Shown: piece after piece, positions 1 through 64,000 of the stretch
How the letters are laid out: each line of letters starts with the position of its first letter
Numbering within the stretch: position 1 is the stretch's first letter
Origin: Limisphaerales bacterium
Lineage (GTDB): Bacteria > Verrucomicrobiota > Verrucomicrobiia > Limisphaerales > SXTU01
DNA length: 64,000 nucleotides
Direction: 5' to 3'
NCBI GenBank assembly: GCA_009773355.1
Contig: WRPG01000020.1
Span: forward strand, 1 to 64,000
Notes under the pieces: generated by a model
Seen by the model: the letters and a program-made list of their open reading frames with translations, nothing else
Told to the model about the DNA's origin: nothing
Database searches by the model: none
Translations under genes and position numbers: made by a program

Positions 1-1751
1 CGCCGCGCCGCGATGTGGCGGTTGGCATCGCGGGCCAGCAGCCGGTCTTCTGGGGCCAGCCGCACGAGGCAGTCGGTGAACGGCCGGGCGTCGTCCGCGC
101 TCAGGCCGGGCTGTGCAAGCTGGGCGGTGATCAGCCGCAGCGAGCCATCCGCCGCGCGCTGGCGGACACGCGCTTCCGGGTAACGTAGCGCAGCGGTGCC
201 AAGGACGTTTAGCAAGGGGAGATGCCGCTCGCTCGCCAGCGGCTCGCGTTGCAACCGCCCCAGATGCTCAAGCGCCAAATCATGCAATCCGTGGGTGCCG
301 AGCAGTTGGAAGGCGTGGCCCAGACAGTTCGCCGCCTGCGGGGAGTCCGGCCAGGCATCCAGCAGCAGTGCGAGCGCGTCGTCCGTTTCGTGCAGGCGTT
401 CCTCCAGCAACCGCGCCGCGCCGAGAAAGTCCCGTTGTTTCACGCGCTCCTCTACCACGCGCCGGAGAGCGGCGCGGGCAGCGGCAGTCTGCCCGATTCG
501 CTCGTGCAACTCGGCGACATCCAGCCAGCGGCCGAGCTTTTCGAAGCGTTCGATGGCCTCGGTGAGCAGCCCGCCTTCCGCTAGGCAGTTCGCGGCTTCG
601 ACCGGGTTGTGCAACTGCTCCTCGTAGAGCACCGCCGCCTCCCGGAACAGGCGGCCTTGTTTCAACGCCGAGGCGGCGGAGAGAAGATCGCCAAGCAGGA
701 TGGCATAGATGTAGGCGGCCCGGCGGGCGCGTCCCAGTTGCAGCTCGCGGTCCGCCATTTCGCGGTAGGACTCTCGGAGCCGCATCTGCAAGTCGGCGGG
801 CACATTCCAGAAGTCCGTCGGCCCGCAGCCCAGCCTGCGCGGGTCGAAATCCAGCGGGCTCTCGCGCAGCCGACCGCCGGGTGGCGCGACGCCCCGGTGC
901 GCCAGACTGCTCAACGGAATGGCGTGACGCAGGCCGGCTTCGGGATCGTTTTCCATCAGTTTCAGCAGCCGGTGTAGTTCCTTGTGGCGGACCTGGTCGA
1001 ATTGTCCGGCGAGGCCCTGCATCCGCCGCATGGCCCAGTCTTCCAGGTCGTTCAACCAAGTCCGTTGACGCGCCGAGTGTGGAAACAGGCCGGCGACAAA
1101 CACCACGCCGCGCGCGAAGTATTCCTGCAGGTGTCGGGTGGACTCGGCCAGAGCACCGGTGGCCGGCTCGCCGGGCATGGGTGGCAATTCCTTCGGCGAT
1201 TCCGTGCCGATGATTTTTGCCGCGTCGCCGAAGACTTCGGCCAGACCGGGCGGCTGCTCCAGCACGATGGATTGCAGTGCGGGCAGAGGCGGTTCCCCGG
1301 CGCGGGCGTGATTCCAGTCGTCCCTGCGCTCTTCCGGCGGCTCAAGCAGTTCCCACACGCGCACTGTAGCCGATTCCTCGAAGCCGCTCGGGCCAAGCGT
1401 CGGATGAAAAAACGTCACCAGGAGCGGAAACAGCGCCCGAACTTCGGCGTCTGTGAGCGGCGGATGAAGCATGGCGTCCACAGGCACGATGAGCCGTTCG
1501 GCGACAATTCGGCAGGGCAACCCCGCCGGACTCGCATGGAGGGCCCTTCCGCTCTCGGAAATTACGAGTGCGCCGGCCAGTGCCGTGTCCGTCGCGGAGC
1601 GCGGCACGAGATACAATCGCGTGCCCGGCTGCGCCAGTCCCGCGCGCGCAAGTTCCGCCAGCCAGCGCGCAACGGAATCGCCCGGCAGAAACCACGCGCC
1701 CACCGGACCAGCGGCGACTGCCACATGGCGAAGTTGAAGGGGATGGTTCAC
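1..1751 (-). CDS. Helical-repeat protein of a MoxR-vWA-beta-propeller system (3' end outside window)
   Basis: At least 583 residues, with the C-terminus beyond base 1. I translated this frame by hand; it opens with a GTG that overlaps the TGA of the upstream gene (GTGA). An internal GTG at 1724 is an alternative start. The first 150 residues form a compact alpha/beta region (contains GAWFLPGDSVARWL). From about residue 330 come consecutive helical hairpins rich in Ala, Leu and Glu, including GRLFREAAVLYEEQL and GRWLDVAELHERIG, which look like TPR-type scaffolding repeats. Position in the operon makes it the last visible component of the MoxR/beta-propeller system. The exact bpX subfamily was not determined; a vWA gene would be expected next. 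Confidence 0.75.
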   Translation of the reverse strand, partial: MNHPLQLRHVAVAAGPVGAWFLPGDSVARWLAELARAGLAQPGTRLYLVPRSATDTALAGALVISESGRALHASPAGLPCRIVAERLIVPVDAMLHPPLTDAEVRALFPLLVTFFHPTLGPSGFEESATVRVWELLEPPEERRDDWNHARAGEPPLPALQSIVLEQPPGLAEVFGDAAKIIGTESPKELPPMPGEPATGALAESTRHLQEYFARGVVFVAGLFPHSARQRTWLNDLEDWAMRRMQGLAGQFDQVRHKELHRLLKLMENDPEAGLRHAIPLSSLAHRGVAPPGGRLRESPLDFDPRRLGCGPTDFWNVPADLQMRLRESYREMADRELQLGRARRAAYIYAILLGDLLSAASALKQGRLFREAAVLYEEQLHNPVEAANCLAEGGLLTEAIERFEKLGRWLDVAELHERIGQTAAARAALRRVVEERVKQRDFLGAARLLEERLHETDDALALLLDAWPDSPQAANCLGHAFQLLGTHGLHDLALEHLGRLQREPLASERHLPLLNVLGTAALRYPEARVRQRAADGSLRLITAQLAQPGLSADDARPFTDCLVRLAPEDRLLARDANRHIAAR

Positions 1752-4486
1752 AGCAGGCTCAAAATGTGTTCGAGGCATTGGTGGACCGCCTCCGGTTCGG
1801 AAGTTCTGCCTTCAGGCAGGAAAAACTGCGGGCCGCAGACGTGCCCGTCCGAGGTCCAGCCGGCGACCTCGCCGTCGGCCAGCACCAGCGTTACCTCGGC
1901 GAGCGTGGCATCCTGGCTCTTGAAGTGGAGCAGGCCCCGGCTGTCATGGAACACTTGGCCACCACCCAGCCAGGTGGCGACATGCAGCGTGCAGCCGTGC
2001 TCGGGAGGCACGGGTTGGGGGCTGAGCTTGGGGGAGCGCTGATGATCGGCGTCCGTCGGCCGTGATGCGCAGATGCGAAGCCGGTTAGTCTCGGAAAAGG
2101 TCTCCCGTTGGATGCTCCGCCATTGGCCTTTGCGCCCGAGAAAGTGAAGCCGTCCGGCATCGGTGAGCGCAAGGTGTTCGACCACGCGATACAGATTCCA
2201 GATCGGTAGCGGGGGCTCCGGGTTGAACCGTTGCCGGAACGGGTAGCCGGGCTTTACCTCATCTGTTGCTCCGGTTTTGAGATCCATCACCAGCGAGGTG
2301 ATCAATCCGGGCGAAGTGGCCGCCAGCAGCCGTCCATCGGTTGAGACCATCAGGTGCTTGGCACTCAGCGGGTGCGGCGCCTTTAGCCGGAACCGGGTTT
2401 GGCCATAGAGGCCAGTGAACACGTCGCCAGCCTTGGTCACCAGAGCCGGCCCATCTTCCTTGCTGGTAGACATGTCGAATACGAGCGCCACGTCCTCTGC
2501 CTGCACGGAATGCGGCAGCAACAACTCGATCAATACGATTTGTTGCCCGTTCCAAATAATCGCATTGAGCGCCTCGTTCCGGAACAGGAACCGCTCGTGA
2601 ATCCATTTGGTGCCAGGCTTTTCAATCTCCCTTTCGCCGAGCCGCCTTCCGTCCGCCAGCGAGAAGGCGACGACTAGGCGCTCGAAGCTGAGCATCAGCA
2701 CGTCGCGGGTGACATGGGCGTGGCGGAAGTTCGGCCCGGAGACGAGATCCACGACGCGCATCGGTCCGCCGGAGCGCGACACAGTCACCAGGCGGAACGG
2801 GCGCTGGCTGGCCCCGGCCTTGACCAGACGCACGGTGTCCGCGGTGGCGTCCATCCAAGCGGTCTGGCCAGGCGGAAGCTGCGCGACCAGCACGCGCCCG
2901 CCCCGTTGCTGGTCTCGGAACTCGATGAGTCGCCGGTCGTTGAACACCGCGCACAAGTGGTCGTCAGGCGTTTTTGTCCAGCGCTCCAGCTTGCCCGCGA
3001 ACGGCAGCAGCAGGGGGAATGGTTCGATACCGAAGATGGCGGGCAAGCCCGGGGCGAGTTCGCGCCGGATGAGCGGGGCCGCGCCCTTGCATTCGGCGAA
3101 GACTGTCGCCACGTCGAGCATGGCCTCGCAGAGCGGCGGGCGCTGGGCCAGTGGCAGCGCGTGCAATGCGAAACTCCCGGTCCGGTCCACTACCGCCACG
3201 AAGCCTGAGGCGGAAGGCCACTCCGCTAGGGCACGACGAAATTCTGCGTCCGCCAGTGCGTCGCGGTGAGTGATGAACACGGCCTGATGCTCCAGACCTG
3301 TGGGCAGCGCGGCGCGCAACGCGGGCAGCGCTGCCCCGAAATGGGCCTCCACTTCCAACGCAGCAAGATGATCGGTGAGACCGCTGCGGGACAAGAGATC
3401 CACGGGCCGCAGTTCCTTGCCTTGGGCGCGCCACGTCAGAATCTGCGCGTGCTGGCGGTCACAGGCGGCCAGTGCGAGTGCAACCGCGCTGGCCAGTACG
3501 CGCGGCACGCCCCAGAGCCGCACGCCGGAATCGAGGAGGAAGGCCAGCGTGCCCGGCGGCTCACGCACAGGCGGCTCGCGGCGCAGATAAAGCGCCTCGT
3601 TCAAGGCCACCCGTGCCGCCAGGGTTAAATCGTCGTGGGCCAGTTCGCTGAGCAGCAGTCGGTCGAGCGGGCCACGGTTGGTCAGGTCGGCCACGCCGCC
3701 GAGCGCGAGTTCGTCGCGCTCGCCCAAGTGACGCGGCAGGCGCACGGCCGCCATCAGTTCACGGGCGGCACGTGCCACGGCGCCGTGCTCAGGATCGCGG
3801 CCGAGTTCATCAATCAGCCGGCGCGCACGCTCGGCGGCCGGCAGCACGGCATCCGTGGCCTGGGGCACGGCGTCCAGACCGGTGCGCAGGCGGAGCGTAA
3901 GCGACTCGACGGTGTGCGGCTTCAGCCCGATGGAGAGCAGGTGCAGTTCCCGAACCAGATCTTCGGCTGCGCCAGCGGGCATGTTCAACTCCGCTTCGTA
4001 GATGGGAGCACGCGCACCCCGCAGGACGGCCTTGGCATCTGTGTAGGGAATTGGACGCGCGAACTCGAAGACCGCTTCTGCAAGGATGCACTTGGCCTTG
4101 AGGCTGCCTTGCAGCTCCGGGGGAAGCTGGTGCAGACGACGGAGCTGGTCGAGGGCGGCTTCAGTAAGCTGCCGCTGCCGCTGGCTTGCGAGGAGTAGTA
4201 GTTTCCCCCGGACTCCGGACTCCGGTGGCAAGAGAGCTTTCAGCGGTTTTGTCACTTCCGTCGCCAAGGGCACCTTCCCGCGCACGGCCGCGAGCAGCAG
4301 CACGAGCGCGTCAAACGGCGGGAGGCCTTGCGGGGCGAGCCATTCGAGGATGCCGAGCGCCTCGTCGCGAAAGGCGATGGTGGCGCCGTCCCGCCAAACC
4401 AGCACCGTGCCCCCGTCACTCCAGCGCCAGAGGCCATCCGCCGGGGCGCGGAGATAACCAAGGGCCTGCTGGCGGTCAGGGTTCAT
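1748..4486 (-). CDS. Large beta-propeller (bpX-type) protein of the MoxR system
   Basis: About 912 aa. I chose ATG at 4486 because it overlaps the upstream stop (ATGA), as elsewhere in this operon, and because residues before it read as low-complexity noise. The N-terminal half is mostly alpha-helical with an opening Trp/Asp-rich strand region (GLWRWSDGGTVLVWRDGA). The C-terminal third has repeated beta-strand blades (FRLVTVSRSGGPMRVVDLV, RLVVAFSLADGRRLGE, LLAATSPGLITSLVMDL) typical of a WD/PQQ-like propeller. In the ternary systems described by the Aravind group, such propellers accompany a MoxR ATPase and a vWA protein and are thought to sense or bind a target. The substrate is unknown. Confidence 0.75.
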   Translation of the reverse strand: MNPDRQQALGYLRAPADGLWRWSDGGTVLVWRDGATIAFRDEALGILEWLAPQGLPPFDALVLLLAAVRGKVPLATEVTKPLKALLPPESGVRGKLLLLASQRQRQLTEAALDQLRRLHQLPPELQGSLKAKCILAEAVFEFARPIPYTDAKAVLRGARAPIYEAELNMPAGAAEDLVRELHLLSIGLKPHTVESLTLRLRTGLDAVPQATDAVLPAAERARRLIDELGRDPEHGAVARAARELMAAVRLPRHLGERDELALGGVADLTNRGPLDRLLLSELAHDDLTLAARVALNEALYLRREPPVREPPGTLAFLLDSGVRLWGVPRVLASAVALALAACDRQHAQILTWRAQGKELRPVDLLSRSGLTDHLAALEVEAHFGAALPALRAALPTGLEHQAVFITHRDALADAEFRRALAEWPSASGFVAVVDRTGSFALHALPLAQRPPLCEAMLDVATVFAECKGAAPLIRRELAPGLPAIFGIEPFPLLLPFAGKLERWTKTPDDHLCAVFNDRRLIEFRDQQRGGRVLVAQLPPGQTAWMDATADTVRLVKAGASQRPFRLVTVSRSGGPMRVVDLVSGPNFRHAHVTRDVLMLSFERLVVAFSLADGRRLGEREIEKPGTKWIHERFLFRNEALNAIIWNGQQIVLIELLLPHSVQAEDVALVFDMSTSKEDGPALVTKAGDVFTGLYGQTRFRLKAPHPLSAKHLMVSTDGRLLAATSPGLITSLVMDLKTGATDEVKPGYPFRQRFNPEPPLPIWNLYRVVEHLALTDAGRLHFLGRKGQWRSIQRETFSETNRLRICASRPTDADHQRSPKLSPQPVPPEHGCTLHVATWLGGGQVFHDSRGLLHFKSQDATLAEVTLVLADGEVAGWTSDGHVCGPQFFLPEGRTSEPEAVHQCLEHILSLL

Positions 4487-5205
4487 GAGGCGGCGAACGC
4501 GTCCGCCGTAGCGCGCAGGGCGCTGCGCGTGGCAGGTAGAAACTGCTCCGGGTGCAGCCGGGACAGGGTGCCGTCCGCGTGCCAGAGGACGAGCGCATCC
4601 AAGGGCACGCGCCAGCCTTTCGCCAGCACTTCGGCGCTGACGCCTGGCTCCCAGGTGAAGCCTGCGGGAACTGCAATCGGACCGTGGCTGACAAAGCGTT
4701 GACCGGGCAGTGCCGGCAACGGCCCGCCCTGCACCAATACGCGGCGATTGGCGTCCACTGCGAAACGCAGGGGACGCAGGCGCACCTCGGCGGCGGTGCG
4801 GGCAAAGCGGGTCCACTGCTCCAAATCAGTAAGGAGCAAATCGGGTTCTGCCTCGGCCGAGGATCGCACGAGCTTCACTGGCACCGGTCGGGGAATCGCT
4901 GCCGGCCAGGCGGTGGCCAGCGTTGTCACGGACAGCCAGCGAGCGAGCGGCTGCCACTCCAGCGCCGGCATCGTGGCGGAAGGAATCCGCGAAGCGACCG
5001 GCCGCAGTCCTCCATTGGTGAGCCACTCAAAACGGGCCAATGCCGGGACGCATACCACTATGCGCATCAGTGCTTCGTCCGTGTTGCGGCTGCGCAGCCA
5101 GAGCGAGGCGGCGCGCTCCGCGACTTCCAGACCCGGCGAAAGGCGCAAGCCTGCGAGCGAGGCCGCATCGGCGCTGGCAAGTTGAATGACCCAGGGGAAG
5201 TTCAT
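4483..5205 (-). CDS. Accessory protein of the MoxR-beta-propeller system
   Basis: 240 aa from ATG at 5205, which overlaps the MoxR stop codon (ATGA); its own stop overlaps the next ATG in the same way. The protein starts MNFPWVIQLASADAASLAG and shows alternating alpha/beta segments without a recognisable catalytic motif, signal peptide or membrane segment. It lies directly between the ATPase and the propeller gene, the usual place of the small bpX domain proteins of these systems. The function is inferred from context only; no individual bpX family number is assigned. Confidence 0.65.
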   Translation of the reverse strand: MNFPWVIQLASADAASLAGLRLSPGLEVAERAASLWLRSRNTDEALMRIVVCVPALARFEWLTNGGLRPVASRIPSATMPALEWQPLARWLSVTTLATAWPAAIPRPVPVKLVRSSAEAEPDLLLTDLEQWTRFARTAAEVRLRPLRFAVDANRRVLVQGGPLPALPGQRFVSHGPIAVPAGFTWEPGVSAEVLAKGWRVPLDALVLWHADGTLSRLHPEQFLPATRSALRATADAFAAS

Positions 5206-6335
5206 GTGCGGAAGGCTGGCCAAAGTTCAGTCACGCGTTGCTGGAGCCACTGGCGGCGGGATTCGTCCTTCACCCACTGGCAGCGGCCCTCCAGAACCCC
5301 GAGCCGGTCCAGGAGATACGCTTTCTCAGCGGCCGGCAGATCGGGCTTCTTGCCGGCGGTGGCAATGCTTTCCAAGTCGCGGGCCATCGCCTCCGCATCG
5401 GGGCCATCCGCAGGGTGCGCGCGCGGGTGGTCGCCCGGCTGGGCCGGGTTGGTGGGGATAGCTTGGGACACCAGGCTAGCCAGCACCTCGCGCTGCTCCT
5501 CGGTGTCCCAGATATGGCGGACGATCCAGAGGTCGCTGAGCCGCGCCTCCATGCGCCCGCTGAGGAGCGCACTGGCGGCAATGACGCGCTGGAGTTTGAC
5601 GGCGCGGCGGTCGCTGACCGAAACGCCCGCATGGCGGATGCGATGGACCAGCTCGGCGAAGGGCTGGCGCACACCGGCCAGTTCCACCGTGTGAACAGCT
5701 GCCTGGACCTGCCGGAGATCATCGAAGTGAAGGCAGGATTTTCCAGACCCGTTCGCCGCGAGCTTCCAGCCGGCGGCAAGCACGTCGGTGAGTCGTTCGC
5801 CCGGGACGTTGTCACAATGAACGCGCAGGAGGAACCGATCGAACAACGCCCCGAGCGCCTCGTCCTCCGGCAGGTGGTTGCTGGCCGCGACGAAGAGCAA
5901 GGCAGCCAGCGGACGGGTCTCCTTGCCGCGTCGGAAGATGCGCTCGTTCAGCGCGACGAGCAGCGAATTGAGGATGGCGCTGTTCGCGTTGAGCAGTTCA
6001 TCAAGGAAGACCAGCGAAGCCTCGGGCAGCATGCCCTCCGTGTTGGTGATCAGCTCGCCTTCGCGCAGCTTGCGGATGTCGAACGGGCCGAAGAGTTCAT
6101 TCGGCTCGGTGAAGCGCGTGAGGAGGTAGTCGAACGAGCGCCCCTCCAGCCGTGCGGCTAGCTGGTGCACCAGCGCGCTCTTGGCCGTGCCCGGGGGGCC
6201 GAGGATGAAGAGATTTTCACCGCCGACGAGGCAGACGCCGAGCAGGTCAATGATTTCGTCCTTCCCGACGAAGGTGTCCTTCATGGGAGTGAGGACTTCT
6301 TGGACGAGGCGGGCGGTGGTGCTGGTGGGATTCAT
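5202..6335 (-). CDS. MoxR/RavA-type AAA+ ATPase
   Basis: 377 aa starting at ATG 6335 (ATGA overlap with the upstream stop). Walker A is GPPGTAKSA near residue 47 and Walker B is LVFLDELLNAN near residue 107, followed by sensor 1 (VAASN) and FDRFLLRV, all in the order expected of RavA/MoxR ATPases. These enzymes work as cytosolic chaperone-like remodellers with vWA partners. The C-terminal 120 residues form a helical lid. It is the most certain gene of the operon and anchors its assignment as a MoxR-vWA-beta-propeller ternary conflict system. Confidence 0.93.
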   Translation of the reverse strand: MNPTSTTARLVQEVLTPMKDTFVGKDEIIDLLGVCLVGGENLFILGPPGTAKSALVHQLAARLEGRSFDYLLTRFTEPNELFGPFDIRKLREGELITNTEGMLPEASLVFLDELLNANSAILNSLLVALNERIFRRGKETRPLAALLFVAASNHLPEDEALGALFDRFLLRVHCDNVPGERLTDVLAAGWKLAANGSGKSCLHFDDLRQVQAAVHTVELAGVRQPFAELVHRIRHAGVSVSDRRAVKLQRVIAASALLSGRMEARLSDLWIVRHIWDTEEQREVLASLVSQAIPTNPAQPGDHPRAHPADGPDAEAMARDLESIATAGKKPDLPAAEKAYLLDRLGVLEGRCQWVKDESRRQWLQQRVTELWPAFRT

Positions 6336-6997
6336 GATGGGGGGGGGACGGAAACTGGTTCCGGCCAAAGCCGGGCGGCGAGTAAGGGAGCGAGGTCACG
6401 GTGTAGGCCGATGTCGGCGCGCAAAAGGTCGTCCACGCGCGGGTCACCGAGGCGACTGAAGTCAGCCTGCGCGAGAATCCGGTCCGCATACAGGCGGCGC
6501 AGCGCGGGATGAGCGATGAACGAATCGAGCGAACCGCAGCTCACTGCAGGCACACCAACGGAGGAAAGAGGCCAGTCAGCCGCGAGTTGGCCAAGCCGGA
6601 CGACGAGCGGATCACCATTGCTGAGCTGGCGGGCGAAGCGCAACACGTCCGGCAGGTGGCGGAACATCAGGTCCACGGACCAGTCAGTCTCCGGTCCGCG
6701 CGGCGCGGGGCAGGGGATGCCGAGACACGCCCACATGGTCTCCTCACCGAGGTCACGGCACACCGTGAAGCGGCAGGCTTCGTGGAGCAGGCAAGCGGCC
6801 CACCCGGCGGCCGGGGCGCAGAGGGCCGGGGCTTCGCCCGCGAGTTCCAACCTAGCGCGCGCCGCCAGTTCCGCGAGCGCCGCGACGACCGTCGGATCGC
6901 CCGGCGCGGGACCAAGCCGAGTGTGAGCGGCCACGCCCGCCCGGCCTTCGCCAGCCAGCGTGCGGACAAACCCGCTCAATGAAGTTTCATTCTCCAC
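6332..6997 (-). CDS. First gene of the MoxR-beta-propeller operon, unknown domain
   Basis: 221 aa. Start is a GTG at 6997 preceded by a good GGAGG ribosome-binding site; no earlier in-frame ATG fits. The protein is Ala/Leu/Arg-rich and predicted helical (FVRTLAGEGRAGVAAHTRL, DVLRFARQLSNGDPLVVRLG), with no metal-binding or catalytic signature that I recognise. It overlaps MoxR by four bases, so it is translationally coupled to it. It probably corresponds to one of the small bpX helper domains of the ternary systems. The promoter should lie in the 160 bp upstream. Confidence 0.65.
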   Translation of the reverse strand: MENETSLSGFVRTLAGEGRAGVAAHTRLGPAPGDPTVVAALAELAARARLELAGEAPALCAPAAGWAACLLHEACRFTVCRDLGEETMWACLGIPCPAPRGPETDWSVDLMFRHLPDVLRFARQLSNGDPLVVRLGQLAADWPLSSVGVPAVSCGSLDSFIAHPALRRLYADRILAQADFSRLGDPRVDDLLRADIGLHRDLAPLLAARLWPEPVSVPPPS

Positions 6998-7291
6998 TCC
7001 GGCACCTCCGGTGTCTTTGCAACGGGGTCATCCTACACAGATAACATCCCTACGCTCAAGCCGCATGCTTGGCCGTTGCTTGTCGTGCTTGTGAAGTTCA
7101 GCACCGTCACCATGTTGCTGCCACTATTTCTTCTGTAAGCGGCGGATGCGGCCCGCATCATGCCGTCTCCCAATGCAGAAGCAATGGCGGGGAGTTGTTG
7201 CGGCGAGGAGGAACAATTCTTTCCGCCACGAAAGGGCGCAGGAGGCACAAAGGGGGAAACGGAAGGGCAAAACGTCCAGCGCTCAACTTCC

Positions 7292-7690
7292 AACAAATAC
7301 AGCGTACGACTGTTTGAGGAGCAGGAGGTCATCAGCTACCTCAACAACCGGCTCGAAGTGGAAAAGAGCGTTTACGACGCGGTGGTGTATGACTCGGAAA
7401 TTGAGCGCGAATTTGCCGAAAAGCTCGACAAACGCGAAGACATCAAGCTGTTCGTGAAATTGCCGGACTGGTTCAAAATCGAAACACCCCTCGGCAGCTA
7501 CAATCCCGATTGGGCCATCCTCAAGCACGACGAAAAAGTGCTCTACCTGGTGCGGGAGACGAAGGGGACGAAAAATTTCGAGAAGCTGCGAAACGCGGAG
7601 GCGGAGAAATTCCGCTGTGGACGGCGACACTTTGAAGCATTGAAGACCGACGTTTCATTCGACGTGGTGGTGACGGCGGAGGAGGTGTAA
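7292..7690 (+). pseudogene. C-terminal stub of a type III restriction enzyme (Res subunit)
   Basis: About 132 codons match the end of type III Res proteins: NPDWAI followed by LYLVRETKGT, the strand-D and ExK part of the PD-(D/E)XK nuclease, then CGRRHFEAL. The helicase domain and most of a normal protein of roughly 900-1000 aa are absent. The reading frame is open further upstream from 7160, but those codons (FPPRKGAGGTKGETEG) look like non-coding filler read by chance. The fragment therefore marks a deleted restriction-modification locus at the edge of the defence island. Confidence 0.8.
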
Positions 7691-7767
7691 ACCTCCACAA
7701 TCAACAATGAGACCCAGCCCCAGCACGCATAAAGCATTGTGGCTGATGAAATGCTAAAGGGAAGCGG

Positions 7768-9150
7768 CTAGGCCGCAAGCCTTTGTGGAACGGCTGCAAG
7801 ATTGAATCCGGCGCGGGCTATCCGGTTCATGTAATTCTCAGATTTCACCACGACACCGGGATGGGATTCGTGGCGCATGTGAGCCTGGATTAGTTCGCAG
7901 CGAACACCACCATTGAACGCTCGTAGCAGTTCACCCGCCGTTAAGGCACCGGCGAACGCACCAACGAAAGCAGTCGCAATCGACTTTCTTGCGAGCGTCT
8001 CGGCAAGAATCCCGCAATCCCCTTCGGTCTTAAAAGCGTCCACGAGTTTTCGATCAAGTTTGGCTTCCGGCACATCCGCCCAAATCTGAGCCGCAGCTTT
8101 TGAGGCTTCCGGGAAGGTGTGGAGAATCACTCGGTCAAACCGGTCCACGTCAGCGCCTAAAGCGCACTCAACAACAAGCTCAAAACCGGCCGACTCCAAG
8201 AGGCAGCGAGGTTCTGCGGCATCAAATCCGCAACAAGCGATATACGGCTCATCCCCTGTTCGTTTGGTATTGGCGTCGAAGGCGCGTTCGACAAGCGTGG
8301 TTTGAAAGCCGCGCGCTTCCACCCAGTCTGCGCATACCCTCGTCTTGTGCGTGCCGATATTGCCTTCTTCGCAGAGAAGGCCAGACGAGTAGTTTCCGCC
8401 AACAAGACGGTCGAAATCCTGTAGCACGAACCGGACTTCATCAGAGTGTGAGTAGGGGAGAAGGCCGATGCTCCAAAGATACGCTTGGCCCAAATGTCCA
8501 AGGCCAAGCATCCAAAGATTTTTTGGCAACGCCTCCAAAGACGGACCTTTCGCCTCAGGGGATGTCCATTCCAAATCTGGACGCCAAAGAGAAAGCCCTT
8601 GAGGCGATTCGAGGGTCCGAGTGCTCAAACCCGAAAGACGCAGGAATCCGCGTCCGACGCCAAACGCGGCGGCGAGAACTCCTCCAAGCGCAAAGTCAGC
8701 CTCATCGGGAAGCTCAAGTCGCGCGTGTGCCGGAATGATGCCGCCGCGCCAACCAGAACACACAAGTTGGAATGAGTCCGGCACGGGTGCAGATGGCTGC
8801 CCAAAATAGAGAGTATGTGTCCAAGGGGAGTGACCAAGGCCGACGGGGTTTCCTCCCAAGCCTTGAACAATCTGGTTCAAAGACTGGTTTCCTGGCCAGT
8901 TTAGCTGGCAAGGAACATTGTGAGGCATCGAAACAAAAACCCCTCCGTGAAATGCCCTCTTGCCTGTGTTCACGGCTGTAAGGAGCGCGGCCTGAAGGGC
9001 GCAGGACTGCGCAATCGTCTTATCGCAAATCAGATTCAGCCTCAATTGGCTGAGGAAAATAAGGGCTTCATTCGGGCCAAGTGATCGCTTGATCATGATG
9101 GCCTTAACCAGCCGATTCAGCGTGTCTTCGTTAAGGTTCGTTGTGTTCAT
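7768..9150 (-). CDS. bilC: E1-like ubiquitin-activating (ThiF-fold) protein of a Bil-like system
   Basis: 460 aa from ATG 9150, overlapping the JAB stop (ATGA). The N-terminal 190 residues are of unassigned fold. A Rossmann-like ThiF/E1 domain follows with the nucleotide-binding segment WMLGLGHLGQAYLW. The C-terminal DCGILAETLARKS, then GAFAGALTAGELLRAF, matches the catalytic-Cys region of bacterial E1 proteins. E1 enzymes adenylate the C-terminal glycine of a ubiquitin-like protein and pass it to E2. Last gene of the operon Ubl-E2-JAB-E1. The symbol follows the Bil (ISG15-like) antiphage system and rests on gene content; the gene order should be compared with characterised Bil loci. Confidence 0.8.
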   Translation of the reverse strand: MNTTNLNEDTLNRLVKAIMIKRSLGPNEALIFLSQLRLNLICDKTIAQSCALQAALLTAVNTGKRAFHGGVFVSMPHNVPCQLNWPGNQSLNQIVQGLGGNPVGLGHSPWTHTLYFGQPSAPVPDSFQLVCSGWRGGIIPAHARLELPDEADFALGGVLAAAFGVGRGFLRLSGLSTRTLESPQGLSLWRPDLEWTSPEAKGPSLEALPKNLWMLGLGHLGQAYLWSIGLLPYSHSDEVRFVLQDFDRLVGGNYSSGLLCEEGNIGTHKTRVCADWVEARGFQTTLVERAFDANTKRTGDEPYIACCGFDAAEPRCLLESAGFELVVECALGADVDRFDRVILHTFPEASKAAAQIWADVPEAKLDRKLVDAFKTEGDCGILAETLARKSIATAFVGAFAGALTAGELLRAFNGGVRCELIQAHMRHESHPGVVVKSENYMNRIARAGFNLAAVPQRLAA

Positions 9151-9620
9151 AAAAGGACGATTTTTACTGGCGCTGTTTTTTGCGACCAGGTTCTCCACTC
9201 GTGGTCTCCCAAGTATTCGTAAATCCCCACTCCCCGAAGCGACGATTTCGTGCGCTGGGCGAAGTGAGGAAGAATCAGCGCGAAGTGACCAATCTGGGCC
9301 ACCATTGGGTGCGTCCTATCGGACTCGCTTTGACCAGTCCAAGCTGATGGATGCGTGTGAACGTCCGCCAGAACGCGGAGTTCCTCGCTTCGACAGATTT
9401 CCCAGAGGCGAACGAAGCCGGAGGCGTGGAAAGTAATTATCCCCGTCTCAAGCGCAGATGCGTCGAGGTCATCGTAGCAACAAAAACGGGTCACTCGTTG
9501 GCTCCCCGGCTTACCCAATAGAAAGCCGCCGCTTTCATGCTCACCTTCTCCGCGCTCTCGAAGCTCGTGGAGGAGGCGACGCCAAAGGAGAATGGGAATC
9601 GTAAGTTTATGGGTCTTCAT
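9147..9620 (-). CDS. bilD: JAB/MPN+ deubiquitinase-like metalloprotease
   Basis: 157 aa. The full JAMM zinc motif is visible: an upstream Glu in HESGGFLLG, then HTHPSAWTGQSESD, which fits H-x-H-x7-S-x2-D. Such proteases release or mature ubiquitin-like proteins from conjugates. The start ATG at 9620 lies 14 bases inside the end of the E2 gene and the stop overlaps the E1 start, so all four genes are translationally coupled. Neighbouring E1, E2 and Ubl genes make a role as the deconjugase of this system much more likely than a cysteine-desulfurase or sulfur-carrier role. Confidence 0.88.
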   Translation of the reverse strand: MKTHKLTIPILLWRRLLHELRERGEGEHESGGFLLGKPGSQRVTRFCCYDDLDASALETGIITFHASGFVRLWEICRSEELRVLADVHTHPSAWTGQSESDRTHPMVAQIGHFALILPHFAQRTKSSLRGVGIYEYLGDHEWRTWSQKTAPVKIVLL

Positions 9621-10083
9621 GACGAACCGGGTTCAGGCACATGTGGACGAATTCCAAGTATTTCACGATGGTGAAGTCCGCACGCCACCACCAGAATGGG
9701 AACTGCTTTTGCCACGCATCGTGCCCCGTCATCGCAACGCGGTCGCAAGGCGCGTAGAGCGCGGTGCCCGCGTTCCAATCAACGCGAAAAACCAGAGCGA
9801 ATTTACCTGTGAGCTTCGGCCGGAGCGGATTTTCCAACACGGTGCCTTTCTCCAAATCCCAAGGGCAAGCGGTTGGCGCGCTCGCGGAATACCCATCCAA
9901 AGTGAATCGAAGATGGATTTTGCGAGAGGGGAGGATTCGCTCGTCGGCTGCAACCCACAGCACCGCGTGTGGCCACGTCACGCTTTCAAGCCCTGACGGC
10001 AGCCCCCATTTGGCGCGATCCACCCCCGATTGAAAAGGAGCCTCTTCAAGATGCGACCTGAAGAGGCTTTCGTCCGGTTTCAT
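9607..10083 (-). CDS. bilB: E2-like ubiquitin-conjugating protein
   Basis: 158 aa, ATG 10083 overlapping the Ubl stop codon (ATGA). A UBC-like core is suggested by strand-rich HAVLWVAADERILPSRKIHL, ACPWDLEKG and LYAPCDRVAM followed by GHDAW; the cysteine in APCDR is the best candidate for the catalytic thioester residue, with the ACPWD cysteine as the alternative. The E2 class found in bacterial Ubl operons shares this CPWD...YxPCDR layout, as far as I recall. It would accept the Ubl from E1 and transfer it to a target. No E3 gene is seen. Confidence 0.75.
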   Translation of the reverse strand: MKPDESLFRSHLEEAPFQSGVDRAKWGLPSGLESVTWPHAVLWVAADERILPSRKIHLRFTLDGYSASAPTACPWDLEKGTVLENPLRPKLTGKFALVFRVDWNAGTALYAPCDRVAMTGHDAWQKQFPFWWWRADFTIVKYLEFVHMCLNPVRHEDP

Positions 10084-10580
10084 CCTTGAACTTCCACAGG
10101 TGCGGTGAGGTCAAGATTCACGACACACTCATGCCCCTTAACGAAGGAGCCGATGTGGGCATCAAGCGGCAGTTCGTCGGTTGTGCTCCCGTGAAGCACC
10201 AGAATCTTGTCCGCAGCTTCGGCGGGAGTGAGACTGAACGCCTTGATGGCCCACTTCAGCACCCGCTTAACCGTAGCGGAAGGGGGGAAGGATTCATGCT
10301 CCTCGCCGTTGTAAAACACCGACACCTTGACCCGCTTGCAGGAGTGGCAATGCACATGGTGCCGATGGCGGACTTCGCACTCGCACACTTTGCGGTGCGC
10401 TTCGAGCGGTTCGTCGGAATCCTCCACGAAAAGGCGGACTTCGCCGTCGGGACCTGGATGCACGCCGCCAATCGCGACGATTGCTTGGATCAGTTGTTTA
10501 ACCGTGGCATCTTCGCTCGTCTGAACGAGGCGAGGCTCCACGCCATTTGCCGTGTGAACGTATACTTCTATTTTTTTCAT
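10080..10580 (-). CDS. bilA: Tandem ubiquitin-like protein ending in Gly (BilA/ISG15-like)
   Basis: 166 aa from ATG 10580. Two beta-grasp domains are visible: residues about 1-70 (KKIEVYVHTANGVEP...) and about 87-166 (RVKVSVFYNGEEHESFPPS). The protein ends VEVQG, so a terminal glycine is already exposed for adenylation without processing. The linker between the domains is unusually rich in His and Cys (VCECEVRHRHHVHCHSC), possibly a metal-binding knuckle. First gene of the Ubl-E2-JAB-E1 operon. Double-Ubl architecture and partners match Bil systems, which tag phage tail proteins in characterised cases. An upstream in-frame start at 10652 is rejected because it would run through the promoter palindrome. 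Confidence 0.8.
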   Translation of the reverse strand: MKKIEVYVHTANGVEPRLVQTSEDATVKQLIQAIVAIGGVHPGPDGEVRLFVEDSDEPLEAHRKVCECEVRHRHHVHCHSCKRVKVSVFYNGEEHESFPPSATVKRVLKWAIKAFSLTPAEAADKILVLHGSTTDELPLDAHIGSFVKGHECVVNLDLTAPVEVQG

Positions 10581-10628
10581 GTGTTTATTCTGTTCTAGCC
10601 AGCAACAGCGCCAGCTTTCCGTGACGCT

Positions 10629-10645
10629 ACTACGCAGTGCGTAGT
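10629..10645. promoter_or_regulatory. Palindromic operator candidate between Bil-like operon and XRE gene
   Basis: Perfect inverted repeat ACTACGCA-G-TGCGTAGT (8-bp arms, 1-bp centre) in the 155-bp divergent promoter region. It lies 49 bp upstream of the Ubl start and 91 bp upstream of the XRE start. The neighbouring XRE repressor is the obvious candidate ligand; binding is inferred, not shown. Confidence 0.6.
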
Positions 10646-10735
10646 CCGTCAAGCATTCGTTTAGCGGATTAAGAGAAGGCTTGCTTGGTGAAGCGGTGCT
10701 TGGTATCGAAGCCGAAACGTGATAAGCTTTCCCCC

Positions 10736-11104
10736 ATGAAAACCGACCTTGCTGAGACTAAAGCGCCAATGCCGTTCGGCGCGGGTTTGAGGACGGCGAG
10801 AGAGATGCGAAAACTTTCCCTGCGGGATGTGGAGGAGGCGACGGGAATTTCAAACGCTTACTTAAGCCAGCTAGAAACCGGAAAAATCAAAAAGCCGTCT
10901 CCACACTTTCTGCACAAACTCGCCGCACTCTATGACATTGGTTACGAGCTACTCATGGAGGCAGCAGGCTACGTTCTACGAAAGAGCACCGAAGGGCCAA
11001 AGACTCTCGCTGGTGCCGCCCTGTTCAGCCAAGAGAAGCTGACTCCAGAGGAGGAGGAAAAGCTTGCCGAATACCTGGCATTCCTCAGACGAAAGCAAAA
11101 GTGA
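10736..11104 (+). CDS. XRE-family HTH repressor
   Basis: 122 aa from ATG 10736. A Cro/CI-type helix-turn-helix lies at residues 15-70 (GLRTAREMRKLSLRDVEEAT, GISNAYLSQLETGK, PSPHFLHKLAALYDI). The C-terminal tail is acidic and charged (LTPEEEEKLAEYLAFLRR). The stop is immediately followed by the start of an ImmA/IrrE protease gene (TGAATG). XRE plus ImmA pairs control mobile elements such as ICEBs1 and, as DdrO/IrrE, the Deinococcus damage response: the protease cleaves the repressor on a signal. It is transcribed divergently from the Ubl operon across a shared palindrome, so it most likely represses that operon and itself. Confidence 0.88.
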   Translation: MKTDLAETKAPMPFGAGLRTAREMRKLSLRDVEEATGISNAYLSQLETGKIKKPSPHFLHKLAALYDIGYELLMEAAGYVLRKSTEGPKTLAGAALFSQEKLTPEEEEKLAEYLAFLRRKQK

Positions 11105-11992
11105 ATGAAACTTCCTCCGCTGGGCGCGGCAAAAGACATCGACAAGATCGCCGAAAATATCTTGGTCGCTTCGAAGGCCTGGGGGAAGTTTCCAACGCCC
11201 GTGGATCAGATTGTTGAATTTGCTGATCTTCAAGTCGTAAAAGGTGTCGATTTAAGCAAGGTCGAACCAGATTTCCTAACTTCCAATTTCCACTTCCTCT
11301 CCAAGGGACTGAAGAAGGTTCTTGGTCTGGTGGACTTGAGGCAGAAGACGATTTACTTGGACCAAACTCAGAAGGAACCTCGAAAGAACTTCGTAAAGCT
11401 GCATGAGGTTGGACACAAGGCGCTATCCTGGCAAAGCGATTTGAAGGGTTTCATGGACGATGAGAAATCTCTCGATCCAGAAGTAGACGAGGAATTTGAA
11501 AGGGAGGCGAGTTACTTCGCATCGGACGCCCTGTTCCAATTGGATATTTTCGATGATGAGGCGTCGAAGCTCCCGCTCGGCATCAACTCGGTTAAAGCCC
11601 TCGCGCAGAAGTTCGGAGGTTCAAATCATGCGACGATCCGAAGATACGTCGAAAGGTCAAATAAGCGGTGTGCCGTGCTGGTCTTGCACAAGCCTGAATC
11701 GAACGGCGAATACTCCGCAAAAATCCGCGACTATTTTCAATCGCCAACATTTACCGCTGCTTTCGGACAGATTACGTGGACCAACGGAAAATGCGGTTTG
11801 GATTTGGTTTTTGTGCAGGAGATCAAGAGGGGAAGGAAATTCCACGAGGACGGTCAAGTCGCCCTCCTGACTGGGTCGGGCGAATTCGTAACCTTCAAAT
11901 TCCATTTTTTTAACAACACCTTCAACACCTTCATCTTGATTCTCCCGTTGGGGGAGAAGATCAAGTCACGAATCGTTATCGTGGCGAAGTAA
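11105..11992 (+). CDS. ImmA/IrrE-type (COG2856) zinc protease
   Basis: 295 aa. The zinc motif KLHEVGHKAL (HExxH) sits near residue 100 and the downstream third ligand is in EFEREASYFASDAL, the arrangement of ImmA/IrrE proteins. The C-terminal 130 residues are beta-rich and of unknown fold, a possible sensory domain. The start codon directly follows the XRE stop, so the two proteins are made together. The GC content is visibly lower than in the flanking chromosome, which suggests acquisition. Predicted role: signal-dependent cleavage of the XRE repressor and release of the divergent Ubl operon. Confidence 0.87.
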   Translation: MKLPPLGAAKDIDKIAENILVASKAWGKFPTPVDQIVEFADLQVVKGVDLSKVEPDFLTSNFHFLSKGLKKVLGLVDLRQKTIYLDQTQKEPRKNFVKLHEVGHKALSWQSDLKGFMDDEKSLDPEVDEEFEREASYFASDALFQLDIFDDEASKLPLGINSVKALAQKFGGSNHATIRRYVERSNKRCAVLVLHKPESNGEYSAKIRDYFQSPTFTAAFGQITWTNGKCGLDLVFVQEIKRGRKFHEDGQVALLTGSGEFVTFKFHFFNNTFNTFILILPLGEKIKSRIVIVAK

Positions 11993-11995
11993 CAG

Positions 11996-12214
11996 ATGAC
12001 CATTCTCTTCAAGCAAAAGGCCTGCTGTTTCTGCGGCGGTGAGTTTCGAAGCGTCGAACAGAGCTCGGGCCAATTTTGCGGGAAATGCTCAGTTCAGCGG
12101 CGTAGCCTAGCCGGGAATCAGCTATTGGCGAGGTCAGGCAGCTCTGCAATTGTCGGAAAATATCTTTTGTCTCAGCGACAGCGCGACCGACTTGCTCCAG
12201 TCACACAGAGCTAG
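11996..12214 (+). CDS. Small putative zinc-ribbon protein
   Basis: 72 aa, starting three bases after the protease stop. It contains CCFCGGEF and, 13 residues later, CGKC, a plausible zinc ribbon; the remainder is basic and low in complexity. There is no clear ribosome-binding site and the tail (SGSSAIVGKYLLSQRQRD) is not conserved-looking. It may be a real small partner of the XRE-ImmA module, or an accidental frame. Confidence 0.35.
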   Translation: MTILFKQKACCFCGGEFRSVEQSSGQFCGKCSVQRRSLAGNQLLARSGSSAIVGKYLLSQRQRDRLAPVTQS

Positions 12215-12885
12215 CAAGTTTTTGAAAAACAGGTGGTTTCCACAACTGTGACCTCCATTTTGTGACTCGCCATGCTCCAGTGGCGGGGTGTCGGACTCGG
12301 TTTTCACCGTTTCCGGGCACACCGCAGGTTCCGGCGTCCCGCTTACGCGGTCGCCAGCGTCGTCGGTCGTGGCGGACTGGTCCAACAGACGGGCGAGCAG
12401 TTCGGTCGCGGCGGCGGTTTCCGTCACGCCGGTGACCGCGAAGCTCAAAAACCGTTCCCTTCGACCCGGAAGGTGTCTCACTTTTCGAGCGCCACCCGCC
12501 GCACTTTTCGACCGCCGCTTACAGCTGCCATCCGGGCATCAACTCAAGCGCACGGGCGATGCCGTTGCGGGGTATTGAGGCTCGCCTGACGAATACCAAA
12601 ACGAATACCAAGCGGCTTAAGAATGCTAGGTCCGGCTTGGTGCGGATTAGCTTGAATTGCCCGCGAAATAGGTCATTTTAACCCCGGTTCTTGACAGTCC
12701 GCTGCCGATTCCGACCTCCGCCTCCAGCTCCAACCGCGTGCGCGGCAGCGGTTTGAAAGGGAAGGGTCGCATCGGACACCAAAACGGACACCAGTTTCCG
12801 CACTCTGGCAGTAGCCGGCTGATGCTCTTGCATGGCTCGCCTGCTACTCGCCAGCGCAGCGGAATCGGCTCGCACGACCCTGGCA
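12215..12885. other. Gene-poor decayed stretch
   Basis: No convincing gene. Open frames on both strands are short and overlap each other. Twice a phrase resembling 'acgaatacc aaaacgaatacc' or 'ggacacc aaaacggacacc' occurs (near 12590 and 12775), as if related ends of integrase-like genes had decayed here. Confidence 0.5.
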
Positions 12886-13323
12886 GCGACATAACTGCCA
12901 GAAAAGTCGTCACCGTTTGATTCGTCGAGGCGCGCGCGGTGGTCCCTTCTACTGCGTGGATACGCACAACGTCCCGTGCCGTCAGCGCGGCGAGGGGCTT
13001 GGCGGCTCGCGGGCCAAGGGATTCAAGGAAGCGGTCAACGACGGACTTGTAACGCTCGGCCGTCTTCGCGGCCTTGCGCACTTCCTTGCTGGCGAGTCAT
13101 TCGCGGAAGTGAACGGTGGCGCTGGTGGTCTGGATTGTCTCGCCTATGTCGGCGCGGGCCATGATGCCCTTCAAGACTTCGCGGGCTTGGGCTTCCACCA
13201 GTTCGCCGCGCCCTGCGAGCTGGACGGTGCGCTCGTATTCGAGGGCGACGGCGAGTGCGGAGTTGCGGTCGGTTTGCCTGGCGGAGCAGCGTGCGTCCTC
13301 TCGCCGTTGAACCGCGCCCAGCT
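12886..13323 (-). pseudogene. Tyrosine recombinase (phage-type integrase) remnant
   Basis: Hand translation from 13310 downward gives an integrase N-terminus (RQTDRNSALAVALEYER, then GELVEAQAREVLKGI), an in-frame TGA at 13097-13099, then the core-binding segment (KTAERYKSVVDRFLESLG, KPLAALTARDVVRIHA). The match stops near 12890 and the catalytic R-H-R-Y domain is missing. The gene is therefore dead: a nonsense codon plus loss of the catalytic half. Its 5' end abuts the FecR-LamG gene. It may have mobilised the 7-13 kb island. Confidence 0.75.
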
Positions 13324-15000
13324 TCAGAGGCCGCCGGCGAACTGGGTGAGGTCGCGCACTGAGGTGGTTTGGCCGGGTTTTCCCGCCTCGTAGAGCTGGG
13401 CAATTTCCTCCGCGTCCAGCGGGGTGGCGAGCAGGGCGAATTCATCCATGCGGCCGTGAAAGTGGCTCATGTAGTCGTCGCCCGGCCGCGAGTTGAACCA
13501 AGCCCATTTCGATTCGCTTGGATTGATGGCCCAGTTGCCCAGTTCGCAGGTGCCCGGTCGCAATGGCTTGGGGAAGGCGGCTTCGGTGTTGCCCACCGGC
13601 ACGCCATCGCAGTAGTGCGTCACCGCGCCGGTTGCCCCATCCACCACGGTGGCGAGGAAGACCCACGCGCCGAACATCTCCGAGCGGAAGGCGGGGGCGC
13701 TCAGGACATGCCGCCAGCCGTGCGGAGCGGTTTCGTCCGCAGTGTGGATGCCCAGCCCGACGCGGCCATCCTGCTGGAGATACCAGTGGATCGCCCCGCG
13801 CTGGATGCTGTCCGACATGAGCAGCGCATGGCGTTGATGCTGGAGGCTGTCCACCCGCACCCAGGCCAGCAACGTGAGCGAGTCGTGGCCGCCCGGCACG
13901 GTGAGCCGGACGTGGTCGTCGGTGCGCTTGAACTCGAGCGCGAGCTTGCCGGGCCAGCGGCCGTAGTCCCAGTCGCAGCCGATGACGCTGACGGAGGAGC
14001 GCGGCACGCCGTTGGTGACGCGGTTGTCCAGCGAGCGCTGCCAGGTGCCCTCCGGCTCGAAGTCCAGGTGCACCAGCGCGCCGGGGTGCTGGCTGAACTT
14101 GCCGCTGGCCTTGCGCCACTGCGCGACCCGGACGCGGATGTTTTCCGCCGTGCGCCGGGCCAGTGCCTGTTCGCTGATGAAGGCCCCGGGGTCGGACTGG
14201 ATGGCATGGGCCAGGCCGTCCTGCACGCGGACGGCCTGGTTCTCGCGGAGCGATTGCGTCGCGCCGCCGCTGCGGGCCAGGTTGAGATCCACTTCGCCGA
14301 TGAACACATGCACTTCCGGTTCGCCCTGCGCCGGCACGCTGCACGCGAACTCGGTGCCCCGGTCCACGACCACCATGCCCGGCGTGGTGATGGTGAAGCC
14401 CTTGGCCGGCTCGGGGACGTGCGCGCGCATCCGTCCGGTGCGGAGTTCGGCGTTGCTCTCGGAGATCAACTGGAACTCGGCGGGGCCTTCGAGCACCACG
14501 CGTGCGCCGCGGGCGAACTCAATTTGCACCGCGCCGCTCGACAGCCGCAGCCAGCCCGGCAGGAGCGCCTGCCCGGCCTGGCGCGCCTCGGCGGGGTTGG
14601 TCCAGACGACTTCCGCCGTGCTGGCCAGCACGGCGATGCTGTTGCGGGCGGCGGGCGTGACGGCGGCCAGGCGGTCAGACCGGTCGGCGGTGAATTGATG
14701 GATGCCCAAGGCCAGGGCCAGCGCCAGCGCAGCGCCCAATGCCCAGCGCGCGCGAATCAAGCGCCCCTGCCAGCGGGCCTTCGCCGGTGGCGTCTGCACG
14801 TCGCGCAGGCTGGCGTCCAGCCGGCCCCATTCCGCCTCGCCCCACTGGCGCAGCAGCGCGTGCCAGCGGGCGGATTCCCAGAACGCCTCACGCGCGCCTG
14901 GCGAGGTCAGGAGCATCCGCTCCAATTCGGCGCGTTCCTCCTCCGCCAGCATCTGGTCGAAGTGCCGGTGCAGCAGGTGTTGAAGGCGGTCTCGATCCAT
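13324..15000 (-). CDS. FecR-domain and LamG-domain membrane protein (anti-sigma-like)
   Basis: 558 aa. Order: N-terminal helical zone resembling anti-sigma domains (HFDQMLAEEERAELERML, residues 1-45), one membrane helix near 88-102 (WALGAALALALALG), a FecR-like domain at about 140-270 (WLRLSSGAVQIEFARGARVVLEGP, GFTITTPGMVVVDRGTEF), and a C-terminal LamG/concanavalin-like domain at about 310-530 (DEFALLATPLDAEEIAQLYEAG). This architecture is common in Verrucomicrobiota and Planctomycetota, one base after a cognate ECF sigma gene. It probably senses polysaccharide outside the membrane and regulates the sigma factor. Confidence 0.88.
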   Translation of the reverse strand: MDRDRLQHLLHRHFDQMLAEEERAELERMLLTSPGAREAFWESARWHALLRQWGEAEWGRLDASLRDVQTPPAKARWQGRLIRARWALGAALALALALGIHQFTADRSDRLAAVTPAARNSIAVLASTAEVVWTNPAEARQAGQALLPGWLRLSSGAVQIEFARGARVVLEGPAEFQLISESNAELRTGRMRAHVPEPAKGFTITTPGMVVVDRGTEFACSVPAQGEPEVHVFIGEVDLNLARSGGATQSLRENQAVRVQDGLAHAIQSDPGAFISEQALARRTAENIRVRVAQWRKASGKFSQHPGALVHLDFEPEGTWQRSLDNRVTNGVPRSSVSVIGCDWDYGRWPGKLALEFKRTDDHVRLTVPGGHDSLTLLAWVRVDSLQHQRHALLMSDSIQRGAIHWYLQQDGRVGLGIHTADETAPHGWRHVLSAPAFRSEMFGAWVFLATVVDGATGAVTHYCDGVPVGNTEAAFPKPLRPGTCELGNWAINPSESKWAWFNSRPGDDYMSHFHGRMDEFALLATPLDAEEIAQLYEAGKPGQTTSVRDLTQFAGGL

Positions 15001-15001
15001 G

Positions 15002-15529
15002 TCAGGTGGTGGCGGTGCGGCGCTGCACGCATTCGCGGAGAGTCACGCGCGCCCGGGACAGCGCGACGTGGACGGCGTCCACCGTCCAGCCCATGAGCCG
15101 GGCGATCTCGGGCGGCTTGTGGGCCTGCTGGTAGCGAAGCTCGACCGCTTGCCGCGCCCTCGGGGCCAACTCGCGCACGCATTCGGCAAGCTGGTGAAGC
15201 TGCTCCTCGGCGGGCCATTCCTCGGAAGCCTCGGTGGCGCAGAGGGACTCGATGACTTCGTCCGAGAGGCGCTGCTCCGCCTTGGGCGTCTTCTGCAAGG
15301 TTTGCAACACCTTGTAGCGGGCGATGGTCCACGCCCACGCCCGGAAGTTGGAGCCGCGTTGAAATTCCCCAGCCTTGGCGCTGACCACGAGGAAGGTTTC
15401 CTGCACCACGTCGTCCACCAGCGAGTAGTCGCTGACCAGCGAGAGCACGAAGCCGCGCAGCGCAGGCAGGTGCTGCACGAACAGCCCCTGCACGAGCGCC
15501 AACTGGTCCGGGTTGGCCGAGTCCGCCAT
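15002..15529 (-). CDS. ECF RNA polymerase sigma factor
   Basis: 175 aa. Region 2 contains SLVDDVVQETFLVV and FRAWAWTIARYKVL; region 4 contains LAPRARQAVELRYQQAHKPPEIA and the HTH MGWTVDAVHVALSRARVTLRECV. The FecR-LamG gene starts one base after its stop codon, forming a sigma/anti-sigma pair. The subgroup looks like the Planctomycetes-Verrucomicrobia expansion of ECF factors. The adjacent polysaccharide operon on the other strand is a reasonable target; the sequence does not prove it. Confidence 0.93.
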   Translation of the reverse strand: MADSANPDQLALVQGLFVQHLPALRGFVLSLVSDYSLVDDVVQETFLVVSAKAGEFQRGSNFRAWAWTIARYKVLQTLQKTPKAEQRLSDEVIESLCATEASEEWPAEEQLHQLAECVRELAPRARQAVELRYQQAHKPPEIARLMGWTVDAVHVALSRARVTLRECVQRRTATT

Positions 15530-15641
15530 CGGGGCGTAATCCGCCAGAAGCGCGGCGACTTAGCAAAGGATTTCCGGCTCAGATTTTTTCACCGGGTCTG
15601 CTAAGTCTAGCGGCGTGCTGCCGATGAAGCCATGACTGCCC

Positions 15642-16364
15642 ATGAAAATCGAACACCAGAACCAACTTCGTCAGGCTGCCTTCACCCTCATTGAACTGCT
15701 CGTGGTCATCGCCATCATCGCTATCCTCGCGGGGATGCTGCTGCCGGCGCTGGGGAAGGCAAAACAGCGGGCAAAATTCGTGTCCTGCACAAACAATATG
15801 AAGCAGATCGGCATTGGGTGGCGCAGTTTTGCGGCAGACCACGGTCGATTCAGTTGGGAGATCTCGAGAACCACCGATCCCGAAGTCGGCATAAAGGAGT
15901 TCGTCGAGCTGCCCAACGCCAATAACCGCAATTATTTGGCCGGGGCGTATCGAAGCAACCGCGTCAACTTCGGGGACTCTAAGATTGTGACCTGCCCTGG
16001 GGATCGTGGTCGAACCCCTACGAATGACTGGAACCGAGTCGCATACCAGACTCATCTTTCCTACACCTTGGGACCGCATGTGAGCGACCAGGCGCCCAAC
16101 TCGATCATGGGGAGTGACCGAGCCATATACTTGGTTTCCGCCGGAGTTGGGGGAGGCGTGCTCAACGCTTACAAGGTTCTCAACCCGGTCAACACATACG
16201 GGTGGAACTACTTGGATACTGCCTCGCAAGGATACGGTCACCGAGGGAAAGTCAACAACGTGTTGTTGGTTGATGGCAGCGTGCATGCCACGACCGACGA
16301 GAAACTTAACACCATACTTCGGAGTTCCAATGACGCGCGGACGAATACGGTCTTCTTCCCGTGA
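15642..16364 (+). CDS. Type II secretion pseudopilin-like protein (DUF1559/H-X-DG family)
   Basis: 240 aa. Residues 13-35 carry the prepilin cleavage and methylation motif ([19 protein letters not shown]). The C-terminus contains [17 protein letters not shown], the H-x(10)-DG signature of the very large Verrucomicrobia/Planctomycetes pseudopilin families. Likely exported through a type II secretion or pilus assembly machine and cleaved by PilD. It sits alone 113 bp from the divergent sigma gene and 32 bp ahead of the pectate lyase operon. Whether it is functionally tied to polysaccharide uptake is unknown. Confidence 0.9.
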
Positions 16365-16395
16365 GGCAACGGCCAGAGGGTTTACGTCCTGCTCA

Positions 16396-18123
16396 ATGAC
16401 TGTGTTTGTCGCCTTGGTTCAAAATGTGTGGCTCTGCACGCTCTCAATTCTCATTTTAGCGGCGCTGCAGTTGCACGCCCAATACCCCAACGTCCCCAAG
16501 CCCATCGCCGCTGAAGCCGCTGCGAAGCAAGCCGCCGCCGACCAGCGCTCCGATGAAGCCTTCGCGAAGGCGCTCCCCGCCATCAAAGAGTGGGCTGCGA
16601 AGGGCAAGCCCTACCTCCCCGGAGCCGCCGAGCCGAAGGACTTGCCGCAGGCGAAAATCCCCGCCTTCCCCGGCGCGTGGGGCGGCGGGATGTATTCCTT
16701 CGGCGGGCGCGGCGGGAAAGTCTTCGTCGTCACCAGCCTCGCGGACCGCGGCCCCGGCACCTTCCGCGAGGCCTGCGAGGCCGGCGGCCCGCGCACCATC
16801 GTCTTCAACGTCGCCGGCATCATCCGCCTCACCGAGCGCATCCGCATCCGCGCGCCTTACGTGACCATTGACGGCGGCTCCGCGCCCGGCGACGGCGTCT
16901 GCATCGCGGGCGACACGGTGGAACTGGAGTCGCACGACATCGTCATCCGTCACCTGCGTTTCCGGCGCGGCGAGACGTGGGTGGGCGACCGCAACGACTC
17001 CATCGGCGGCAACCCGACCGGCAACATCATGATTGACCACGTCTCCGCGAGCTGGGGCCTCGACGAAAACATGTCCATGTATCGCCACATGTATCAGCCG
17101 CCCGACGGCAGCAAGGAGCTGAAACTCCCGACCGTCAACATCACCATCCAAAACTCCATCTTCAGCGAGGGGCTGAACACCTATCACCACGCGTTCGGCA
17201 GCACGATTGGCGGGCTGAACAGCACCTTCCATCACAACCTCTGGGCCTGTAACACCGGCCGCAACCCGAGCGTGGGCATGTATGGCGACTTCACCTTCGC
17301 CAACAACGTCCTCTTCAACTGGGTCCACCGCACCGTGGACGGCGGCGACCACCGCAGCGAGTTCAACATCATCAACAACTACCTCAAGCCCGGCCCCGCC
17401 ACGCCGAAGGGCCAGCCCATCGCCCATCGCCTGCTCAAGCCCGAGTCCGAGCGCAGCAAGACCGTCTTCGACAACTTCGGCAAAGCCTACGTCACCGGCA
17501 ACGTCGTCGAGGGCAACGACCGCGTGTCGAAGGACAACTGGGACGGCGGCGTGCAACCCGGCTCGAAAGCGCCCGTCGCCGAAGTGCTGCCGAGCATTCG
17601 CCTCGCGAAACCCGTCGCGCACGCGCCGCTGCAAATCCAGCCAGCACCGGAGGCCTTCGCCACCGTTCTCGCCAACGCCGGAGCCACCCGCCCGCGTCGC
17701 GACGCCGTGGACGAGCGCATCATCCGCACCGTCCGCACCGGCGAAGTGACCGCCAACCCCGGCGACCTCACCGCGCTGGAAACGAACTTGGCCCGCTACG
17801 GCTACCAGAAAAACACCGTTGCCGAACTCACCCGGCTCATCCCCCTCGGCATCATCACGCACCCCTCACAAGTCGGCGGCCACCCCGAATACCAAGGCAC
17901 GCCGCACGCCGACGCCGACCGCGACGGCTTGCCCGACGCGTGGGAAAAGCGGCACGGCTTCAACCCCGCAAACGCCGCCGACGCCACGCAAGACGCCGAC
18001 GCCGACGGCTACACGAACCTCGAGGAGTTCCTCAACGGCACCGCCCCGCGCCAGGCCGTGGACTACACGAAGCTGGCGAACAACGTGGACGCGCGGAACA
18101 CCGCGCCCAAGCCGGCGAAGTAA
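16396..18123 (+). CDS. Secreted pectate lyase-like protein with Ca-binding type-3 repeat
   Basis: 575 aa from ATG 16396, giving a signal peptide (LCTLSILILAALQLHA); the longer open frame from 16114 overlaps the pseudopilin gene and is rejected. A parallel beta-helix of PL1 type follows (IPAFPGAWGGG, GGRGGKVFVVTSLADRGPGT, IVIRHLRFRRG, FHHNLWACNTGRNPS). The end carries Asp-rich calcium motifs DADRDGLPDAWEKRHGFNP and DADADGYTNLEEFLNG (thrombospondin type-3/dockerin-like). Likely cleaves pectate or related uronans in the periplasm or outside. First gene of an eight-gene operon; two homologues follow at 27.6 and 30.9 kb. Confidence 0.9.
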   Translation: MTVFVALVQNVWLCTLSILILAALQLHAQYPNVPKPIAAEAAAKQAAADQRSDEAFAKALPAIKEWAAKGKPYLPGAAEPKDLPQAKIPAFPGAWGGGMYSFGGRGGKVFVVTSLADRGPGTFREACEAGGPRTIVFNVAGIIRLTERIRIRAPYVTIDGGSAPGDGVCIAGDTVELESHDIVIRHLRFRRGETWVGDRNDSIGGNPTGNIMIDHVSASWGLDENMSMYRHMYQPPDGSKELKLPTVNITIQNSIFSEGLNTYHHAFGSTIGGLNSTFHHNLWACNTGRNPSVGMYGDFTFANNVLFNWVHRTVDGGDHRSEFNIINNYLKPGPATPKGQPIAHRLLKPESERSKTVFDNFGKAYVTGNVVEGNDRVSKDNWDGGVQPGSKAPVAEVLPSIRLAKPVAHAPLQIQPAPEAFATVLANAGATRPRRDAVDERIIRTVRTGEVTANPGDLTALETNLARYGYQKNTVAELTRLIPLGIITHPSQVGGHPEYQGTPHADADRDGLPDAWEKRHGFNPANAADATQDADADGYTNLEEFLNGTAPRQAVDYTKLANNVDARNTAPKPAK

Positions 18124-20036
18124 TGAGCGCCGAACTGTTCCGGGTGGAACGGGCCACCGGCCCGTTGCGGCGGGCGACCCGCCTGCCGCTCGAGCTGCGC
18201 CCGGAACGCTCCAATCAACTCGACCGTGAGCAGTGCCGAAGCTCGGCGGCAAGTTGCCGCCGAGAACGGGCCGGTGGCCTGTTCCACTCGGAGCAGTTCG
18301 TCCGTCTTGGCGCTTGGAGCTTGGCCATTCTATGGAGCTTGGGCTTTGTGATTTGGAGCTTCGAGGCGCGCGCCGCCGAGTTCCTTCTGCCCGAAACCCC
18401 ACTGCGCGCCGATGTCGCCCGCTTCAACGCGCTCGACACCGAGACCGTCACCAACCACATCCCGAACGCCGCCGCCGCCGACTTCCTCGCCGCGAACGCC
18501 CCGCGCTTCGACTGCCCCGACCGCGAGCTCGTCGAGATTTGGCACTTCCGCTGGTGGACCTTCCGCAAGCATCTCAAGGCCACGCCCGACGGCTTTGTCG
18601 TCACCGAGTTCCTCACGCCCGTGAAGCACGCGGGCGCGCACAACACCATCAGTTGCGCCGCCGGCTTCCACCTCGCCGAGGGCCGCTGGCTCCGCGACCC
18701 CCGCTTCCTCGACGACTACACGCGCTTCTGGCTGCGCGGCGCAAACGGCAAGCCGCAGCCGCACTTCCACAAGTTCAGCAGTTGGTTCGCCGCCGCCGTG
18801 TGGAACCGCGCGTGCGTCACCGGCGACTTCGCGTTCGCCCTCGGCCTGCTCGACGACCTCGTGGCCGACTACCGCGCGTGGGAAACCGAGCGCCGCCTGC
18901 CCAGCGGCCTCTTCTGGCAGCACGATGTGAAGGACGGCATGGAAGAATCCATCTCCGGCTCGCGCACTGCGCAGCAGCCGCGCCCCACCATCAACAGCTA
19001 CATGGTTGCCAACGCCCGCGCGATTGCCGCCCTCGCACAACTCGCGAAGCGCGCCGACTTGGCAAAGGAATTCTCCGCGAAAGCCGACGTGCTCCACCGC
19101 CTCACGTTGGACAAGCTGTGGGACAACGAAGCCAAGTTTTTCAAGGTCCTCGTAGCGCGAGATTCCAATCTCGCGAAAGGCGCAACCGAACGCAGCGAAC
19201 GCGTCTCTTCCCTCGCCCCCACCGGGGGAGAGGGCCGGGGTGAGGGGGCCGTTGCGCCGACGCCCACCCGAACACCCACCCCATTCTCCTCCGCCCGCGA
19301 AGCCATCGGCTACGTCCCGTGGATGTTCTCGCTCCCCGACGCCCGCCACGCCGACGCCTGGCTCCAACTCACCGACCCCGCCGGATTCCACGCGCCCTTC
19401 GGCCTCACCACCGCCGAGCGCCGTCACCCCGCCTTCCGCACCCACGGCACCGGTAAATGCGAATGGGACGGCCCCGTCTGGCCCTTCGCGACTTCGCAAA
19501 CTCTCCTCGGCCTCGCGAATTTTCTCCGCGCTCCAAGCCCCCGAGCCGGCGACTTGCAGTCGCCGTCCGCCGCGTCCGGCACGCCAAAGCACGGCGATTA
19601 CAAATCGCCGGCACTGCCCACCCGCGCCGACTACCTCGCCACCCTCCTCACCTACACTCGTTCCCACCGCTTCAACGCCCAGCCCTATATCGGCGAATAC
19701 CTCGACGAAGTCACCGGCGCGTGGCTCAAGGGCAACCACGAGCGCAGCCGCCACTACAACCACTCGCTCTTCGCCGACCTCGTCATCACCGGCCTCGTCG
19801 GCCTCACCCCGCGCCCCGACGACATCGTCGAAATCCACCCGCTGCTCCCCGAGGGCACGTGGGATTGGTTCTGCCTCGACGCGATTCCCTACCACGGCCG
19901 CACGCTCACGATTCTCTGGGACAAAACCGGCGCGCGTTACGGAAAGGGCGCTGGCCTCCGCCTCTACGCCGATGGCAAACTCCTCGCCACAACCAACCAC
20001 CTCACCCGCGTGACCGCCCAGTTGCCACCGAGATGA
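18123..20036 (+). CDS. MGH1-like (alpha/alpha-toroid) glycoside hydrolase
   Basis: 637 aa from ATG 18123, which overlaps the preceding TAA (TAATG). The catalytic part contains WHFRWWTFRKHL, NTISCAAGFHL, GLFWQHDVKDGMEESISGS and CEWDGPVWPFATSQTLLGL, as in MGH1/GH63-like proteins of plant-cell-wall loci. Unusually, residues 1-75 before the signal-like helix (LGAWSLAILWSLGFVIWSF) and two internal segments (SLAPTGGEGRGEGA; SPRAGDLQSPSAASG) are translated palindromic repeats. The frame is kept, so the inserts are probably tolerated surface loops. The true start may be downstream of the first repeat. Confidence 0.82.
   Translation: MSAELFRVERATGPLRRATRLPLELRPERSNQLDREQCRSSAASCRRERAGGLFHSEQFVRLGAWSLAILWSLGFVIWSFEARAAEFLLPETPLRADVARFNALDTETVTNHIPNAAAADFLAANAPRFDCPDRELVEIWHFRWWTFRKHLKATPDGFVVTEFLTPVKHAGAHNTISCAAGFHLAEGRWLRDPRFLDDYTRFWLRGANGKPQPHFHKFSSWFAAAVWNRACVTGDFAFALGLLDDLVADYRAWETERRLPSGLFWQHDVKDGMEESISGSRTAQQPRPTINSYMVANARAIAALAQLAKRADLAKEFSAKADVLHRLTLDKLWDNEAKFFKVLVARDSNLAKGATERSERVSSLAPTGGEGRGEGAVAPTPTRTPTPFSSAREAIGYVPWMFSLPDARHADAWLQLTDPAGFHAPFGLTTAERRHPAFRTHGTGKCEWDGPVWPFATSQTLLGLANFLRAPSPRAGDLQSPSAASGTPKHGDYKSPALPTRADYLATLLTYTRSHRFNAQPYIGEYLDEVTGAWLKGNHERSRHYNHSLFADLVITGLVGLTPRPDDIVEIHPLLPEGTWDWFCLDAIPYHGRTLTILWDKTGARYGKGAGLRLYADGKLLATTNHLTRVTAQLPPR
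18136..18297. repeat. Palindromic element at the 5' end of the MGH1-like gene
   Basis: Ends mirror each other: gttccgggtggaacgggcc at the left and ggcctgttccactcgg at the right, with GC-rich inner stems. It is open in the gene's frame and encodes the arginine-rich residues before the signal helix. Confidence 0.7.
19150..19249. repeat. Two short palindromes inside coding sequence
   Basis: A hairpin gcgagattccaatctcgc (19155-19174) is followed by a second module, cctcgcccccaccggggg then gagggccggggtgaggg (19211-19245), also found at 20.1-20.25 kb. Both are read in-frame in the MGH1-like protein. Confidence 0.75.
19545..19612. repeat. GCCGGCGACTTGCAGTCGCC palindromic element, copy 1 (in coding sequence)
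   Basis: Left end gccggcgacttgcagtcgcc and right end ggcgattacaaatcgccggc are inverted. Translated in-frame as AGDLQSP...GDYKSPA. The same element occurs in the MFS transporter at 41317-41384. Confidence 0.85.
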
Positions 20037-23000
20037 ACGAGTGCGCCCAATCCAATGCCGTAGGAGACGACGTGAGGAGTCTCAAACTGCTTGCCGGTCG
20101 TGGCACGCGTTCTCCCTCACCCCGGCCCTCTCCCGCTGGGAGAGGGAGAAACGCACTCCGCTTCCTGCCGACAGGAACACCAAAGCACTTCGACCGCTGG
20201 CTGACTTCCCCCCTCTCCCAGCGGGAGAGGGCCGGGGTGAGGGAGAAAACTTTCATCCTTCTCACCGCCCTACTTCTCACCACTGCCACCACCTTCGCCG
20301 CCCCGAAGCCATATCCCATCATCTCCCTCGCCCCCGACGGCAAGCTCGCCTACGACCTCGACGCGCGCGGCAACCGCCCGCCCGACTTCTCCACTTGTGG
20401 CTACGCCGGCCAGGAGCGCCCCATCCCCGACGCCCCCATCCGCATCGCCGTCGCGGCGCAGCCCGGCGACGCCACCGCCCGCATCCAGCGCGCGATTGAC
20501 CACGTCGCGTCGCTCGCGCCCGACACGAACGGCCTGCGCGGCGCGGTGCTCTTGCTCGCCGGTCGCCACGAAATCCACGGCGCGCTCCACCTCCGCGCCA
20601 GCGGCATCGTCCTGCGCGGTCAAGGCCCAGGCAAAACCACTCTCGTCGCCGCCGGCCTCGACCGCCGCACGCTCATCCAAGTTCGCGGCCAACCCATCGG
20701 CCCCACCAGTCCCGTCGGTCCCCTTCGCCCTACTTTTTCCATCACCGACACCTACGCCCCCGTCGGCAGCACCACGCTCGGCTTGTTCAACCCCACCGGC
20801 CTCGCGCCCGGCACCCGCCTCCTCATCACCCGACCCAGCACGCGCGAATGGATTACCAAACTCGGCATGACCGGCTTCGGCGACGGCAGCGATTGGCGTT
20901 TCATCTGGCGACCCGGCTCCCGCGACCTCGTCTGGGACCGCACCATCACAGCCGTTTCCGGCGACCGCATCACGCTCGACGCGCCCATCACCACCGCGCT
21001 CGAAGCCGAGTTCGGCGGCGGCACCGTGGCGACTTACTCGTGGCCCGGTCGCGTGGAAAACATCGGCATCGAAAACCTCCGCCTCGAATCCGCGCACGAC
21101 CCGAAGAACGCGAAGGACGAGAACCACGCGTGGTTCGCCATCACGATGGAGCACGCCCGCGACGCGTGGGTCCGCCAAGTCACCTTCGCGCACTTCGCCG
21201 GTTCCGCCGTCGCGCTGTGGGAAAGCACGTCGCGCGTGACCGTGCAGGACTGCCTCTCGCTCGCGCCCGTCTCAGAGGACGCTGGCGGTCGCCGCAACAC
21301 CTTCTTCACCGCCGGCCAGCAAACGCTCTTCCTCCGCTGCTGGGCCGAGCGCGGGCGACACGACTTCGCCGTCGGCCACTGCGCCGCCGGCCCAAACGCC
21401 TTCGTGCAATGCGAGTCGTCGCAGCCCACGCGCGACAGCGGGGCCATCGAGAGCTGGGCCAGCGGCACGCTCTTCGACGGCGTCTCGGTGGACGGCCACG
21501 GCTTGAGCTTCGCGAATCGCGGCAGCGCGAACCAAGGCGCGGGCTGGTCCGCTGCGAACTCCGTTTTCTGGAATTGCTCCGCCGCGCTCATCCGCCTCGC
21601 GAGCCCGCCGGGCGCGCAGAACTGGGCATTCGGCTCGTGGGCTGAGTTCGAGGGCGATGGCGTCTGGCGCAGTTCAAACGAGTTCGCGAAGCCTGAAAGC
21701 CTCTTCGCCGCGCAGCTCAAAGACCGCCTCGGCCCCGCCGCCGTCGCGCGACTCCAGCTCTTCCCGCGCGGCTCCGGCGATTCCAGCACGAACCCCTCGC
21801 TCGAACTCGCCGCCCGCCTCACCGCCGCCGCCCGCGAGCGCTTCCCGCAGTTGCGCGATTACATCGCGAGCGCTCCGCAGCGCGCGCCGATTCCGAGCGA
21901 GCCGGGCAACACACAGCGCGCTGAATCGCTCCCTCCCTATTCCCCATCTCCTATTCCCCATTCCCTCGGCCTCGCTGTCTCGAACGGCTGGCTCGTCTCC
22001 GACGGCAAACTCCTTATCGGCCAGCAGACCGAAGTCGCGTGGTGGCGCGGCCACACGCGCGTGGCCGAGGCCACAAACTTCGGCGTCGCCCTCACGCGCT
22101 TCGTGCCCGGCCGCACCGGCCCCGGCCTCACGGACGACTTGCCGCAACTCACCGATTCGCTCGCCACGCGCGGTGTCGCTGCCCTCAACCACAATTACGG
22201 CCTCTGGTATGACCGCCGCCGCGACGACCACCAACGCGTCCGTCGCGCGACCGGCGATGTCTGGCCGCCCTTCTTCGAGCAGCCCTTCGCGCGCAGCGGC
22301 ACCGGCACCGCGTGGGACGGCCTGAGCCGCTACGACCTCACCCAGTTCAACCCGTGGTATTGGAGCCGCCTCCGCGAGTTCGCCGCGCTCGCCGAGCCGC
22401 GCGGCCTCGTGCTGTTTCACCAGCACTACTTCCAGCACAACATCCTCGAAGCCGGCGCGCACTGGACCGACTCGCCGTGGCGCAGCGCGAACAACGTCAA
22501 CGAAACCGGCTTCCCCGAGCCGCCGCCCTACGCCGGCGACAAACGCATCTTCCTCGCCGAGCAGTTCTACGACCTGAGCAATCCCGTCCACCGCGACTTG
22601 CACCGTCGCTTCATCCGCCAGTGCCTAGACAACTTCACCGGCCAGCCCAACGTCATCCACTTCACCAGCGCCGAGTTCACCGGCCCGCAGCACTTCGTCG
22701 AGTTCTGGCTCGACACGATTGCGGAGTGGAAGCGCGACGTAGCGCGACTTTCCAAAGTCGCGTCCCCCGCCGCTTCCAACCGCCCAAACGCGAGTTTGGA
22801 AACTCGCGCTACGCTCATCGCGTTGAGCACCACCAAAGACGTCCAGGACGCCCTCCTCGCCGACGCCGCTCGCGCCCCGCTCGTGGACGTGATTGACCTC
22901 CGCTACTGGTGGCGCACGGACAAGGGCGACTTCACCCCAGCCGGCGGCCAAAACCTCGCGCCACGCCAGTTCGAGCGGCAGTTCCGCGGCGGTCGGCCGA

Positions 23001-23422
23001 AGGACCACAACCTCGCCGCGATGGCCGCCGAGTATCGCGCGAAGTTCCCGGCCAAGCCCGTGCTCGCGAGCGTCGGCGAACCCGGCTGGGCCTACCTCTG
23101 CGCCGGCGGCTCGCTCCCGAACCTTCCTCAAACCACCGACGCAAAACTCCTCGCCGCCATCCCGCGCATGACCCCGTGGCGCGCCGACGCCGCGAAGAAA
23201 CAGTGGGCGCTACGCGAGCCGGGCAAGCAGATGTTCGTCTTCTTCGGCGGCGCAGCGGAAGTGGATTTGTCCGGCGAGAGCGGCGCGTTTGCCGTGACGC
23301 AGATTGATTTGAAGACCGGTCAGCTCAAGCCGCAGGCCCTTGCCATCACCGCGAGTGGCGTGACCAAGATTTCCTCCGCCGAAGGCCCCGGTGTCTTCTG
23401 GCTGCAAAAGCTGAACCCATGA
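20033..23422 (+). CDS. Secreted beta-helix plus DUF6298 protein
   Basis: 1129 aa if ATG 20033 (ATGA overlap) is used. Its first 68 residues are translated repeats; a GTG at 20237 would start directly before a clean signal peptide (REKTFILLTALLLTTATTFA) with a GGAGAGG site donated by the repeat. Residues about 100-600 form a right-handed beta-helix (GAVLLLAGRHEIHGALHL, IENLRLESAHDPKNA), the rest a DUF6298-like TIM-barrel domain (GLWYDRRRDDHQRV, FNPWYWSRLREFA, FHQHYFQHNILEAG, VGEPGWAY). Likely a large polysaccharide-active enzyme. Another palindrome is embedded at 22738-22814. Confidence 0.82.
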   Translation: MNECAQSNAVGDDVRSLKLLAGRGTRSPSPRPSPAGRGRNALRFLPTGTPKHFDRWLTSPLSQRERAGVREKTFILLTALLLTTATTFAAPKPYPIISLAPDGKLAYDLDARGNRPPDFSTCGYAGQERPIPDAPIRIAVAAQPGDATARIQRAIDHVASLAPDTNGLRGAVLLLAGRHEIHGALHLRASGIVLRGQGPGKTTLVAAGLDRRTLIQVRGQPIGPTSPVGPLRPTFSITDTYAPVGSTTLGLFNPTGLAPGTRLLITRPSTREWITKLGMTGFGDGSDWRFIWRPGSRDLVWDRTITAVSGDRITLDAPITTALEAEFGGGTVATYSWPGRVENIGIENLRLESAHDPKNAKDENHAWFAITMEHARDAWVRQVTFAHFAGSAVALWESTSRVTVQDCLSLAPVSEDAGGRRNTFFTAGQQTLFLRCWAERGRHDFAVGHCAAGPNAFVQCESSQPTRDSGAIESWASGTLFDGVSVDGHGLSFANRGSANQGAGWSAANSVFWNCSAALIRLASPPGAQNWAFGSWAEFEGDGVWRSSNEFAKPESLFAAQLKDRLGPAAVARLQLFPRGSGDSSTNPSLELAARLTAAARERFPQLRDYIASAPQRAPIPSEPGNTQRAESLPPYSPSPIPHSLGLAVSNGWLVSDGKLLIGQQTEVAWWRGHTRVAEATNFGVALTRFVPGRTGPGLTDDLPQLTDSLATRGVAALNHNYGLWYDRRRDDHQRVRRATGDVWPPFFEQPFARSGTGTAWDGLSRYDLTQFNPWYWSRLREFAALAEPRGLVLFHQHYFQHNILEAGAHWTDSPWRSANNVNETGFPEPPPYAGDKRIFLAEQFYDLSNPVHRDLHRRFIRQCLDNFTGQPNVIHFTSAEFTGPQHFVEFWLDTIAEWKRDVARLSKVASPAASNRPNASLETRATLIALSTTKDVQDALLADAARAPLVDVIDLRYWWRTDKGDFTPAGGQNLAPRQFERQFRGGRPKDHNLAAMAAEYRAKFPAKPVLASVGEPGWAYLCAGGSLPNLPQTTDAKLLAAIPRMTPWRADAAKKQWALREPGKQMFVFFGGAAEVDLSGESGAFAVTQIDLKTGQLKPQALAITASGVTKISSAEGPGVFWLQKLNP
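20060..20086. repeat. GTAGGAGACGACGTGAGGAG element, half copy
   Basis: Left half of the element that is complete at 36755-36823 and 38156-38235; here it encodes GDDVRSLK in the N-terminus of the DUF6298 protein. A second half copy ends the HNH gene at 40245. Confidence 0.85.
20110..20250. repeat. CCTCACCCCGGCCCTCTCCC inverted pair in the 5' end of a gene
   Basis: Left end ctcaccccggccctctccc with an inner hairpin cccgctgggagaggg; right end ccctctcccagcgggagagg continuing into gccggggtgaggg. The pair brackets about 60 bp and supplies a potential ribosome-binding site and GTG start for the DUF6298 gene. Confidence 0.85.
22738..22814. repeat. Palindromic element in the DUF6298 gene
   Basis: cgtagcgcgactttccaaag...and...ctttgg-like right arm gagtttggaaactcgcgcta: outer CGTAGCGCG/CGCGCTACG arms are inverted and each half contains its own hairpin. 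Translated as VARLSKVASPAASNRPNASLETRA without breaking the frame. Confidence 0.8.
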
Positions 23423-24585
23423 ACGTCGCCATTTCCCCGGAGCGCGGACGCCCACGTCCGCAGCCCGTAGCGCCGACCGCACCCCAACGGGGTGCCGGAA
23501 TACAGCCCGGGGTTGGCGTGGCGCAGCGGAGCCTACCCTGGGTGGAGCACCCGATGGGTTTGTGCCCTGAAGGGGCACCGGAACGGCGCGCGAGTTTGAG
23601 CGCTTCCGCCGCCCCTTCAGGGCGGATGCATTTTTCGGTGTCCGATACCCAGGGTAGCGCTGCGCGCAACCCGGGGCTGTATTCCGGTGCCCCGTTGGGG
23701 CACACCGAAACACGCCGTCACTTCCTCGCCGCTTCGCTCACCGCGCTGGCTGCCGCCGCACTTCCTTCCCCCGCCGCCGAAGCCGCCCTGCGCTACCGCA
23801 TCGCTGTGTGTGATTGGATGATTCTCAAGCGCCAGAAACTCGGCGCGTTCCAGCTCACGAAAGACATCGGCGCGGACGGGCTCGAAGTGGACATGGGTTC
23901 GCTCGGCGAGCGCGAGACGTTCGAGAACGAACTGGCCAAGCCGGAGGTTCGCGAGCAGTTCCTCGCGAAGGCCCGCGAGCTGGGCCTCGGCATTTCGTCG
24001 CTCGCGATGTCGGGCTTTTACGCGCAGTCGTTCGCCGAGCGGCCCACGGTGCCGCGCATGGTGCAGGACACCGTGGACACGATGCTTGCGATGGGCGTGA
24101 AGGTCGCGTTCCTCCCGCTCGGCGTGCGCGGCGACCTTGTGAAGCATCCCGAGCTGCGGCCCGCCATCGTCGCGCGGCTGCGGGCGGCGGGCGCGCAGGC
24201 GGCGAAGGCCGGCGTGGTCATCGGCGTCGAGACCGCGCTCGCGGCGAAGGACGAGGTGAAGCTGCTCGAAGACATCGGCTCGCCCGCGATTCGCAGCTAC
24301 TTCAACTTCGCCAACGCACTGCAAAACGGCCGCGACCTGCTCGCCGAGTTGCGGACCTTGGGCAAGGACCGCATCTGCCAAATCCATTGCACCGACGAGG
24401 ACGGCGTGTGGTTGGAGGAAAACAAGCGCCTCGACCTGCCCGCCGTGAAACGCGTGCTCGACGACATGGGCTGGCGCGGCTGGCTGGTCATCGAGCGCAG
24501 CCGCAGCGCAAAGAACGGGCGCGACGTGAAAGGCAACTTCGGCGCGAACACGCGGTATCTGAAAAAGGTTTTCCAAGGCGCATGA
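23419..24585 (+). CDS. Exported TIM-barrel sugar isomerase/epimerase-like protein
   Basis: 388 aa from ATG 23419 (ATGA overlap). Residues 8-95 are a translated 225-bp repeat; the genuine protein appears to begin near TTG 23695 or shortly after, with an RR-type export signal (TRRHFLAASLTALAAAALPS). The barrel shows GADGLEVDMGSLGERETFEN, GVVIGVETALAAKDEVKLL, RICQIHCTDEDGVWLEE and WLVIERSRSAKNGRDV, as in xylose-isomerase-like proteins of polysaccharide loci. The substrate is unknown. Start ambiguity is real: the repeat sits exactly between the overlapping ATG and the signal sequence. Confidence 0.85.
   Translation: MNVAISPERGRPRPQPVAPTAPQRGAGIQPGVGVAQRSLPWVEHPMGLCPEGAPERRASLSASAAPSGRMHFSVSDTQGSAARNPGLYSGAPLGHTETRRHFLAASLTALAAAALPSPAAEAALRYRIAVCDWMILKRQKLGAFQLTKDIGADGLEVDMGSLGERETFENELAKPEVREQFLAKARELGLGISSLAMSGFYAQSFAERPTVPRMVQDTVDTMLAMGVKVAFLPLGVRGDLVKHPELRPAIVARLRAAGAQAAKAGVVIGVETALAAKDEVKLLEDIGSPAIRSYFNFANALQNGRDLLAELRTLGKDRICQIHCTDEDGVWLEENKRLDLPAVKRVLDDMGWRGWLVIERSRSAKNGRDVKGNFGANTRYLKKVFQGA
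23439..23463. repeat. GCGGACGCCC(A/G)CGTCCGC hairpin, copy 1
   Basis: Short palindrome ggagcgcggacgcccacgtc with its right arm; the same module recurs at 24866-24890, both next to the 225-bp repeat. Confidence 0.8.
23479..23704. repeat. 225-bp palindromic repeat, copy 1
   Basis: Begins caccccaacggggtgccgga and ends with its inverse (tccggtgccccgttggggca). Inner arms cccggggttggcg / cgcaacccggggctg and ccctgaaggggc / gccccttcaggg are also inverted. Near-identical to 24636-24860. No transposase is encoded, so a MITE-like element. Confidence 0.9.
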
Positions 24586-26954
24586 GAGTTCGCGTCTCCA
24601 ATCAGCAGGAGCAGGTGCAATTCGCTGTTGGCGTCGCACCCCAACGGGGTGCTGGAATACAGCCCAGGGTTGGCGGAGCGAAGCAAAGCCTACCCTGGGT
24701 TACGCGCCCAAACGGTTTGTGCCCTGAAGGGGCACTGGAGGATGTCGTGCGTCAGAAAGGTTACGCCGCCCCTTCAGGGCGGAGATTTCTTTGTGCCTCG
24801 TTACCCAGGGTAGCGCTGCGCGCAACCCTGGGCTGTATTCCGGTGCCCCGTTGGGGCACAGATACGGAGCGCGGACGCCCGCGTCCGCAGTGCATCGAGG
24901 CTCTTGTGGTGCTCTTGATTTGCTTCGTCACCGGCTGGGCCTCTGCCGCTCCCGCGCCACTGCTCGACACCTCCCGCAGCCCACACGCGAAGCTCCAACC
25001 CGCTGCGCTCAACGAGGTGCGCTGGACCGAGGGCTTTTGGGCGCAGCGCTTCGAGTCGTGCCGCACGCAGATGTTGCCGGCGATGTGGGAGCTGATGAGC
25101 GGGACGAACCGCTCGCACTACCTGGAGAACTTCCGCATTGCTGCCGGACTCGCCGAAGGTCGCCCACGCGGTGCGCCGTTCAACGACGGGGATTTCTACA
25201 AGCTGCTTGAAGCCTCGTGCGCGTCGCTGGCCATCGCGCCGGACCGTGAGTTGGAGCGGCGCGTGGAGGACGCCATCGCGGTCATCGCGCGGGCGCAGCG
25301 GGCGGACGGCTATCTACACACGCCCGTGCTCATCCGCGCGCGGCAGGGTGACACGAACGCCGTCGCCTTCCGCGACCGGAACAACTTCGAGATGTATAAC
25401 CTCGGCCACTTGATGACGACCGCGTGCGTGCATCACCGCGTCACGGGCCGGACGAACTTGCTCGCGGTCGCGCGGCGCGCGGCGGACTTCCTTGATGCGA
25501 CATTTCGCGGTGCGTCGCCGGAGGTGGCGCGGAGTTCCGTTTGCCCGTCGCACTACATGGGGATGGTGGAGATTTACCGCGTCACGCGGGAGCCGCGTTA
25601 CCTTGCGCTGGCGCAGAAGTTCTTCGCGCTCCGCAGCCAAATCACTGACGGCGGCGATGATAATCAGGACCGCGTTCCGTTCGCGCAGCAGACCAACGCC
25701 GTGGGCCACGCGGTGCGCGCGAACTATCTCTTCGCCGGCGCGGCCGACCTCTTCATGGAGACGGGCGATCCGGCGCTGTGGCGCACACTCGGCGCGGTGT
25801 GGACGAACGTCGTCACGCGCAAGCTCTACCTCACGGGCGCGTGCGGCGCGCTTTACGACGGCGCGTCGCCGGCTGGCAGCAAAGACCAGAAAACCATCAC
25901 GCGCACGCATCAGGCGTATGGCCGCGACTTCCAGCTCCCGAACACGACGGCGCACGCGGAGACCTGCGCGAACATCGGCAACGTGCTGTGGAACTGGCGG
26001 ATGTTCCTCGCGACGGGCGAGGCGCGCTTCGTGGATGTGCTGGAGCAGACGCTTTACAACTCGGTGCTGTCCGGCGTCGCGCTCGACGGGACGAACTACT
26101 TCTACACAAATCCGCTGCGTGTCACGGAACCGATGCCGGTGGCGCTGCGTTGGTCGCGGTCGCGCGCGCCGTTCGTCAGCTCGTTCTGCTGCCCGCCGAA
26201 TGTGGTGCGGACAGTCGCTGAGGTGAACGGCTACGCCTACGCGAAGTCGCCGGGCGCGCTGTGGGTGAACTTGTATGGCGCGGGCGAGTGGCGGACGGAA
26301 GTCGCGCCGGGCGTGCCGGTGAAGCTCGCGCAAGACACGGCGTATCCGTGGAACGGGCGCGTGCGGCTGGCGGTGTCGCCTGGCAAGCCGGAAGAGTTCG
26401 CGCTGAAGCTGCGTGTGCCGGGCTGGGCGAAGAACGCGATGATTCGCGTGAACGGAGCGCAAGTGTCCAACCTGCGCGACGCGCCGGCGGGCGACCGCGC
26501 AGGATGGACTCCTGCGCTCCAGCCCAGCACCTACTTCACGCTGCACCGGACGTGGCAGCCGGGCGATGTGGTGGAACTGGATTTCCCGATGCCTGCCGTG
26601 CTGGTGGAAGCGAACCCGCTCGTGGAGGAGACCTTGAACCAAGTCGCCGTGAAGCGCGGGCCGGTGGTGTATTGCGTGGAGTCGGCGGACTTGAAGGGGG
26701 CGAAGGTGAGCGAGATGTCCCTGCCCGCGAACGCGGACTTGCTGCCGCGTTTTGACCAGCGGCTGCTCGGCGGCGTGGCCGTGGTGGATGCGCTGCTGAC
26801 GGTGCGGCCGCAGGGCGATTGGGACGGGAAACTTTTCCGCGAAGTGGAAACGCGCCCGAGCCGGGCGGTGAAGGCGCAGTTCGTGCCGTATTTCGCGTGG
26901 GGCAATCGGGGCGCGGGCGAGATGAGCGTGTGGCTGCCGGTGGAGACAAAATGA
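24582..26954 (+). CDS. GH127-like (DUF1680) glycoside hydrolase, beta-L-arabinofuranosidase type
   Basis: 790 aa from ATG 24582 (ATGA overlap); residues about 18-103 are the second 225-bp repeat and a hairpin. A GTG at 24906 with GAGG upstream, just before VVLLICFVTGWASA, is a plausible true start. The catalytic domain shows FWAQRFESCRTQMLPAM, HYLENFRIAAGLAEG, FNDGDFYKLLEA, the metal/nucleophile cysteine segment SSFCCPPNVVRTVAEV, and a C-terminal beta-domain. GH127 enzymes release arabinofuranose from plant polymers. A neighbouring DUF3826 gene is a frequent companion. Confidence 0.88.
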   Translation: MRVRVSNQQEQVQFAVGVAPQRGAGIQPRVGGAKQSLPWVTRPNGLCPEGALEDVVRQKGYAAPSGRRFLCASLPRVALRATLGCIPVPRWGTDTERGRPRPQCIEALVVLLICFVTGWASAAPAPLLDTSRSPHAKLQPAALNEVRWTEGFWAQRFESCRTQMLPAMWELMSGTNRSHYLENFRIAAGLAEGRPRGAPFNDGDFYKLLEASCASLAIAPDRELERRVEDAIAVIARAQRADGYLHTPVLIRARQGDTNAVAFRDRNNFEMYNLGHLMTTACVHHRVTGRTNLLAVARRAADFLDATFRGASPEVARSSVCPSHYMGMVEIYRVTREPRYLALAQKFFALRSQITDGGDDNQDRVPFAQQTNAVGHAVRANYLFAGAADLFMETGDPALWRTLGAVWTNVVTRKLYLTGACGALYDGASPAGSKDQKTITRTHQAYGRDFQLPNTTAHAETCANIGNVLWNWRMFLATGEARFVDVLEQTLYNSVLSGVALDGTNYFYTNPLRVTEPMPVALRWSRSRAPFVSSFCCPPNVVRTVAEVNGYAYAKSPGALWVNLYGAGEWRTEVAPGVPVKLAQDTAYPWNGRVRLAVSPGKPEEFALKLRVPGWAKNAMIRVNGAQVSNLRDAPAGDRAGWTPALQPSTYFTLHRTWQPGDVVELDFPMPAVLVEANPLVEETLNQVAVKRGPVVYCVESADLKGAKVSEMSLPANADLLPRFDQRLLGGVAVVDALLTVRPQGDWDGKLFREVETRPSRAVKAQFVPYFAWGNRGAGEMSVWLPVETK
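24636..24860. repeat. 225-bp palindromic repeat, copy 2
   Basis: Second copy of the element at 23479-23704 in the same orientation, with the same terminal inverted arms (caccccaacggggtgctgga ... ggtgccccgttggggcac). It is open in the GH127 frame. Confidence 0.9.
24866..24890. repeat. GCGGACGCCC(A/G)CGTCCGC hairpin, copy 2
   Basis: Copy of the 23439-23463 hairpin, here on the right side of the 225-bp repeat. Confidence 0.8.
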
Positions 26955-27625
26955 AAACGACCTACATCAAACGGATGGCGCGAGCCATGTTCGCAGCCTC
27001 TGTCCTTGTGCTGGCGGCTGCCTTGTCTGCCGCTGATAAAAAGCCCGGCAAGCCCGACACCGAGGCAGAATACACGGCGAAGCTGGAGCAGCGCGCGGCG
27101 GATATTCTCAAGGCACTGGAGCTGACCGATGACGTGAAGGCACAGCGCGTGCGCGGCATCGTCATCGCGCAGTATCGCGCGCTGCGGGACTGGCACGATG
27201 GCTACGACGCGAAGCTCAAGGGCGCGGGCGACGAGGAGGCGCGGGTGATTCGCGCGACGCTGAAGGAGTTGCACGGGAAGTTCATCGCCGCGCTGGCCAC
27301 CGAGTTGACGCCGGTGCAGGTCGAGCGCGTGAAGGACCGGATGACTTACGACACGGTGCGGGTGACTTACAGCGGCTACTTGGAGATGCTGCCCAAGCTG
27401 ACCGAGGCGCAGAAGGCGCGCATTCTCGCGATGCTGAAAGAGGCGCGCGAGGAGGCGATGGACGGTGGGAGCAGCAGCGAGAAGACAGCGATTTTCGGTC
27501 GTTACAAGGGGCGGATAAACAACTACCTCAGCGCGGAGGGTTTTGACTTGAAGCAGGCGGGCAAGGACTGGACAGAGCGGCGTAAGGCGAAACAAGTCAT
27601 CTCGTCGAAGGAGCCACAGAAGTAA
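26951..27625 (+). CDS. DUF3826 secreted helical protein
   Basis: 224 aa, ATG 26951 overlapping the GH127 stop (ATGA). Signal peptide RMARAMFAASVLVLAAALSA. The mature part is highly charged and helical (EYTAKLEQRAADILKALELT, YRALRDWHDGYDAKLKG, LTEAQKARILAMLKEAREEA), with the regular Lys/Glu spacing of DUF3826 proteins from Bacteroidetes and Verrucomicrobia pectin loci. No catalytic motif is seen; perhaps a periplasmic helper. It has no repeat in its N-terminus, unlike most neighbours. Confidence 0.8.
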   Translation: MKTTYIKRMARAMFAASVLVLAAALSAADKKPGKPDTEAEYTAKLEQRAADILKALELTDDVKAQRVRGIVIAQYRALRDWHDGYDAKLKGAGDEEARVIRATLKELHGKFIAALATELTPVQVERVKDRMTYDTVRVTYSGYLEMLPKLTEAQKARILAMLKEAREEAMDGGSSSEKTAIFGRYKGRINNYLSAEGFDLKQAGKDWTERRKAKQVISSKEPQK

Positions 27626-27631
27626 CGCACG

Positions 27632-30001
27632 ATGAAAGCACTCTCCATTACACGACTCAGCAGCGACCACCGAACTATGGAGTGCGGTGGCAAGCGGAGC
27701 GCGACACCGCTTACGATGACCGGGAGGTCGTTGGGGACAGGAGGCGTTCGAGCTTACGAAAGCGCCGTCGCCGCTGCGCTCTGCCGGCGCAGTCCAAGAC
27801 GCGGTGTAGTTTTCGCGGCGTGCCTGGCATTATTGCTGGCCTTACCCCTCCATGCCGCGCTGCGGGTGGATGTGAATCTCAATGAGGACCGCAAGGACAT
27901 CCTCACGCGCGGCTGGGAGAACTGGCAGGTGGTGGACGGGCAGTCGGCGGTGCGGAAGTTCGGCGACATGACGGTCAGGCTGCGGAATGTCGGCGGGCGG
28001 GCGCTGTCGGGAGACTGGTCCAAAGCCGGTTTGCAGGCGGGCGCAACGATGGCGGCGGACGGCGTGGCGGTGCGCGGGCAGGGGCGGGTCGCGGTGGAAA
28101 TCTCGCTCGAAGGACTCGTGCCGGGCCGGCACTCGCTGGCGACGTTTCACAACTGGCTTTGGGAGAGGTCATCGCCGGTGGCGTGTGACCTCTCGGTGGA
28201 TGACAAGCTCGTCGTCCGCAGCATGAAACCGTCCGCGTTCGTCACGAATGACTTCGATGCCGCGAGCGCATTCGTTGAGTTCGTGGCGGTCGCGGGCAAG
28301 CCGGTCGTTGTGCGCGTCGGGGCGGAGGGTGTGGCGATGTTGAATGGCTTTGAACTCGACCTGCCGAACCCAGTGCTCAAGGCCGGCAAGCCCTCGCCGG
28401 CAAACTACGACGTGCATGCGCCGGAGAACGCACCGCTCGTGTGGCAACCCGCGCGCGGAGCAACGGCACACTTGCTTTACCTCGGCACAGACTCGAACGC
28501 CGTCGCACGGGCAACTCAGAGTTCGCCGGAATTCAAGGGACGCCTGGCCGAGGCAAAGTTCGCTGCTGGAAAGTTGACCCACCTGAACCACTGGTTCTGG
28601 CGCGTGGACGAGGTTCACTCCGCCTTTGCCGAGCCGGTGCGCGGCGATGTCTGGCAGTTGCGCCCGCGCTTCCTCGCGTTTCCGACGGCAGAAGGTTACG
28701 GGCGGTTCGCAGTCGGCGGGCGTGGTGGAAGGGTGATTGAAGTGACGAATCTCGATGACAGCGGGCCGGGCAGCTTGCGCGCGGCGGTGGAGGCGGAGGG
28801 GCCGCGCACGGTGGTCTTCAACGTCTCCGGCCTCATCACGCTGGAGTCGAAGCTCGTGGTGAAGAATCCGTATCTCACCATCGCGGGGCAGACCGCCCCG
28901 GGGAAGGGCGTGTGTGTGCGCAAGTTCAACCTCGGCATGATGGGCGCGCACGATGTCATCATCCGCCACCTGCGCGTGCGGCCGGGCAACCTCGCCGGCC
29001 TGACCCTCGACGGCATGGGCATGGCGTCGAGCGACCACTGCATCATTGACCACTGCTCGATAAGCTGGACGCAGGACGAGGCGTTCAGCTCGCGCGGCGC
29101 GCGGAACATCACGCTCCAGCGCACGCTTATCTCCGAGGCGCTCAACGCGGCAGGGCACAAGAAGTATCCGCCCGGCACGCAGCACGGCTACGCGGCGAGC
29201 ATCGGCGGGAACGTGGGGAGCTTTCACCACAACCTGCTGGCGCATAACGCGGGTCGGAACTGGAGTCTCGCGGGCGGCATTGACCGCTTGAACCGCCACA
29301 CGGGCGCGCTGGATTTGCGGAACAACGTCGTCTTCAATTGGAAGCACCGCGCGACCGACGGCGGCGCGGCGCGCGTGCAGTTCGTGAACAACTACTACAA
29401 GCCCGGCCCGGCCACGGCGCACTTCCTTGAGCTGGTGCCACAGTTCGAGAACCCGGCGTTCGGGCCGCAGATTTATTTCGTCGCAGGCAATGTGATGGAG
29501 GCCAAACACGGGCCGGAGGGGCCGCTCGGACCGTTCGCGGGCACGCGGTCGCGACCGGACACGGCGTGGGAGAAGTTCACCGTGCCGGAGCCGTGGTTCG
29601 AGTCGTTCGTGACGACGCACTCGGCGGCGGAGGCTTACACGAACGTGCTGGCGGACGTGGGTTGCAATCACCCGGCGCTGGATGAACACGACGCGCGTGT
29701 GCTCGCCGAGGTGCGCGCGGGCACGGCGCAGTTCAAGGGCAGCACGACGGGCCTGCCGGGTTTGCCGGACAAGCAGGACGACGTGGGCGGCTGGGAGAAT
29801 TATCCGGTCGAGCGCCGCGCAGCGAATTGGGACACCGACCACGACGGAATGCCGGATGAGTGGGAGCGCGCGCGCGGCTTGAATCCGAAGGATGCGCGCG
29901 ACGGCAACGCCGACCGCGATGGGGATGGCTACACGAACTTGGAGGAGTATCTGGGCTGGTTGTGCGGGGAGTTTGGGGATGTGAAAGGAAGGCGGCCATG
30001 A
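27632..30001 (+). CDS. Second pectate lyase-like protein with N-terminal beta-sandwich
   Basis: 789 aa. The first 55 residues (ECGGKRSATPL ... RRSPRRG) are a translated repeat, followed by a signal peptide (VVFAACLALLLALPLHA). Residues about 75-230 look like a carbohydrate-binding sandwich, about 230-340 a fibronectin-like segment (NAPLVWQPARGATAHLLYLG), then a PL1-type beta-helix (YGRFAVGGRGGRVIEVTNL, GLITLESKLVVKNPYLTIAG, HDVIIRHLRVRPG, HHNLLAHNAGRN) and a calcium motif DTDHDGMPDEWERARGLNP. Probably degrades pectate or rhamnogalacturonan. The first ATG is used; a start after the repeat cannot be excluded. Confidence 0.87.
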   Translation: MKALSITRLSSDHRTMECGGKRSATPLTMTGRSLGTGGVRAYESAVAAALCRRSPRRGVVFAACLALLLALPLHAALRVDVNLNEDRKDILTRGWENWQVVDGQSAVRKFGDMTVRLRNVGGRALSGDWSKAGLQAGATMAADGVAVRGQGRVAVEISLEGLVPGRHSLATFHNWLWERSSPVACDLSVDDKLVVRSMKPSAFVTNDFDAASAFVEFVAVAGKPVVVRVGAEGVAMLNGFELDLPNPVLKAGKPSPANYDVHAPENAPLVWQPARGATAHLLYLGTDSNAVARATQSSPEFKGRLAEAKFAAGKLTHLNHWFWRVDEVHSAFAEPVRGDVWQLRPRFLAFPTAEGYGRFAVGGRGGRVIEVTNLDDSGPGSLRAAVEAEGPRTVVFNVSGLITLESKLVVKNPYLTIAGQTAPGKGVCVRKFNLGMMGAHDVIIRHLRVRPGNLAGLTLDGMGMASSDHCIIDHCSISWTQDEAFSSRGARNITLQRTLISEALNAAGHKKYPPGTQHGYAASIGGNVGSFHHNLLAHNAGRNWSLAGGIDRLNRHTGALDLRNNVVFNWKHRATDGGAARVQFVNNYYKPGPATAHFLELVPQFENPAFGPQIYFVAGNVMEAKHGPEGPLGPFAGTRSRPDTAWEKFTVPEPWFESFVTTHSAAEAYTNVLADVGCNHPALDEHDARVLAEVRAGTAQFKGSTTGLPGLPDKQDDVGGWENYPVERRAANWDTDHDGMPDEWERARGLNPKDARDGNADRDGDGYTNLEEYLGWLCGEFGDVKGRRP
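27677..27796. repeat. TGGAGTGCGGTGGCAAGCGG element in 5' coding region
   Basis: Left arm tggagtgcggtggcaagcgg plus gcgcgacaccgc; right arm gctgcgctctgccggcgcag then tcca. The terminal TGGA/TCCA and gcg-rich arms are inverted. It separates the start codon from the signal peptide. Confidence 0.7.
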
Positions 30002-30936
30002 GCGTTAGATTTTTGGAGAGCATTGCGCTTGGCTGCTCTTTACTCGCGCTGGTTTCCGTCCCCGCTAGCGCGCTGGACTTCGCAGCCACCGAGCAACAGG
30101 ACCGGCTCGTCATCACGCAGGCGGGCAAGCCAGTCGCACACTTTGTCTTCAAGGACGCCAAAATCCTCCGGCCTTACTTCTCGCACGTCCACACGCCGGA
30201 TGGCATTCAGGTCACGCGCACGCATCCGCCCGTGGCTGGCAAGGACGCAGTGGACCACGACACGATGCATCCCGGTGTCTGGCTCGCGTTCGGCGATGTG
30301 AGCGGGAATGACTTCTGGCGGAACAAGGCGGTGGTGCGGCACGAGCGGTTCACGGCCGCGCCTTCGGTGAAGGCGGGGCAGCTCACGTTCGCGACTGAGA
30401 CGAGCTTGCTGGCTACGAACGCGACCAAGCTCGCGACGCTGGCCTCGCGCTTCACCGTCAGCCGCGCAGGCGAAGGCTTCCTGCTGACATGGGAAGCGAG
30501 CTTCACTGCGACGACAGACGGCTTCGTGTTCGGCGACCAGGAGGAGATGGGTTTCGGCGTGCGCGTGGCGACGGAACTCACGGAGAAGAAGGGCGGTGTC
30601 ATCATCAGCAGCAGTGGGGCGACGACGGCGAAGGGAACTTGGGGGAAGACTGCGGACTGGTGCGATTACAGTGGCGTGCTGGGCGAGCGGCGCGTGGGCA
30701 TCGCGGTGCTGGCTGACCCGCAGAACTTCCGCGCGAGCTGGTTTCACAACCGCGACTACGGGCTGATGGTGGCGAATCCGTTCGGCGAGAATGCGTTCAC
30801 CAAGGGCGCGAAGAGCCGCGTGCCGGTGGCGAAGGGCGAGACGTTCCGGCTGCGCTTCGGCGCGTGGATTCACTCATCGGCGAAAGATGGGCTGGCGGAT
30901 GTGGCGGGGGTGTGGGAAATGTTTCGGAAACCATGA
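29998..30936 (+). CDS. DUF6807 (PmoA-like) secreted protein
   Basis: 312 aa; ATG 29998 overlaps the lyase stop (ATGA). Signal peptide ESIALGCSLLALVSVPASA. Characteristic stretches are PYFSHVHTPDGIQVTR, HDTMHPGVWLAFGDVSGND, EEMGFGVRVATEL and GKTADWCDYSG, followed by SWFHNRDYGLMVANPFG, as in PmoA/DUF6807 proteins that accompany sugar-acid and pectin catabolic genes. The fold is beta-rich; activity is unknown. The unaltered N-terminus contrasts with the repeat-invaded neighbours. Confidence 0.85.
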   Translation: MSVRFLESIALGCSLLALVSVPASALDFAATEQQDRLVITQAGKPVAHFVFKDAKILRPYFSHVHTPDGIQVTRTHPPVAGKDAVDHDTMHPGVWLAFGDVSGNDFWRNKAVVRHERFTAAPSVKAGQLTFATETSLLATNATKLATLASRFTVSRAGEGFLLTWEASFTATTDGFVFGDQEEMGFGVRVATELTEKKGGVIISSSGATTAKGTWGKTADWCDYSGVLGERRVGIAVLADPQNFRASWFHNRDYGLMVANPFGENAFTKGAKSRVPVAKGETFRLRFGAWIHSSAKDGLADVAGVWEMFRKP

Positions 30937-32438
30937 GCGGCTTCGACCAAATCGAACGCAAAGGCACAGAGGACGCGGAGAGACGTGGAGATGGAGGCCG
31001 CTGCTTTGAGTCCCCTCGGCGAGCCGTTGCGCCTTCTGCGTCGCTGCGTTTCGCGGGAACGCCGCTCAGACGCGCGGCGACCTTGGTGACCAGCGCGCTG
31101 TTCGCTGCCGTCGCGCTTGCGGCGGAGAAACAAGTGCCGGCGTTTCCGGGCGCGGAGGGTTTCGGGGCGGTGACGCGCGGCGGACGCGGCGGGCGGGTGA
31201 TTGAAGTCACCAGCCTTGCGGACGCGGGGCCGGGGACGCTCCGCGCGGCGTTGGAGGCGGAGGGAGCGCGAACGGTGGTCTTCCGCGTGGCGGGCCTCAT
31301 CACGCTGGAGTCGCCGGTGAAGATTGCGCATCCGTTCATCACCGTGGCGGGCCAGACCGCGCCGGGCGACGGCATCTGCGTGCGCGGGCACACGACGGAA
31401 ATCAACACGCACGAGGTCATCATCCGCCACCTGCGCTTCCGGCGCGGCAACCTGCGCTCACGCGACGACGCGCTCGGCGGCTATCCGGTGCGCAACATCA
31501 TCCTCGACCACTGCTCGTTCAGTTGGGGCCTCGACGAGAACGTGTCGCTCTACCGGTGGATTGAGGAGCTGCCCGACGGGAAAATCAGAAAGCTGCCGGC
31601 CGAAAACGTGACCATCCAGTGGTGCATCTCCAGCGAGGCGCTGAACCTGAACAACCACGCGTTCGGCGCGACCTGGGGCGGGAAGAACGTCTCGTTCCAC
31701 CACAACCTTTTTGCCTGCAACACGGGCCGGAACCCGAGCATCGGCTACGGGGACCACGTGGATTTCCGCAACAACGTCATCTTCAACTGGGTCCACCGCA
31801 CCGTGGACGGCGGCGACGCCAGCTCGTGGGTGAACGTCGTCGCCAACTACTACAAGCCCGGCCCGGCGACGCTCGGTTATGACATTCATCAACGCATCGC
31901 ACGGCCGCAGCACTTGAAGATGTTCAGCGAGGCGCCAACAGCGGGAAAGTGGTTCGTCGCGGAGAACTTGGTGGCCGGTCACCCCGAGGTGTCGCGCGAC
32001 AACTGGGCGGGCGGGGTGCAGTTCGACGAGCCGGACGTGCAGGAGGCCGGCAGCTTCCAGGCGCTGGTCGCGCGCGTCCGGGCGACGCAGGCGTTTCCCG
32101 CCGCGCGCGTCACCCGGCACACGGCGGCGGAGGCTTACGAGCTGGTGCTCGGCCAGGCAGGCGCGACGCTGCCGAAGCGCGACTTGGTGGACCAGCGCAT
32201 CATCGAGCAGGTCCGCACCGGCCGGATGCTTTTCGGCAATGGCATCATCCTCACTCCCGCCGACGTGGGCGGCTGGCCGGAATACACCTTCACCACTGCT
32301 CCGCTGGACACCGACCACGACGGCATGCCGGACGAGTGGGAAATCAAGCGGGGCCTGAATCCCCGGGATGGCACCGACGGAGCAAAGGATCCCAACAGCG
32401 ATGGCTACACCAACTTGGAGGCATACCTGAACCGTTGA
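30933..32438 (+). CDS. Third pectate lyase-like protein with Ca-binding type-3 repeat
   Basis: 501 aa; ATG 30933 overlaps the previous stop (ATGA). Residues 8-42 (RKGTEDAERRGDGGRCF...) are a translated repeat, then a signal helix (AATLVTSALFAAVALAAE). The beta-helix core closely parallels the first lyase (VPAFPGAEGFGAVTRGGRGG, VIIRHLRFRRGNLRSRD, LDHCSFSWGLDEN, FHHNLFACNTGRNPSIGY), ending in DTDHDGMPDEWEIKRGLNP and NSDGYTNLEAYLN. Last gene of the operon. Confidence 0.88.
   Translation: MSGFDQIERKGTEDAERRGDGGRCFESPRRAVAPSASLRFAGTPLRRAATLVTSALFAAVALAAEKQVPAFPGAEGFGAVTRGGRGGRVIEVTSLADAGPGTLRAALEAEGARTVVFRVAGLITLESPVKIAHPFITVAGQTAPGDGICVRGHTTEINTHEVIIRHLRFRRGNLRSRDDALGGYPVRNIILDHCSFSWGLDENVSLYRWIEELPDGKIRKLPAENVTIQWCISSEALNLNNHAFGATWGGKNVSFHHNLFACNTGRNPSIGYGDHVDFRNNVIFNWVHRTVDGGDASSWVNVVANYYKPGPATLGYDIHQRIARPQHLKMFSEAPTAGKWFVAENLVAGHPEVSRDNWAGGVQFDEPDVQEAGSFQALVARVRATQAFPAARVTRHTAAEAYELVLGQAGATLPKRDLVDQRIIEQVRTGRMLFGNGIILTPADVGGWPEYTFTTAPLDTDHDGMPDEWEIKRGLNPRDGTDGAKDPNSDGYTNLEAYLNR
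30955..31055. repeat. ACGCAAAGGCACAGAGGACG element in 5' coding region
   Basis: Left arm aacgcaaaggcacagaggac, right arm ccttctgcgtcgctgcgttt then cgcgg, imperfectly inverted. Again lies between an overlapping start codon and the signal peptide. Confidence 0.7.
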
Positions 32439-32801
32439 CCACCTTCTTGCGGACCGCTTCGTGCGAGGCTGGAACCCGTTGCGCCAGTCCGATTACGGCC
32501 CGCTGTGGGAGCATGTGAGGCTGGAGCATCTCGCGGTGCACTATCCGAAATTTCCCCCGCACTACTGGCGACACGGCGGGCACAAACTCGATTTCGTGCT
32601 CGTGCGCAGCCGGGACCCCGTGGACGCCATCGAGTGCAAGTGGGATTCCGTCGAATTCGACGCCAGCAACCTCCGGGTGTTCCGTTCGGCGTGTCGCACG
32701 GCAACAACTACCTCGTCAGCCCTGTCTCGACGCCGGCCTTCCGGAAGCGTTACGGCGGCCTGGATGTCAAGGTCTGTGCGCCGGCGGAAGTGGTGGTCTG
32801 A
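32434..32801 (+). pseudogene. C-terminal fragment of a DUF4143 AAA+ ATPase, frameshifted
   Basis: Directly after the lyase stop codon the sequence reads DHLLADRFVRGWNPLRQSD, VRLEHLAVHYPKFPPHYW, KLDFVLVRSRDPVDAIECKW: the DUF4143 nuclease-like tail of transposon-associated ATPases. Near 32685 the match jumps frame and continues as GVSHGNNYLVSPVSTPAF to the stop. The ATPase domain is missing, so this is a dead remnant trapped between the operon and the tRNA array. Confidence 0.8.
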
Positions 32802-33183
32802 GGATTCAAACTTTTCAATTTCTCATCCGGAAGGGATTCAACGAAGGGGTAGATCAAGCAGAAGCTGTCGGAAGCAAAGTGGAAGCAGCCAAGCGCTCAG
32901 CCATGACTCCAGTGACAGGCCTGACAAACTAGACCGAATTGCTAAAAACTTATTGACGTAACCTTTGTCTCGTATTAGAAGTCTTTCGCATTCGAAGACC
33001 TGTATGAACAAGTCAATACAACAGACCAGACTGACAGTCGCCTTGGCGACACGTCATGAATGGACGCGTTGTGATGGCGCGTTCAGTCTGGGACGCCATT
33101 CCGGTATGTCGGGGTATATCCCCGGCCTTAATCCGAAGCGGTCCCCAGTAAGCAGGTAACGAGAGAACCAGTTTTTCGACTCA
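32802..33183. other. Stretch without a gene
   Basis: No supported gene. A copy of the motif agtaagcagg (33146-33155) precedes the terminator hairpin that repeats it. Confidence 0.5.
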
Positions 33184-33214
33184 CCCTGCTTACCGAAAGT
33201 AAGCAGGGTTTTTT
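33184..33214 (+). terminator. Rho-independent terminator
   Basis: Perfect 10-bp stem CCCTGCTTAC / GTAAGCAGGG with a CGAAA loop followed by six T residues. It isolates the upstream region from the tRNA array. Confidence 0.9.
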
Positions 33215-33669
33215 GTTGGTTGGATGAAGTCGGCAGCCATGTGATCGAGCAAGACACATACAAACGAAAGTGAACGCACTGTGACCAGAAGCATTGTGAC
33301 ATCTATATGATGTCAGTCGCGCCAATCAAAATAGTCCGGGTAAGAGACTTAGAGCTCAACCGGTGTGGTGTGCCCCTCCGTCCTGCGGATGGCCGCCAAC
33401 GCGACCCATACCCCCTTTTAGAATTCAAGGGCTTCGCAAGAGGTGTGCCCTTAAACACCGAAACAGCCGCCGTGAATCCGCGGGCTGGGGTCGAGTAGAC
33501 CACCAGGTGGTGTTTGTTCTTTGTTGAAATGGCACGGGCCGGGAGCGCGCAAGCGTTCCCGGCCCTTCACTTTCCGCGGTTGCCACTCAAGCCGTCTCCC
33601 TCGAATTCGAGGCTGACCTTTGGCCGCCCATCCGGGTGGAACTCCAGCAACCGCACCAACAGTCTTCGC
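33215..33669. other. Leader of the tRNA array, no gene seen
   Basis: No supported coding region. A strong hairpin (gggccgggagcg / cgttcccggccc, 33536-33565) lies about 100 bp before the first tRNA. The array promoter is expected here, but I cannot define it. Confidence 0.4.
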
Positions 33670-33741
33670 AGGCTGCGCGTCAGCACGCGGCTGAGTCTCC
33701 AAAACTCAGCCCACTCCGGGCGGCACGGAGGCAGCCTGCCA
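33670..33741 (+). tRNA. tRNA-Trp (CCA), noncanonical elbow
   Basis: Acceptor AGGCTGC/GCAGCCT fully paired, G73 and encoded CCA, as expected for Trp. Anticodon loop CTCCAAA in a 5-bp stem. The D-arm is reduced to 3 bp with a 6-base loop (TCAGCA); the T-loop is GGCGGCA instead of TTCRANN. Only 69 nt before CCA. Confidence 0.82.
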
Positions 33742-33749
33742 ATTTCAGT

Positions 33750-33821
33750 GGGGTCGTGGCAGACAAGCAATGCACCTGTTTTGCAAGCAGGTTGATGTGG
33801 GAGCGTTACCCACCGACTCCA
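33750..33821 (+). tRNA. tRNA-Ala (UGC), noncanonical elbow
   Basis: Acceptor GGGGTCG/CGACTCC contains the G3:U70 pair that defines Ala. Anticodon loop TTTGCAA. T-loop AGCGTTA; D-stem 3 bp with loop GACAAGCAA, no GG. A73 is followed by CCC, so A76 is not encoded. Confidence 0.87.
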
Positions 33822-33830
33822 CCCTTTCAC

Positions 33831-33903
33831 TGCGGGGAGAATGAGATTCAGGCGAGCCTCATAAGCTCTGTCTTCGTGGGTGCGACTCCCACCCCCGCTA
33901 CCA
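33831..33903 (+). tRNA. tRNA-Met (CAU), possibly initiator
   Basis: Acceptor TGCGGGG/CCCCGCT leaves positions 1 and 72 unpaired (T-T), as initiators do, and the other six pairs equal those of E. coli tRNA-fMet. Anticodon loop CTCATAA, but the stem lacks the three G-C pairs of initiators. T-loop TGCGACT; A73 and CCA encoded. Confidence 0.8.
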
Positions 33904-33907
33904 TTTC

Positions 33908-33996
33908 GGGCAGTGTCCCGGCTGCCGGTCCGTAAAACCGGTGTTACAAAACCAGCCGGAAGCCGACGACTGGAGCGTTACCAGCGCTGCCCACCA
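33908..33996 (+). tRNA. tRNA-Tyr (GUA), class II, almost no D-arm
   Basis: Acceptor GGGCAGT/GCTGCCC, A73, CCA. Anticodon loop CCGTAAA with C33. Only about ten bases replace the D-arm (GTCCCGGCTG). Long variable arm, correct for Tyr. T-loop AGCGTTA. Confidence 0.78.
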
Positions 33997-34103
33997 GCCT
34001 TCGCCGCTTCCGCTCGAAAGTGGCGAAGGCTGGCACGCCGAAGCTCTTTGAGCGAAGGCGGACTTTCATGTCAGGCGAAGGAACGGCTTCGGCCCGGCAA
34101 GCC
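33997..34103 (+). repeat. tRNA-tail element, long form
   Basis: Starts GCCTTCGCCGC directly after the CCA of tRNA-Tyr and ends GGCCCGGCAAGCCA. Inner hairpin gccttcgccgctt/gtggcgaaggc. The same start and end recur behind other tRNAs of the array. Confidence 0.8.
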
Positions 34104-34109
34104 ATTTCT

Positions 34110-34183
34110 GGACTCGTAGCTCAAGGCAGAGCGCCCCGTTGTCTGCGGGAGGGTTGAGGGTGCAAGCCCCTTCGGGTCCGCCA
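34110..34183 (+). tRNA. tRNA-Asp (GUC)
   Basis: Acceptor GGACTCG/CGGGTCC, G73 (Asp identity), CCA. Anticodon loop TTGTCTG. D-stem GCTC/GAGC with a short loop AAGGCA that keeps a GG. T-loop TGCAAGC. Confidence 0.88.
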
Positions 34184-34275
34184 TTTTCAGAATCTTCAAG
34201 GCGGGACTGTTCCCAGGGTTGATGTCTCGCCTCCCTCAGTCCCGGCTCCGTCGCCCGACGGAGCCGGGGCCTTCT

Positions 34276-34350
34276 CAGCACGTGGTGTAGGAGCAACATG
34301 CCCGGCTTGGGCCCGGGTGACCGCAGGTGCAAGTCCTGCCGCGCTGTCCA
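34276..34350 (+). tRNA. tRNA-Pro (UGG), copy 1
   Basis: Acceptor CAGCACG/CGCGCTG with C1:G72 (Pro-like) and one mismatch at position 5; T73, CCA. Anticodon loop CTTGGGC. T-loop TGCAAGT. A hairpin (cggctccgtcg/cgacggagccg) lies just upstream. Confidence 0.85.
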
Positions 34351-34356
34351 TTTTTC

Positions 34357-34432
34357 GCTGCCGTGGCCGAACACACGAGGCATCCGTCTTCTAAACGGAA
34401 CGATGCAGGTGGGAGTCCTGCCGGCAGCGCCA
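34357..34432 (+). tRNA. tRNA-Arg (UCU)
   Basis: Acceptor GCTGCCG/CGGCAGC, G73, CCA. Anticodon loop CTTCTAA. D-stem GCC/GGC with loop GAACACACGA, no GG. T-loop TGGGAGT. Confidence 0.87.
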
Positions 34433-34465
34433 GTCTTCGCCGGTCGGTTTCGACTCGGCGAGCCA
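34433..34465 (+). repeat. tRNA-tail element, short form
   Basis: GTCTTCGCC...CTCGGCGAGCCA fills the whole spacer between the CCA of tRNA-Arg(UCU) and tRNA-Asn. Confidence 0.7.
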
Positions 34466-34466
34466 T

Positions 34467-34541
34467 TGCCAGGTGGTGTCAAAGTAGCACGACGGTTTGT
34501 TAAACCGCACGGTCCTGGTGCGAGTCCAGGCCTGGCAGCCA
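34467..34541 (+). tRNA. tRNA-Asn (GUU)
   Basis: Acceptor TGCCAGG/CCTGGCA (U1:A72), G73 (Asn identity), CCA. Anticodon loop TTGTTAA. D-stem GTG/CAC, loop TCAAAGTAG, no GG. T-loop TGCGAGT. Confidence 0.88.
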
Positions 34542-34545
34542 GTGT

Positions 34546-34621
34546 CAGGGTGTAATGTCAGCAGCAGACGGCCTTGTTCGGAACGAGGAGGTCGCGAGTG
34601 CAACTCTCGCCATCCTGACCA
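34546..34621 (+). tRNA. tRNA-Pro (CGG)
   Basis: Acceptor CAGGGTG/CATCCTG with C1:G72, A73, CCA. Anticodon loop TTCGGAA. D-stem GTC/GAC, loop AGCAGCA. T-loop TGCAACT. Confidence 0.87.
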
Positions 34622-34626
34622 TTTCT

Positions 34627-34716
34627 GGAAGGCAGGCAGATACAAGCTGGCTGCACCTGTCCCGAAAACAGGGTCCGTTCAACCGGAGGTCGGAGCATTA
34701 CCGACGCCTTCCGCCA
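34627..34716 (+). tRNA. tRNA-Ser (CGA), class II
   Basis: Acceptor GGAAGGC/GCCTTCC, G73 (Ser), CCA. Anticodon loop CCCGAAA with C33. Long variable arm as expected of Ser. T-loop AGCATTA in a perfect 5-bp stem. Confidence 0.85.
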
Positions 34717-34742
34717 CTTCACCCTCAACGAAAGGAAACCCA

Positions 34743-34907
34743 ATGAAACCAACCATCCGCTACCAGAGCCAGTTGCTCCCTCGCCGGAGCTACAAACCCA
34801 ATCGAGTCCTCCGCATCCATCCGGTGGAGAAGTTGAACTTCGTCTTCCGACCGGTGCGCTTCGGAGTGAAACCACAAATCAAAACACATGAATGCGAAGC
34901 ACATTGA
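34743..34907 (+). CDS. 54-aa basic protein inside the tRNA array
   Basis: ATG 34743 has a strong ribosome-binding site (AAAGGAAACCC). The product is basic (RYQSQLLPRRSYKPNRVLR, FVFRPVRFGVKPQ) with no recognised family, and its last 20 bases overlap the next gene, which suggests coupling. It could be a small RNA-binding protein or simply a leader peptide. Confidence 0.5.
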   Translation: MKPTIRYQSQLLPRRSYKPNRVLRIHPVEKLNFVFRPVRFGVKPQIKTHECEAH

Positions 34908-35718
34908 GTCCAAATTCGCCGCGATGGGCGCGCGCCTGGAGGTGCGTGAAATCGCGTCGCGCTGGCAGTTGGGAGACCGCAAGTGGATTGACCCGGTGGA
35001 CTACGCCGTGGACATCCGGCGCGATGGCGACGGGGAGTTCTTCGAACTCCGCATGCCGACGCACCTGAGCGAGACGGTGGAGACCACGGTCCTCCAATGT
35101 GAGCCGAAGCAGCGCCATCTGCTTCTGCTCATCCGCAAGCCGGGTGAGGCACCGCAGCTTGACCGCTTCCTGTGCGGGCACGACGAACGCGAATGGTTCG
35201 TCGCCGCCGTGCCGGGCGGCGCGTCGAGCGTGCGTCAGGCCATGGATGCGCTCCAGCCGGGGGATGTTCGTGTGGCGCTCGCGCGCCATCACGTTTCGTC
35301 CCGCAAGCGCTACGAGCGCAAGAACCGGGCCTTTCGCCGCCAAGGCGAATGGTTCTTCGTGCCGGAGCCGGCGTTGGTGGTGGACGAGCAGCTCGTTCTC
35401 CGCAACGAACCACTGCGGCGCGGTGGCGGGAAGCCGCACCTCGTGGAGCAGCTCTACCGCACGGGCGGCGAGACGGTCCACGTCTGCGCGAAGCATCCGA
35501 ACGGAATCCTCGACAAGGATTATCGCGAACTGGTGCGCGTGAACCCGAAGGCCGCCCACTGGGCCTGGCGGGTGATGCGCCGCAATCCGGGCGTCTATGC
35601 CCGGGGCACGGTGCACCATAGCGACCACGCCACCATCACGCTGCCGGTCTGGCACAGGGTGGTGATGAACACCGAGACCCAGAGCCGCACGATGGCCAAC
35701 GTCGCGTTCCTGGACTAA
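34888..35718 (+). CDS. Unknown 276-aa protein embedded in the tRNA array
   Basis: No family recognised. The protein is soluble, basic in its centre (RHHVSSRKRYERKNRAFRRQ then GEWFFVPEP) and rich in His, Arg and Trp; it begins ESKFAAMGARLEVREIASRW and ends HHSDHATITLPVWHRVVMN. It is the largest gene within the array, has normal GC and codon use, and is followed by a hairpin before tRNA-Ile. Its location makes a role with these tRNAs (modification, protection, processing) or with mobility of the array attractive, without direct evidence. Confidence 0.7.
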   Translation: MNAKHIESKFAAMGARLEVREIASRWQLGDRKWIDPVDYAVDIRRDGDGEFFELRMPTHLSETVETTVLQCEPKQRHLLLLIRKPGEAPQLDRFLCGHDEREWFVAAVPGGASSVRQAMDALQPGDVRVALARHHVSSRKRYERKNRAFRRQGEWFFVPEPALVVDEQLVLRNEPLRRGGGKPHLVEQLYRTGGETVHVCAKHPNGILDKDYRELVRVNPKAAHWAWRVMRRNPGVYARGTVHHSDHATITLPVWHRVVMNTETQSRTMANVAFLD

Positions 35719-35724
35719 GCCATG

Positions 35725-35758
35725 ATCGGGAGGTGCTCCTCGCGGGGTGCCTCCCGAT
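35725..35758 (+). terminator. Hairpin after the 276-aa gene
   Basis: Inverted arms ATCGGGAGG / CCTCCCGAT around a GC-rich loop; only a weak T-tract follows, so termination may be partial. Confidence 0.55.
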
Positions 35759-35767
35759 TCACTTTCC

Positions 35768-35841
35768 CGTCCCGTAGCTCAAAAGCAGAGCGCCCGGCTG
35801 ATAACCGGAAGACGCAGGAGCGTTACCTGCCAGGACGACCA
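35768..35841 (+). tRNA. tRNA-Ile (GAU)
   Basis: Acceptor CGTCCCG/CAGGACG with one C-A mismatch, A73, CCA. Anticodon loop CTGATAA. D-stem GCTC/GAGC with loop AAAAGCA. T-loop AGCGTTA in GCAGG/CCTGC. Confidence 0.85.
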
Positions 35842-35877
35842 GCCTTCGCTCGCCGAGCTTCGGCTCGGCGAGCCAGT
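35842..35877 (+). repeat. tRNA-tail element, short form
   Basis: GCCTTCGCTC...GGCTCGGCGAGCCA immediately behind the CCA of tRNA-Ile. Confidence 0.75.
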
Positions 35878-35933
35878 TGACCAAGACAACTCGCGCATGG
35901 CTGCACCGCGAAATGGTGGCCGTGCGCCAGCAC

Positions 35934-36008
35934 CCCCGAGTAGCTGAGGCAGATTAGCGCCTCCCTGAAGAGGAGGAGACGTTGGCGCGCTACCAACCTC
36001 GGGGACCA
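35934..36008 (+). tRNA. tRNA-Phe (GAA)
   Basis: Acceptor CCCCGAG/CTCGGGG, A73, CCA. Anticodon loop CTGAAGA in a perfect 5-bp stem. D-stem GCT/AGC with loop GAGGCAGATT. T-loop CGCGCTA, unique in the array. Confidence 0.87.
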
Positions 36009-36029
36009 TTTATTGGTGCCACGCCAATC

Positions 36030-36108
36030 GTCCGTGAATGCAAAGGCAGCTCGCGCACCCGGATTTTCAATCCGGGCCTAGCCGGTGCGAGACCGGCCAC
36101 GGACGCCA
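36030..36108 (+). tRNA. tRNA-Glu (UUC)
   Basis: Acceptor GTCCGTG/CACGGAC, G73, CCA, all Glu-like. Anticodon loop TTTTCAA. D-stem 3 bp around a 13-base loop. T-loop TGCGAGA. Confidence 0.88.
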
Positions 36109-36128
36109 GTGGTGGCACAACGCCAGTT

Positions 36129-36207
36129 GCTCTCAAGGTGTAAGCAGATTCTGCACGCCGCTTTGCGAAGGCGGAGGTTCGTGGTGCAAGTCCACGTGAG
36201 AGCGCCA
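36129..36207 (+). tRNA. tRNA-Arg (GCG)
   Basis: Acceptor GCTCTCA/TGAGAGC, G73, CCA. Anticodon loop TTGCGAA: an unmodified GCG anticodon, unusual because bacteria normally read CGN with ACG. T-loop TGCAAGT. Confidence 0.82.
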
Positions 36208-36215
36208 GTTTCAAC

Positions 36216-36292
36216 GCCCCTGTGCCTCAGCAGCCACAGGGCGGGTTTCGTAAACCCGTATTCGTCGGTTGCGAGTCCGACCAGGGGCTCCA
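36216..36292 (+). tRNA. tRNA-Thr (CGU)
   Basis: Acceptor GCCCCTG/CAGGGGC with G1:C72 and C2:G71 (Thr identity), T73, CCA. Anticodon loop TTCGTAA. T-loop is eight bases (TTGCGAGT), the only one of that size. Confidence 0.86.
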
Positions 36293-36384
36293 GCCCTCGC
36301 TCTTCGCTGCGCTGCAAGCTACGGCTTGGCAAGCCGCTCGTGATGCGGACTTGTCACGCCGAAGCGCCGCGCGCGAAGGCGGAT
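36293..36384 (+). repeat. tRNA-tail element, long form
   Basis: GCCCTCGCTC behind the CCA of tRNA-Thr(CGU), then GCTACGGCTTGGCAAGCC, then a second arm gtcacgccgaag...gcgaaggcgga up to tRNA-His. Confidence 0.75.
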
Positions 36385-36459
36385 GGTGATCATGATGTAA
36401 CAGCAGCATCCCGCCCCGTGAAGGCGGCTGTGCCGGTGCGAATCCGGTTGGTCACCCCA
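36385..36459 (+). tRNA. tRNA-His (GUG) with G-1
   Basis: Acceptor GTGATCA/TGGTCAC; an extra G at 36385 opposes C73, the His identity pair; CCA encoded. Anticodon loop CCGTGAA with C33. D-stem ATG/CAT, loop TAACAGCAG. T-loop TGCGAAT. Confidence 0.88.
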
Positions 36460-36510
36460 ATTTCCTAGGACGCGCCGGTCTTCGACTTGGCACGTCCTCC
36501 AAATTCTTTG

Positions 36511-36595
36511 AGCCGGTCAGCAGCCCTCTGGTCGTGACCGGAGCGGTCCTGCGCAATTGGCCGGCTCGTATGTGGTTCGAATCCACACTCGGCTG
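36511..36595 (+). pseudogene. tRNA-like remnant, possible Cys (GCA)
   Basis: AGCCGGT/CTCGGCT pair with one mismatch; T-arm TGTGG-TTCGAAT-CCACA with a canonical T-loop, unlike the array. A 10-base loop CTGCGCAATT closes an anticodon-like stem; GCA can be read within it. No CCA follows. Either a decayed tRNA or an unusual one. Confidence 0.4.
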
Positions 36596-36754
36596 AAAAC
36601 CGATGCTTGGCACGCATGGGGGAAACCCCGCACGACGCCGAGGGCAGCACGGCCCGCGCGCAAGCGCAGCCGGAACGCGGCTTTGCGAGTCCGCCCGTGG
36701 GACTCCCGCCGCCGACTGGCGGCCGCCTGCCCTTGGCGTTCAATTTCCCCACTC
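36596..36754. other. GC-rich spacer with tRNA-like pieces
   Basis: No gene. GGGCAGC (36644) can pair six of seven bases with CCTGCCC (36727), and a stem GCGG/CCGC with a 10-base loop CTTTGCGAGT lies between, so this may be another decayed tRNA; no CCA or T-loop is recognisable. Confidence 0.35.
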
Positions 36755-36823
36755 GTAGGAGACGACGTGAGGAAGTCTCTGACTGAGAAAGCAACAAGTG
36801 AGACTCGTCACCTCGTCTCCTAC
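36755..36823. repeat. GTAGGAGACGACGTGAGGA palindromic element, full copy
   Basis: Left arm gtaggagacgacgtgaggaa, right arm agactcgtcacctcgtctcc then tac. Second full copy at 38156. Confidence 0.9.
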
Positions 36824-36858
36824 AAACCCACGATCGCCAAACCCGAAAGGAGCCACCC

Positions 36859-37281
36859 ATGAACATCGAAACCATCACCTTCATCCTCATCGCCGCCGTA
36901 ATCCTCGCGGCGGTTGCCGCCTCGCTCGTCAACCGCTTCCGCCACACGTTCATCGTGGGTGAAGGCTCTGCCGGCCTGCTCTACCGCGACGGCAAGTTCG
37001 CCGAGCGTCTCGACGCCGGCCGTCATGTGCGCTGGGGCCGCCGCTTCACCCTGAACGCCGTTGACCTCCGCCGCACGCAGCTCGCCATTGCGGGCCAGGA
37101 AGTGCTCACGGCGGACAACGTCGCACTCAAGCTCACGGTCACCGTCACCTACCAAGTGGCCGACCCGGCGCTCGCTGCGCACACGACGCAGAGCTGGTAT
37201 GCCGACCTCTACCACCTCGCGCACCTTCCCAACCGGAGTAGAGGGCGCGCCACCCTCATGCCCGTCCATTTTCCCAAGTGA
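36859..37281 (+). pseudogene. Truncated SPFH/band-7 (slipin-like) protein
   Basis: ATG 36859 with ribosome-binding site AAAGGAGCC. Residues 1-28 are a membrane helix (ITFILIAAVILAAVAAS), then the beginning of an SPFH domain (FIVGEGSAGLLYRDGKF, AGQEVLTADNVALKLTVTVT, YQVADPALA). After about residue 120 homology ends; the last codons run through a tRNA 3' half (T-arm GAGGG-CGCGCCA-CCCTC, then ATGCCCG, T, CCA, 37236-37273). Two thirds of a normal slipin are missing. The gene looks cut by recombination with a tRNA, though a short functional protein cannot be excluded. Confidence 0.7.
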
Positions 37282-37358
37282 ACCCCGCCTGCCGGCAGAG
37301 ACCTCGCACGGTCGAAGTAATGGCCGGGGGCCGGGTTCGGTGCGCTTGGGATTTCCCG

Positions 37359-37433
37359 CAGAGCGTAGCCTAAAAGTGAGGCACCTGCCTTGGGAGCAGG
37401 AGCAAGCGGGAGCGTTACCCGCCGCTCTGACCA
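37359..37433 (+). tRNA. tRNA-Pro (UGG), copy 2
   Basis: Acceptor CAGAGCG/CGCTCTG with C1:G72, A73, CCA. Anticodon loop CTTGGGA in CCTGC/GCAGG. D-stem GCC/GGC, loop TAAAAGTGA. T-loop AGCGTTA, unlike copy 1, so the two are not recent duplicates. Confidence 0.87.
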
Positions 37434-37445
37434 TTTCGCGCGACG

Positions 37446-37525
37446 CGAGTGCCGGTGACGGCCAGGACTTCACAGGCCTGGCCTCGGTGGTTCGACTCCA
37501 CGCTCGCGTCGCGTCTGGGTTGCAA
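37446..37525 (+). pseudogene. tRNA-like structure with extended acceptor
   Basis: GCGACGCGAG and CTCGCGTCGC (10 bp) enclose a D-hairpin GCCG-GTGA-CGGC, a stem CCAGG/CCTGG with a 10-base loop ACTTCACAGG, and a T-arm with canonical loop TTCGACT. No CCA. Anticodon could be CAC (Val) or UCA; unresolved. The 3' end touches tRNA-Lys(CUU). Confidence 0.4.
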
Positions 37526-37591
37526 ACTTTGACAGTGAAGTCCCGGCTCTTAACCGGCGAGAACTCGGTGCGATTCCGAGGCGACCCACCA
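37517..37591 (+). tRNA. tRNA-Lys (CUU)
   Basis: Acceptor GGGTTGC/GCGACCC, A73, CCA. Anticodon loop CTCTTAA. D-stem ACT/AGT. T-loop TGCGATT in CTCGG/CCGAG. Confidence 0.87.
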
Positions 37592-37593
37592 TT

Positions 37594-37683
37594 GTGAGCA
37601 GGTGAGCGGGTGGGAAAGTGAGCCGGTGAGCAAAGCACTGTCGCGTTAGCTCACTTTCTCGCTTTCCCACTTTCTCACCCGCC
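37594..37683. repeat. Palindromic spacer element (GTGGGAAAGTGAG type)
   Basis: Left part gcgggtgggaaagtgagc, right part gctcactttc... gctttcccac and ctcacccgc form a long imperfect hairpin between tRNA-Lys and tRNA-Arg. Confidence 0.8.
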
Positions 37684-37692
37684 TTCCTTTCA

Positions 37693-37768
37693 GCATCCGT
37701 GGTGAAATTATGATCATCCTCCGCTTCGAACGGAGAGTTTGCAGGTGAGAGTCCTGCCGGATGCACCA
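37693..37768 (+). tRNA. tRNA-Arg (UCG)
   Basis: Acceptor GCATCCG/CGGATGC, A73, CCA. Anticodon loop CTTCGAA in CTCCG/CGGAG. D-loop AAATTATGAT, no GG. T-loop TGAGAGT. Confidence 0.88.
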
Positions 37769-37797
37769 GCCTTCGCTTCGAGCTACGGCCCGGTAAA
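37769..37797 (+). repeat. tRNA-tail element, short form
   Basis: GCCTTCGCTTCGAGC then TACGGCCCGGTAAACCA directly after the CCA of tRNA-Arg(UCG). Confidence 0.75.
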
Positions 37798-37806
37798 CCA
37801 ATTCAC

Positions 37807-37883
37807 GCCGCGTTAGCCCAACTACAAGAGGCGCTCCGCTCAGAACGGAGAGGTTGTGGGTGGAAATCCCTCACGCGGCACCA
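37807..37883 (+). tRNA. tRNA-Leu (CAG) with short variable loop
   Basis: Acceptor GCCGCGT/ACGCGGC, A73, CCA. Anticodon loop CTCAGAA in CTCCG/CGGAG. Variable region only AGGTT, although bacterial Leu tRNAs are class II. T-loop TGGAAAT. Confidence 0.83.
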
Positions 37884-37902
37884 TTCCTGGCCTTGGCCAG
37901 CG

Positions 37903-37977
37903 GCTCCCGTAGCCCAACGCAGAGGCGGCGGACTTAAACCCCGCACAGTGTCAGTGCAACTCTGACCGGGAGCACCA
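37903..37977 (+). tRNA. tRNA-Leu (UAA) with short variable loop
   Basis: Acceptor GCTCCCG/CGGGAGC, A73, CCA. Loop CTTAAAC gives UAA; the closing 31-39 pair is A-C. Variable region ACAGT. D-stem GCC/GGC. T-loop TGCAACT. Confidence 0.8.
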
Positions 37978-38052
37978 CCGCGTGTAACCCAATGAAGAGG
38001 CGTCCCGCTCAAGCCGGGAAGGTTGCAGGTGCAAGTCCTGCCACGCGGACCA
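37978..38052 (+). tRNA. tRNA-Leu (CAA) with short variable loop
   Basis: Starts on the base after the previous CCA. Acceptor CCGCGTG/CACGCGG, A73, CCA. Anticodon loop CTCAAGC in TCCCG/CGGGA. Variable AGGTT. T-loop TGCAAGT. Confidence 0.85.
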
Positions 38053-38056
38053 ATTT

Positions 38057-38148
38057 GGAATGTCAACCGGTCGAGCGCGCCGGGCCTGTTTGCTAAACAG
38101 TGCGCTCCGCGCAAGCGGAGTGTGGTGCGAGTCCACGGCATTCCGCCA
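38057..38148 (+). tRNA. tRNA-Ser (GCU), class II
   Basis: Acceptor GGAATGT/GCATTCC, G73, CCA. Anticodon loop TTGCTAA. Long variable arm hairpin (CTCCGC/GCGGAG). T-loop TGCGAGT. Confidence 0.88.
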
Positions 38149-38155
38149 ATCATTC

Positions 38156-38235
38156 GTAGGAGACGACGTGAGGAGTCTCAATCCAGAACAGAATCGCACG
38201 ACGACCGATCAGAGACTCGTCACCTCGTCTCCTAC
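38156..38235. repeat. GTAGGAGACGACGTGAGGAG palindromic element, full copy
   Basis: Left arm gtaggagacgacgtgaggag, right arm agactcgtcacctcgtctcc then tac. Same element as 36755-36823, with a different core. Confidence 0.9.
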
Positions 38236-38244
38236 GAATCCAGC

Positions 38245-38336
38245 GCGCGCGTAGCTCAAAGAGAGCCGGCGGCTTTATACCCCGCATCGCACTAGATGAG
38301 TGCCGGGATCCGGAGCGTTACCGGACGCGCGCACCA
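38245..38336 (+). tRNA. Class II tRNA, anticodon UAU (Ile) or UUA
   Basis: Acceptor GCGCGCG/CGCGCGC, A73, CCA. D-stem GCTC/GAGC with 5-base loop. The best stem (GCGGC/CCCGC, four pairs) gives loop TTTATAC, anticodon UAU; a weaker register gives CTTTATA, anticodon UUA. Long variable hairpin GCACT/AGTGC. T-loop AGCGTTA. Confidence 0.75.
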
Positions 38337-38343
38337 ATTTTCT

Positions 38344-38417
38344 GCGGGTGTGGTTCAACAGCAGAATGCGGCTTTGCCAAGGCCGAGACGACGGTGCGAC
38401 TCCGTTCACCCGCTCCA
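38344..38417 (+). tRNA. tRNA-Gly (GCC)
   Basis: Acceptor GCGGGTG/CACCCGC, T73 (Gly identity), CCA. Anticodon loop TTGCCAA in CGGCT/GGCCG. D-stem GTTC/GAAT, loop AACAGCA. T-loop TGCGACT. Confidence 0.9.
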
Positions 38418-38420
38418 CTC

Positions 38421-38506
38421 TGAAAGTTGAGGGTTGAAGGTTGAGAGTTGAGAGGCCGGACGCAGTTTTGCCGGTCTGCGCTTCTCTCAACCATCAACTC
38501 TCAACC
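38421..38506. repeat. Palindromic spacer element (TTGAGAGTTGAGAG type)
   Basis: Left ggttgagagttgagag and right cttctctcaaccatcaactc, then tcaacc, are inverted around a GC hairpin. Confidence 0.8.
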
Positions 38507-38513
38507 AAGCACC

Positions 38514-38588
38514 GCCCCCAAAGCATTGTCAGCGATGCACTCGCTCGGTAAGCGAGTCAGCCCGGTGCAACTCCGGGTGGGGGCCCCA
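38514..38588 (+). tRNA. tRNA-Thr (GGU)
   Basis: Acceptor GCCCCCA/TGGGGGC with G1:C72, C2:G71 (Thr identity), C73, CCA. Anticodon loop TCGGTAA with C33. D-stem GCA/TGC, loop TTGTCAGCGA. T-loop TGCAACT. Confidence 0.85.
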
Positions 38589-38592
38589 ATCT

Positions 38593-38661
38593 CGCAGTCG
38601 AGCCAGCGCTCAAACGGGTTTCATAAGCCCGCTGGGTCCGGGGCGGCACCGGGGACTGCGA
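38593..38661 (+). tRNA. tRNA-Met (CAU), second copy
   Basis: Acceptor CGCAGTC/GACTGCG, A73 followed by CCG, so CCA is incomplete. Anticodon loop TTCATAA in CGGGT/GCCCG. D-arm reduced to GAG/CTC with loop CCAGCG. T-loop GGCGGCA as in tRNA-Trp. Could be elongator Met or an Ile with lysidine-34. Confidence 0.78.
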
Positions 38662-38668
38662 CCGTTTC

Positions 38669-38740
38669 GCCTCCATGCAGCAGCCTGCGGATTCCTTTTG
38701 TAAAGCGATCCTGCCGGGGCAGCACCGGCGGGAGGCTCCA
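38669..38740 (+). tRNA. tRNA-Thr (UGU)
   Basis: Acceptor GCCTCCA/GGGAGGC (G1:C72, C2:G71; one mismatch), T73, CCA. Anticodon loop TTTGTAA in a 5-bp stem with one mismatch. D-arm GCA/TGC with loop GCAGCC. T-loop GGCAGCA. Confidence 0.75.
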
Positions 38741-38752
38741 TTTTGCCGAGCA

Positions 38753-38827
38753 GCTCGCGTAGCCCAACGCAGAGGCACGACGTCGAGAGCGTCGCCAGTG
38801 CGGGTGCAAGTCCCGCCGCGAGCACCA
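38753..38827 (+). tRNA. tRNA-Leu (GAG) with short variable loop
   Basis: Acceptor GCTCGCG/CGCGAGC, A73, CCA. Anticodon loop TCGAGAG with C33 in CGACG/CGTCG. Variable CCAGT. D-loop nearly identical to tRNA-Leu(UAA). T-loop TGCAAGT. Confidence 0.85.
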
Positions 38828-38920
38828 GCCTTCGCTCTTCGCTTCGCTGCGAGCTTCGGCTCGGCAAGCCAGTCACTTTCCGCGCGAGCTTGCCACGCCA
38901 TAGCGCGCAGCGCGGAGGCG
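38828..38920 (+). repeat. tRNA-tail element, long form
   Basis: GCCTTCGCTC behind the CCA of tRNA-Leu(GAG), GCTTCGGCTCGGCAAGCCA, then agcttgccacgcc...gcggaggcg up to tRNA-Lys(UUU). Confidence 0.78.
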
Positions 38921-38994
38921 GGAGTCGAAGCCACAGCAGACCGGCACCCGGCTTTTACCCGGACACGGTGAGGTTGCAACTACCTCCGGCTCCA
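38921..38994 (+). tRNA. tRNA-Lys (UUU)
   Basis: Acceptor GGAGTCG/CGGCTCC, A73 followed by CCC. Anticodon loop CTTTTAC in CCCGG/CCGGA. D-stem GCC/GGC, loop ACAGCAGACC. T-loop TGCAACT. Confidence 0.86.
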
Positions 38995-38997
38995 CCC

Positions 38998-39106
38998 GCC
39001 TTCGCCTGCGACGCAGGAGCGGGCGAAGACTGCCGCGCCAAAGCACGAAGTGCGACGGCGGGCTTCACTCGCAGGGAACAGGCTACGGCTCGGCAAGCCA
39101 GAGGGA
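38998..39106 (+). repeat. tRNA-tail element, long form
   Basis: GCCTTCGCCTGCG a few bases behind tRNA-Lys(UUU), inner actgccgcgccaaag and gcgacggcggg arms, ending GGCTACGGCTCGGCAAGCCA. Confidence 0.75.
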
Positions 39107-39125
39107 ATCTGCTCAACTTGCCAGC

Positions 39126-39371
39126 ATGAGCTTCCACTACGTCTATATCCTGCGAAGCGTCGCAAATCCGGATCGCCATTACGTCGGCCTCACCGACGAT
39201 CTCCAGGAAAGACTTGGCAAACACAATGCGGGTGAAGTGACGCACACCGCAAAGTTCAAGCCCTGGGTGATCAAGACGGCCAACGCCTTCCGCGAGCGTG
39301 AACGCGCTGCTGAATTCGAGCGATACCTGAAATCGGGGTCAGGCCGTGCGTTTGCCCGAAAGCACTTTTAA
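39126..39371 (+). CDS. Single-domain GIY-YIG nuclease
   Basis: 81 aa. The domain starts FHYVYILRSVANPDRHYVG (YVY-x-YVG for GIY-YIG), continues with the catalytic Arg and Asn in DDLQERLGKHN, and ends AAEFERYLKSGSGRAFARKH, as in UPF0213/YhbQ-like proteins. It sits between tRNA-Lys and tRNA-Gln on the array strand. Stand-alone GIY-YIG proteins are frequent in this phylum, so it may be a passenger; within a tRNA array a homing or DNA-repair role is conceivable. Confidence 0.9.
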   Translation: MSFHYVYILRSVANPDRHYVGLTDDLQERLGKHNAGEVTHTAKFKPWVIKTANAFRERERAAEFERYLKSGSGRAFARKHF

Positions 39372-39372
39372 C

Positions 39373-39447
39373 TGCCTCGTGGTGTAACACGCAGCATACC
39401 GGGTTTTGACCCCGTCGGTCCTGGTGCGAATCCAGGCGAGGCAGCCA
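39373..39447 (+). tRNA. tRNA-Gln (UUG)
   Basis: Acceptor TGCCTCG/CGAGGCA with U1:A72 and G73, both Gln identity elements; CCA. Anticodon loop TTTTGAC. D-loop TAACACGCAG, no GG. T-loop TGCGAAT. Starts one base after the GIY-YIG stop. Confidence 0.88.
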
Positions 39448-39470
39448 ATGTTTGCAAGTCGAGCTTCGAC

Positions 39471-39544
39471 CGCCCGGTGGTGAAATAGCATCACGGCTGG
39501 CCTACACCCAGCAGTCGAGGGGGCAGAACCTTCCCGGGCGACCA
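39471..39544 (+). tRNA. tRNA-Val (UAC)
   Basis: Acceptor CGCCCGG/CCGGGCG, A73, CCA. Anticodon loop CCTACAC with C33 in GCTGG/CCAGC. D-stem GTG/CAC, loop AAATAGCAT. T-loop GGCAGAA. Last tRNA of the array. Confidence 0.86.
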
Positions 39545-39574
39545 CTCTCCATTTCATCGAAGAGCAAACACCGA

Positions 39575-39652
39575 GGCGTAACGCGTAATGCGTAAAACGT
39601 AAGGGCTTCAGCCCGCCGTTCCGCCTACGCGTCACGTTTTACGCACTACGAA
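39575..39652. repeat. Palindromic element before the HNH gene
   Basis: Left gcgtaacgcgtaatgcgtaa aacg, right cgttttacgcactacg with inner ggcttcagcccg hairpin. Ends three bases before the HNH start codon. Confidence 0.8.
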
Positions 39653-39654
39653 TT

Positions 39655-40248
39655 ATGAACGACATCCTGAACAAATCGCTCGTGCTGGTGCTGAACCGCA
39701 ACTGGCAGGCGATCAACATCCGCACGCCTGCCGACGCGTTCTGCCAGATGGCGACGAACGTGGCCACCGCGCTCGACATCGAGGGCGACGAGCACATCCG
39801 CCCCGTGAAGTGGGACGAGTGGATCACGCTGCCGGTCCGGCCGCAGGACTACGCCGTGCAGACCGTGCGCGGCGCGATCCGCGTGCCGACGGTCATCGTG
39901 GCGGTGAACTTTGCCAAGGTGCCCAAGCGCCGCCCGCGCCTCTGCGCCAAGAGCATCCGCGAACGCGACGGCAACCGCTGCCAATACACCGGACGCCCGC
40001 TCCACCCGGACGAGGGCAGCCTCGACCACGTCCTGCCCCGCTCGCGCGGTGGCGCGGACTCGTGGGAGAATCTCGTCTGGGCCGCGAAAGACGTGAACCA
40101 GCGCAAGGCCGACCGCCTCCCGCACGAAGCCGGCCTCAAGCTGCTCACCGTCCCGCGCGCGCCGAAGGAACTGCCGGTGAGCACCCTCATCCGCAACCCC
40201 CACGGCATCGCGGACTGGGAGCTGTTCGTGAAGGCAAACTTCGCGTAG
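39655..40248 (+). CDS. HNH endonuclease
   Basis: 197 aa. The HNH motif is intact near residues 110-165: RDGNRCQYTGR, SLDHVLPRSRGGADSWENL, NQRKADRLPHEAGL, the form seen in many bacterial HNH proteins of Verrucomicrobia and cyanobacteria. The N-terminus (LVLVLNRNWQAINIRTPADA) is the usual extension of that family. It is the last gene on the strand of the tRNA array and its TAG stop codon lies inside a palindromic repeat half. Role unknown; could mobilise the array. Confidence 0.9.
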   Translation: MNDILNKSLVLVLNRNWQAINIRTPADAFCQMATNVATALDIEGDEHIRPVKWDEWITLPVRPQDYAVQTVRGAIRVPTVIVAVNFAKVPKRRPRLCAKSIRERDGNRCQYTGRPLHPDEGSLDHVLPRSRGGADSWENLVWAAKDVNQRKADRLPHEAGLKLLTVPRAPKELPVSTLIRNPHGIADWELFVKANFA

Positions 40249-40271
40249 GAGACGACGTGAGGAGTCTCAAG
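40245..40271. repeat. GTAGGAGACGACGTGAGGAG element, half copy
   Basis: Left half only; the TAG of the HNH gene is bases 2-4 of the element. Confidence 0.85.
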
Positions 40272-40679
40272 GTGAAAAGGCTGAAAGCCTGAAAGACGAT
40301 AGTCCAGGGCGAGCGACGCAAGGCGAGCGCCGCCCTGGGCAATCAGCCCAAATCAAACCAAGCCCTGCAGGGGCGACATGAAGAAAACAAAACCGCACTC
40401 GTGCGGGGCAGCGCCGTCCGCCAGCTCCAGTTGCTGGCGTTCGATTCCATCACCATCGAACAGCCCGGCAACGAAGCCCGGGTGCAGGCTGGAATCCTGC
40501 TGCAAACGGCCCAACCCCAGCCCCGATGGCTGCGGGCTGTGACGCCATTCAACTCAAGTCCACCAAGGAAAGTGCGGAGCGGCTGGCCAAGGCGAAAGCT
40601 CCCGCCACCGCCACCACGCGGCCTTTGATCGCTCGGCGGTCAAGCAAGGCGTCGCCTTTCGCCGCTCCCGGCGTCCTCC
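40272..40679. other. Intergenic stretch with repeats
   Basis: No supported gene. Contains an inverted pair ccagggcgagcg/cgccgccctggg (40312-40340) and scattered GC hairpins. Confidence 0.5.
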
Positions 40680-42008
40680 TCACTTCGTCGGCTCGGCCGC
40701 CGGCCTTGGTTCATGCCACAGCAGCATCAGCGCGACGTAGCCAATCAACGGCGTCAGCCCCGCCAGCGCGATGCCCTCGTTGAACGACCCGGTCTGGTCC
40801 GCCAGCCGGCCGAAGAACTTCTGGCACGGCGACGACGTGGCCCACGCCACGGTGCCGAGGATGCCGGTGACTTTCCCCTGGTGCTTCGTGCTCAGTTCCT
40901 GGCTGAACGAGTAGTAGCACGGGAACAAGCCCAACGAGGCCGCCGCCACCACGAGCAGCACCCCGAGCAGCGCCCAGCCGCGCGGGAGCACCGCCGCCAG
41001 TCCGGTGAGCGAGGTCAGCAGCGCGCACACGCCGAAGACCGTCGCGCGCGAGCGGTGGACCTCCCAGCCGCGCTTCACGAGCCACAGCGCCGCCGCGCCC
41101 GCCGCGAGGCAGCCGATGTCCGTGGCGATGTAATAGAGCGAGTTGAAGCGCAGCGCGTCGGCCTCCAGGTAGCCCTTGCCCTCGATGAGGAACTTGGGCA
41201 GCCAAGCACGGACGATCTGCCAGCAGACGTTGATGGCCGCGACGACCACGACCAGCGCCCAGAAACGGCGGTCGGAGAAGACGGAGAAGAAATTTGCGTC
41301 CGCCCCGGAGCTTTGTGCCGGCGACTTGCAGTCGCCGCCCGTTTGGCTGGCTGGAGATTCAGACGGCGACTGCAAGTCGCCGGCACGGGCCGGGGTGACG
41401 GGGCTTTCCGCGAAATCCCGTTCCTTCAGCAGCGCAAACCACCCCACCACCCACAGCACGCCGATGGCCCCGATGACGAGGAACGGGTGCCGCCACACGC
41501 CCGGCTCGGTGCGCCCGTTGAGCATGAAGCTCATCACCAGCGGCGTGGTGATCGCCCCGATGCTCGCGCCGCTTTGCAGCACGCTGTTGCCCATCGTGCG
41601 CTCCTCGCGCGCGAGCAGGCGCTGCGTGGTCTTGAGCGCGCACGGCCAGTGGCCGGCCTCGAAGAACCCCAGCAGCGTGCGGCAGATCAGCAGGCCCTCG
41701 TAGTCTTTCACCAGCCCGGTGAAGAAGCCCATCGCCGACCAGCCGAGCACCAGCATCGGGTAAAGCCAGCGCACGCTCCACCGGTCCGCCACGCAGCCCC
41801 ACAGGAACGCCCCGACCGCGAACGCGTAGCCGAAATACATCTCCACGTCGCCGTATTGCTCCTGCTTGAGCTTGAACTCGGTGGTCACGCGCGTCGCCAC
41901 GTTGGGCAGCGTCTGCCGGTCCATGTAAAGCAGCATGGACGCGAAGAGCAGCAGGCCGCAGACGAGCCACTTCCAATGGGCGGGGCGGGCGGTGTTCGTG
42001 GAAGTCAC
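40680..42008 (-). CDS. MFS transporter (anion:cation symporter type, hexuronate-like)
   Basis: 442 aa with about 12 membrane segments. MLLYMDRQTLPNVATRVTTE, FGYAFAVGAFLWGCVADRWS, CRTLLGFFEAGHWPCALKTT and LREE-type central motifs match the ACS/ExuT group that imports hexuronates and related acids, which fits the pectate-degrading operon upstream. The cytoplasmic loop between helices 6 and 7 carries a translated palindromic repeat (ARAGDLQSPSESPASQTGG, DCKSPA). Monocistronic on the minus strand. Confidence 0.88.
   Translation of the reverse strand: MTSTNTARPAHWKWLVCGLLLFASMLLYMDRQTLPNVATRVTTEFKLKQEQYGDVEMYFGYAFAVGAFLWGCVADRWSVRWLYPMLVLGWSAMGFFTGLVKDYEGLLICRTLLGFFEAGHWPCALKTTQRLLAREERTMGNSVLQSGASIGAITTPLVMSFMLNGRTEPGVWRHPFLVIGAIGVLWVVGWFALLKERDFAESPVTPARAGDLQSPSESPASQTGGDCKSPAQSSGADANFFSVFSDRRFWALVVVVAAINVCWQIVRAWLPKFLIEGKGYLEADALRFNSLYYIATDIGCLAAGAAALWLVKRGWEVHRSRATVFGVCALLTSLTGLAAVLPRGWALLGVLLVVAAASLGLFPCYYSFSQELSTKHQGKVTGILGTVAWATSSPCQKFFGRLADQTGSFNEGIALAGLTPLIGYVALMLLWHEPRPAAEPTK
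41317..41384. repeat. GCCGGCGACTTGCAGTCGCC palindromic element, copy 2 (in coding sequence)
   Basis: Left gccggcgacttgcagtcgcc, right ggcgactgcaagtcgccggc, perfectly inverted. Encodes the central loop insertion of the MFS transporter. Confidence 0.9.
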
Positions 42009-42035
42009 GGAGAACGGACGGCGCGGAGCGGGAAG

Positions 42036-42116
42036 TGTTCAGTCATCGGTGTTCAGTTTTCAGTTTGGCCATGCTGGCGGCGGCGAATACGACGTTGACT
42101 GAAAACTGATCACTGC
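42036..42116. repeat. CAGTTTTCAGT palindromic element
   Basis: gttcagtcatcggtgttcag...cagttttcagt at the left and actgaaaactgatcactg at the right, upstream of the MFS gene. Confidence 0.75.
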
Positions 42117-42125
42117 CTGCTGCCC

Positions 42126-42887
42126 TCACCCCTCCCAGCTCTTCCCATCCCACTTGAGCACGCGCTCGAGCATCGCCACCGCGCCGTCGGTGAAGACTTG
42201 GAAGAGGGCCTCGCCCTTCTCAGCGGTGGCGTGGCGCGGGTCGCCGATGTGGCCGGGCACGCTGCGGTCGCCCATGATCCAGCCGCGCGAGGCCGGCTCG
42301 AAGGGGTTGCCGAACTCCACCGCCTTCACCTTCTTCAAGTCGCCAACGAGGTGCGGCGCGAGGCGCAGGACCATGCTGGTCTCCCATTCGCAGGCGTGGC
42401 CCATGCGGGTCTGCTTGATGCCGGGGTGCGCCTCGGCGGGATTCTTGAGCGCGAGGTTCCAGTAGGTGGCGAAGAGCAGGAGGAGGTCGCGGCGCGCGCG
42501 GTATTTCTGGCGCAGCTCGAAGACGACCTGCTTGCCGGGCACGTCGTTGCCGCCGTGGCCGTTGAGCATCACGAGCCGGCGGAAGCCGTGCGCGATGAAG
42601 TTCTCGAACTGGCCCGCGAGCAAGTCCAGATACACGCGCGGCGCGGCGGACATGGTGCCGGGAAAGTCCATGTGGTGCTCGGAGTTGCCGAGCCACTGGA
42701 GCGGGGCGATGAGCACGCGCTTCCCAAGGCGCGCCTCGACGCGGCGGACGATCTCGCCGCAGAGCAGGCTGTCGGTGAAGACGGGCATGTGCCGCCCGTG
42801 CTGTTCCAGCGCGGCGACGGGGAAGATGACGGGGGTGTTACGGTCGAGGGCGGCGACTTCGGACCACTTGAGATCGGTGAGTTGCAT
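42126..42887 (-). CDS. Creatininase-family amidohydrolase
   Basis: 253 aa from ATG 42887. Metal and catalytic signatures of the creatininase family are visible: FPVAALEQHGRHMPVFTDS, NSEHHMDFPGT, LVMLNGHGGND and MGHACEWETS. Members hydrolyse cyclic amides such as creatinine or formylated riboflavin and mycofactocin precursors; the actual substrate cannot be told. Start chosen because codons before it read as noise. Confidence 0.9.
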   Translation of the reverse strand: MQLTDLKWSEVAALDRNTPVIFPVAALEQHGRHMPVFTDSLLCGEIVRRVEARLGKRVLIAPLQWLGNSEHHMDFPGTMSAAPRVYLDLLAGQFENFIAHGFRRLVMLNGHGGNDVPGKQVVFELRQKYRARRDLLLLFATYWNLALKNPAEAHPGIKQTRMGHACEWETSMVLRLAPHLVGDLKKVKAVEFGNPFEPASRGWIMGDRSVPGHIGDPRHATAEKGEALFQVFTDGAVAMLERVLKWDGKSWEG

Positions 42888-42940
42888 GTGTGCGGGCAGG
42901 CTAGGGAGGTCGTCCGCGCGTGGCAAGCGCCACCCGGCTT

Positions 42941-43414
42941 TCAACGCGCGGCGAGGTTGCCGAGGCGGATGATGTCGCCGGGCTGGAGAGCGGGACCGGG
43001 AGCGCGGGCGGTGAGCTTGGCGGTGTCGGTGGCCGTGATGACTTGGTTGCCGCGCAGGACTTGGATGGCCTTGAGCGCGGCGTTGGCCTCGCCGGTCTTC
43101 GTGGCCGCGTAGAGCTTCATGCCTTCGGTCCACGGGATTTGCCGCGCCGTGCCGGTCGCGCTGTCCACGACGGTGACGAAGGCGGTTTTGGCGATGGAGC
43201 CGGCGACGGAGCCGGTGGTGGTGACGACGGTCTTCGCGACCGTGGCCGTGCCGCTGGCAGTGGCACCGGCAACTTTGCCGGTGGTCGTGATGGCCGCCGT
43301 CGCGGTCTTGCCGATGACCTTGCCGGTGGTGGTGACGACCTTCGTGCCGGTGGAGCAGGCGGTGGCGAAGGCGAGAAGATAGCAGGCAGAAGATAGAAAA
43401 TAGCGCGGGCGCAT
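42941..43414 (-). CDS. Lipoprotein with internal Thr/Gly/Lys repeats
   Basis: 157 aa. Signal with a lipobox-like end (YLLAFATAC, then STG). Residues 23-75 contain degenerate repeats of TTTGKV/A (TTTGKVIGKTA, TTTGKVAGATA, TTTGSVAGSIA), followed by a small beta domain (QVLRGNQVITATDTAKL). No catalytic motif. Probably anchored in the outer or inner membrane. Confidence 0.7.
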   Translation of the reverse strand: MRPRYFLSSACYLLAFATACSTGTKVVTTTGKVIGKTATAAITTTGKVAGATASGTATVAKTVVTTTGSVAGSIAKTAFVTVVDSATGTARQIPWTEGMKLYAATKTGEANAALKAIQVLRGNQVITATDTAKLTARAPGPALQPGDIIRLGNLAAR

Positions 43415-43416
43415 GG

Positions 43417-44301
43417 TCAGGTCAGGGTGAGGAGGCTGACTTCAGGGCGGCAGTTGAAGCGGACGCCGTGGAGATTGCCGACGCCGCGCGTGGTGAAGAT
43501 CCAGCGGTCGCGCCAGCGGTTCAGCCCGGCGACGTAGCGGTGGTCGCGCACAGGGGCGAAGGGCGTGCCCAGCCACGGCAGACGAAGCTGGCCACCGTGC
43601 GTGTGACCGCAGAGGGCAAGGTGCCAGTTGAAGTCAGCGACGGCGTCCTTTCCATCGGGGTTATGCATCAACAGAAGCGTCGCGCTGTCGGGGGGAACTC
43701 GCGCAAAGGCCTCCTCCGCCCGCAACTCCCGCGACCATAGGTCGCCCACGCCTACCAACCGCAGGCGGCGGTTGCCGACAACAAAATCTGCGGGTTCGTT
43801 CTGGAGACACATCACGCCACTTCTCTCAAGTAACTGCCGGACCTCCGCATGGTTTGGAGCACGGAAACGCTCCGGTCGCCCCGAATAGACGCCGCCGTCG
43901 TGATTTCCGAGACAGGCGAACGTCGGCGCAGCTTTCGAGAGGACGCCCAGCACTTCGGCGTAATCAGCCATGCGTGGGAAGTGCCCCGTGATGAAATCGC
44001 CCGTAAGGCAGATCAGGCGGGGCTTCGCAGCGAGGCCAAGTTGGATGGCCTTCGCGATGAATTCCAGTGAGACGTAGCCGGAGGCGTGCAGATCGGAAAT
44101 GTGCAAGACGCGGATTGGATCGGCCTCTTTCGGGCCGAGTTGAACCGTGCGGTGGGTTACCTCCAGCCAGCCGGGTTCAACCAAGCGCGTGTAGGCCGCA
44201 CCAATCGCACCCGTCACGCCAACGAAGCCCGCGCCGAAGAGCAGGCGACGCCGCGACAGCCAGGCCCGCTTGGTCGGGGGCGCAGTGGTCGGCGGGTTCA
44301 T
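43417..44301 (-). CDS. Metallophosphoesterase (YkuE/YaeI-like)
   Basis: 294 aa. N-terminal RR export signal or membrane anchor (SRRRLLFGAGFVGVTGAIG). Dinuclear-metal motifs in order: ISDLHASG, LTGDFITG, LGNHDGG, MHNPDG and GHTHGGQLRLP. YkuE-like enzymes act on phospholipids or lipid A precursors at the outer face of the inner membrane. Sits between a lipoprotein and the EboF-like phosphatase. Confidence 0.9.
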   Translation of the reverse strand: MNPPTTAPPTKRAWLSRRRLLFGAGFVGVTGAIGAAYTRLVEPGWLEVTHRTVQLGPKEADPIRVLHISDLHASGYVSLEFIAKAIQLGLAAKPRLICLTGDFITGHFPRMADYAEVLGVLSKAAPTFACLGNHDGGVYSGRPERFRAPNHAEVRQLLERSGVMCLQNEPADFVVGNRRLRLVGVGDLWSRELRAEEAFARVPPDSATLLLMHNPDGKDAVADFNWHLALCGHTHGGQLRLPWLGTPFAPVRDHRYVAGLNRWRDRWIFTTRGVGNLHGVRFNCRPEVSLLTLT

Positions 44302-44343
44302 GTGACGGACTTGGCATCCTCCGCCGCAACCTGAAGGTTGCGG

Positions 44344-45744
44344 CTACGCGGGGAGGAGGTGGCGCTTGATGATGTTGTAAACTTCCGTCGAGTCGAGTTG
44401 GTGCGCGGGCAGGAGGTCGTGGCGCTCAGTGATGAGCACGGGCCAGTCGGCGCTGTTTGCAGGACGGCAACCGTGCGAGCCTTTGACGAGCGAGGCGTCG
44501 AGCGGGACGACATCCATCAACATGCGGAAGCCGAGTTTCTTGCGCAGGAGCTTGCCGGCGACCTTGAGCTTGGGTGCGCGCAGCTTGGGATCAAGGAACA
44601 GCTCGACAGGGTCGTAGCCGGGCTTGCGGTGGATGTCCACGCAGCGGGCGAAGTCGGGCGCGCGCTGATCGTCGAGCCAGTAGTAGTAGGTGAACCACGC
44701 ATTCTCCTTCGCCACGGCGATGAGGTCGCCGGCGCGCGGGTGGTTGATGCCGGCGGCGGTCTTCTCCTTCTCGGCGAGCACAGCGGCGACGCCCGGCGTG
44801 AACTCGACGGCGGAGCGGACCTGACTGAGCAGCGCGGAATCGTTGACGTAGATGTGCGCGATCTGATGATCGGCGACGGCGAAGGCGCGGCTCGCGCCGG
44901 CATCGAGGAGTTCGCGGCCAAGTTCCTCCTTCACGGTGAGCCAGCCCTGCTCGCGGAAAATGCGGTTGAGGTGGATGGCCTTGTCCACGGGCGTGATGCC
45001 GTATTCCGAGAGGAGCACGACCTGCACCTTGCGCTTCTGGAAGAACAGGATGAGCTCGCCGACGAGGTCATCAATCGCCAGCAGGTCGCGCCCAATGTCA
45101 GGATGATTGGGACCGAGGCGCTGGAGGTTGTAGTCCAGATGCGGGAGATAGACGAGATTCAGCGTGGGCTGGAACCGCTTCTCAATCCACTTGGCCGACT
45201 CGGTAATCCAGCGCGACGCGCAATCGGGTTGGCCGGCGGGCGACTGCACGCCGGCATTCGGCCCCCAAAAGCCGGGGAACGGGAACTCGCCGAGGTCACG
45301 CTTGATGTCGTCGCGGATCGAGTAGGGCCACGAGTAGATGTCGAAGACCTTGCGTCCGTCCGCCGGATACATGGGGCGCGGCGTGATGGACCAGTCGGCG
45401 GTGGAATACATGTTATACCACCAGAACAGCTTGGCGCAGGTGAAGCGGTGGTCGTGCGCGCGCAGCTCGTCCCAAAGCTTGCGGCCGCGCACGAGCTTGT
45501 TGGACTGCTTCCAGAACTGCACCTCGGCCAGGTCGCGGTCATACCAGCCGTTGGCGACGATGCCGTGCTGGGCGGGCTTGGTGCCGGTGAGGTAATTGGA
45601 CTGCGCCACGGTGGTGACGGCGGGGAAGGCGGGATCGAGGTTGACGACCGCGCCGCGTTTGCGGAACGCGGTGATGCGCGGCGTGCGCTCGCCAAGGAGG
45701 GATTCCGTGAGGCCGACGACGTTGAGAACGGCGGTGCGGTTCAT
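44344..45744 (-). CDS. eboF: Alkaline phosphatase-superfamily / nucleotide pyrophosphatase (EboF-like)
   Basis: 466 aa from ATG 45744. The metal-dependent phosphodiesterase core shows FPAVTTVAQSNYLTGTKPA (nucleophile region), HGIVANGWYDRD, LVYLPHLDYNLQRLGPNHP and VQVVLLSEYGITPV. An EboD-like cyclase gene lies 0.8 kb upstream on the same strand, so I read this as the EboF member of an Ebo cluster (which exports a metabolite or precursor in cyanobacteria and algae). eboA, B, C and E are not in the window. Confidence 0.78.
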   Translation of the reverse strand: MNRTAVLNVVGLTESLLGERTPRITAFRKRGAVVNLDPAFPAVTTVAQSNYLTGTKPAQHGIVANGWYDRDLAEVQFWKQSNKLVRGRKLWDELRAHDHRFTCAKLFWWYNMYSTADWSITPRPMYPADGRKVFDIYSWPYSIRDDIKRDLGEFPFPGFWGPNAGVQSPAGQPDCASRWITESAKWIEKRFQPTLNLVYLPHLDYNLQRLGPNHPDIGRDLLAIDDLVGELILFFQKRKVQVVLLSEYGITPVDKAIHLNRIFREQGWLTVKEELGRELLDAGASRAFAVADHQIAHIYVNDSALLSQVRSAVEFTPGVAAVLAEKEKTAAGINHPRAGDLIAVAKENAWFTYYYWLDDQRAPDFARCVDIHRKPGYDPVELFLDPKLRAPKLKVAGKLLRKKLGFRMLMDVVPLDASLVKGSHGCRPANSADWPVLITERHDLLPAHQLDSTEVYNIIKRHLLPA

Positions 45745-45745
45745 G

Positions 45746-46252
45746 TCACTTGGTCCCATCAGAACTGGTTTCACCGACGGACGCGAGCACTTGAGCAACG
45801 AAGGCGTCGTCGAGCCAGAAATCACACTCGTCCGCCGCGCGGCGGAGCAGGCCGGCGATGCCAGGCACTAACCCGGCGTGTTTGGCCCGGATAAGGATGC
45901 CCACTACGCCGGTGACGTGCAGACCGCGTCGCCGGGCCTCGGCCCGGCCCGCGCGTTCATCCATCAACAACAAACCGGCCCGCACTTCCACGGCCAGGGC
46001 CAGCGCCTCCGCCTCGCCGGCATCCAGCGGCGGGATGTCCGGGGAGAATGTCAGCGGGGAAGTTGGAGCCTGCACGCGCACACTGGCAGGCAGGGTGAGC
46101 ACGCGCGTGACGCCCGCCAGGCGGCGCGGGCGGGCAAACTCGCGGGCAACGGCAGGCGGGATGAAGACTTCGCCAAACAGACGGGCGAGCAACTGCTCCT
46201 GCCCCAACGCGCAGAGCACCACGAGGGCGGAGGTGTCGCTGACGACGATCAC
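45746..46252 (-). CDS. DUF3368 PIN-like toxin
   Basis: 168 aa from a GTG at 46252 that overlaps the antitoxin stop (GTGA). PIN-fold acidic residues are in VVSDTSALVVLC, DAGEAEALALA and LLMDERAGRAEARR. DUF3368 proteins are presumed ribonucleases paired with UPF0175 antitoxins. The stop lies one base before the EboF-like gene, so the pair has been inserted into that operon. Confidence 0.88.
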   Translation of the reverse strand: MIVVSDTSALVVLCALGQEQLLARLFGEVFIPPAVAREFARPRRLAGVTRVLTLPASVRVQAPTSPLTFSPDIPPLDAGEAEALALAVEVRAGLLLMDERAGRAEARRRGLHVTGVVGILIRAKHAGLVPGIAGLLRRAADECDFWLDDAFVAQVLASVGETSSDGTK

Positions 46253-46506
46253 TGTGGCTCCAAACGCGAGTCCAGCCACTTGAGGGTTCGCAAGTCCTCC
46301 TGATAATCCTCCCAGCCGTAATTGATGCAGATGCCGCGCTGCTTCAACTCGGACATGAGTTCGAAACGGTCCACCCCGAGGAGTTCCGCCGCCTTGCCCA
46401 GGCTGATATGCCCTTCCTTGTAGAGGCCGATGAGGAGGCTGCGCTTGAGTTCGAGGTCGGAGAGGTGCAGCGCCTCCAGCCAAGGTTCCGCGAGCAAGGC
46501 ATTCAT
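46249..46506 (-). CDS. UPF0175-family antitoxin
   Basis: 85 aa. The typical HTH-like core is ELKRSLLIGLYKEGHISLG then KAAELLGVDRFELMSELKQR, followed by GICINYGWEDYQEDL. Translationally coupled to the DUF3368 toxin by a four-base overlap. Confidence 0.9.
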   Translation of the reverse strand: MNALLAEPWLEALHLSDLELKRSLLIGLYKEGHISLGKAAELLGVDRFELMSELKQRGICINYGWEDYQEDLRTLKWLDSRLEPQ

Positions 46507-46533
46507 AACGGCGGCACTATGCCCGCTCGCCGC

Positions 46534-47787
46534 TCACCCCGCAACCGCGACGATTTTCCGCGTCCGCGCCGTGTGCCGCTCCTGCAGGCGGTGGATGGCC
46601 TCGACGACCGTGGGCAGGTTCATCTCATGCACCTCGACACCCTGGCCGATGGCTTCCAGCAATGTGATGGTCAGCTCGCCGCCAAGGTGTTCTCGGAATT
46701 CCGTTAGTCCGGTCAGCACCATCAGGTTGCCGTCCGAGTCCGTGTGCAGCAGTTCCGAGGCGAACAGGTCGAAGCCAAGTTTCTCCAGCAGCGCCATCAC
46801 CCGCTCGGCGCTCGCGGCGTCGAGCATCCCAATCTTCTTCGCGTAGAGCACATCCAGCGCGATGCCGATGGCGACGGCCTCGCCGTGGCGGAGCTTGTAT
46901 TCGGAAAGCTGCTCCAGCTTGTGCGCCGCCCAGTGGCCGAAGTCGAGGGGGCGTGCGCTGCCGAACTCGAAGGGGTCGCCGCTGGTGGCGATGTGGTTCA
47001 GGTGCAGCTCGGCGCAACGGTAGATGAGCCGCTGCATCGCCGCCGGCTCGAACTCCGCCAGCGCCTCCGCGTCGCGCTCGATGGCGTTGAAGAACTCGGC
47101 GTCCCGGATGCACGCGACCTTCACGGCCTCGACGTAGCCGGCGCGCTTGTCGCGGGCGGACAGCGTGGCGAGCAGTTGGAAGTCGTTGATGACGGCGAAG
47201 GGCGGGCAGAACGTGCCGATGAAATTCTTTTTGCCGAACGCGTTGACGCCGTTCTTCACCCCGACGCCGGAGTCGTCCTGGCTCAAGGTCGTCGTCGGGA
47301 TGCGCACATGCCGGATGCCGCGATGCGCCGTGGCCGCCGCGAGGCCCACCATGTCCAGCAACGCGCCACCGCCGACGCAGAGCAGGTAGGCGTGGCGGTC
47401 AATGTGGTAGCGGTCAATCTGCGAGTGGATTTCCGAAACGTGGAAGTAGGAGTTCTTCACCCGCTCGCCGCCCTCGATGACGAAGGGCGAGCGCACCAGC
47501 TCCAGCGCGTCGCCGTGCGTGGCGAAGTAGTCAGCGATGGCGCGCTCCAGGCCGGGCTGGGACTTGGCCAGCGCCTCGTCCACGACGACCAATCCCTTGC
47601 GCCGCGTCGCGCCGCCGCCGCCCACGAGCACGTCGCGGAGCACGGGATTGGCGGGGTTGAAGACGCCGTGGGTGAAATGCACCTGATGACGCCAACTGAC
47701 CTGAATTGTCCGCTCAATGCCGGGCACGGGATGAATTTGTCGCGCGTTTGTGACGAATGCCAGCGGGGAATCATTCGGCGCGGCCAA
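46534..47787 (-). CDS. eboD: Dehydroquinate synthase-like sugar-phosphate cyclase (EboD-like)
   Basis: 417 aa. NAD and metal motifs of the DHQS family: LLCVGGGALLDMVGLAAAT, IPTTTLSQDDSGVGVKNGVN, KNFIGTFCPPFAVIND, EAVKVACIRD, DFGHWAAHKLE and RHGEAVAIGIALD. The N-terminus (SWRHQVHFTHGVFNPANPVL) and the SQDDSGVG variant fit EboD/sedoheptulose-7-phosphate cyclase-like proteins rather than AroB. It produces a cyclitol-type intermediate by inference. An EboF-like phosphatase follows after a toxin-antitoxin pair. Confidence 0.82.
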   Translation of the reverse strand: MAAPNDSPLAFVTNARQIHPVPGIERTIQVSWRHQVHFTHGVFNPANPVLRDVLVGGGGATRRKGLVVVDEALAKSQPGLERAIADYFATHGDALELVRSPFVIEGGERVKNSYFHVSEIHSQIDRYHIDRHAYLLCVGGGALLDMVGLAAATAHRGIRHVRIPTTTLSQDDSGVGVKNGVNAFGKKNFIGTFCPPFAVINDFQLLATLSARDKRAGYVEAVKVACIRDAEFFNAIERDAEALAEFEPAAMQRLIYRCAELHLNHIATSGDPFEFGSARPLDFGHWAAHKLEQLSEYKLRHGEAVAIGIALDVLYAKKIGMLDAASAERVMALLEKLGFDLFASELLHTDSDGNLMVLTGLTEFREHLGGELTITLLEAIGQGVEVHEMNLPTVVEAIHRLQERHTARTRKIVAVAG

Positions 47788-47823
47788 CCGTGAAACAGGA
47801 CATTTCCGCTTCCCTGTGTCGCG

Positions 47824-48519
47824 TCACTGCTGCCCGATTCTTCCCAAGCGCTCCTTCAGCGTCGGGTCGAAGTCCTGATACTCCCGCTCCGCGCGCAGCA
47901 GCGCCGGGCGGATGATGGCGGCGTGCACGTCAATGCTCTTGCCCCACAACTCCTGCCAGAGGATGCGCGTGTTGAGCAGCATGTCCCCGCGCGCGGTTTC
48001 CTCGTCGAACTTGGGCCGGTAGAGATCCACCGCCTTCTGCAAGTGCCGGGTGAACTCCTCCTCCGTCGGGTGCCCGGTCTTGCCGAGGACGAGCTTGAAG
48101 GCCGCCATGTCCTTTTCTTCCAGCCGCTGAAGCTTGCTCACCAGCACGTCCCACGGATGGACGATGCGGAAGAGGTGCCCGTGTCGCTCGACTTCCACCG
48201 CGCGGGCGCGCCAGTCCACCGTGCTCTTGAAAGCCAGCGCGTCGCAGACTTGGATGTAGAATTGGCTGTGCTGCTGGGTCCAGCCGTGGGTCTCCACGAA
48301 CTGAAGGAGAAAGTCGTAAACATCCTCGCTGCCGAACAGGTCAATGTCCGCGCTCGTGAAGGTTGGCTCAATGAAAAGCTGCAACGGGGCGGAGCCGAAG
48401 ACGTTCACCTCCAAGCGCGGCTGCGGTGGCAGCGCGCGGGCGAACTCGTCAAGCCGCCGCCCGGCGGGGGTTTGCCACGCGATATGGTCGGCCTGAAAAA
48501 GCATAAAGAGCCTGGTCAA
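47824..48519 (-). CDS. Nucleotidyltransferase-like protein (AbiEii-type fold)
   Basis: 231 aa. VFGSAPLQLFIEPTFTSADIDLF resembles the GS-x(n)-DxD motif of the nucleotidyltransferase superfamily; HPWDVLVSKLQRLEEKD is the conserved second part of related DUF proteins. Long helical C-terminus. Could be a stand-alone toxin-like NTase or an uncharacterised enzyme. A short overlapping upstream frame may be its partner. Confidence 0.65.
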   Translation of the reverse strand: MTRLFMLFQADHIAWQTPAGRRLDEFARALPPQPRLEVNVFGSAPLQLFIEPTFTSADIDLFGSEDVYDFLLQFVETHGWTQQHSQFYIQVCDALAFKSTVDWRARAVEVERHGHLFRIVHPWDVLVSKLQRLEEKDMAAFKLVLGKTGHPTEEEFTRHLQKAVDLYRPKFDEETARGDMLLNTRILWQELWGKSIDVHAAIIRPALLRAEREYQDFDPTLKERLGRIGQQ

Positions 48520-48676
48520 TGAGCCGCGAAGTCACGCCCCGGTCTGCCGCCAGCAACGGGGCCAGCCGCCGGTCGCGCGCCGTGAGCCGGCCCGCCTGCT
48601 CGCGGAGCAGGATGCGCGCGGCGATGCGGGACTTGCGCCACGAGCGGTCGAGGCGATATGGGCCGGAGGGCGGCAT
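48449..48676 (-). CDS. Possible small partner of the nucleotidyltransferase
   Basis: 75 aa from ATG 48676, overlapping the next gene by 71 bases. The helical part LDRSWRKSRIAARILLREQA then RLTARDRRLAPLLAADRGV is plausible coding sequence; the last 20 residues overlap the nucleotidyltransferase start. No family recognised; may be spurious. Confidence 0.3.
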   Translation of the reverse strand: MPPSGPYRLDRSWRKSRIAARILLREQAGRLTARDRRLAPLLAADRGVTSRLIDQALYAFSGRPYRVANPRRAAA

Positions 48677-48749
48677 GGCGGAACCGTAGCGGCCCCCGCG
48701 TCGCCGGTCAAACCCGCAGCCTGCTTGTGAGGCGGGCCGGGCCATGTCG

Positions 48750-49628
48750 TCACGGCGCGGGCTTGGCGGGCGGCGGGTTCGTGGCGGCGAAGGCTTCGAG
48801 CCACGTAGCCACAGCCATGACGTTGCTATTGCCTGTCTGCATGGACCGGAAGCGCATGATGTCTAAGACCGTTTCGCCACGTAGGTTTCTCAATGACAGG
48901 TCAGCACCGTTGGTGACAAGCGCTTGAATGCAATCCATACGGCCATACCCTGCCACGATGTGCAGTGGGGTGACACCGCCGCGATTGGTAGTGTTCACTG
49001 ACAGTCCGCGACTGAGCAAGAAGAGCAGCATTTCAGGTCGCTGCGCGTAGGCAGCCTCATGAATTGCGGTCATCCCACCTTTTAGAGGCAGGGGCTCGTG
49101 CAGATTGGCACCTCGCTTTTCGAGTGCTGCCATCAGGTTGGTGTCGCCGACATACGCTGCCACCGGGACAAGAGGATGCCCGTTCAACAACCTCGCCCGC
49201 CCGGACGCTCCCGCTTCGAGCAAGGCCAGTGCAGTGCCAACATGTTTTCGAGCTACTGCGTGGAAAAGTGGCGTAGCTCCTGCACCTTCCAGTTGGAGAA
49301 ATACCTTGTCAGGGTCATTCACCGATGCTGGTGACGATGGCGTTGTTTTTCCAACCGCCTTCGCCGCCTTGCTATAAAGGCTGCTGAAAATGGCCGTCTG
49401 CCCGTTGGTCGAGCCTGAGAGGTCAATCCACTCGGGGTGCGCTGCGATGAGGCGGCGCACGGCGGCCTCGTCGCCATCAAACGCAGTCCGGCGCAGGGTG
49501 GCGGGCGAGTCTCCGTTGGAGTTGCGCAGCACGTCCCATGTGGTCAACGCGAGCAGGCCGACAACCACGGCGACGACCAGCCACAGGCCCCGGCGCGCGG
49601 GTTTCGTTTCAGATTTGGCGGTGGTCAC
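48750..49628 (-). CDS. Membrane-anchored ankyrin-repeat protein
   Basis: 292 aa. One N-terminal membrane helix (LWLVVAVVVGLLALTTW). Four to five ankyrin repeats: RRTAFDGDEAAVRRLIAAHP, GATPLFHAVARKHVGTALAL, GMTAIHEAAYAQRPEMLLFL, GVTPLHIVAGYGRMDCIQAL, GADLSLRNLRGETVLDI. Likely a periplasmic protein-interaction scaffold; partner unknown. Confidence 0.88.
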   Translation of the reverse strand: MTTAKSETKPARRGLWLVVAVVVGLLALTTWDVLRNSNGDSPATLRRTAFDGDEAAVRRLIAAHPEWIDLSGSTNGQTAIFSSLYSKAAKAVGKTTPSSPASVNDPDKVFLQLEGAGATPLFHAVARKHVGTALALLEAGASGRARLLNGHPLVPVAAYVGDTNLMAALEKRGANLHEPLPLKGGMTAIHEAAYAQRPEMLLFLLSRGLSVNTTNRGGVTPLHIVAGYGRMDCIQALVTNGADLSLRNLRGETVLDIMRFRSMQTGNSNVMAVATWLEAFAATNPPPAKPAP

Positions 49629-49642
49629 GGCTGGAGGATTAA

Positions 49643-49742
49643 ACCACTAACCGGCACTGACTGGCACTAATCATAATGTGCTCCCAACCCCAAGCCCTTC
49701 CCTCCCCTCGGATTAGTGCGGGTCAGTGCCGGTTAGTGGTTC
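49643..49742. repeat. CACTAACCGGCACTGACTGG palindromic element
   Basis: Left accactaaccggcactgac plus cactaat, right attagtgcgggtcagtgccg plus gttagtggt: inverted over 100 bp, between two minus-strand genes. Confidence 0.85.
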
Positions 49743-49774
49743 AGCATCGCCGCGTTGCTGCTCATTGTGTGCGC

Positions 49775-50998
49775 CTACTTGATGACCGCGCTCCCCGCCT
49801 TCGCGCCGACGATGAAATAGTGCAGCGTGTTGGTGCGCTCGTCGGTGACGCGGAAGAGGTGGCCGGCGAACGAGGTCATGCGCGTGTGTTCGGCGGCGCG
49901 CAGCTTGCCGCGAGGGTGGGCGGCCCCCTCGTTGTCCACCCAGAAGAGCAGCACCGGCTCCTTGCGGGCGTTCTGGAAGAAGAGTTCCGCCCGCGCGCCG
50001 CCGGTTTCGGAGCGCCAGTCGTTCTTCGTGTCAGGCGCGTGCGGGGAGAGCGCGAGGGCGTCCGCCGGGGCCATCGTGACTTCGCCGCGCCGGAACTTCT
50101 CCTGCCACTCGGTCAGTTCCTTCGGCCACACGAACTTCCCGGCCTTCGCCGCATCGAAGCCCGCGAAGTGCGGCGAGGCCGGCTGGCGCGCGGCGGGCCG
50201 GGCGTAGCGCCACTCGCGGTCGCCGAAGACCTCCTCGCAGAGCTTCGCGAGGCCGGGGTCGTAGGCGCGCAGCTCGGCGCGCGTGTTGACGTGGTTGTGG
50301 TCGTGGTCGTTCTCGCGGTTGGTGTCGAACCACGACTGCGCGCCCTCGGCGAAATACTCTGACGGGTTGGTGCCGGCGTATTTGTTCTTCCACAAGCCCG
50401 CCTTGCCCGCCGCGTCGAAGGCCGCCAGCAACCGCCCCTGAAACGTCTTGTCCAGCGAGTTGACGCCCATCTGGTGCGCCGCGTGCGCGAACTCGTGGAT
50501 GAGGATGTTCTCCGCCGCGTAGGGGTCGCCCGGCAGTCCGAGCAGGTTCTCCTCGCCACAACTCACCGCCGGTCGCACGCGCGTCGCGCCGAGGCCGCGC
50601 GCGCGCTTGTCCCAGTAGAGCTTGGGCGAAAGGTCGCTGTGCTCCGGGATGTCCGTGGTGAACTCGCCGGCGGCCATGATGCTGAAGCGGACTTTGTTCT
50701 TCGCCATCGCCTCCAGAATCTCCGGCCGGTGCCCGACCATTTGCAGGATGAGGAACCGCGCCTCCAGCAACGCCGCGTCATTCACCTTCGCCGACGCGAC
50801 GATGGGCAGCCCGCCCGCGCTGGCGAACTTCTGGTAGTGCTCGGCGAGCTTGAACTCCGCGCGCACCGCGTCCGGCACGGGCGTGACGCGCGCCGGAGCC
50901 TCGGCTGCGATGCAATGCCCGCACGCGAGAGGCAGGATCAACAGGCGGGCAAGCCGCTTGAAGCGGCGACCAACTGAATGGGGCGTCGGAAGGCTCAT
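49775..50998 (-). CDS. Secreted zinc metallopeptidase with VHL-like C-terminus
   Basis: 407 aa from ATG 50998, giving a signal sequence (LARLLILPLACGHCIA). Zinc motif HEFAHAAHQMG (HExxH) and a third ligand in NPSEYFAEGAQSWF. The last 75 residues (AELFFQNARKEPVLLFWVDN, GKLRAAEHTRMTSFAGHLF) resemble a VHL beta domain, which in other bacteria is fused to secreted hydrolases. Substrate unknown. Confidence 0.8.
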   Translation of the reverse strand: MSLPTPHSVGRRFKRLARLLILPLACGHCIAAEAPARVTPVPDAVRAEFKLAEHYQKFASAGGLPIVASAKVNDAALLEARFLILQMVGHRPEILEAMAKNKVRFSIMAAGEFTTDIPEHSDLSPKLYWDKRARGLGATRVRPAVSCGEENLLGLPGDPYAAENILIHEFAHAAHQMGVNSLDKTFQGRLLAAFDAAGKAGLWKNKYAGTNPSEYFAEGAQSWFDTNRENDHDHNHVNTRAELRAYDPGLAKLCEEVFGDREWRYARPAARQPASPHFAGFDAAKAGKFVWPKELTEWQEKFRRGEVTMAPADALALSPHAPDTKNDWRSETGGARAELFFQNARKEPVLLFWVDNEGAAHPRGKLRAAEHTRMTSFAGHLFRVTDERTNTLHYFIVGAKAGSAVIK

Positions 50999-51149
50999 CA
51001 GGAGCAGGCTGGCCCATAGCATATCCGGGAGGGCGTGGGGGAGCCAAAAATAACTGTTGCCGCCGCAGGGCGATCTTGCTACCAAGCCACCGTTCCCAGC
51101 AGAAAATCAACACCACAAACAGCAACACCACATGACCGGGGTAAAACAT

Positions 51150-51554
51150 ATGAAAGCACTGTTCAAACCACTGTTCGTCACCGCCCTCGCCGCCGCCATC
51201 TTGCTCGGCGCGCCGGCCGGTTCGTCCGCGCAGGACAAGAAGGGAGAGAAGGGCAAGGACAAGGCCGCCGAAAAGGGCAAGGACAAGGCCAAGGGCGGCG
51301 GCGGGTTCACCGGCAAGGCCGTGGCCGTGGACAAGGCCGCCAAGACGGTGAAGCTCTCGGGCGAAAAGGGCCGCACCCTGCAAGTGACCGCTACCACCAA
51401 GATCATGAAGGACGGCAAACCCGCCTCCCTGGATGATTTGAAGGACGGCGATGATGTGTATGGTGGCTACAAGCCCGGCGCGGACGGCAAGCTGGACGCC
51501 ACCACGATCAACATCGGCAAGCCGCCGGCCAAAAAGAAGGAAGAGAAGAAGTAA
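51150..51554 (+). CDS. Small secreted Lys-rich OB-like (DUF5666-type) protein
   Basis: 134 aa from ATG 51150. Signal peptide LFKPLFVTALAAAILLGAPA. A Lys/Gly/Asp-rich linker (DKKGEKGKDKAAEKGKDKA) precedes a small beta-barrel (GKAVAVDKAAKTVKLSG, TLQVTATTKIMKDGKPASL, GDDVYGGYKPG). Monocistronic with its own terminator. Function unknown. Confidence 0.8.
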   Translation: MKALFKPLFVTALAAAILLGAPAGSSAQDKKGEKGKDKAAEKGKDKAKGGGGFTGKAVAVDKAAKTVKLSGEKGRTLQVTATTKIMKDGKPASLDDLKDGDDVYGGYKPGADGKLDATTINIGKPPAKKKEEKK

Positions 51555-51576
51555 GCTCCGACCGCAACAAGTTTCA

Positions 51577-51608
51577 GGGCAGGCTGGCGACAGCCTGCCC
51601 TTTTCTTT
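51577..51608 (+). terminator. Rho-independent terminator
   Basis: GGGCAGGCT / AGCCTGCCC stem with a GGCGAC loop, followed by a T-rich run (TTTTCTTTT). Confidence 0.92.
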
Positions 51609-51740
51609 TCGCAGCCCCAGGATCGCGTCCAACGCTGGAAGGCTCACCCGCGAGCCAGCGGGGCGATGGAAACCCTCGTTCAAGCGGATCACGACGGCAC
51701 CTGGCCCGGGCACCGGCCCGACGCGATGCCCGGCGCGTTC

Positions 51741-52712
51741 CTACTTGTTGACTGAGTAGCGCTGTCGTCCCGTCAGCAGGCCGCGGAGGGTGCCGGCCAG
51801 CCCGGCCAGCACGAGCAGGACGTTGACCCACGGCAGCAGCGCGAAGGTCTTCCAGTGGCGGATGCGGAGCGTTTCGAGGTTGGCGAGGTTCGCCCCGACA
51901 AGGAGCGCGAGCAGCGCTGGCAGCGGAAACAGCGGCACCAGCAGCACGACGGGATAGAGGAACTTCGCCAGATGATGCGTCCAGTGGCCCGCGTAGGGAA
52001 TGCGGCGCAGCGCGAGCCCCCACTTGCGGAAGAGCGCGCCGAAGGACTCCGCGAGCTGGAAATGCTTCTTCACCACGTCGCGGCAGCGCACCGGCCGGTT
52101 CTGCGCGTGGTAATGGATGACCGCCACGTCGCTCACCAGAACCTCGCCGCACGCGCTCAGACGCAGGAAGAGATCCATGTCCTCACCGGCGAAGTGGAAC
52201 CGGTCGGTGTCGTAGCCCCCGATGCCGCGATACACCTCCGCCCGGTGCAGGTCGAACTTCCCGCTGATGCCCTGCCGGATGCGCCCGACCCACCGCGCCA
52301 TGAGCACCTGCCCCCAGAAGTTGTATTGGCGGAAATTCTCCTCCGGCAGCGTGACCAGCGCGACGACGGACACGCGGCCCGGCACCTCGTGAAGCTGCTT
52401 CATCATCCGCTCCAGCGCGGTCTTGTCCTCGGGCACGCAGTCTTGCTGCAGGTTCAGGATGTGGTCGCCGCTGGCCTCCTTGGCGCCGAGGTTGTAGTCC
52501 CAGCTCAAGGCCACATCCACCGGGTTTTTCACCAGCCGCGCGCCCGGCGGCGGGCTGTCAATCGGCTTGGGGCTGCTGTCCACGAGGATGATCTCGTGCG
52601 GGCGGAGCGTCTGCGCCTGCAGCGCCTCGATCAGCCGGGGCAAATCACCGGCCTTCCCGTAGATCGGGATGATGACGGAAACTTTCGGGTGGGCGGGGAT
52701 GGCGCTGCTCAT
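51741..52712 (-). CDS. Family 2 glycosyltransferase
   Basis: 323 aa. GT-A core with VSVIIPIYGKAGDLPRLIEAL, ILVDSSPK, DHILNLQQDCVPEDK in place of the DxD motif, and HFAGEDMDLFLRL (ED motif). Two C-terminal membrane helices (VVLLVPLFPLPALLALLVGA, LPWVNVLLVLAGLAGTL). Probably adds sugars to a membrane lipid or polysaccharide. Confidence 0.88.
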   Translation of the reverse strand: MSSAIPAHPKVSVIIPIYGKAGDLPRLIEALQAQTLRPHEIILVDSSPKPIDSPPPGARLVKNPVDVALSWDYNLGAKEASGDHILNLQQDCVPEDKTALERMMKQLHEVPGRVSVVALVTLPEENFRQYNFWGQVLMARWVGRIRQGISGKFDLHRAEVYRGIGGYDTDRFHFAGEDMDLFLRLSACGEVLVSDVAVIHYHAQNRPVRCRDVVKKHFQLAESFGALFRKWGLALRRIPYAGHWTHHLAKFLYPVVLLVPLFPLPALLALLVGANLANLETLRIRHWKTFALLPWVNVLLVLAGLAGTLRGLLTGRQRYSVNK

Positions 52713-53181
52713 GGCGCAGCCAGCCCGGGGCTGGAACGCACGGATGCGCCTTCGCCCCGATTTGATGGACTGCCGAGTGAGCGCATGGAGCGACGGGGTT
52801 TCTAGTTGAGTTGTGGCGCAAAGTCCACAGGACTTTTGAAGTCGGAGGTGCCGCAGACGTTGCCCCGCAGAGCTTCTTTCCCCGCTGAAACGGGCGGCGG
52901 TGGCGTTGCGCCGGTGGAGATTTCAGCCGGTGTGGATAATTCGCCGTTGACGCTAAACGGGGAACGGCTAGAACGGTCGCTCGCTTGCGGGCAAGCGGTT
53001 GAATCGGCGCGGCTGGTTCCCCTTATCGCGGGCATAAACAAAACCGAAATCGGCGCGGGCAGCAGTCGCGGGGCTTGCAGTCGGGTGGCGGCTGAATTAA
53101 ACCACCTTGGCAGTCGCGACCGTTCCCGTGTCCGGCTTAACCTGAGTAGTTTCGCGCGAAGCAAAATTTGGCCGGCAGTGA
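52713..53181. other. Upstream region of the ACIII operon
   Basis: No supported gene in about 470 bp. An open frame exists but lacks coding character. The distal end holds the CRP-type palindrome. Confidence 0.5.
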
Positions 53182-53197
53182 TGTGAAATAATTCACA
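53182..53197. promoter_or_regulatory. CRP/FNR-family binding site candidate
   Basis: Perfect palindrome TGTGA-AATAAT-TCACA, identical to the CRP half-site layout TGTGA-N6-TCACA, centred 42 bp before the actA start codon. A CRP-family regulator is a likely controller of the respiratory operon. Confidence 0.7.
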
Positions 53198-53231
53198 AAC
53201 TGGCCCGGCTCCTGACAAAACCCAAAGCACC

Positions 53232-53882
53232 ATGTCAGACATCTTTCCGAAGTGGACGAACAAGCTCCCCGCGATGGTGATCGTGGGCGGGCTGATCGTC
53301 GGTGGCGTGGTCACGGCGGGCGTGACCTACTACATGACGCCCAAGTATGCGCGCGTGGGCTACACGCCGGTGCAGCCGGTGGCCTTCAGCCATGCGATCC
53401 ACGCGGACCAGCTCGGGATTGACTGCCGCTACTGCCACAACGGCGTGGAGAAGTCCTGGTATTCCAACGTCCCCGCCGCCAGCACCTGCATGAACTGCCA
53501 CAACCAGGTGCTCAAGGACGATCCCAAGCTCGCGCTCGTCCGCGAGTCCGCTGCGACTGGCAAGCCGATCCCCTGGGTGCAAATCCACAAGACGCCGGAC
53601 TTCGTCTATTTCAACCACTCCGTCCATGTGAACCGCGGCGTCTCCTGCGTGCATTGCCACGGCCCGGTGAACAAGATGGACGAGGTGCGCCACAGCAAGT
53701 CGCTGGGCATGGCCATGTGCCTCGAATGCCACCGTGACCCGGCGGCGAAAATTCGTCCCAACGACCAGGTCTTTAACCTCGACTGGCAGGCCCCCGAGGG
53801 CTTCGCCAAGAGCGGGGGCGCGAAGCTGGTCAAGGATTGGAACGTGCATCCCGGCGAGAGCTGCTCCGTCTGCCACCGATGA
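53232..53882 (+). CDS. actA: ActA, pentahaem cytochrome c of alternative complex III
   Basis: 216 aa. One N-terminal membrane anchor (AMVIVGGLIVGGVVTAGVTY) and five CxxCH haem sites: CRYCH, CMNCH, CVHCH, CLECH, CSVCH. ActA passes electrons from menaquinol oxidation to the monohaem cytochrome and onward to the oxidase on the periplasmic side. First gene of actABCDEF; its stop overlaps actB (ATGA). Confidence 0.95.
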   Translation: MSDIFPKWTNKLPAMVIVGGLIVGGVVTAGVTYYMTPKYARVGYTPVQPVAFSHAIHADQLGIDCRYCHNGVEKSWYSNVPAASTCMNCHNQVLKDDPKLALVRESAATGKPIPWVQIHKTPDFVYFNHSVHVNRGVSCVHCHGPVNKMDEVRHSKSLGMAMCLECHRDPAAKIRPNDQVFNLDWQAPEGFAKSGGAKLVKDWNVHPGESCSVCHR

Positions 53883-56800
53883 AATTCATCCCTCCAGTCT
53901 GTCTCGAGCCGGAAACCGGCCCGCAATACTTCCGCAGCCCCGAGGCGATGGCGAACTCCGCCCAGCTTCAGGAATGGGCCGAGCGCGAATTCCCCGCCGG
54001 GGCCAGCGAGCTGACCGCCGCCGAGTCGCGCCGCGACTTCATGAAGCTGATGTCCGCCTCGTTCATGCTGGCGGGCTTCGGCCTCACGGGCTGCCGCCGG
54101 CCGACGGAGCACATCTATCCCTTTGGCAAGCAGCCGGAAGGCTACATCCACGGCATTCCCCAGCACTTCGCGACCGCGATGCCCACGCGCACGGGCGCGA
54201 TTCCACTGCTGGCCAAGTCCAGCGATGGCCGGCCGACGAAGGTCGAGCCGAACCCGCTGCATCCCGACCAGGCGGGCACCGACCAGTTCGCGCAAGCCTC
54301 CGTGCTCGGCCTCTACGACCCGGATCGCGCGCAGCATTTCAAGAAGGACGGCAAAATCGCCAAGCGCGTGGACGCCCTCGACGCGCTCGCGCAAATCTCC
54401 AAGAGCGCTGCTGCCAACGGTGGTCGTGGCCTCGCCATCATCGCGGAGAGCAACAGCTCGCCGACGCGGGCGCGCTTGCAGGCAGCCATCGCCGCAAAGT
54501 TCCCGAACGCGGTTTGGGCCAATTACGACGCGGTGGATTCCACCATCCACACGCAGGCCGCCAGCCTCGTGACCGGCAAGCAGGTCACGCCTTACTTCAA
54601 GTTCGCTGCCGCCAAGCGCATTCTCTCGCTCGATTGCGATTTCCTCGGCAGCGAGGACGAGATGGCTCGCTACACGCGCGACTTCGCGAAGGGTCGCAAG
54701 ATTGCCAAGCCCGACACCGCGCAAGGTTTTGAACTCATCAGCCGCCTCTACACGGTCGAGTCGCTGATGACGCTCACCGGCTTCAACGCCGACCATCGTT
54801 TGCGCGTGGCTCCCAGCCAGGTCGCGGCGGTCGCGGCACGGCTCGCGGCGGAAGTGCTCAAGCAGTCTGGCAGCTCTGCCTCGCTGAACACTGCGGCGAT
54901 CGCGGCCGGCGCAAAGGTGGACGCCAACTGGATTTCCGAGTGCGCCAAGGATCTCGTCGCGCACAAGGGCGCGGCCCTCGTGGTCGCCGGCCAGCGCCAG
55001 CCGCTCGCCGTCCATGCGCTTGCGCACGCGATGAACGAAGTGCTCGGCGCGTTCGGCAGGACGATTGAACTGCACGATGCTCCGAAGCCCGCGGCCGGCC
55101 TCGCCGCTGCGGTTGGGGCGGGAACGGTCGTCGTCCTCGGGGCGAACCCGGCTTACACCGCGTCCGAGACTTGGAGCCAGATTACCAAGTCAGCCAAGTC
55201 CATCGTTCACCTCGGCTCCCACGAGGACGAGACCGGCAAGGCTGCGACGTGGCAACTGCCCGCCGCGCATTACCTCGAATCGTGGGGCGACGCCCGCACC
55301 AGTGACGGCACGGTCGTCGCCATCCAGCCGCTCATCGCGCCGCTCTTCGCTGGCCTGACTGAGACTGAAGTCCTCGGCCACCTGCTCGGCAATCCCATCG
55401 CAGACTCCCACTCGCTCACCCGCGAGACCTTCGCCGCGCTGACCGGCGGTGCGCTCAGCGAGGAGAAGTGGAAGAAGTTTCTGCATGACGGCTTGCTCGC
55501 CGGCTCGAAGGCGAAGGCGGTTTCCGCTTCGTTCAACTGGACGGCGGCGGCGGGCGCGATTGTCTCGGCGGCGGCTGCGCCGGCCCCTTCCAAGGACAAG
55601 CTCGAAGTCGTCTTCCCCCGCGACTACAGCGTGGACGACGGGCGTTACACGAACAACGGCTGGCTGCAGGAGCTGCCCGACCCGATTACCAAGCTCGTCT
55701 GGGACAACGCTGTGCTCATCAGCCGCGAGACGGCCACGCAGCTCGGCTTGAAGAACGGCGATGTGCTCTCCATCTCGGCGAATGGCCGCACGGTTGAGGG
55801 CGGCATTTGGATTCAGCCCGGCATGGCGGATTTCACGCTCGGCCTCGCGCTCGGCTATGGTCGCAAGTGGGGCCGCATCGCGAGCTTTGACAAGAGCAGC
55901 GTGGGCTTCGATGCCTATCCGCTGCGCCCCGGCACGGCGGGCTTCATCACCGGCGCGTCGGCGAAGATCGTCGGCCGCACGCACACCTTCATTTGCACGC
56001 AAGACCACTGGACCCTCCACGGCCGCCCGGTCGTGCGCGAGGCGAACGTGGACCAGTTCCTGAAGAAGCCGGATTTCGCGAAGGGCATGGACCTCGACGG
56101 CCACACCGAGTTCCTCGCGAAGAACCCGGACGGGTCCATCAAGAACATTTACGAGCATCCCTACAAGGCCAACCCCGAGCTGGCCAGCAAGTCGCACCAA
56201 TGGGGCATGGTCGTGGACCTCAACGCCTGCACCGGCTGCTCGGCGTGCGTCATCGCCTGCCAGAGCGAGAACAACATCCCCATCGTCGGCAAGGACCAGG
56301 TGGCCAAGGGCCGCGAGATGCACTGGATGCGCATTGACCGCTATTACGCGGCGGATCCGAAGAAGAAGCAGGCGGGCGGGACGATTGAGGCCTTCAAGAG
56401 CAACGCCCTCGGCACGCAGGGCAACCCCGAGACCGTCAACCTCGTCGAGCGCGACGAGTTGCAGGCGACCAAGAAGTGGATTGACGATCCGCAGGTCGTG
56501 ACCCAGCCGATGATGTGCCAGCACTGCGAGAGCGCGCCGTGCGAGAGCGTCTGCCCGGTCAACGCCACGGCCCACGACGACGAGGGCATCAACGTGATGG
56601 CCTACAATCGCTGCGTCGGCACGCGGTATTGCGCCAACAACTGCGCCTGGAAGGTGCGCCGGTTCAACTTCTTCGATTACAACAAGCGGCCCATCGGCGG
56701 CGGCAAGCTGGCGCAAGACTGGTTCAAGATGGACATCGGCCTCTACAAAGGCCCGCTCGGCCATCGCCCCGGCGATGAGGTGGACATCATCTCGATGGCC

Positions 56801-57231
56801 CGCAACCCGGACGTGACCGTCCGCATGCGCGGCGTGATGGAGAAATGCACGTTCTGCCAGCAGCGCATCGAGGGCGCTAAGATTTCGCAGAAGGTCAAGG
56901 CCGGCGCGAGCAACGACGTGGTGGTGAAAGACGGCGCGATTCAAACCGCCTGCCAGCAGGTATGCCCCGCCGGCGCCATCACCTTCGGCAACACGCTCGA
57001 CCCCGAGAGCGCCGTGTCGAAGCTTAAGAAGCAGGACCGCAACTACACGGTCCTCGGCTTCCTCGACAACAAGCCGCGCACGACCTACCTCGCGCGCATC
57101 CGCAATCTCAACCCCGCCATGCCCGAAGCCCACAAGCTCATCTGGAGCGTGGAGGAATACCGCAGCATCTCTGACCCGCATTTCATGCCGGACCCGAAGG
57201 CTGAGGGTGCCAAGAAAGGGGCCAAGCACTA

Positions 57232-57232
<1 letters not shown>
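53879..57232 (+). CDS. actB: ActB, molybdopterin-type plus Fe-S subunit of ACIII
   Basis: 1117 aa from ATG 53879. A twin-arginine-like signal ([17 protein letters not shown]) lies near residue 50. The long middle part resembles MopB oxidoreductases but carries no obvious cofactor ligand. The C-terminal ferredoxin part has all cluster motifs: [48 protein letters not shown] and CQQVCPAGA. The usual start (TAATG) of actC overlaps its stop. Confidence 0.95.
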
Positions 57233-58670
<1,438 letters not shown>

Positions 58671-58671
<1 letters not shown>

Positions 58672-59201
58672 TGAACGCTTACGGTCTCATGGCGGTCTTT
58701 GACACCCCCGCCGACGCGATGCACGCGGCGGAGCAGGTGCGCGACGCGGGCTACTCCAAGTGGGATGTCCACACGCCGTTCCCCGTGCACGGGATGGACG
58801 CGGCGATGGGCATTCCCAACTCCAAGGTCGGCTGGTTCACCTTTCTCGGCGGGGCCACGGGCTACACCTCCGGCATGATCATGATCTGGTGGATGAACGC
58901 CTACGACTACAAGATCATCATCGGCGGCAAGCCCATGTTCAGCCCGTTCTTCAGCTTCCCCGTGAGCTACGAGCTGACCATCTTGCTCGCGTCGTTCGGC
59001 TCGCTGATTGGCATGTTCCTCCTCAACCGCCTCCCGCGTCTGCACCACCCGCTCCTCAAGAACCGCAAGTTCTGCTCGGGCGCGACGCACGACAAGTTCA
59101 TCCTCGTCATCGAGACGGCGGACCCGAAGTTCAACGCCGACGAAACCCGCAAGCTGCTCGCGTCCGCCGGCAGCAAGCACATCGAACTGGTGGAGGACTG
59201 A
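58671..59201 (+). CDS. actD: ActD (DUF3341) membrane subunit of ACIII
   Basis: 176 aa. The N-terminal ferredoxin-like part (YGLMAVFDTPADAMHAAEQV) and two membrane helices (FLGGATGYTSGMIMIWWMN, LTILLASFGSLIGMFLL) define DUF3341. ActD binds ActC at the inner side of the membrane. Confidence 0.94.
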
Positions 59202-59202
59202 C

Positions 59203-59856
59203 ATGCGTTACTTCTTCGCCATCCTGTTTGGGTTCCTCCTCCTGGCGCTGACCGTCTTCGGCATCGCCGGCATCCGCGGCAAGGAATTCCGCAAGCCACC
59301 GCTGGAAATCTTCGACGACATGGTCAGGCAGGACAAGCTGCGCCCGCAGGTGCCAAACGGCTTCATGGCTGATGGCCGCAGCTCGCAGGCGCACGTCGCG
59401 GGCACGGTGGCCCAGCGCATCGGCGACCAGAACAACAACACCTGGCAGGGCAGCGCCCGCAACACCGGCCTCGTCCCCGGCACCACCAACTTCGTCGCCA
59501 CCATCCCCGTGCCCGTGACCGCCGCGCTCCTTGACCGGGGCCGCGAGCGTTACAACATCTCCTGCCTGCCGTGCCACGGCGCGATCGGCGACGGCAACGG
59601 CATCACCAAGAAGATCGGCGCGATGGCCATCGTGGCCCCCTTGGTGGGTGAGGCGGGCAAGAACGCCATCATCATTCCGGACGGCCAGGTGTTCCACATC
59701 ATCAGCCAGGGCAAGGCCCCGAACATGCAGGGCTACGCCGCGACCATCGAAATCAACGACCGCTGGGCCATCGTCGCCTACGTCCGCGCCCTCCAGCGCG
59801 CGCGCTTCGCGACCCTGGAGGAAGTTCCCGCCGCCGACCGCGCCACGCTGAAGTAA
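59203..59856 (+). CDS. actE: ActE, monohaem cytochrome c of ACIII
   Basis: 217 aa. Membrane anchor FFAILFGFLLLALTVFGIAG, then a single haem site CLPCH and a candidate distal Met in APNMQGY. ActE receives electrons from ActA and donates to the terminal oxidase. Begins one base after the actD stop. Confidence 0.94.
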   Translation: MRYFFAILFGFLLLALTVFGIAGIRGKEFRKPPLEIFDDMVRQDKLRPQVPNGFMADGRSSQAHVAGTVAQRIGDQNNNTWQGSARNTGLVPGTTNFVATIPVPVTAALLDRGRERYNISCLPCHGAIGDGNGITKKIGAMAIVAPLVGEAGKNAIIIPDGQVFHIISQGKAPNMQGYAATIEINDRWAIVAYVRALQRARFATLEEVPAADRATLK

Positions 59857-59860
59857 CGCC

Positions 59861-61285
59861 ATGACCTCGCACGCATCACTTGTTTCTGGGAGCGCGGGAC
59901 TCCGGCCCGCAGCGGCTCTGACGCCGGAAGCGCGTTTGGATTCGCCAAGCCGTCTGCGCAACTCGCTGCTGCGGCCCGGAGGGCCGCGCTCCGGGGTTTG
60001 GTCAGGTCTCCTTTCCGGCCTGCGCCGCAGCGTTGCCGCCGTCGTGGTCGCGCTCTTCGCCGCCGCGCTGCTGGGCAACTCGGTCGTCGCCGCCGAGCAC
60101 GCCAAGCCGGCAGCCAAGGCCGGGCAATCGGTTGACGCCCACGCTGGGCACAACCACGGCAAGCTCGGCCCCGCCGGCGAGCCGACCGAGCTGAAGAAGT
60201 TCGGCTACGCCTACCTGACCGCATACATGTTCTGCCTGAGCCTGTGCCTGGGCGCTCTGTTCATCGTCATCCTGAACCACCTCTTCGACGCGCAGTGGAT
60301 GGTGCCCATCCGCCGCTTCCTCGAACACATCGCCTGCCAGTTGTTCCCGACGATGTTCATCCTCTGGCTGCCCATCGGCTTCCTCGCGAAATACATCTAC
60401 CCGTGGTGGGAGATTGACCCGCACCTCGACCATGCGCTCCACGCGAAGGCGATTCTCTTCAATCCCACGGCCTTCTGGGTCGTCTCCTGCGTGCTCTTCC
60501 TCGTCTGGGGCTTCATCGCCCACGGCCTGCGCCGCGCCTCGCTCGCGCAGGACAAGGACGGGGCGGCCTCGCACACCCGCACGATGCGCCGCTACGCCGC
60601 CGGCGGGATTTTCCTCTTTGCCTTCAGTCTCACTGGCGCGGCCATCTACTGGATGAAGTCCCTTCAGCACCAGTTCTTCTCCACGATGTATGGCGTCGTG
60701 TATTTCGCCGGCAGCGTTTGGCTCACGGCCATCACGACCTACTGGCTGCTGCTCTATTTCAAGAACCGCGGCGACCTCAAGGACGTGGCGCGCGAAGTCA
60801 CCTTCCACGACTGCGGCAAGCTGTTCTTCGCCTTCACCGTCTTCTACGCCTACATCCACTTCAGCCAATACTTCCTCATCTGGAACGCCGCCGTGCCGGA
60901 GGAGACTTTCTGGTATGTCCTGCGCGAGGAGGGAAGCTGGAAATGGGTCGGCCAGCTCACCATCTTCGGCCACTTCTGGTTCCCGTTCCTGTTCCTGCTG
61001 CCCATCCATCGCAAGCTGAACTTCCAAGTCATGAGCATGATGGCCGGCTGGGCGTGGCTGTGCCACTACATGGACCTCCAGTTCAACATCGGCCCGGTGC
61101 TTTATCCGGACGGCCTGCATCTCGGCATCTACGACCTGCTCTCGCTCGGCGGGATGCTGGCCGTGCTCATCTTCATGTTCAGCCGCGCCTTCAACGCCCA
61201 CCCGCCCTACCCGCAGCGCGACCCGCGCGTGGCCGAGACGTTTGGCGTCTATGTCGAACCCGCTTCCAGCAAGGCCGCCCACTAA
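59861..61285 (+). CDS. actF: ActF, ten-helix membrane subunit of ACIII, with repeat-derived N-terminus
   Basis: 474 aa from ATG 59861. Residues 10-45 (GSAGLRPAAALTPEARLD, NSLLRPGGPRSG) are a translated palindromic element; a signal-like helix (VAAVVVALFAAALLGNS) and then a typical ActF core follow (YAYLTAYMFCLSLCLGALFI, HIACQLFPTMFILWLPIGF, YAYIHFSQYFLIWNA, MMAGWAWLCHYMDL). Other ActF proteins begin near the core. Whether the extended N-terminus is made or cleaved is uncertain. Confidence 0.93.
   Translation: MTSHASLVSGSAGLRPAAALTPEARLDSPSRLRNSLLRPGGPRSGVWSGLLSGLRRSVAAVVVALFAAALLGNSVVAAEHAKPAAKAGQSVDAHAGHNHGKLGPAGEPTELKKFGYAYLTAYMFCLSLCLGALFIVILNHLFDAQWMVPIRRFLEHIACQLFPTMFILWLPIGFLAKYIYPWWEIDPHLDHALHAKAILFNPTAFWVVSCVLFLVWGFIAHGLRRASLAQDKDGAASHTRTMRRYAAGGIFLFAFSLTGAAIYWMKSLQHQFFSTMYGVVYFAGSVWLTAITTYWLLLYFKNRGDLKDVAREVTFHDCGKLFFAFTVFYAYIHFSQYFLIWNAAVPEETFWYVLREEGSWKWVGQLTIFGHFWFPFLFLLPIHRKLNFQVMSMMAGWAWLCHYMDLQFNIGPVLYPDGLHLGIYDLLSLGGMLAVLIFMFSRAFNAHPPYPQRDPRVAETFGVYVEPASSKAAH
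59889..59992. repeat. GGAGCGCGGGACTCC-type palindromic element in actF
   Basis: Left ggagcgcgggactccggccc, right ggcccggagggccgcgctcc, inverted. Read in the actF frame. Confidence 0.8.
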
Positions 61286-61297
61286 CCCGCACCCACG

Positions 61298-61702
61298 ATG
61301 AGCTGCCAAGAATCCCAAGACGCCTGTTGCAGTCCCGCCTGCCGCACGAAGGCCGCCTACTTCTTTGGCGCGCTCGTCGTCATCCTGCTGGGCGTCGGCA
61401 TCAACGCGATGCTCAAGAGCTACACCGAGACCGGCGCGCAGGCCGCCCGCGAGGCCCGCGCGAAGGAACGCGCCAAGGCGCAGGCGGAAATCCGCCAGAC
61501 CACCGCGCAGGAGCTGGGCACGGCCGCCGTGCTCGACAAGGCCAAGGGCATCCATCGCATCCCTGTCACGGCGGCGATGGAGCTGACCTTGAAGGAATAC
61601 CAGGCGAATGCCGCCGCCAGCCGCACCGCGTTCGTCGCGCGCGTCGAGAAGTTCACCGCCCCGCCGCCGAAGGCGCCGGAGAAGCCAAGCGCGTTCGAGT
61701 GA
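61298..61702 (+). CDS. Small membrane protein of the ACIII-oxidase locus
   Basis: 134 aa. Cys-rich start (CQESQDACCSPACRTK), one membrane helix (YFFGALVVILLGVGINAML), then a charged coiled helix (AREARAKERAKAQAEIRQ) and KGIHRIPVTAAMELTLKEY. Similar 'RIPV..AMELT' proteins occur beside cytochrome oxidase genes of this phylum; a structural or assembly role is inferred. Confidence 0.7.
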   Translation: MSCQESQDACCSPACRTKAAYFFGALVVILLGVGINAMLKSYTETGAQAAREARAKERAKAQAEIRQTTAQELGTAAVLDKAKGIHRIPVTAAMELTLKEYQANAAASRTAFVARVEKFTAPPPKAPEKPSAFE

Positions 61703-61704
61703 GA

Positions 61705-61788
61705 CTGCCCACGGATGACGCGGATGCAGAAATCCATTCAGCACCGAGCCGAGTTTTGAATCCGCGTCATCCGCGTCATCCGTGGGCA
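61705..61788. repeat. CCCACGGATGACGCGGAT palindromic element
   Basis: Left gcccacggatgacgcggat, right atccgcgtcatccgcgtcat then ccgtgggc, inverted; occupies the gap before the CcoN-like gene. Confidence 0.85.
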
Positions 61789-61796
61789 AAACAGAA

Positions 61797-63212
61797 ATGA
61801 CCACCGCACAACCCAGCAGCCAGACCGCCTGCGCCGCCGCGCCCTCCGTCGCGGAGGTCGAGGCGTCCTGCCGGCTGCCGGTCCTGTTCCTCGCCTTCAG
61901 CGGCGCGGCCTGGCTGTGCGCCGGCGCGGTGCTCGCGCTGCTCGCCAGCATCCAGCTTTACCAGCCGACCTTCATGGAAGGCTGCCCGTGGGTCACTTAT
62001 GGCCGCCTTCGTCCCGCTGCGGTCAACGCGCTGGCCTACGGCTTCGCGTTGCAGACCTCCTTCGCCCTCGCGCTGTGGCTCATCGCCCGGCTCGGCCGCG
62101 TGGAGCTGGCCGCGCCGCTCGGCCTGACCATCGCCGCGAAGTTTTGGAACATCGCCGTGACCGTCGGCGTGTTCGGCATTCTCGCGGGCGACGCCACCGG
62201 CTTCGACCTGCTGGAGTTCCCGCTCTACGCCGCCCTGCCGATCTTCGCCAGTTACGCGTGCCTTGCCGCGTGGGCGCTGGTGACGTTGCACCAGCGGACG
62301 GAGCGCGAACTGTATGTCTCGCTCTGGTTCGTCGTCGCGGCGCTGCTGTGGTTCCCGTGGATTCTCTCGACCGCGCAGGGTCTGCTGCTCGGCTGGCAGG
62401 TGCCCGGCGTGGTGCAGGCCATCGTCGCCGGCTGGTTCGGCAACAACCTCCTGCAAATCGTTCTGACCAGCTTCGCGCTCGCGGTGCTCTTCTACTTCGT
62501 GCCCAAGACGGTAAACCGCCCGCTCGCCAACCCCGGCCTCGCGCGGGCCGGCTTCTGGCTGCTGCTCCTCCTCGGCGGCTGGGGCGGCCTCGCGCAGCTT
62601 GCGGCCGTGCCCGCGTGGATTCCCGCCGTGAGCGGCGCGGCGAACGTGCTCGTCATCGTCCCCGTGCTCGCGCTGCTCGTTTCCCTCTGGCAGACCGCCG
62701 ACGGCAAAATCGCCGAGGCGTGGAAGGACAACGCCACCTTCCGCTTCCTGCTCGTCGCTGCGATTCTGCTGCTGGGCGTGACGCTCCGCACGGCGGTCTT
62801 CGGCGGTCACTGGACGCAGTTCACCTTCTTCGCCACCGCCCGCACGGACATCGTCCTGCTCGGGGTGTTCGGCCTCGCGGCGCTCGGCGCGCTGCACCAC
62901 ATCGTCCCGCGCCTGACGACGGGCGACGACGAGCTGCCCTCCAGCGGCCTCGCGGACGTCGCCTTTTGGGCGGCGTTGCTCGGCGTGCTTTTCGTCGGCA
63001 TTGGTTTCAGCCTCGCTGGTTTTGCCCAGGCCGGGGTGAACGCGGACGCGGGCAAGGCCTTCCTCAAGGACGGCGTGGTTGGGATTGCCGGCCAGCTCAA
63101 GCTCGTCACCGTTGGCTACGGCGCGCTGGCGCTCGCGGCGCTGGCCTTCCTCGCCAATTTCGGCCTCGCGGTCCGCCGCTGCTGCGCCGCCTGCTGTGGA
63201 GGTGCCCGATGA
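61797..63212 (+). CDS. cbb3-like oxidase subunit I lacking all metal-ligand histidines
   Basis: 471 aa, 12 or so membrane helices. Aligns by landmark segments with CcoN of this phylum (YGRLRP.., FYFVPK, VPRL), but ligands are replaced: helix II reads GRLRPAAVNALAYGF (low-spin haem His absent), helix VI GWFGNNLLQIV where WxxHN is expected, the CuB pair reads GGLAQLAAV, and helix X FATARTDIVLLG where GHxH is expected. It cannot bind haem or CuB in the usual way, so it is a structural or sensory paralogue rather than an oxidase. Overlaps the next gene (ATGA). Confidence 0.82.
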   Translation: MTTAQPSSQTACAAAPSVAEVEASCRLPVLFLAFSGAAWLCAGAVLALLASIQLYQPTFMEGCPWVTYGRLRPAAVNALAYGFALQTSFALALWLIARLGRVELAAPLGLTIAAKFWNIAVTVGVFGILAGDATGFDLLEFPLYAALPIFASYACLAAWALVTLHQRTERELYVSLWFVVAALLWFPWILSTAQGLLLGWQVPGVVQAIVAGWFGNNLLQIVLTSFALAVLFYFVPKTVNRPLANPGLARAGFWLLLLLGGWGGLAQLAAVPAWIPAVSGAANVLVIVPVLALLVSLWQTADGKIAEAWKDNATFRFLLVAAILLLGVTLRTAVFGGHWTQFTFFATARTDIVLLGVFGLAALGALHHIVPRLTTGDDELPSSGLADVAFWAALLGVLFVGIGFSLAGFAQAGVNADAGKAFLKDGVVGIAGQLKLVTVGYGALALAALAFLANFGLAVRRCCAACCGGAR

Positions 63213-64000
63213 GATACGGACCCATCCTCGGCGCGGGCGCGCTCTTCTCGCTGGCCTGCTCGTGGGCCGCGCTGGTCATGGCCCCGCAGCTCCAGCTCGG
63301 CGCTCTGGCCCCCGCGCCCATCCCGAACTCGTCGGACGTTCACCCCGCGCTTCGTCCCGGCCTCGCGGCGCAGGGCGCGGAGGTGTATCGCTCGCTCGGT
63401 TGCTACCAGTGCCACACCCGGCAGGTGCGGCAGAAGCGGTTGCTCTTTGGCGCGCGGCTCAACGCCGTCGGCTCCAACGCCAACACCGTCAGCCTCGAAC
63501 TGCCCGGCAGCGGGAAGACGAACCTCGTCAACCTCGACCTGCTCATCGCGCTCGCCAAGGCACGCCCTGACCTCGGCATCGCCAAGGTCACGGTCCCGCC
63601 GCCACTGCTGGCCGACACCAACGTCGTCGCGGCGCTCGGCCAGTTCACCGCGAACCTCGCCCTCCTTCAGCACGCCGACGACAAGGCCGGCATCGTCCGC
63701 CCGACCTCCGGTCCCACGGTCAACGACGTGGCCGGCCGGCGTCCGGCGGAAATCCTCGTCAAGGTCGGTCCTGAGGCCGCCGAGCGCGCCGTGAAGCTGC
63801 TCACCGACTCCGGGGCGAAGGCCGAGCTGGTCATCTACAACCTCGGCCCCGACATCGAGCGTGGCTGGGGCGCGCGCCGCAGCGTGGCCCGCGACTTCGT
63901 GAATGACACGCCCGTGCTGCTCGGCAGCCTGCGCGTCGGCCCCGACCTCGCCAGCCTCGGCACCCGCGCGCCGGAGAAGTTCGCCGCGCCGTGGAAGTTC
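63209..64000 (+). CDS. CcoO-like monohaem cytochrome c (3' end outside window)
   Basis: At least 264 aa, hand-translated from ATG 63209. N-terminal anchor (ILGAGALFSLACSWAALVMA), haem site GCYQCHTRQVR near residue 68, and later GWGARRSVARDFVNDTP, LLGSLRVGPDLASLG, the CcoO hallmarks. Between them lies an insert of about 120 residues, of which RPAEILVKVGPEAAERAVKL plus LTDSGAKAEL faintly resembles the L7/L12 C-terminal fold. Coupled to the ligand-less subunit I. Confidence 0.82.
   Translation, partial: MRYGPILGAGALFSLACSWAALVMAPQLQLGALAPAPIPNSSDVHPALRPGLAAQGAEVYRSLGCYQCHTRQVRQKRLLFGARLNAVGSNANTVSLELPGSGKTNLVNLDLLIALAKARPDLGIAKVTVPPPLLADTNVVAALGQFTANLALLQHADDKAGIVRPTSGPTVNDVAGRRPAEILVKVGPEAAERAVKLLTDSGAKAELVIYNLGPDIERGWGARRSVARDFVNDTPVLLGSLRVGPDLASLGTRAPEKFAAPWKF

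Follow-up and report, generated by a model that had tools for sequence, protein, structure and literature searches.

Dense clusters of tRNA genes redundant with the chromosomal complement and containing one embedded HNH endonuclease gene have been described as tRNA array units in mycobacteria and their phages and plasmids (PMC5966550, PMC12803027); in M. avium, the units hold a single conserved HNH gene, and their tRNAs duplicate chromosomal ones (PMC12803027). The Anabaena trn operon is likewise a large, redundant tRNA operon, and translational stress induces it along with genes for RtcB, slipin, and HNH proteins (PMC10272220). Among individual tRNAs, animal mitochondrial tRNA-Leu lacks the long variable arm and so is also a class I tRNA-Leu (PMC9976931), the tRNA-Ile(UAU) of M. 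mobile and lactic acid bacteria reads AUA by a UAU anticodon without lysidine (PMC4810244, PMC9976931), the nematode nev-tRNA-Ile(UAU) combines a UAU anticodon with a variable arm (PMC4300185), and tRNAs with 8/4 or 9/3 cloverleaves are non-canonical with unexpected combinations of anticodon and arm (PMC7609411).

Here we describe a tRNA array in a Limisphaerales bacterium (GCA_009773355.1; 6.16 Mb, 162 contigs), located in a 64,000-nt stretch of contig WRPG01000020.1 (positions 1 to 64,000, C77 in our numbering), the whole of which we refer to as the window. The array is a dense, redundant tRNA cluster with an embedded HNH gene, as are the mycobacterial, phage, and plasmid units, and it contains a truncated slipin gene. 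It differs from the mycobacterial units in its G55 elbows, its short-arm Leu tRNAs throughout, and a two-armed tRNA-Ile(UAU). Its scanner-parsed tRNAs, unlike the 8/4 or 9/3 tRNAs, keep a 7/5 acceptor/T branch, with no 8/4 or 9/3 forms.

The tRNA Array and Its Genomic Setting

The array and its associated genes, other than the Leu and Ile(UAU) tRNAs listed below, are as follows.

33670-39544, + strand: tRNA array, at least 28 tRNA-like genes; G55 in 28/28, no TTC
33908-33996, + strand: probable tRNA-Tyr(GUA), class II, A73; found by eye, missed by ARAGORN and the structural scanner
34627-34716, + strand: tRNA-Ser(CGA), class II, G73; structural scanner
34888-35718, + strand: array-associated ORF with homologues in Verrucomicrobiota and large viral contigs
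35768-35841, + strand: array tRNA-Ile(GAU), class I; AGCGTTA T loop identical to that of the UAU gene
36859-37281, + strand: truncated SPFH/Band-7 (slipin-like) gene within the array; Pfam Band_7 1.6e-11, profile 1-81 of 176
38057-38148, + strand: tRNA-Ser(GCU), class II, G73; structural scanner
39126-39371, + strand: GIY-YIG endonuclease gene; Pfam 8.4e-14
39655-40248, + strand: HNH endonuclease gene at the array end; array marker in relatives, 71 loci

ARAGORN recognized 17 tRNA genes in the array, while a structural scanner with no requirement for TTC or GG recognized 28 (33670-39544, all on the + strand). Tyr(GUA) and Met(CAU) genes and a UCA element were noted by eye. The array comprises ~30 divergent tRNAs. 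All 28 scanner genes scored ≥21.6, against a maximum of 21.1 in seven equal-length control stretches, which rule out chance structure as their source. GG is missing from the D loop in 23/28, and D loops such as AACAGCA, replacing AATGGTA, suggest that A18 lies opposite G55. The same G55 was present in 583 of the 593 tRNAs of related loci.

Elsewhere in the genome, the housekeeping tRNAs parsed are canonical, all having a T loop with TTC and a D loop with GG (43/43), and this set includes five class II Leu, one Ile(GAU), and three CAU tRNAs, with TilS also encoded. The genome thus has a complete canonical tRNA set apart from the array, which is therefore redundant. The window genes examined included no synthetase gene, the genome having the usual class I synthetases, and no array-specific enzyme was found.

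Despite G55 and the loss of TTC, isotype identity elements are kept. Among array tRNAs, G3-U70 occurs in 10/11 Ala tRNAs vs. 2/572 others and G-1:C73 in 13/17 His tRNAs vs. 0/565 others; the array thus looks functional, and we have taken its members as working tRNAs. Discriminator bases also mostly agree with the housekeeping isotype. Relatives retrieved via the HNH gene were nearly all Verrucomicrobiota, with the array gene order kept across dozens of Verrucomicrobiota genomes. HNH homologues also sit in phage and plasmid tRNA arrays, and homologues of the ORF at 34888, which has no Pfam, NCBIfam, or PHROG match, were found on viral contigs up to 532 kb in length. The array is related to phage tRNA arrays.

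Several further elements were noted. A tRNA-like element at 37441-37511 (+), with UCA in its loop, no CCA, extended acceptor/T pairing, and the sole TTC T loop noticed in the array, is conserved between other array genes in ~10 relatives; it matches Rfam tRNA-Sec weakly (27.2 bits) and is possibly a Sec-like or opal tRNA. Copies of GTAGGAGACGACGTGAGGAGTCTC lie at 36753-36823, 38152-38239, and 40244-40270 of the window, two of them as inverted hairpins between array genes, and are MITE- or REP-like. Related arrays contain class II Thr(CGU) and Thr(UGU) tRNAs with short-loop variable arms (L034, L039, L047, L048, L051, and L055) and, at position 7463 (+) of L048, a tRNA-like gene with a UUA (ochre) anticodon and a Gln-like G73. 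In the same genome, contig C97 (~7.5-10.8 kb, L153) holds a second small group of array-type Phe, Cys, and Glu tRNAs with G55 T loops. Away from the array, a cluster of small genes at 7768-11992 of the window looks by eye like a ubiquitin-like system of bacteria, accompanied by XRE and ImmA-like genes; three of its proteins were searched against NCBIfam and gave no match.

Leucine tRNAs with Short Variable Regions

Four Leu tRNAs, each recognized by both ARAGORN and the scanner and each with orthologues, are encoded in the array.

37807-37883, + strand: tRNA-Leu(CAG), class I, variable region AGGTT
37903-37977, + strand: tRNA-Leu(UAA), class I, variable region ACAGT
37978-38052, + strand: tRNA-Leu(CAA), class I, variable region AGGTT
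38753-38827, + strand: tRNA-Leu(GAG), class I, variable region CCAGT

A sequence-only reading of this DNA had reported five-base variable regions in these genes, which was borne out by the scanner (5 nt in 4/4) and by ARAGORN lengths of 75-77 nt. The long variable arm canonical for bacterial Leu tRNAs is absent from all four; in the housekeeping set, 5/5 Leu tRNAs are class II with arms of 13-17 nt. Array and housekeeping Leu tRNAs nevertheless have in common a D stem of 3 bp, A14-A15, AGA at the end of the D loop, U48, and A73, and all five features were found together in 56/65 class I Leu tRNAs vs. 0/477 non-Leu class I tRNAs. Animal mitochondrial tRNA-Leu is set apart from these genes, which are bacterial and phage and have a Leu-type D arm.

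Within related bacterial loci, 65/69 Leu tRNAs are class I, and of the four class II examples, two or more look like housekeeping genes. The short-arm Leu tRNAs are an inherited class and did not originate in the window array. Given that class I Leu tRNAs with ordinary GG and TTC occur in the phages S-CRM01, Mx1, and Rctr197k and in an M. avium plasmid, arm loss and the elbow change are separate events.

In E. coli, the long arm is dispensable for LeuRS, while A73 and the D/T tertiary contacts matter (PMC9976931). Given the retained Leu features and an enzyme with no need of the long arm, LeuRS most likely charges the short-arm Leu tRNAs as well. G18/Psi55-type elbow contacts are important for E. 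coli LeuRS, and the chief doubt here concerns the G55 elbow, as the array lacks contacts of this type.

A Two-Armed tRNA-Ile(UAU)

The gene at 38245 comprises the following features.

38245-38336, + strand: two-armed tRNA-Ile(UAU), 92 nt, A73, encoded CCA; covariance model 105 bits
38276-38278, + strand: anticodon UAU of the first arm, loop TTTATAC
38289-38303, + strand: second arm GCAC-TAGATGA-GTGC, with GAU at 38295-38297
38304-38308, + strand: linker CGGGA, 5 nt, as long as the variable region of a class I tRNA

Element by element, the gene reads GCGCGCG TA GCT CAAAGAG AGC CG GCGGC TTTATAC CCCGC ATC GCAC TAGATGA GTGC CGGGA TCCGG AGCGTTA CCGGA CGCGCGC ACCA. The long variable hairpin noted previously was recovered by both programs, as a 92-nt tRNA with a TAT anticodon at 38245-38336 (ARAGORN) and as a variable region of 23 nt (scanner). 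The preferred reading of the anticodon as UAU also stands, with this register giving a mean of 4.46/5 anticodon-stem pairs over 65 homologues (4 in the window copy, which has a C31-C39 mismatch in the UAU stem and a minimum free energy fold that is not a cloverleaf).

In the extra sequence, a linker of 3 nt leads into a hairpin (4-bp stem, 7-nt loop), after which come 5 nt; the second arm thus lies after position 43 and ahead of an ordinary variable region of 5 nt. Its covarying stem and loop pattern (NNGAUNA) make it look like an isoleucine-type (GAU) anticodon arm. A Leu- or Ser-type variable arm was considered and is disfavoured by A73, the D arm, and the linkers; the extra arm bears no recognizable Leu, Ser, or Tyr signature. 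Given that the Leu genes keep Leu features and that the extra arm of the UAU tRNA carries GAU, nothing points to amino acid reassignment in these sequences.

In M. mobile and lactic acid bacteria, tRNA-Ile(UAU) is of the ordinary class I form and is served by an adapted IleRS. The window gene has the UAU anticodon and A73 of the Mycoplasma type but not its class I variable region, with a 15-nt hairpin and 3-nt linker inserted, and a GAU second arm would stand in place of an adapted IleRS. The nematode nev-tRNA, in contrast, is eukaryotic, is charged with leucine in vitro, and has an arm described as a Leu-like V-arm rather than an anticodon loop (PMC4300185); both the D arm and the linker of the UAU gene differ from the Leu type of that comparison.

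Spread and Conservation of the Second Arm

Class II UAU tRNAs were counted 17 times in related bacterial loci and also occur in viral contigs and the cyanophage S-CRM01. As this tRNA and the short-arm Leu tRNAs recur in many related genomes, they are not a chance of annotation. Their presence in phages, and in further bacteria that have this array, also bears on the earlier proposal that variable-arm type was reassigned within the array; the decoupling of arm type from the isotype rule is upheld, but its origin inside this array is not.

The second arm is conserved in structure. Among 28 diverse homologues, all four second-arm pairs (4/4) show two-sided changes with 100% pairing. Under strict filtering, 65 sequences (chosen for a GAT-centred loop, so that the informative counts are those at positions outside GAT) contain 22 distinct stems, and a pair extending the 4-bp stem is almost never formed. 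In the loop of these 65, A38 is present in 61/65 while positions 32, 33, and 37 vary; the linkers are 3 and 5 nt in 59/65, to which the window copy conforms, and A73 is present in 63/65.

GAT was also recovered by searches that did not select for it. A viral scan with the stem fixed and the loop free returned GAT in 8/8 distinct tRNAs, and a scan requiring neither found, in 34/39 distinct tRNAs at new loci, a 7-nt loop centred on GAT above a fully paired 4-bp stem. The converse scan, requiring GAT with the stem free, returned a large set in which the flanks still form 4-bp stems. Among bacterial tRNAs retrieved via the HNH protein, with GAT not required, 12 of the 14 distinct ones have a GAT arm.

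GAT-centred second arms are present in 106/113 class II Ile(UAU) tRNAs, a number that includes GAT-selected loci, vs. 1 of ~200 class II tRNAs of other isotypes called by ARAGORN at the same loci; within the class II tRNAs examined, the second arm is nearly restricted to those with UAU. The second loop of L223, L269, L271, and L283 reads CTGATAA. Exceptions have GGT (L029), GAC (L051, L064, and L321), or other arms (L363, L379, and L402).

A covariance model run over 387 Verrucomicrobiota genomes matched in 227, mostly to ordinary tRNAs at <50 bits, with scores of ≥97 bits in G000, G294, and G524 only; in two genomes matched by the model, the stem is compensated and GAT is kept. A blast of the UAU gene of the window or of L088 against plasmids and named phages gave no match, while phage-type queries matched S-CRM01, S-SRM01, and S-SKS1. 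Two-armed UAU genes or close homologues lie at 145590-145679, 32944-33033, and 178509-178593 in these respective cyanophages, all three records having no tRNA annotation for the gene. A lax enumeration of TTATA tRNAs yielded mostly noise and was discarded. No description of a second arm bearing GAU turned up in searches of an open-access library, which covers only a minority of subscription papers.

Proposed Function and Alternative Explanations

We propose that the array serves as an accessory set of tRNAs, redundant but competent for translation and kin to the arrays of large phages, in which Leu tRNAs without the long arm would still be charged by a LeuRS reading A73 and the D/T core, and in which the UAU tRNA would decode AUA as isoleucine. 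The second GAU arm would supply the bases recognized by IleRS (G34, A35, U36, and A38), both anticodons, GAU and UAU, meaning isoleucine. We give this account as a whole a probability of about 0.58. Its most specific part, in which GAU acts as a synthetase handle and UAU as the decoder in one widespread phage and bacterial tRNA without lysidine, we hold at even odds.

Both the anticodon and the discriminator act as strong determinants of tRNA-Ile (PMC9976931), and unmodified tRNA-Ile(UAU) is charged by the IleRS of M. mobile but not by that of E. coli (PMC4810244). Under our proposal, the second arm would be carried because a typical bacterial IleRS is not expected to recognize an unmodified UAU. 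IleRS might bind the second arm directly; alternatively, given that this arm follows position 43 and a normal variable region comes after it, stacking under the D stem would in principle be open to either arm, and the two might swap places, with GAU presented for charging and UAU for decoding. Most second loops lack U33, which favours the UAU arm for decoding.

On the other hand, bacterial IleRS depends strongly on t6A37, and it counts against a handle that GAU is not invariant and that the second loop is variable at position 37 and rarely has U33. The host CAU tRNAs and TilS already read AUA, so the need for the UAU gene is unproven.

Of the alternatives, the best placed, though unlikely, is that the GAU arm has no charging role and is a decoy or shield against a defence nuclease that cleaves tRNA-Ile or variable arms, with loss of the Leu arm removing a nuclease target. 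Precedents include Septu, which cleaves the variable loop of tRNA-Tyr, and the T5 tRNA-Tyr, in which a distinctive variable loop confers resistance to retron-Eco7 (PMC13096335); phage tRNAs have been proposed as tRNase evaders (PMC10264068). This would leave unexplained the tie of the arm to UAU tRNAs and its match to Ile anticodon-loop positions, and cleavage in the second arm would still nick the tRNA. Evasion of tRNA-targeting defences may nonetheless be an alternative or additional role of the array, as might a part in translational stress.

Slightly less probable is that the long arm and A73 lead to misacylation of the class II UAU tRNA with leucine, which would make AUA ambiguous. The window gene does have A73, and the nematode V-arm tRNA-Ile(UAU) was charged in vitro only with leucine (PMC4300185), but the D arm here is not Leu-type (GCT-CAAAGAG-AGC vs. 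GCC-CAACGCAGA-GGC), 5 nt separate the arm from the T stem, and a conserved GAU loop would be without a role.

We consider it doubtful, a little more so than misacylation, that the array is decaying or consists of non-translational RNA (e.g., tRNA-like regulatory RNA) whose odd arms reflect drift. The missing GG/TTC elbow, the redundancy with housekeeping genes, the truncated slipin gene, and some weak stems would fit such decay; the retention of G3-U70, G-1:C73, and isotype discriminators, the strong second-arm covariation, and the gene order conserved in dozens of genomes argue against it. Finally, an ochre suppressor with the anticodon UUA, an alternative raised in the sequence-only reading as TTA is readable one base leftward in the loop, is highly improbable, given that the register shift costs stem pairs (mean 1.86 vs. 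4.46 of 5; 3 in the window copy) and that U33 and the purine at 37 fit UAU.

Implications

With the short-arm Leu tRNAs and G55 elbows, nature offers a test of the tRNA features that are truly required by bacterial enzymes and by the ribosome. If the GAU arm is indeed an IleRS handle, amino-acid identity would have been split from decoding by duplication of an anticodon arm in a natural tRNA. The AUA problem, which is met elsewhere by lysidine, agmatidine, or an adapted IleRS, would then have a further, new solution, and the tRNA would show how phages use host synthetases, in a design that could inform engineered tRNAs.
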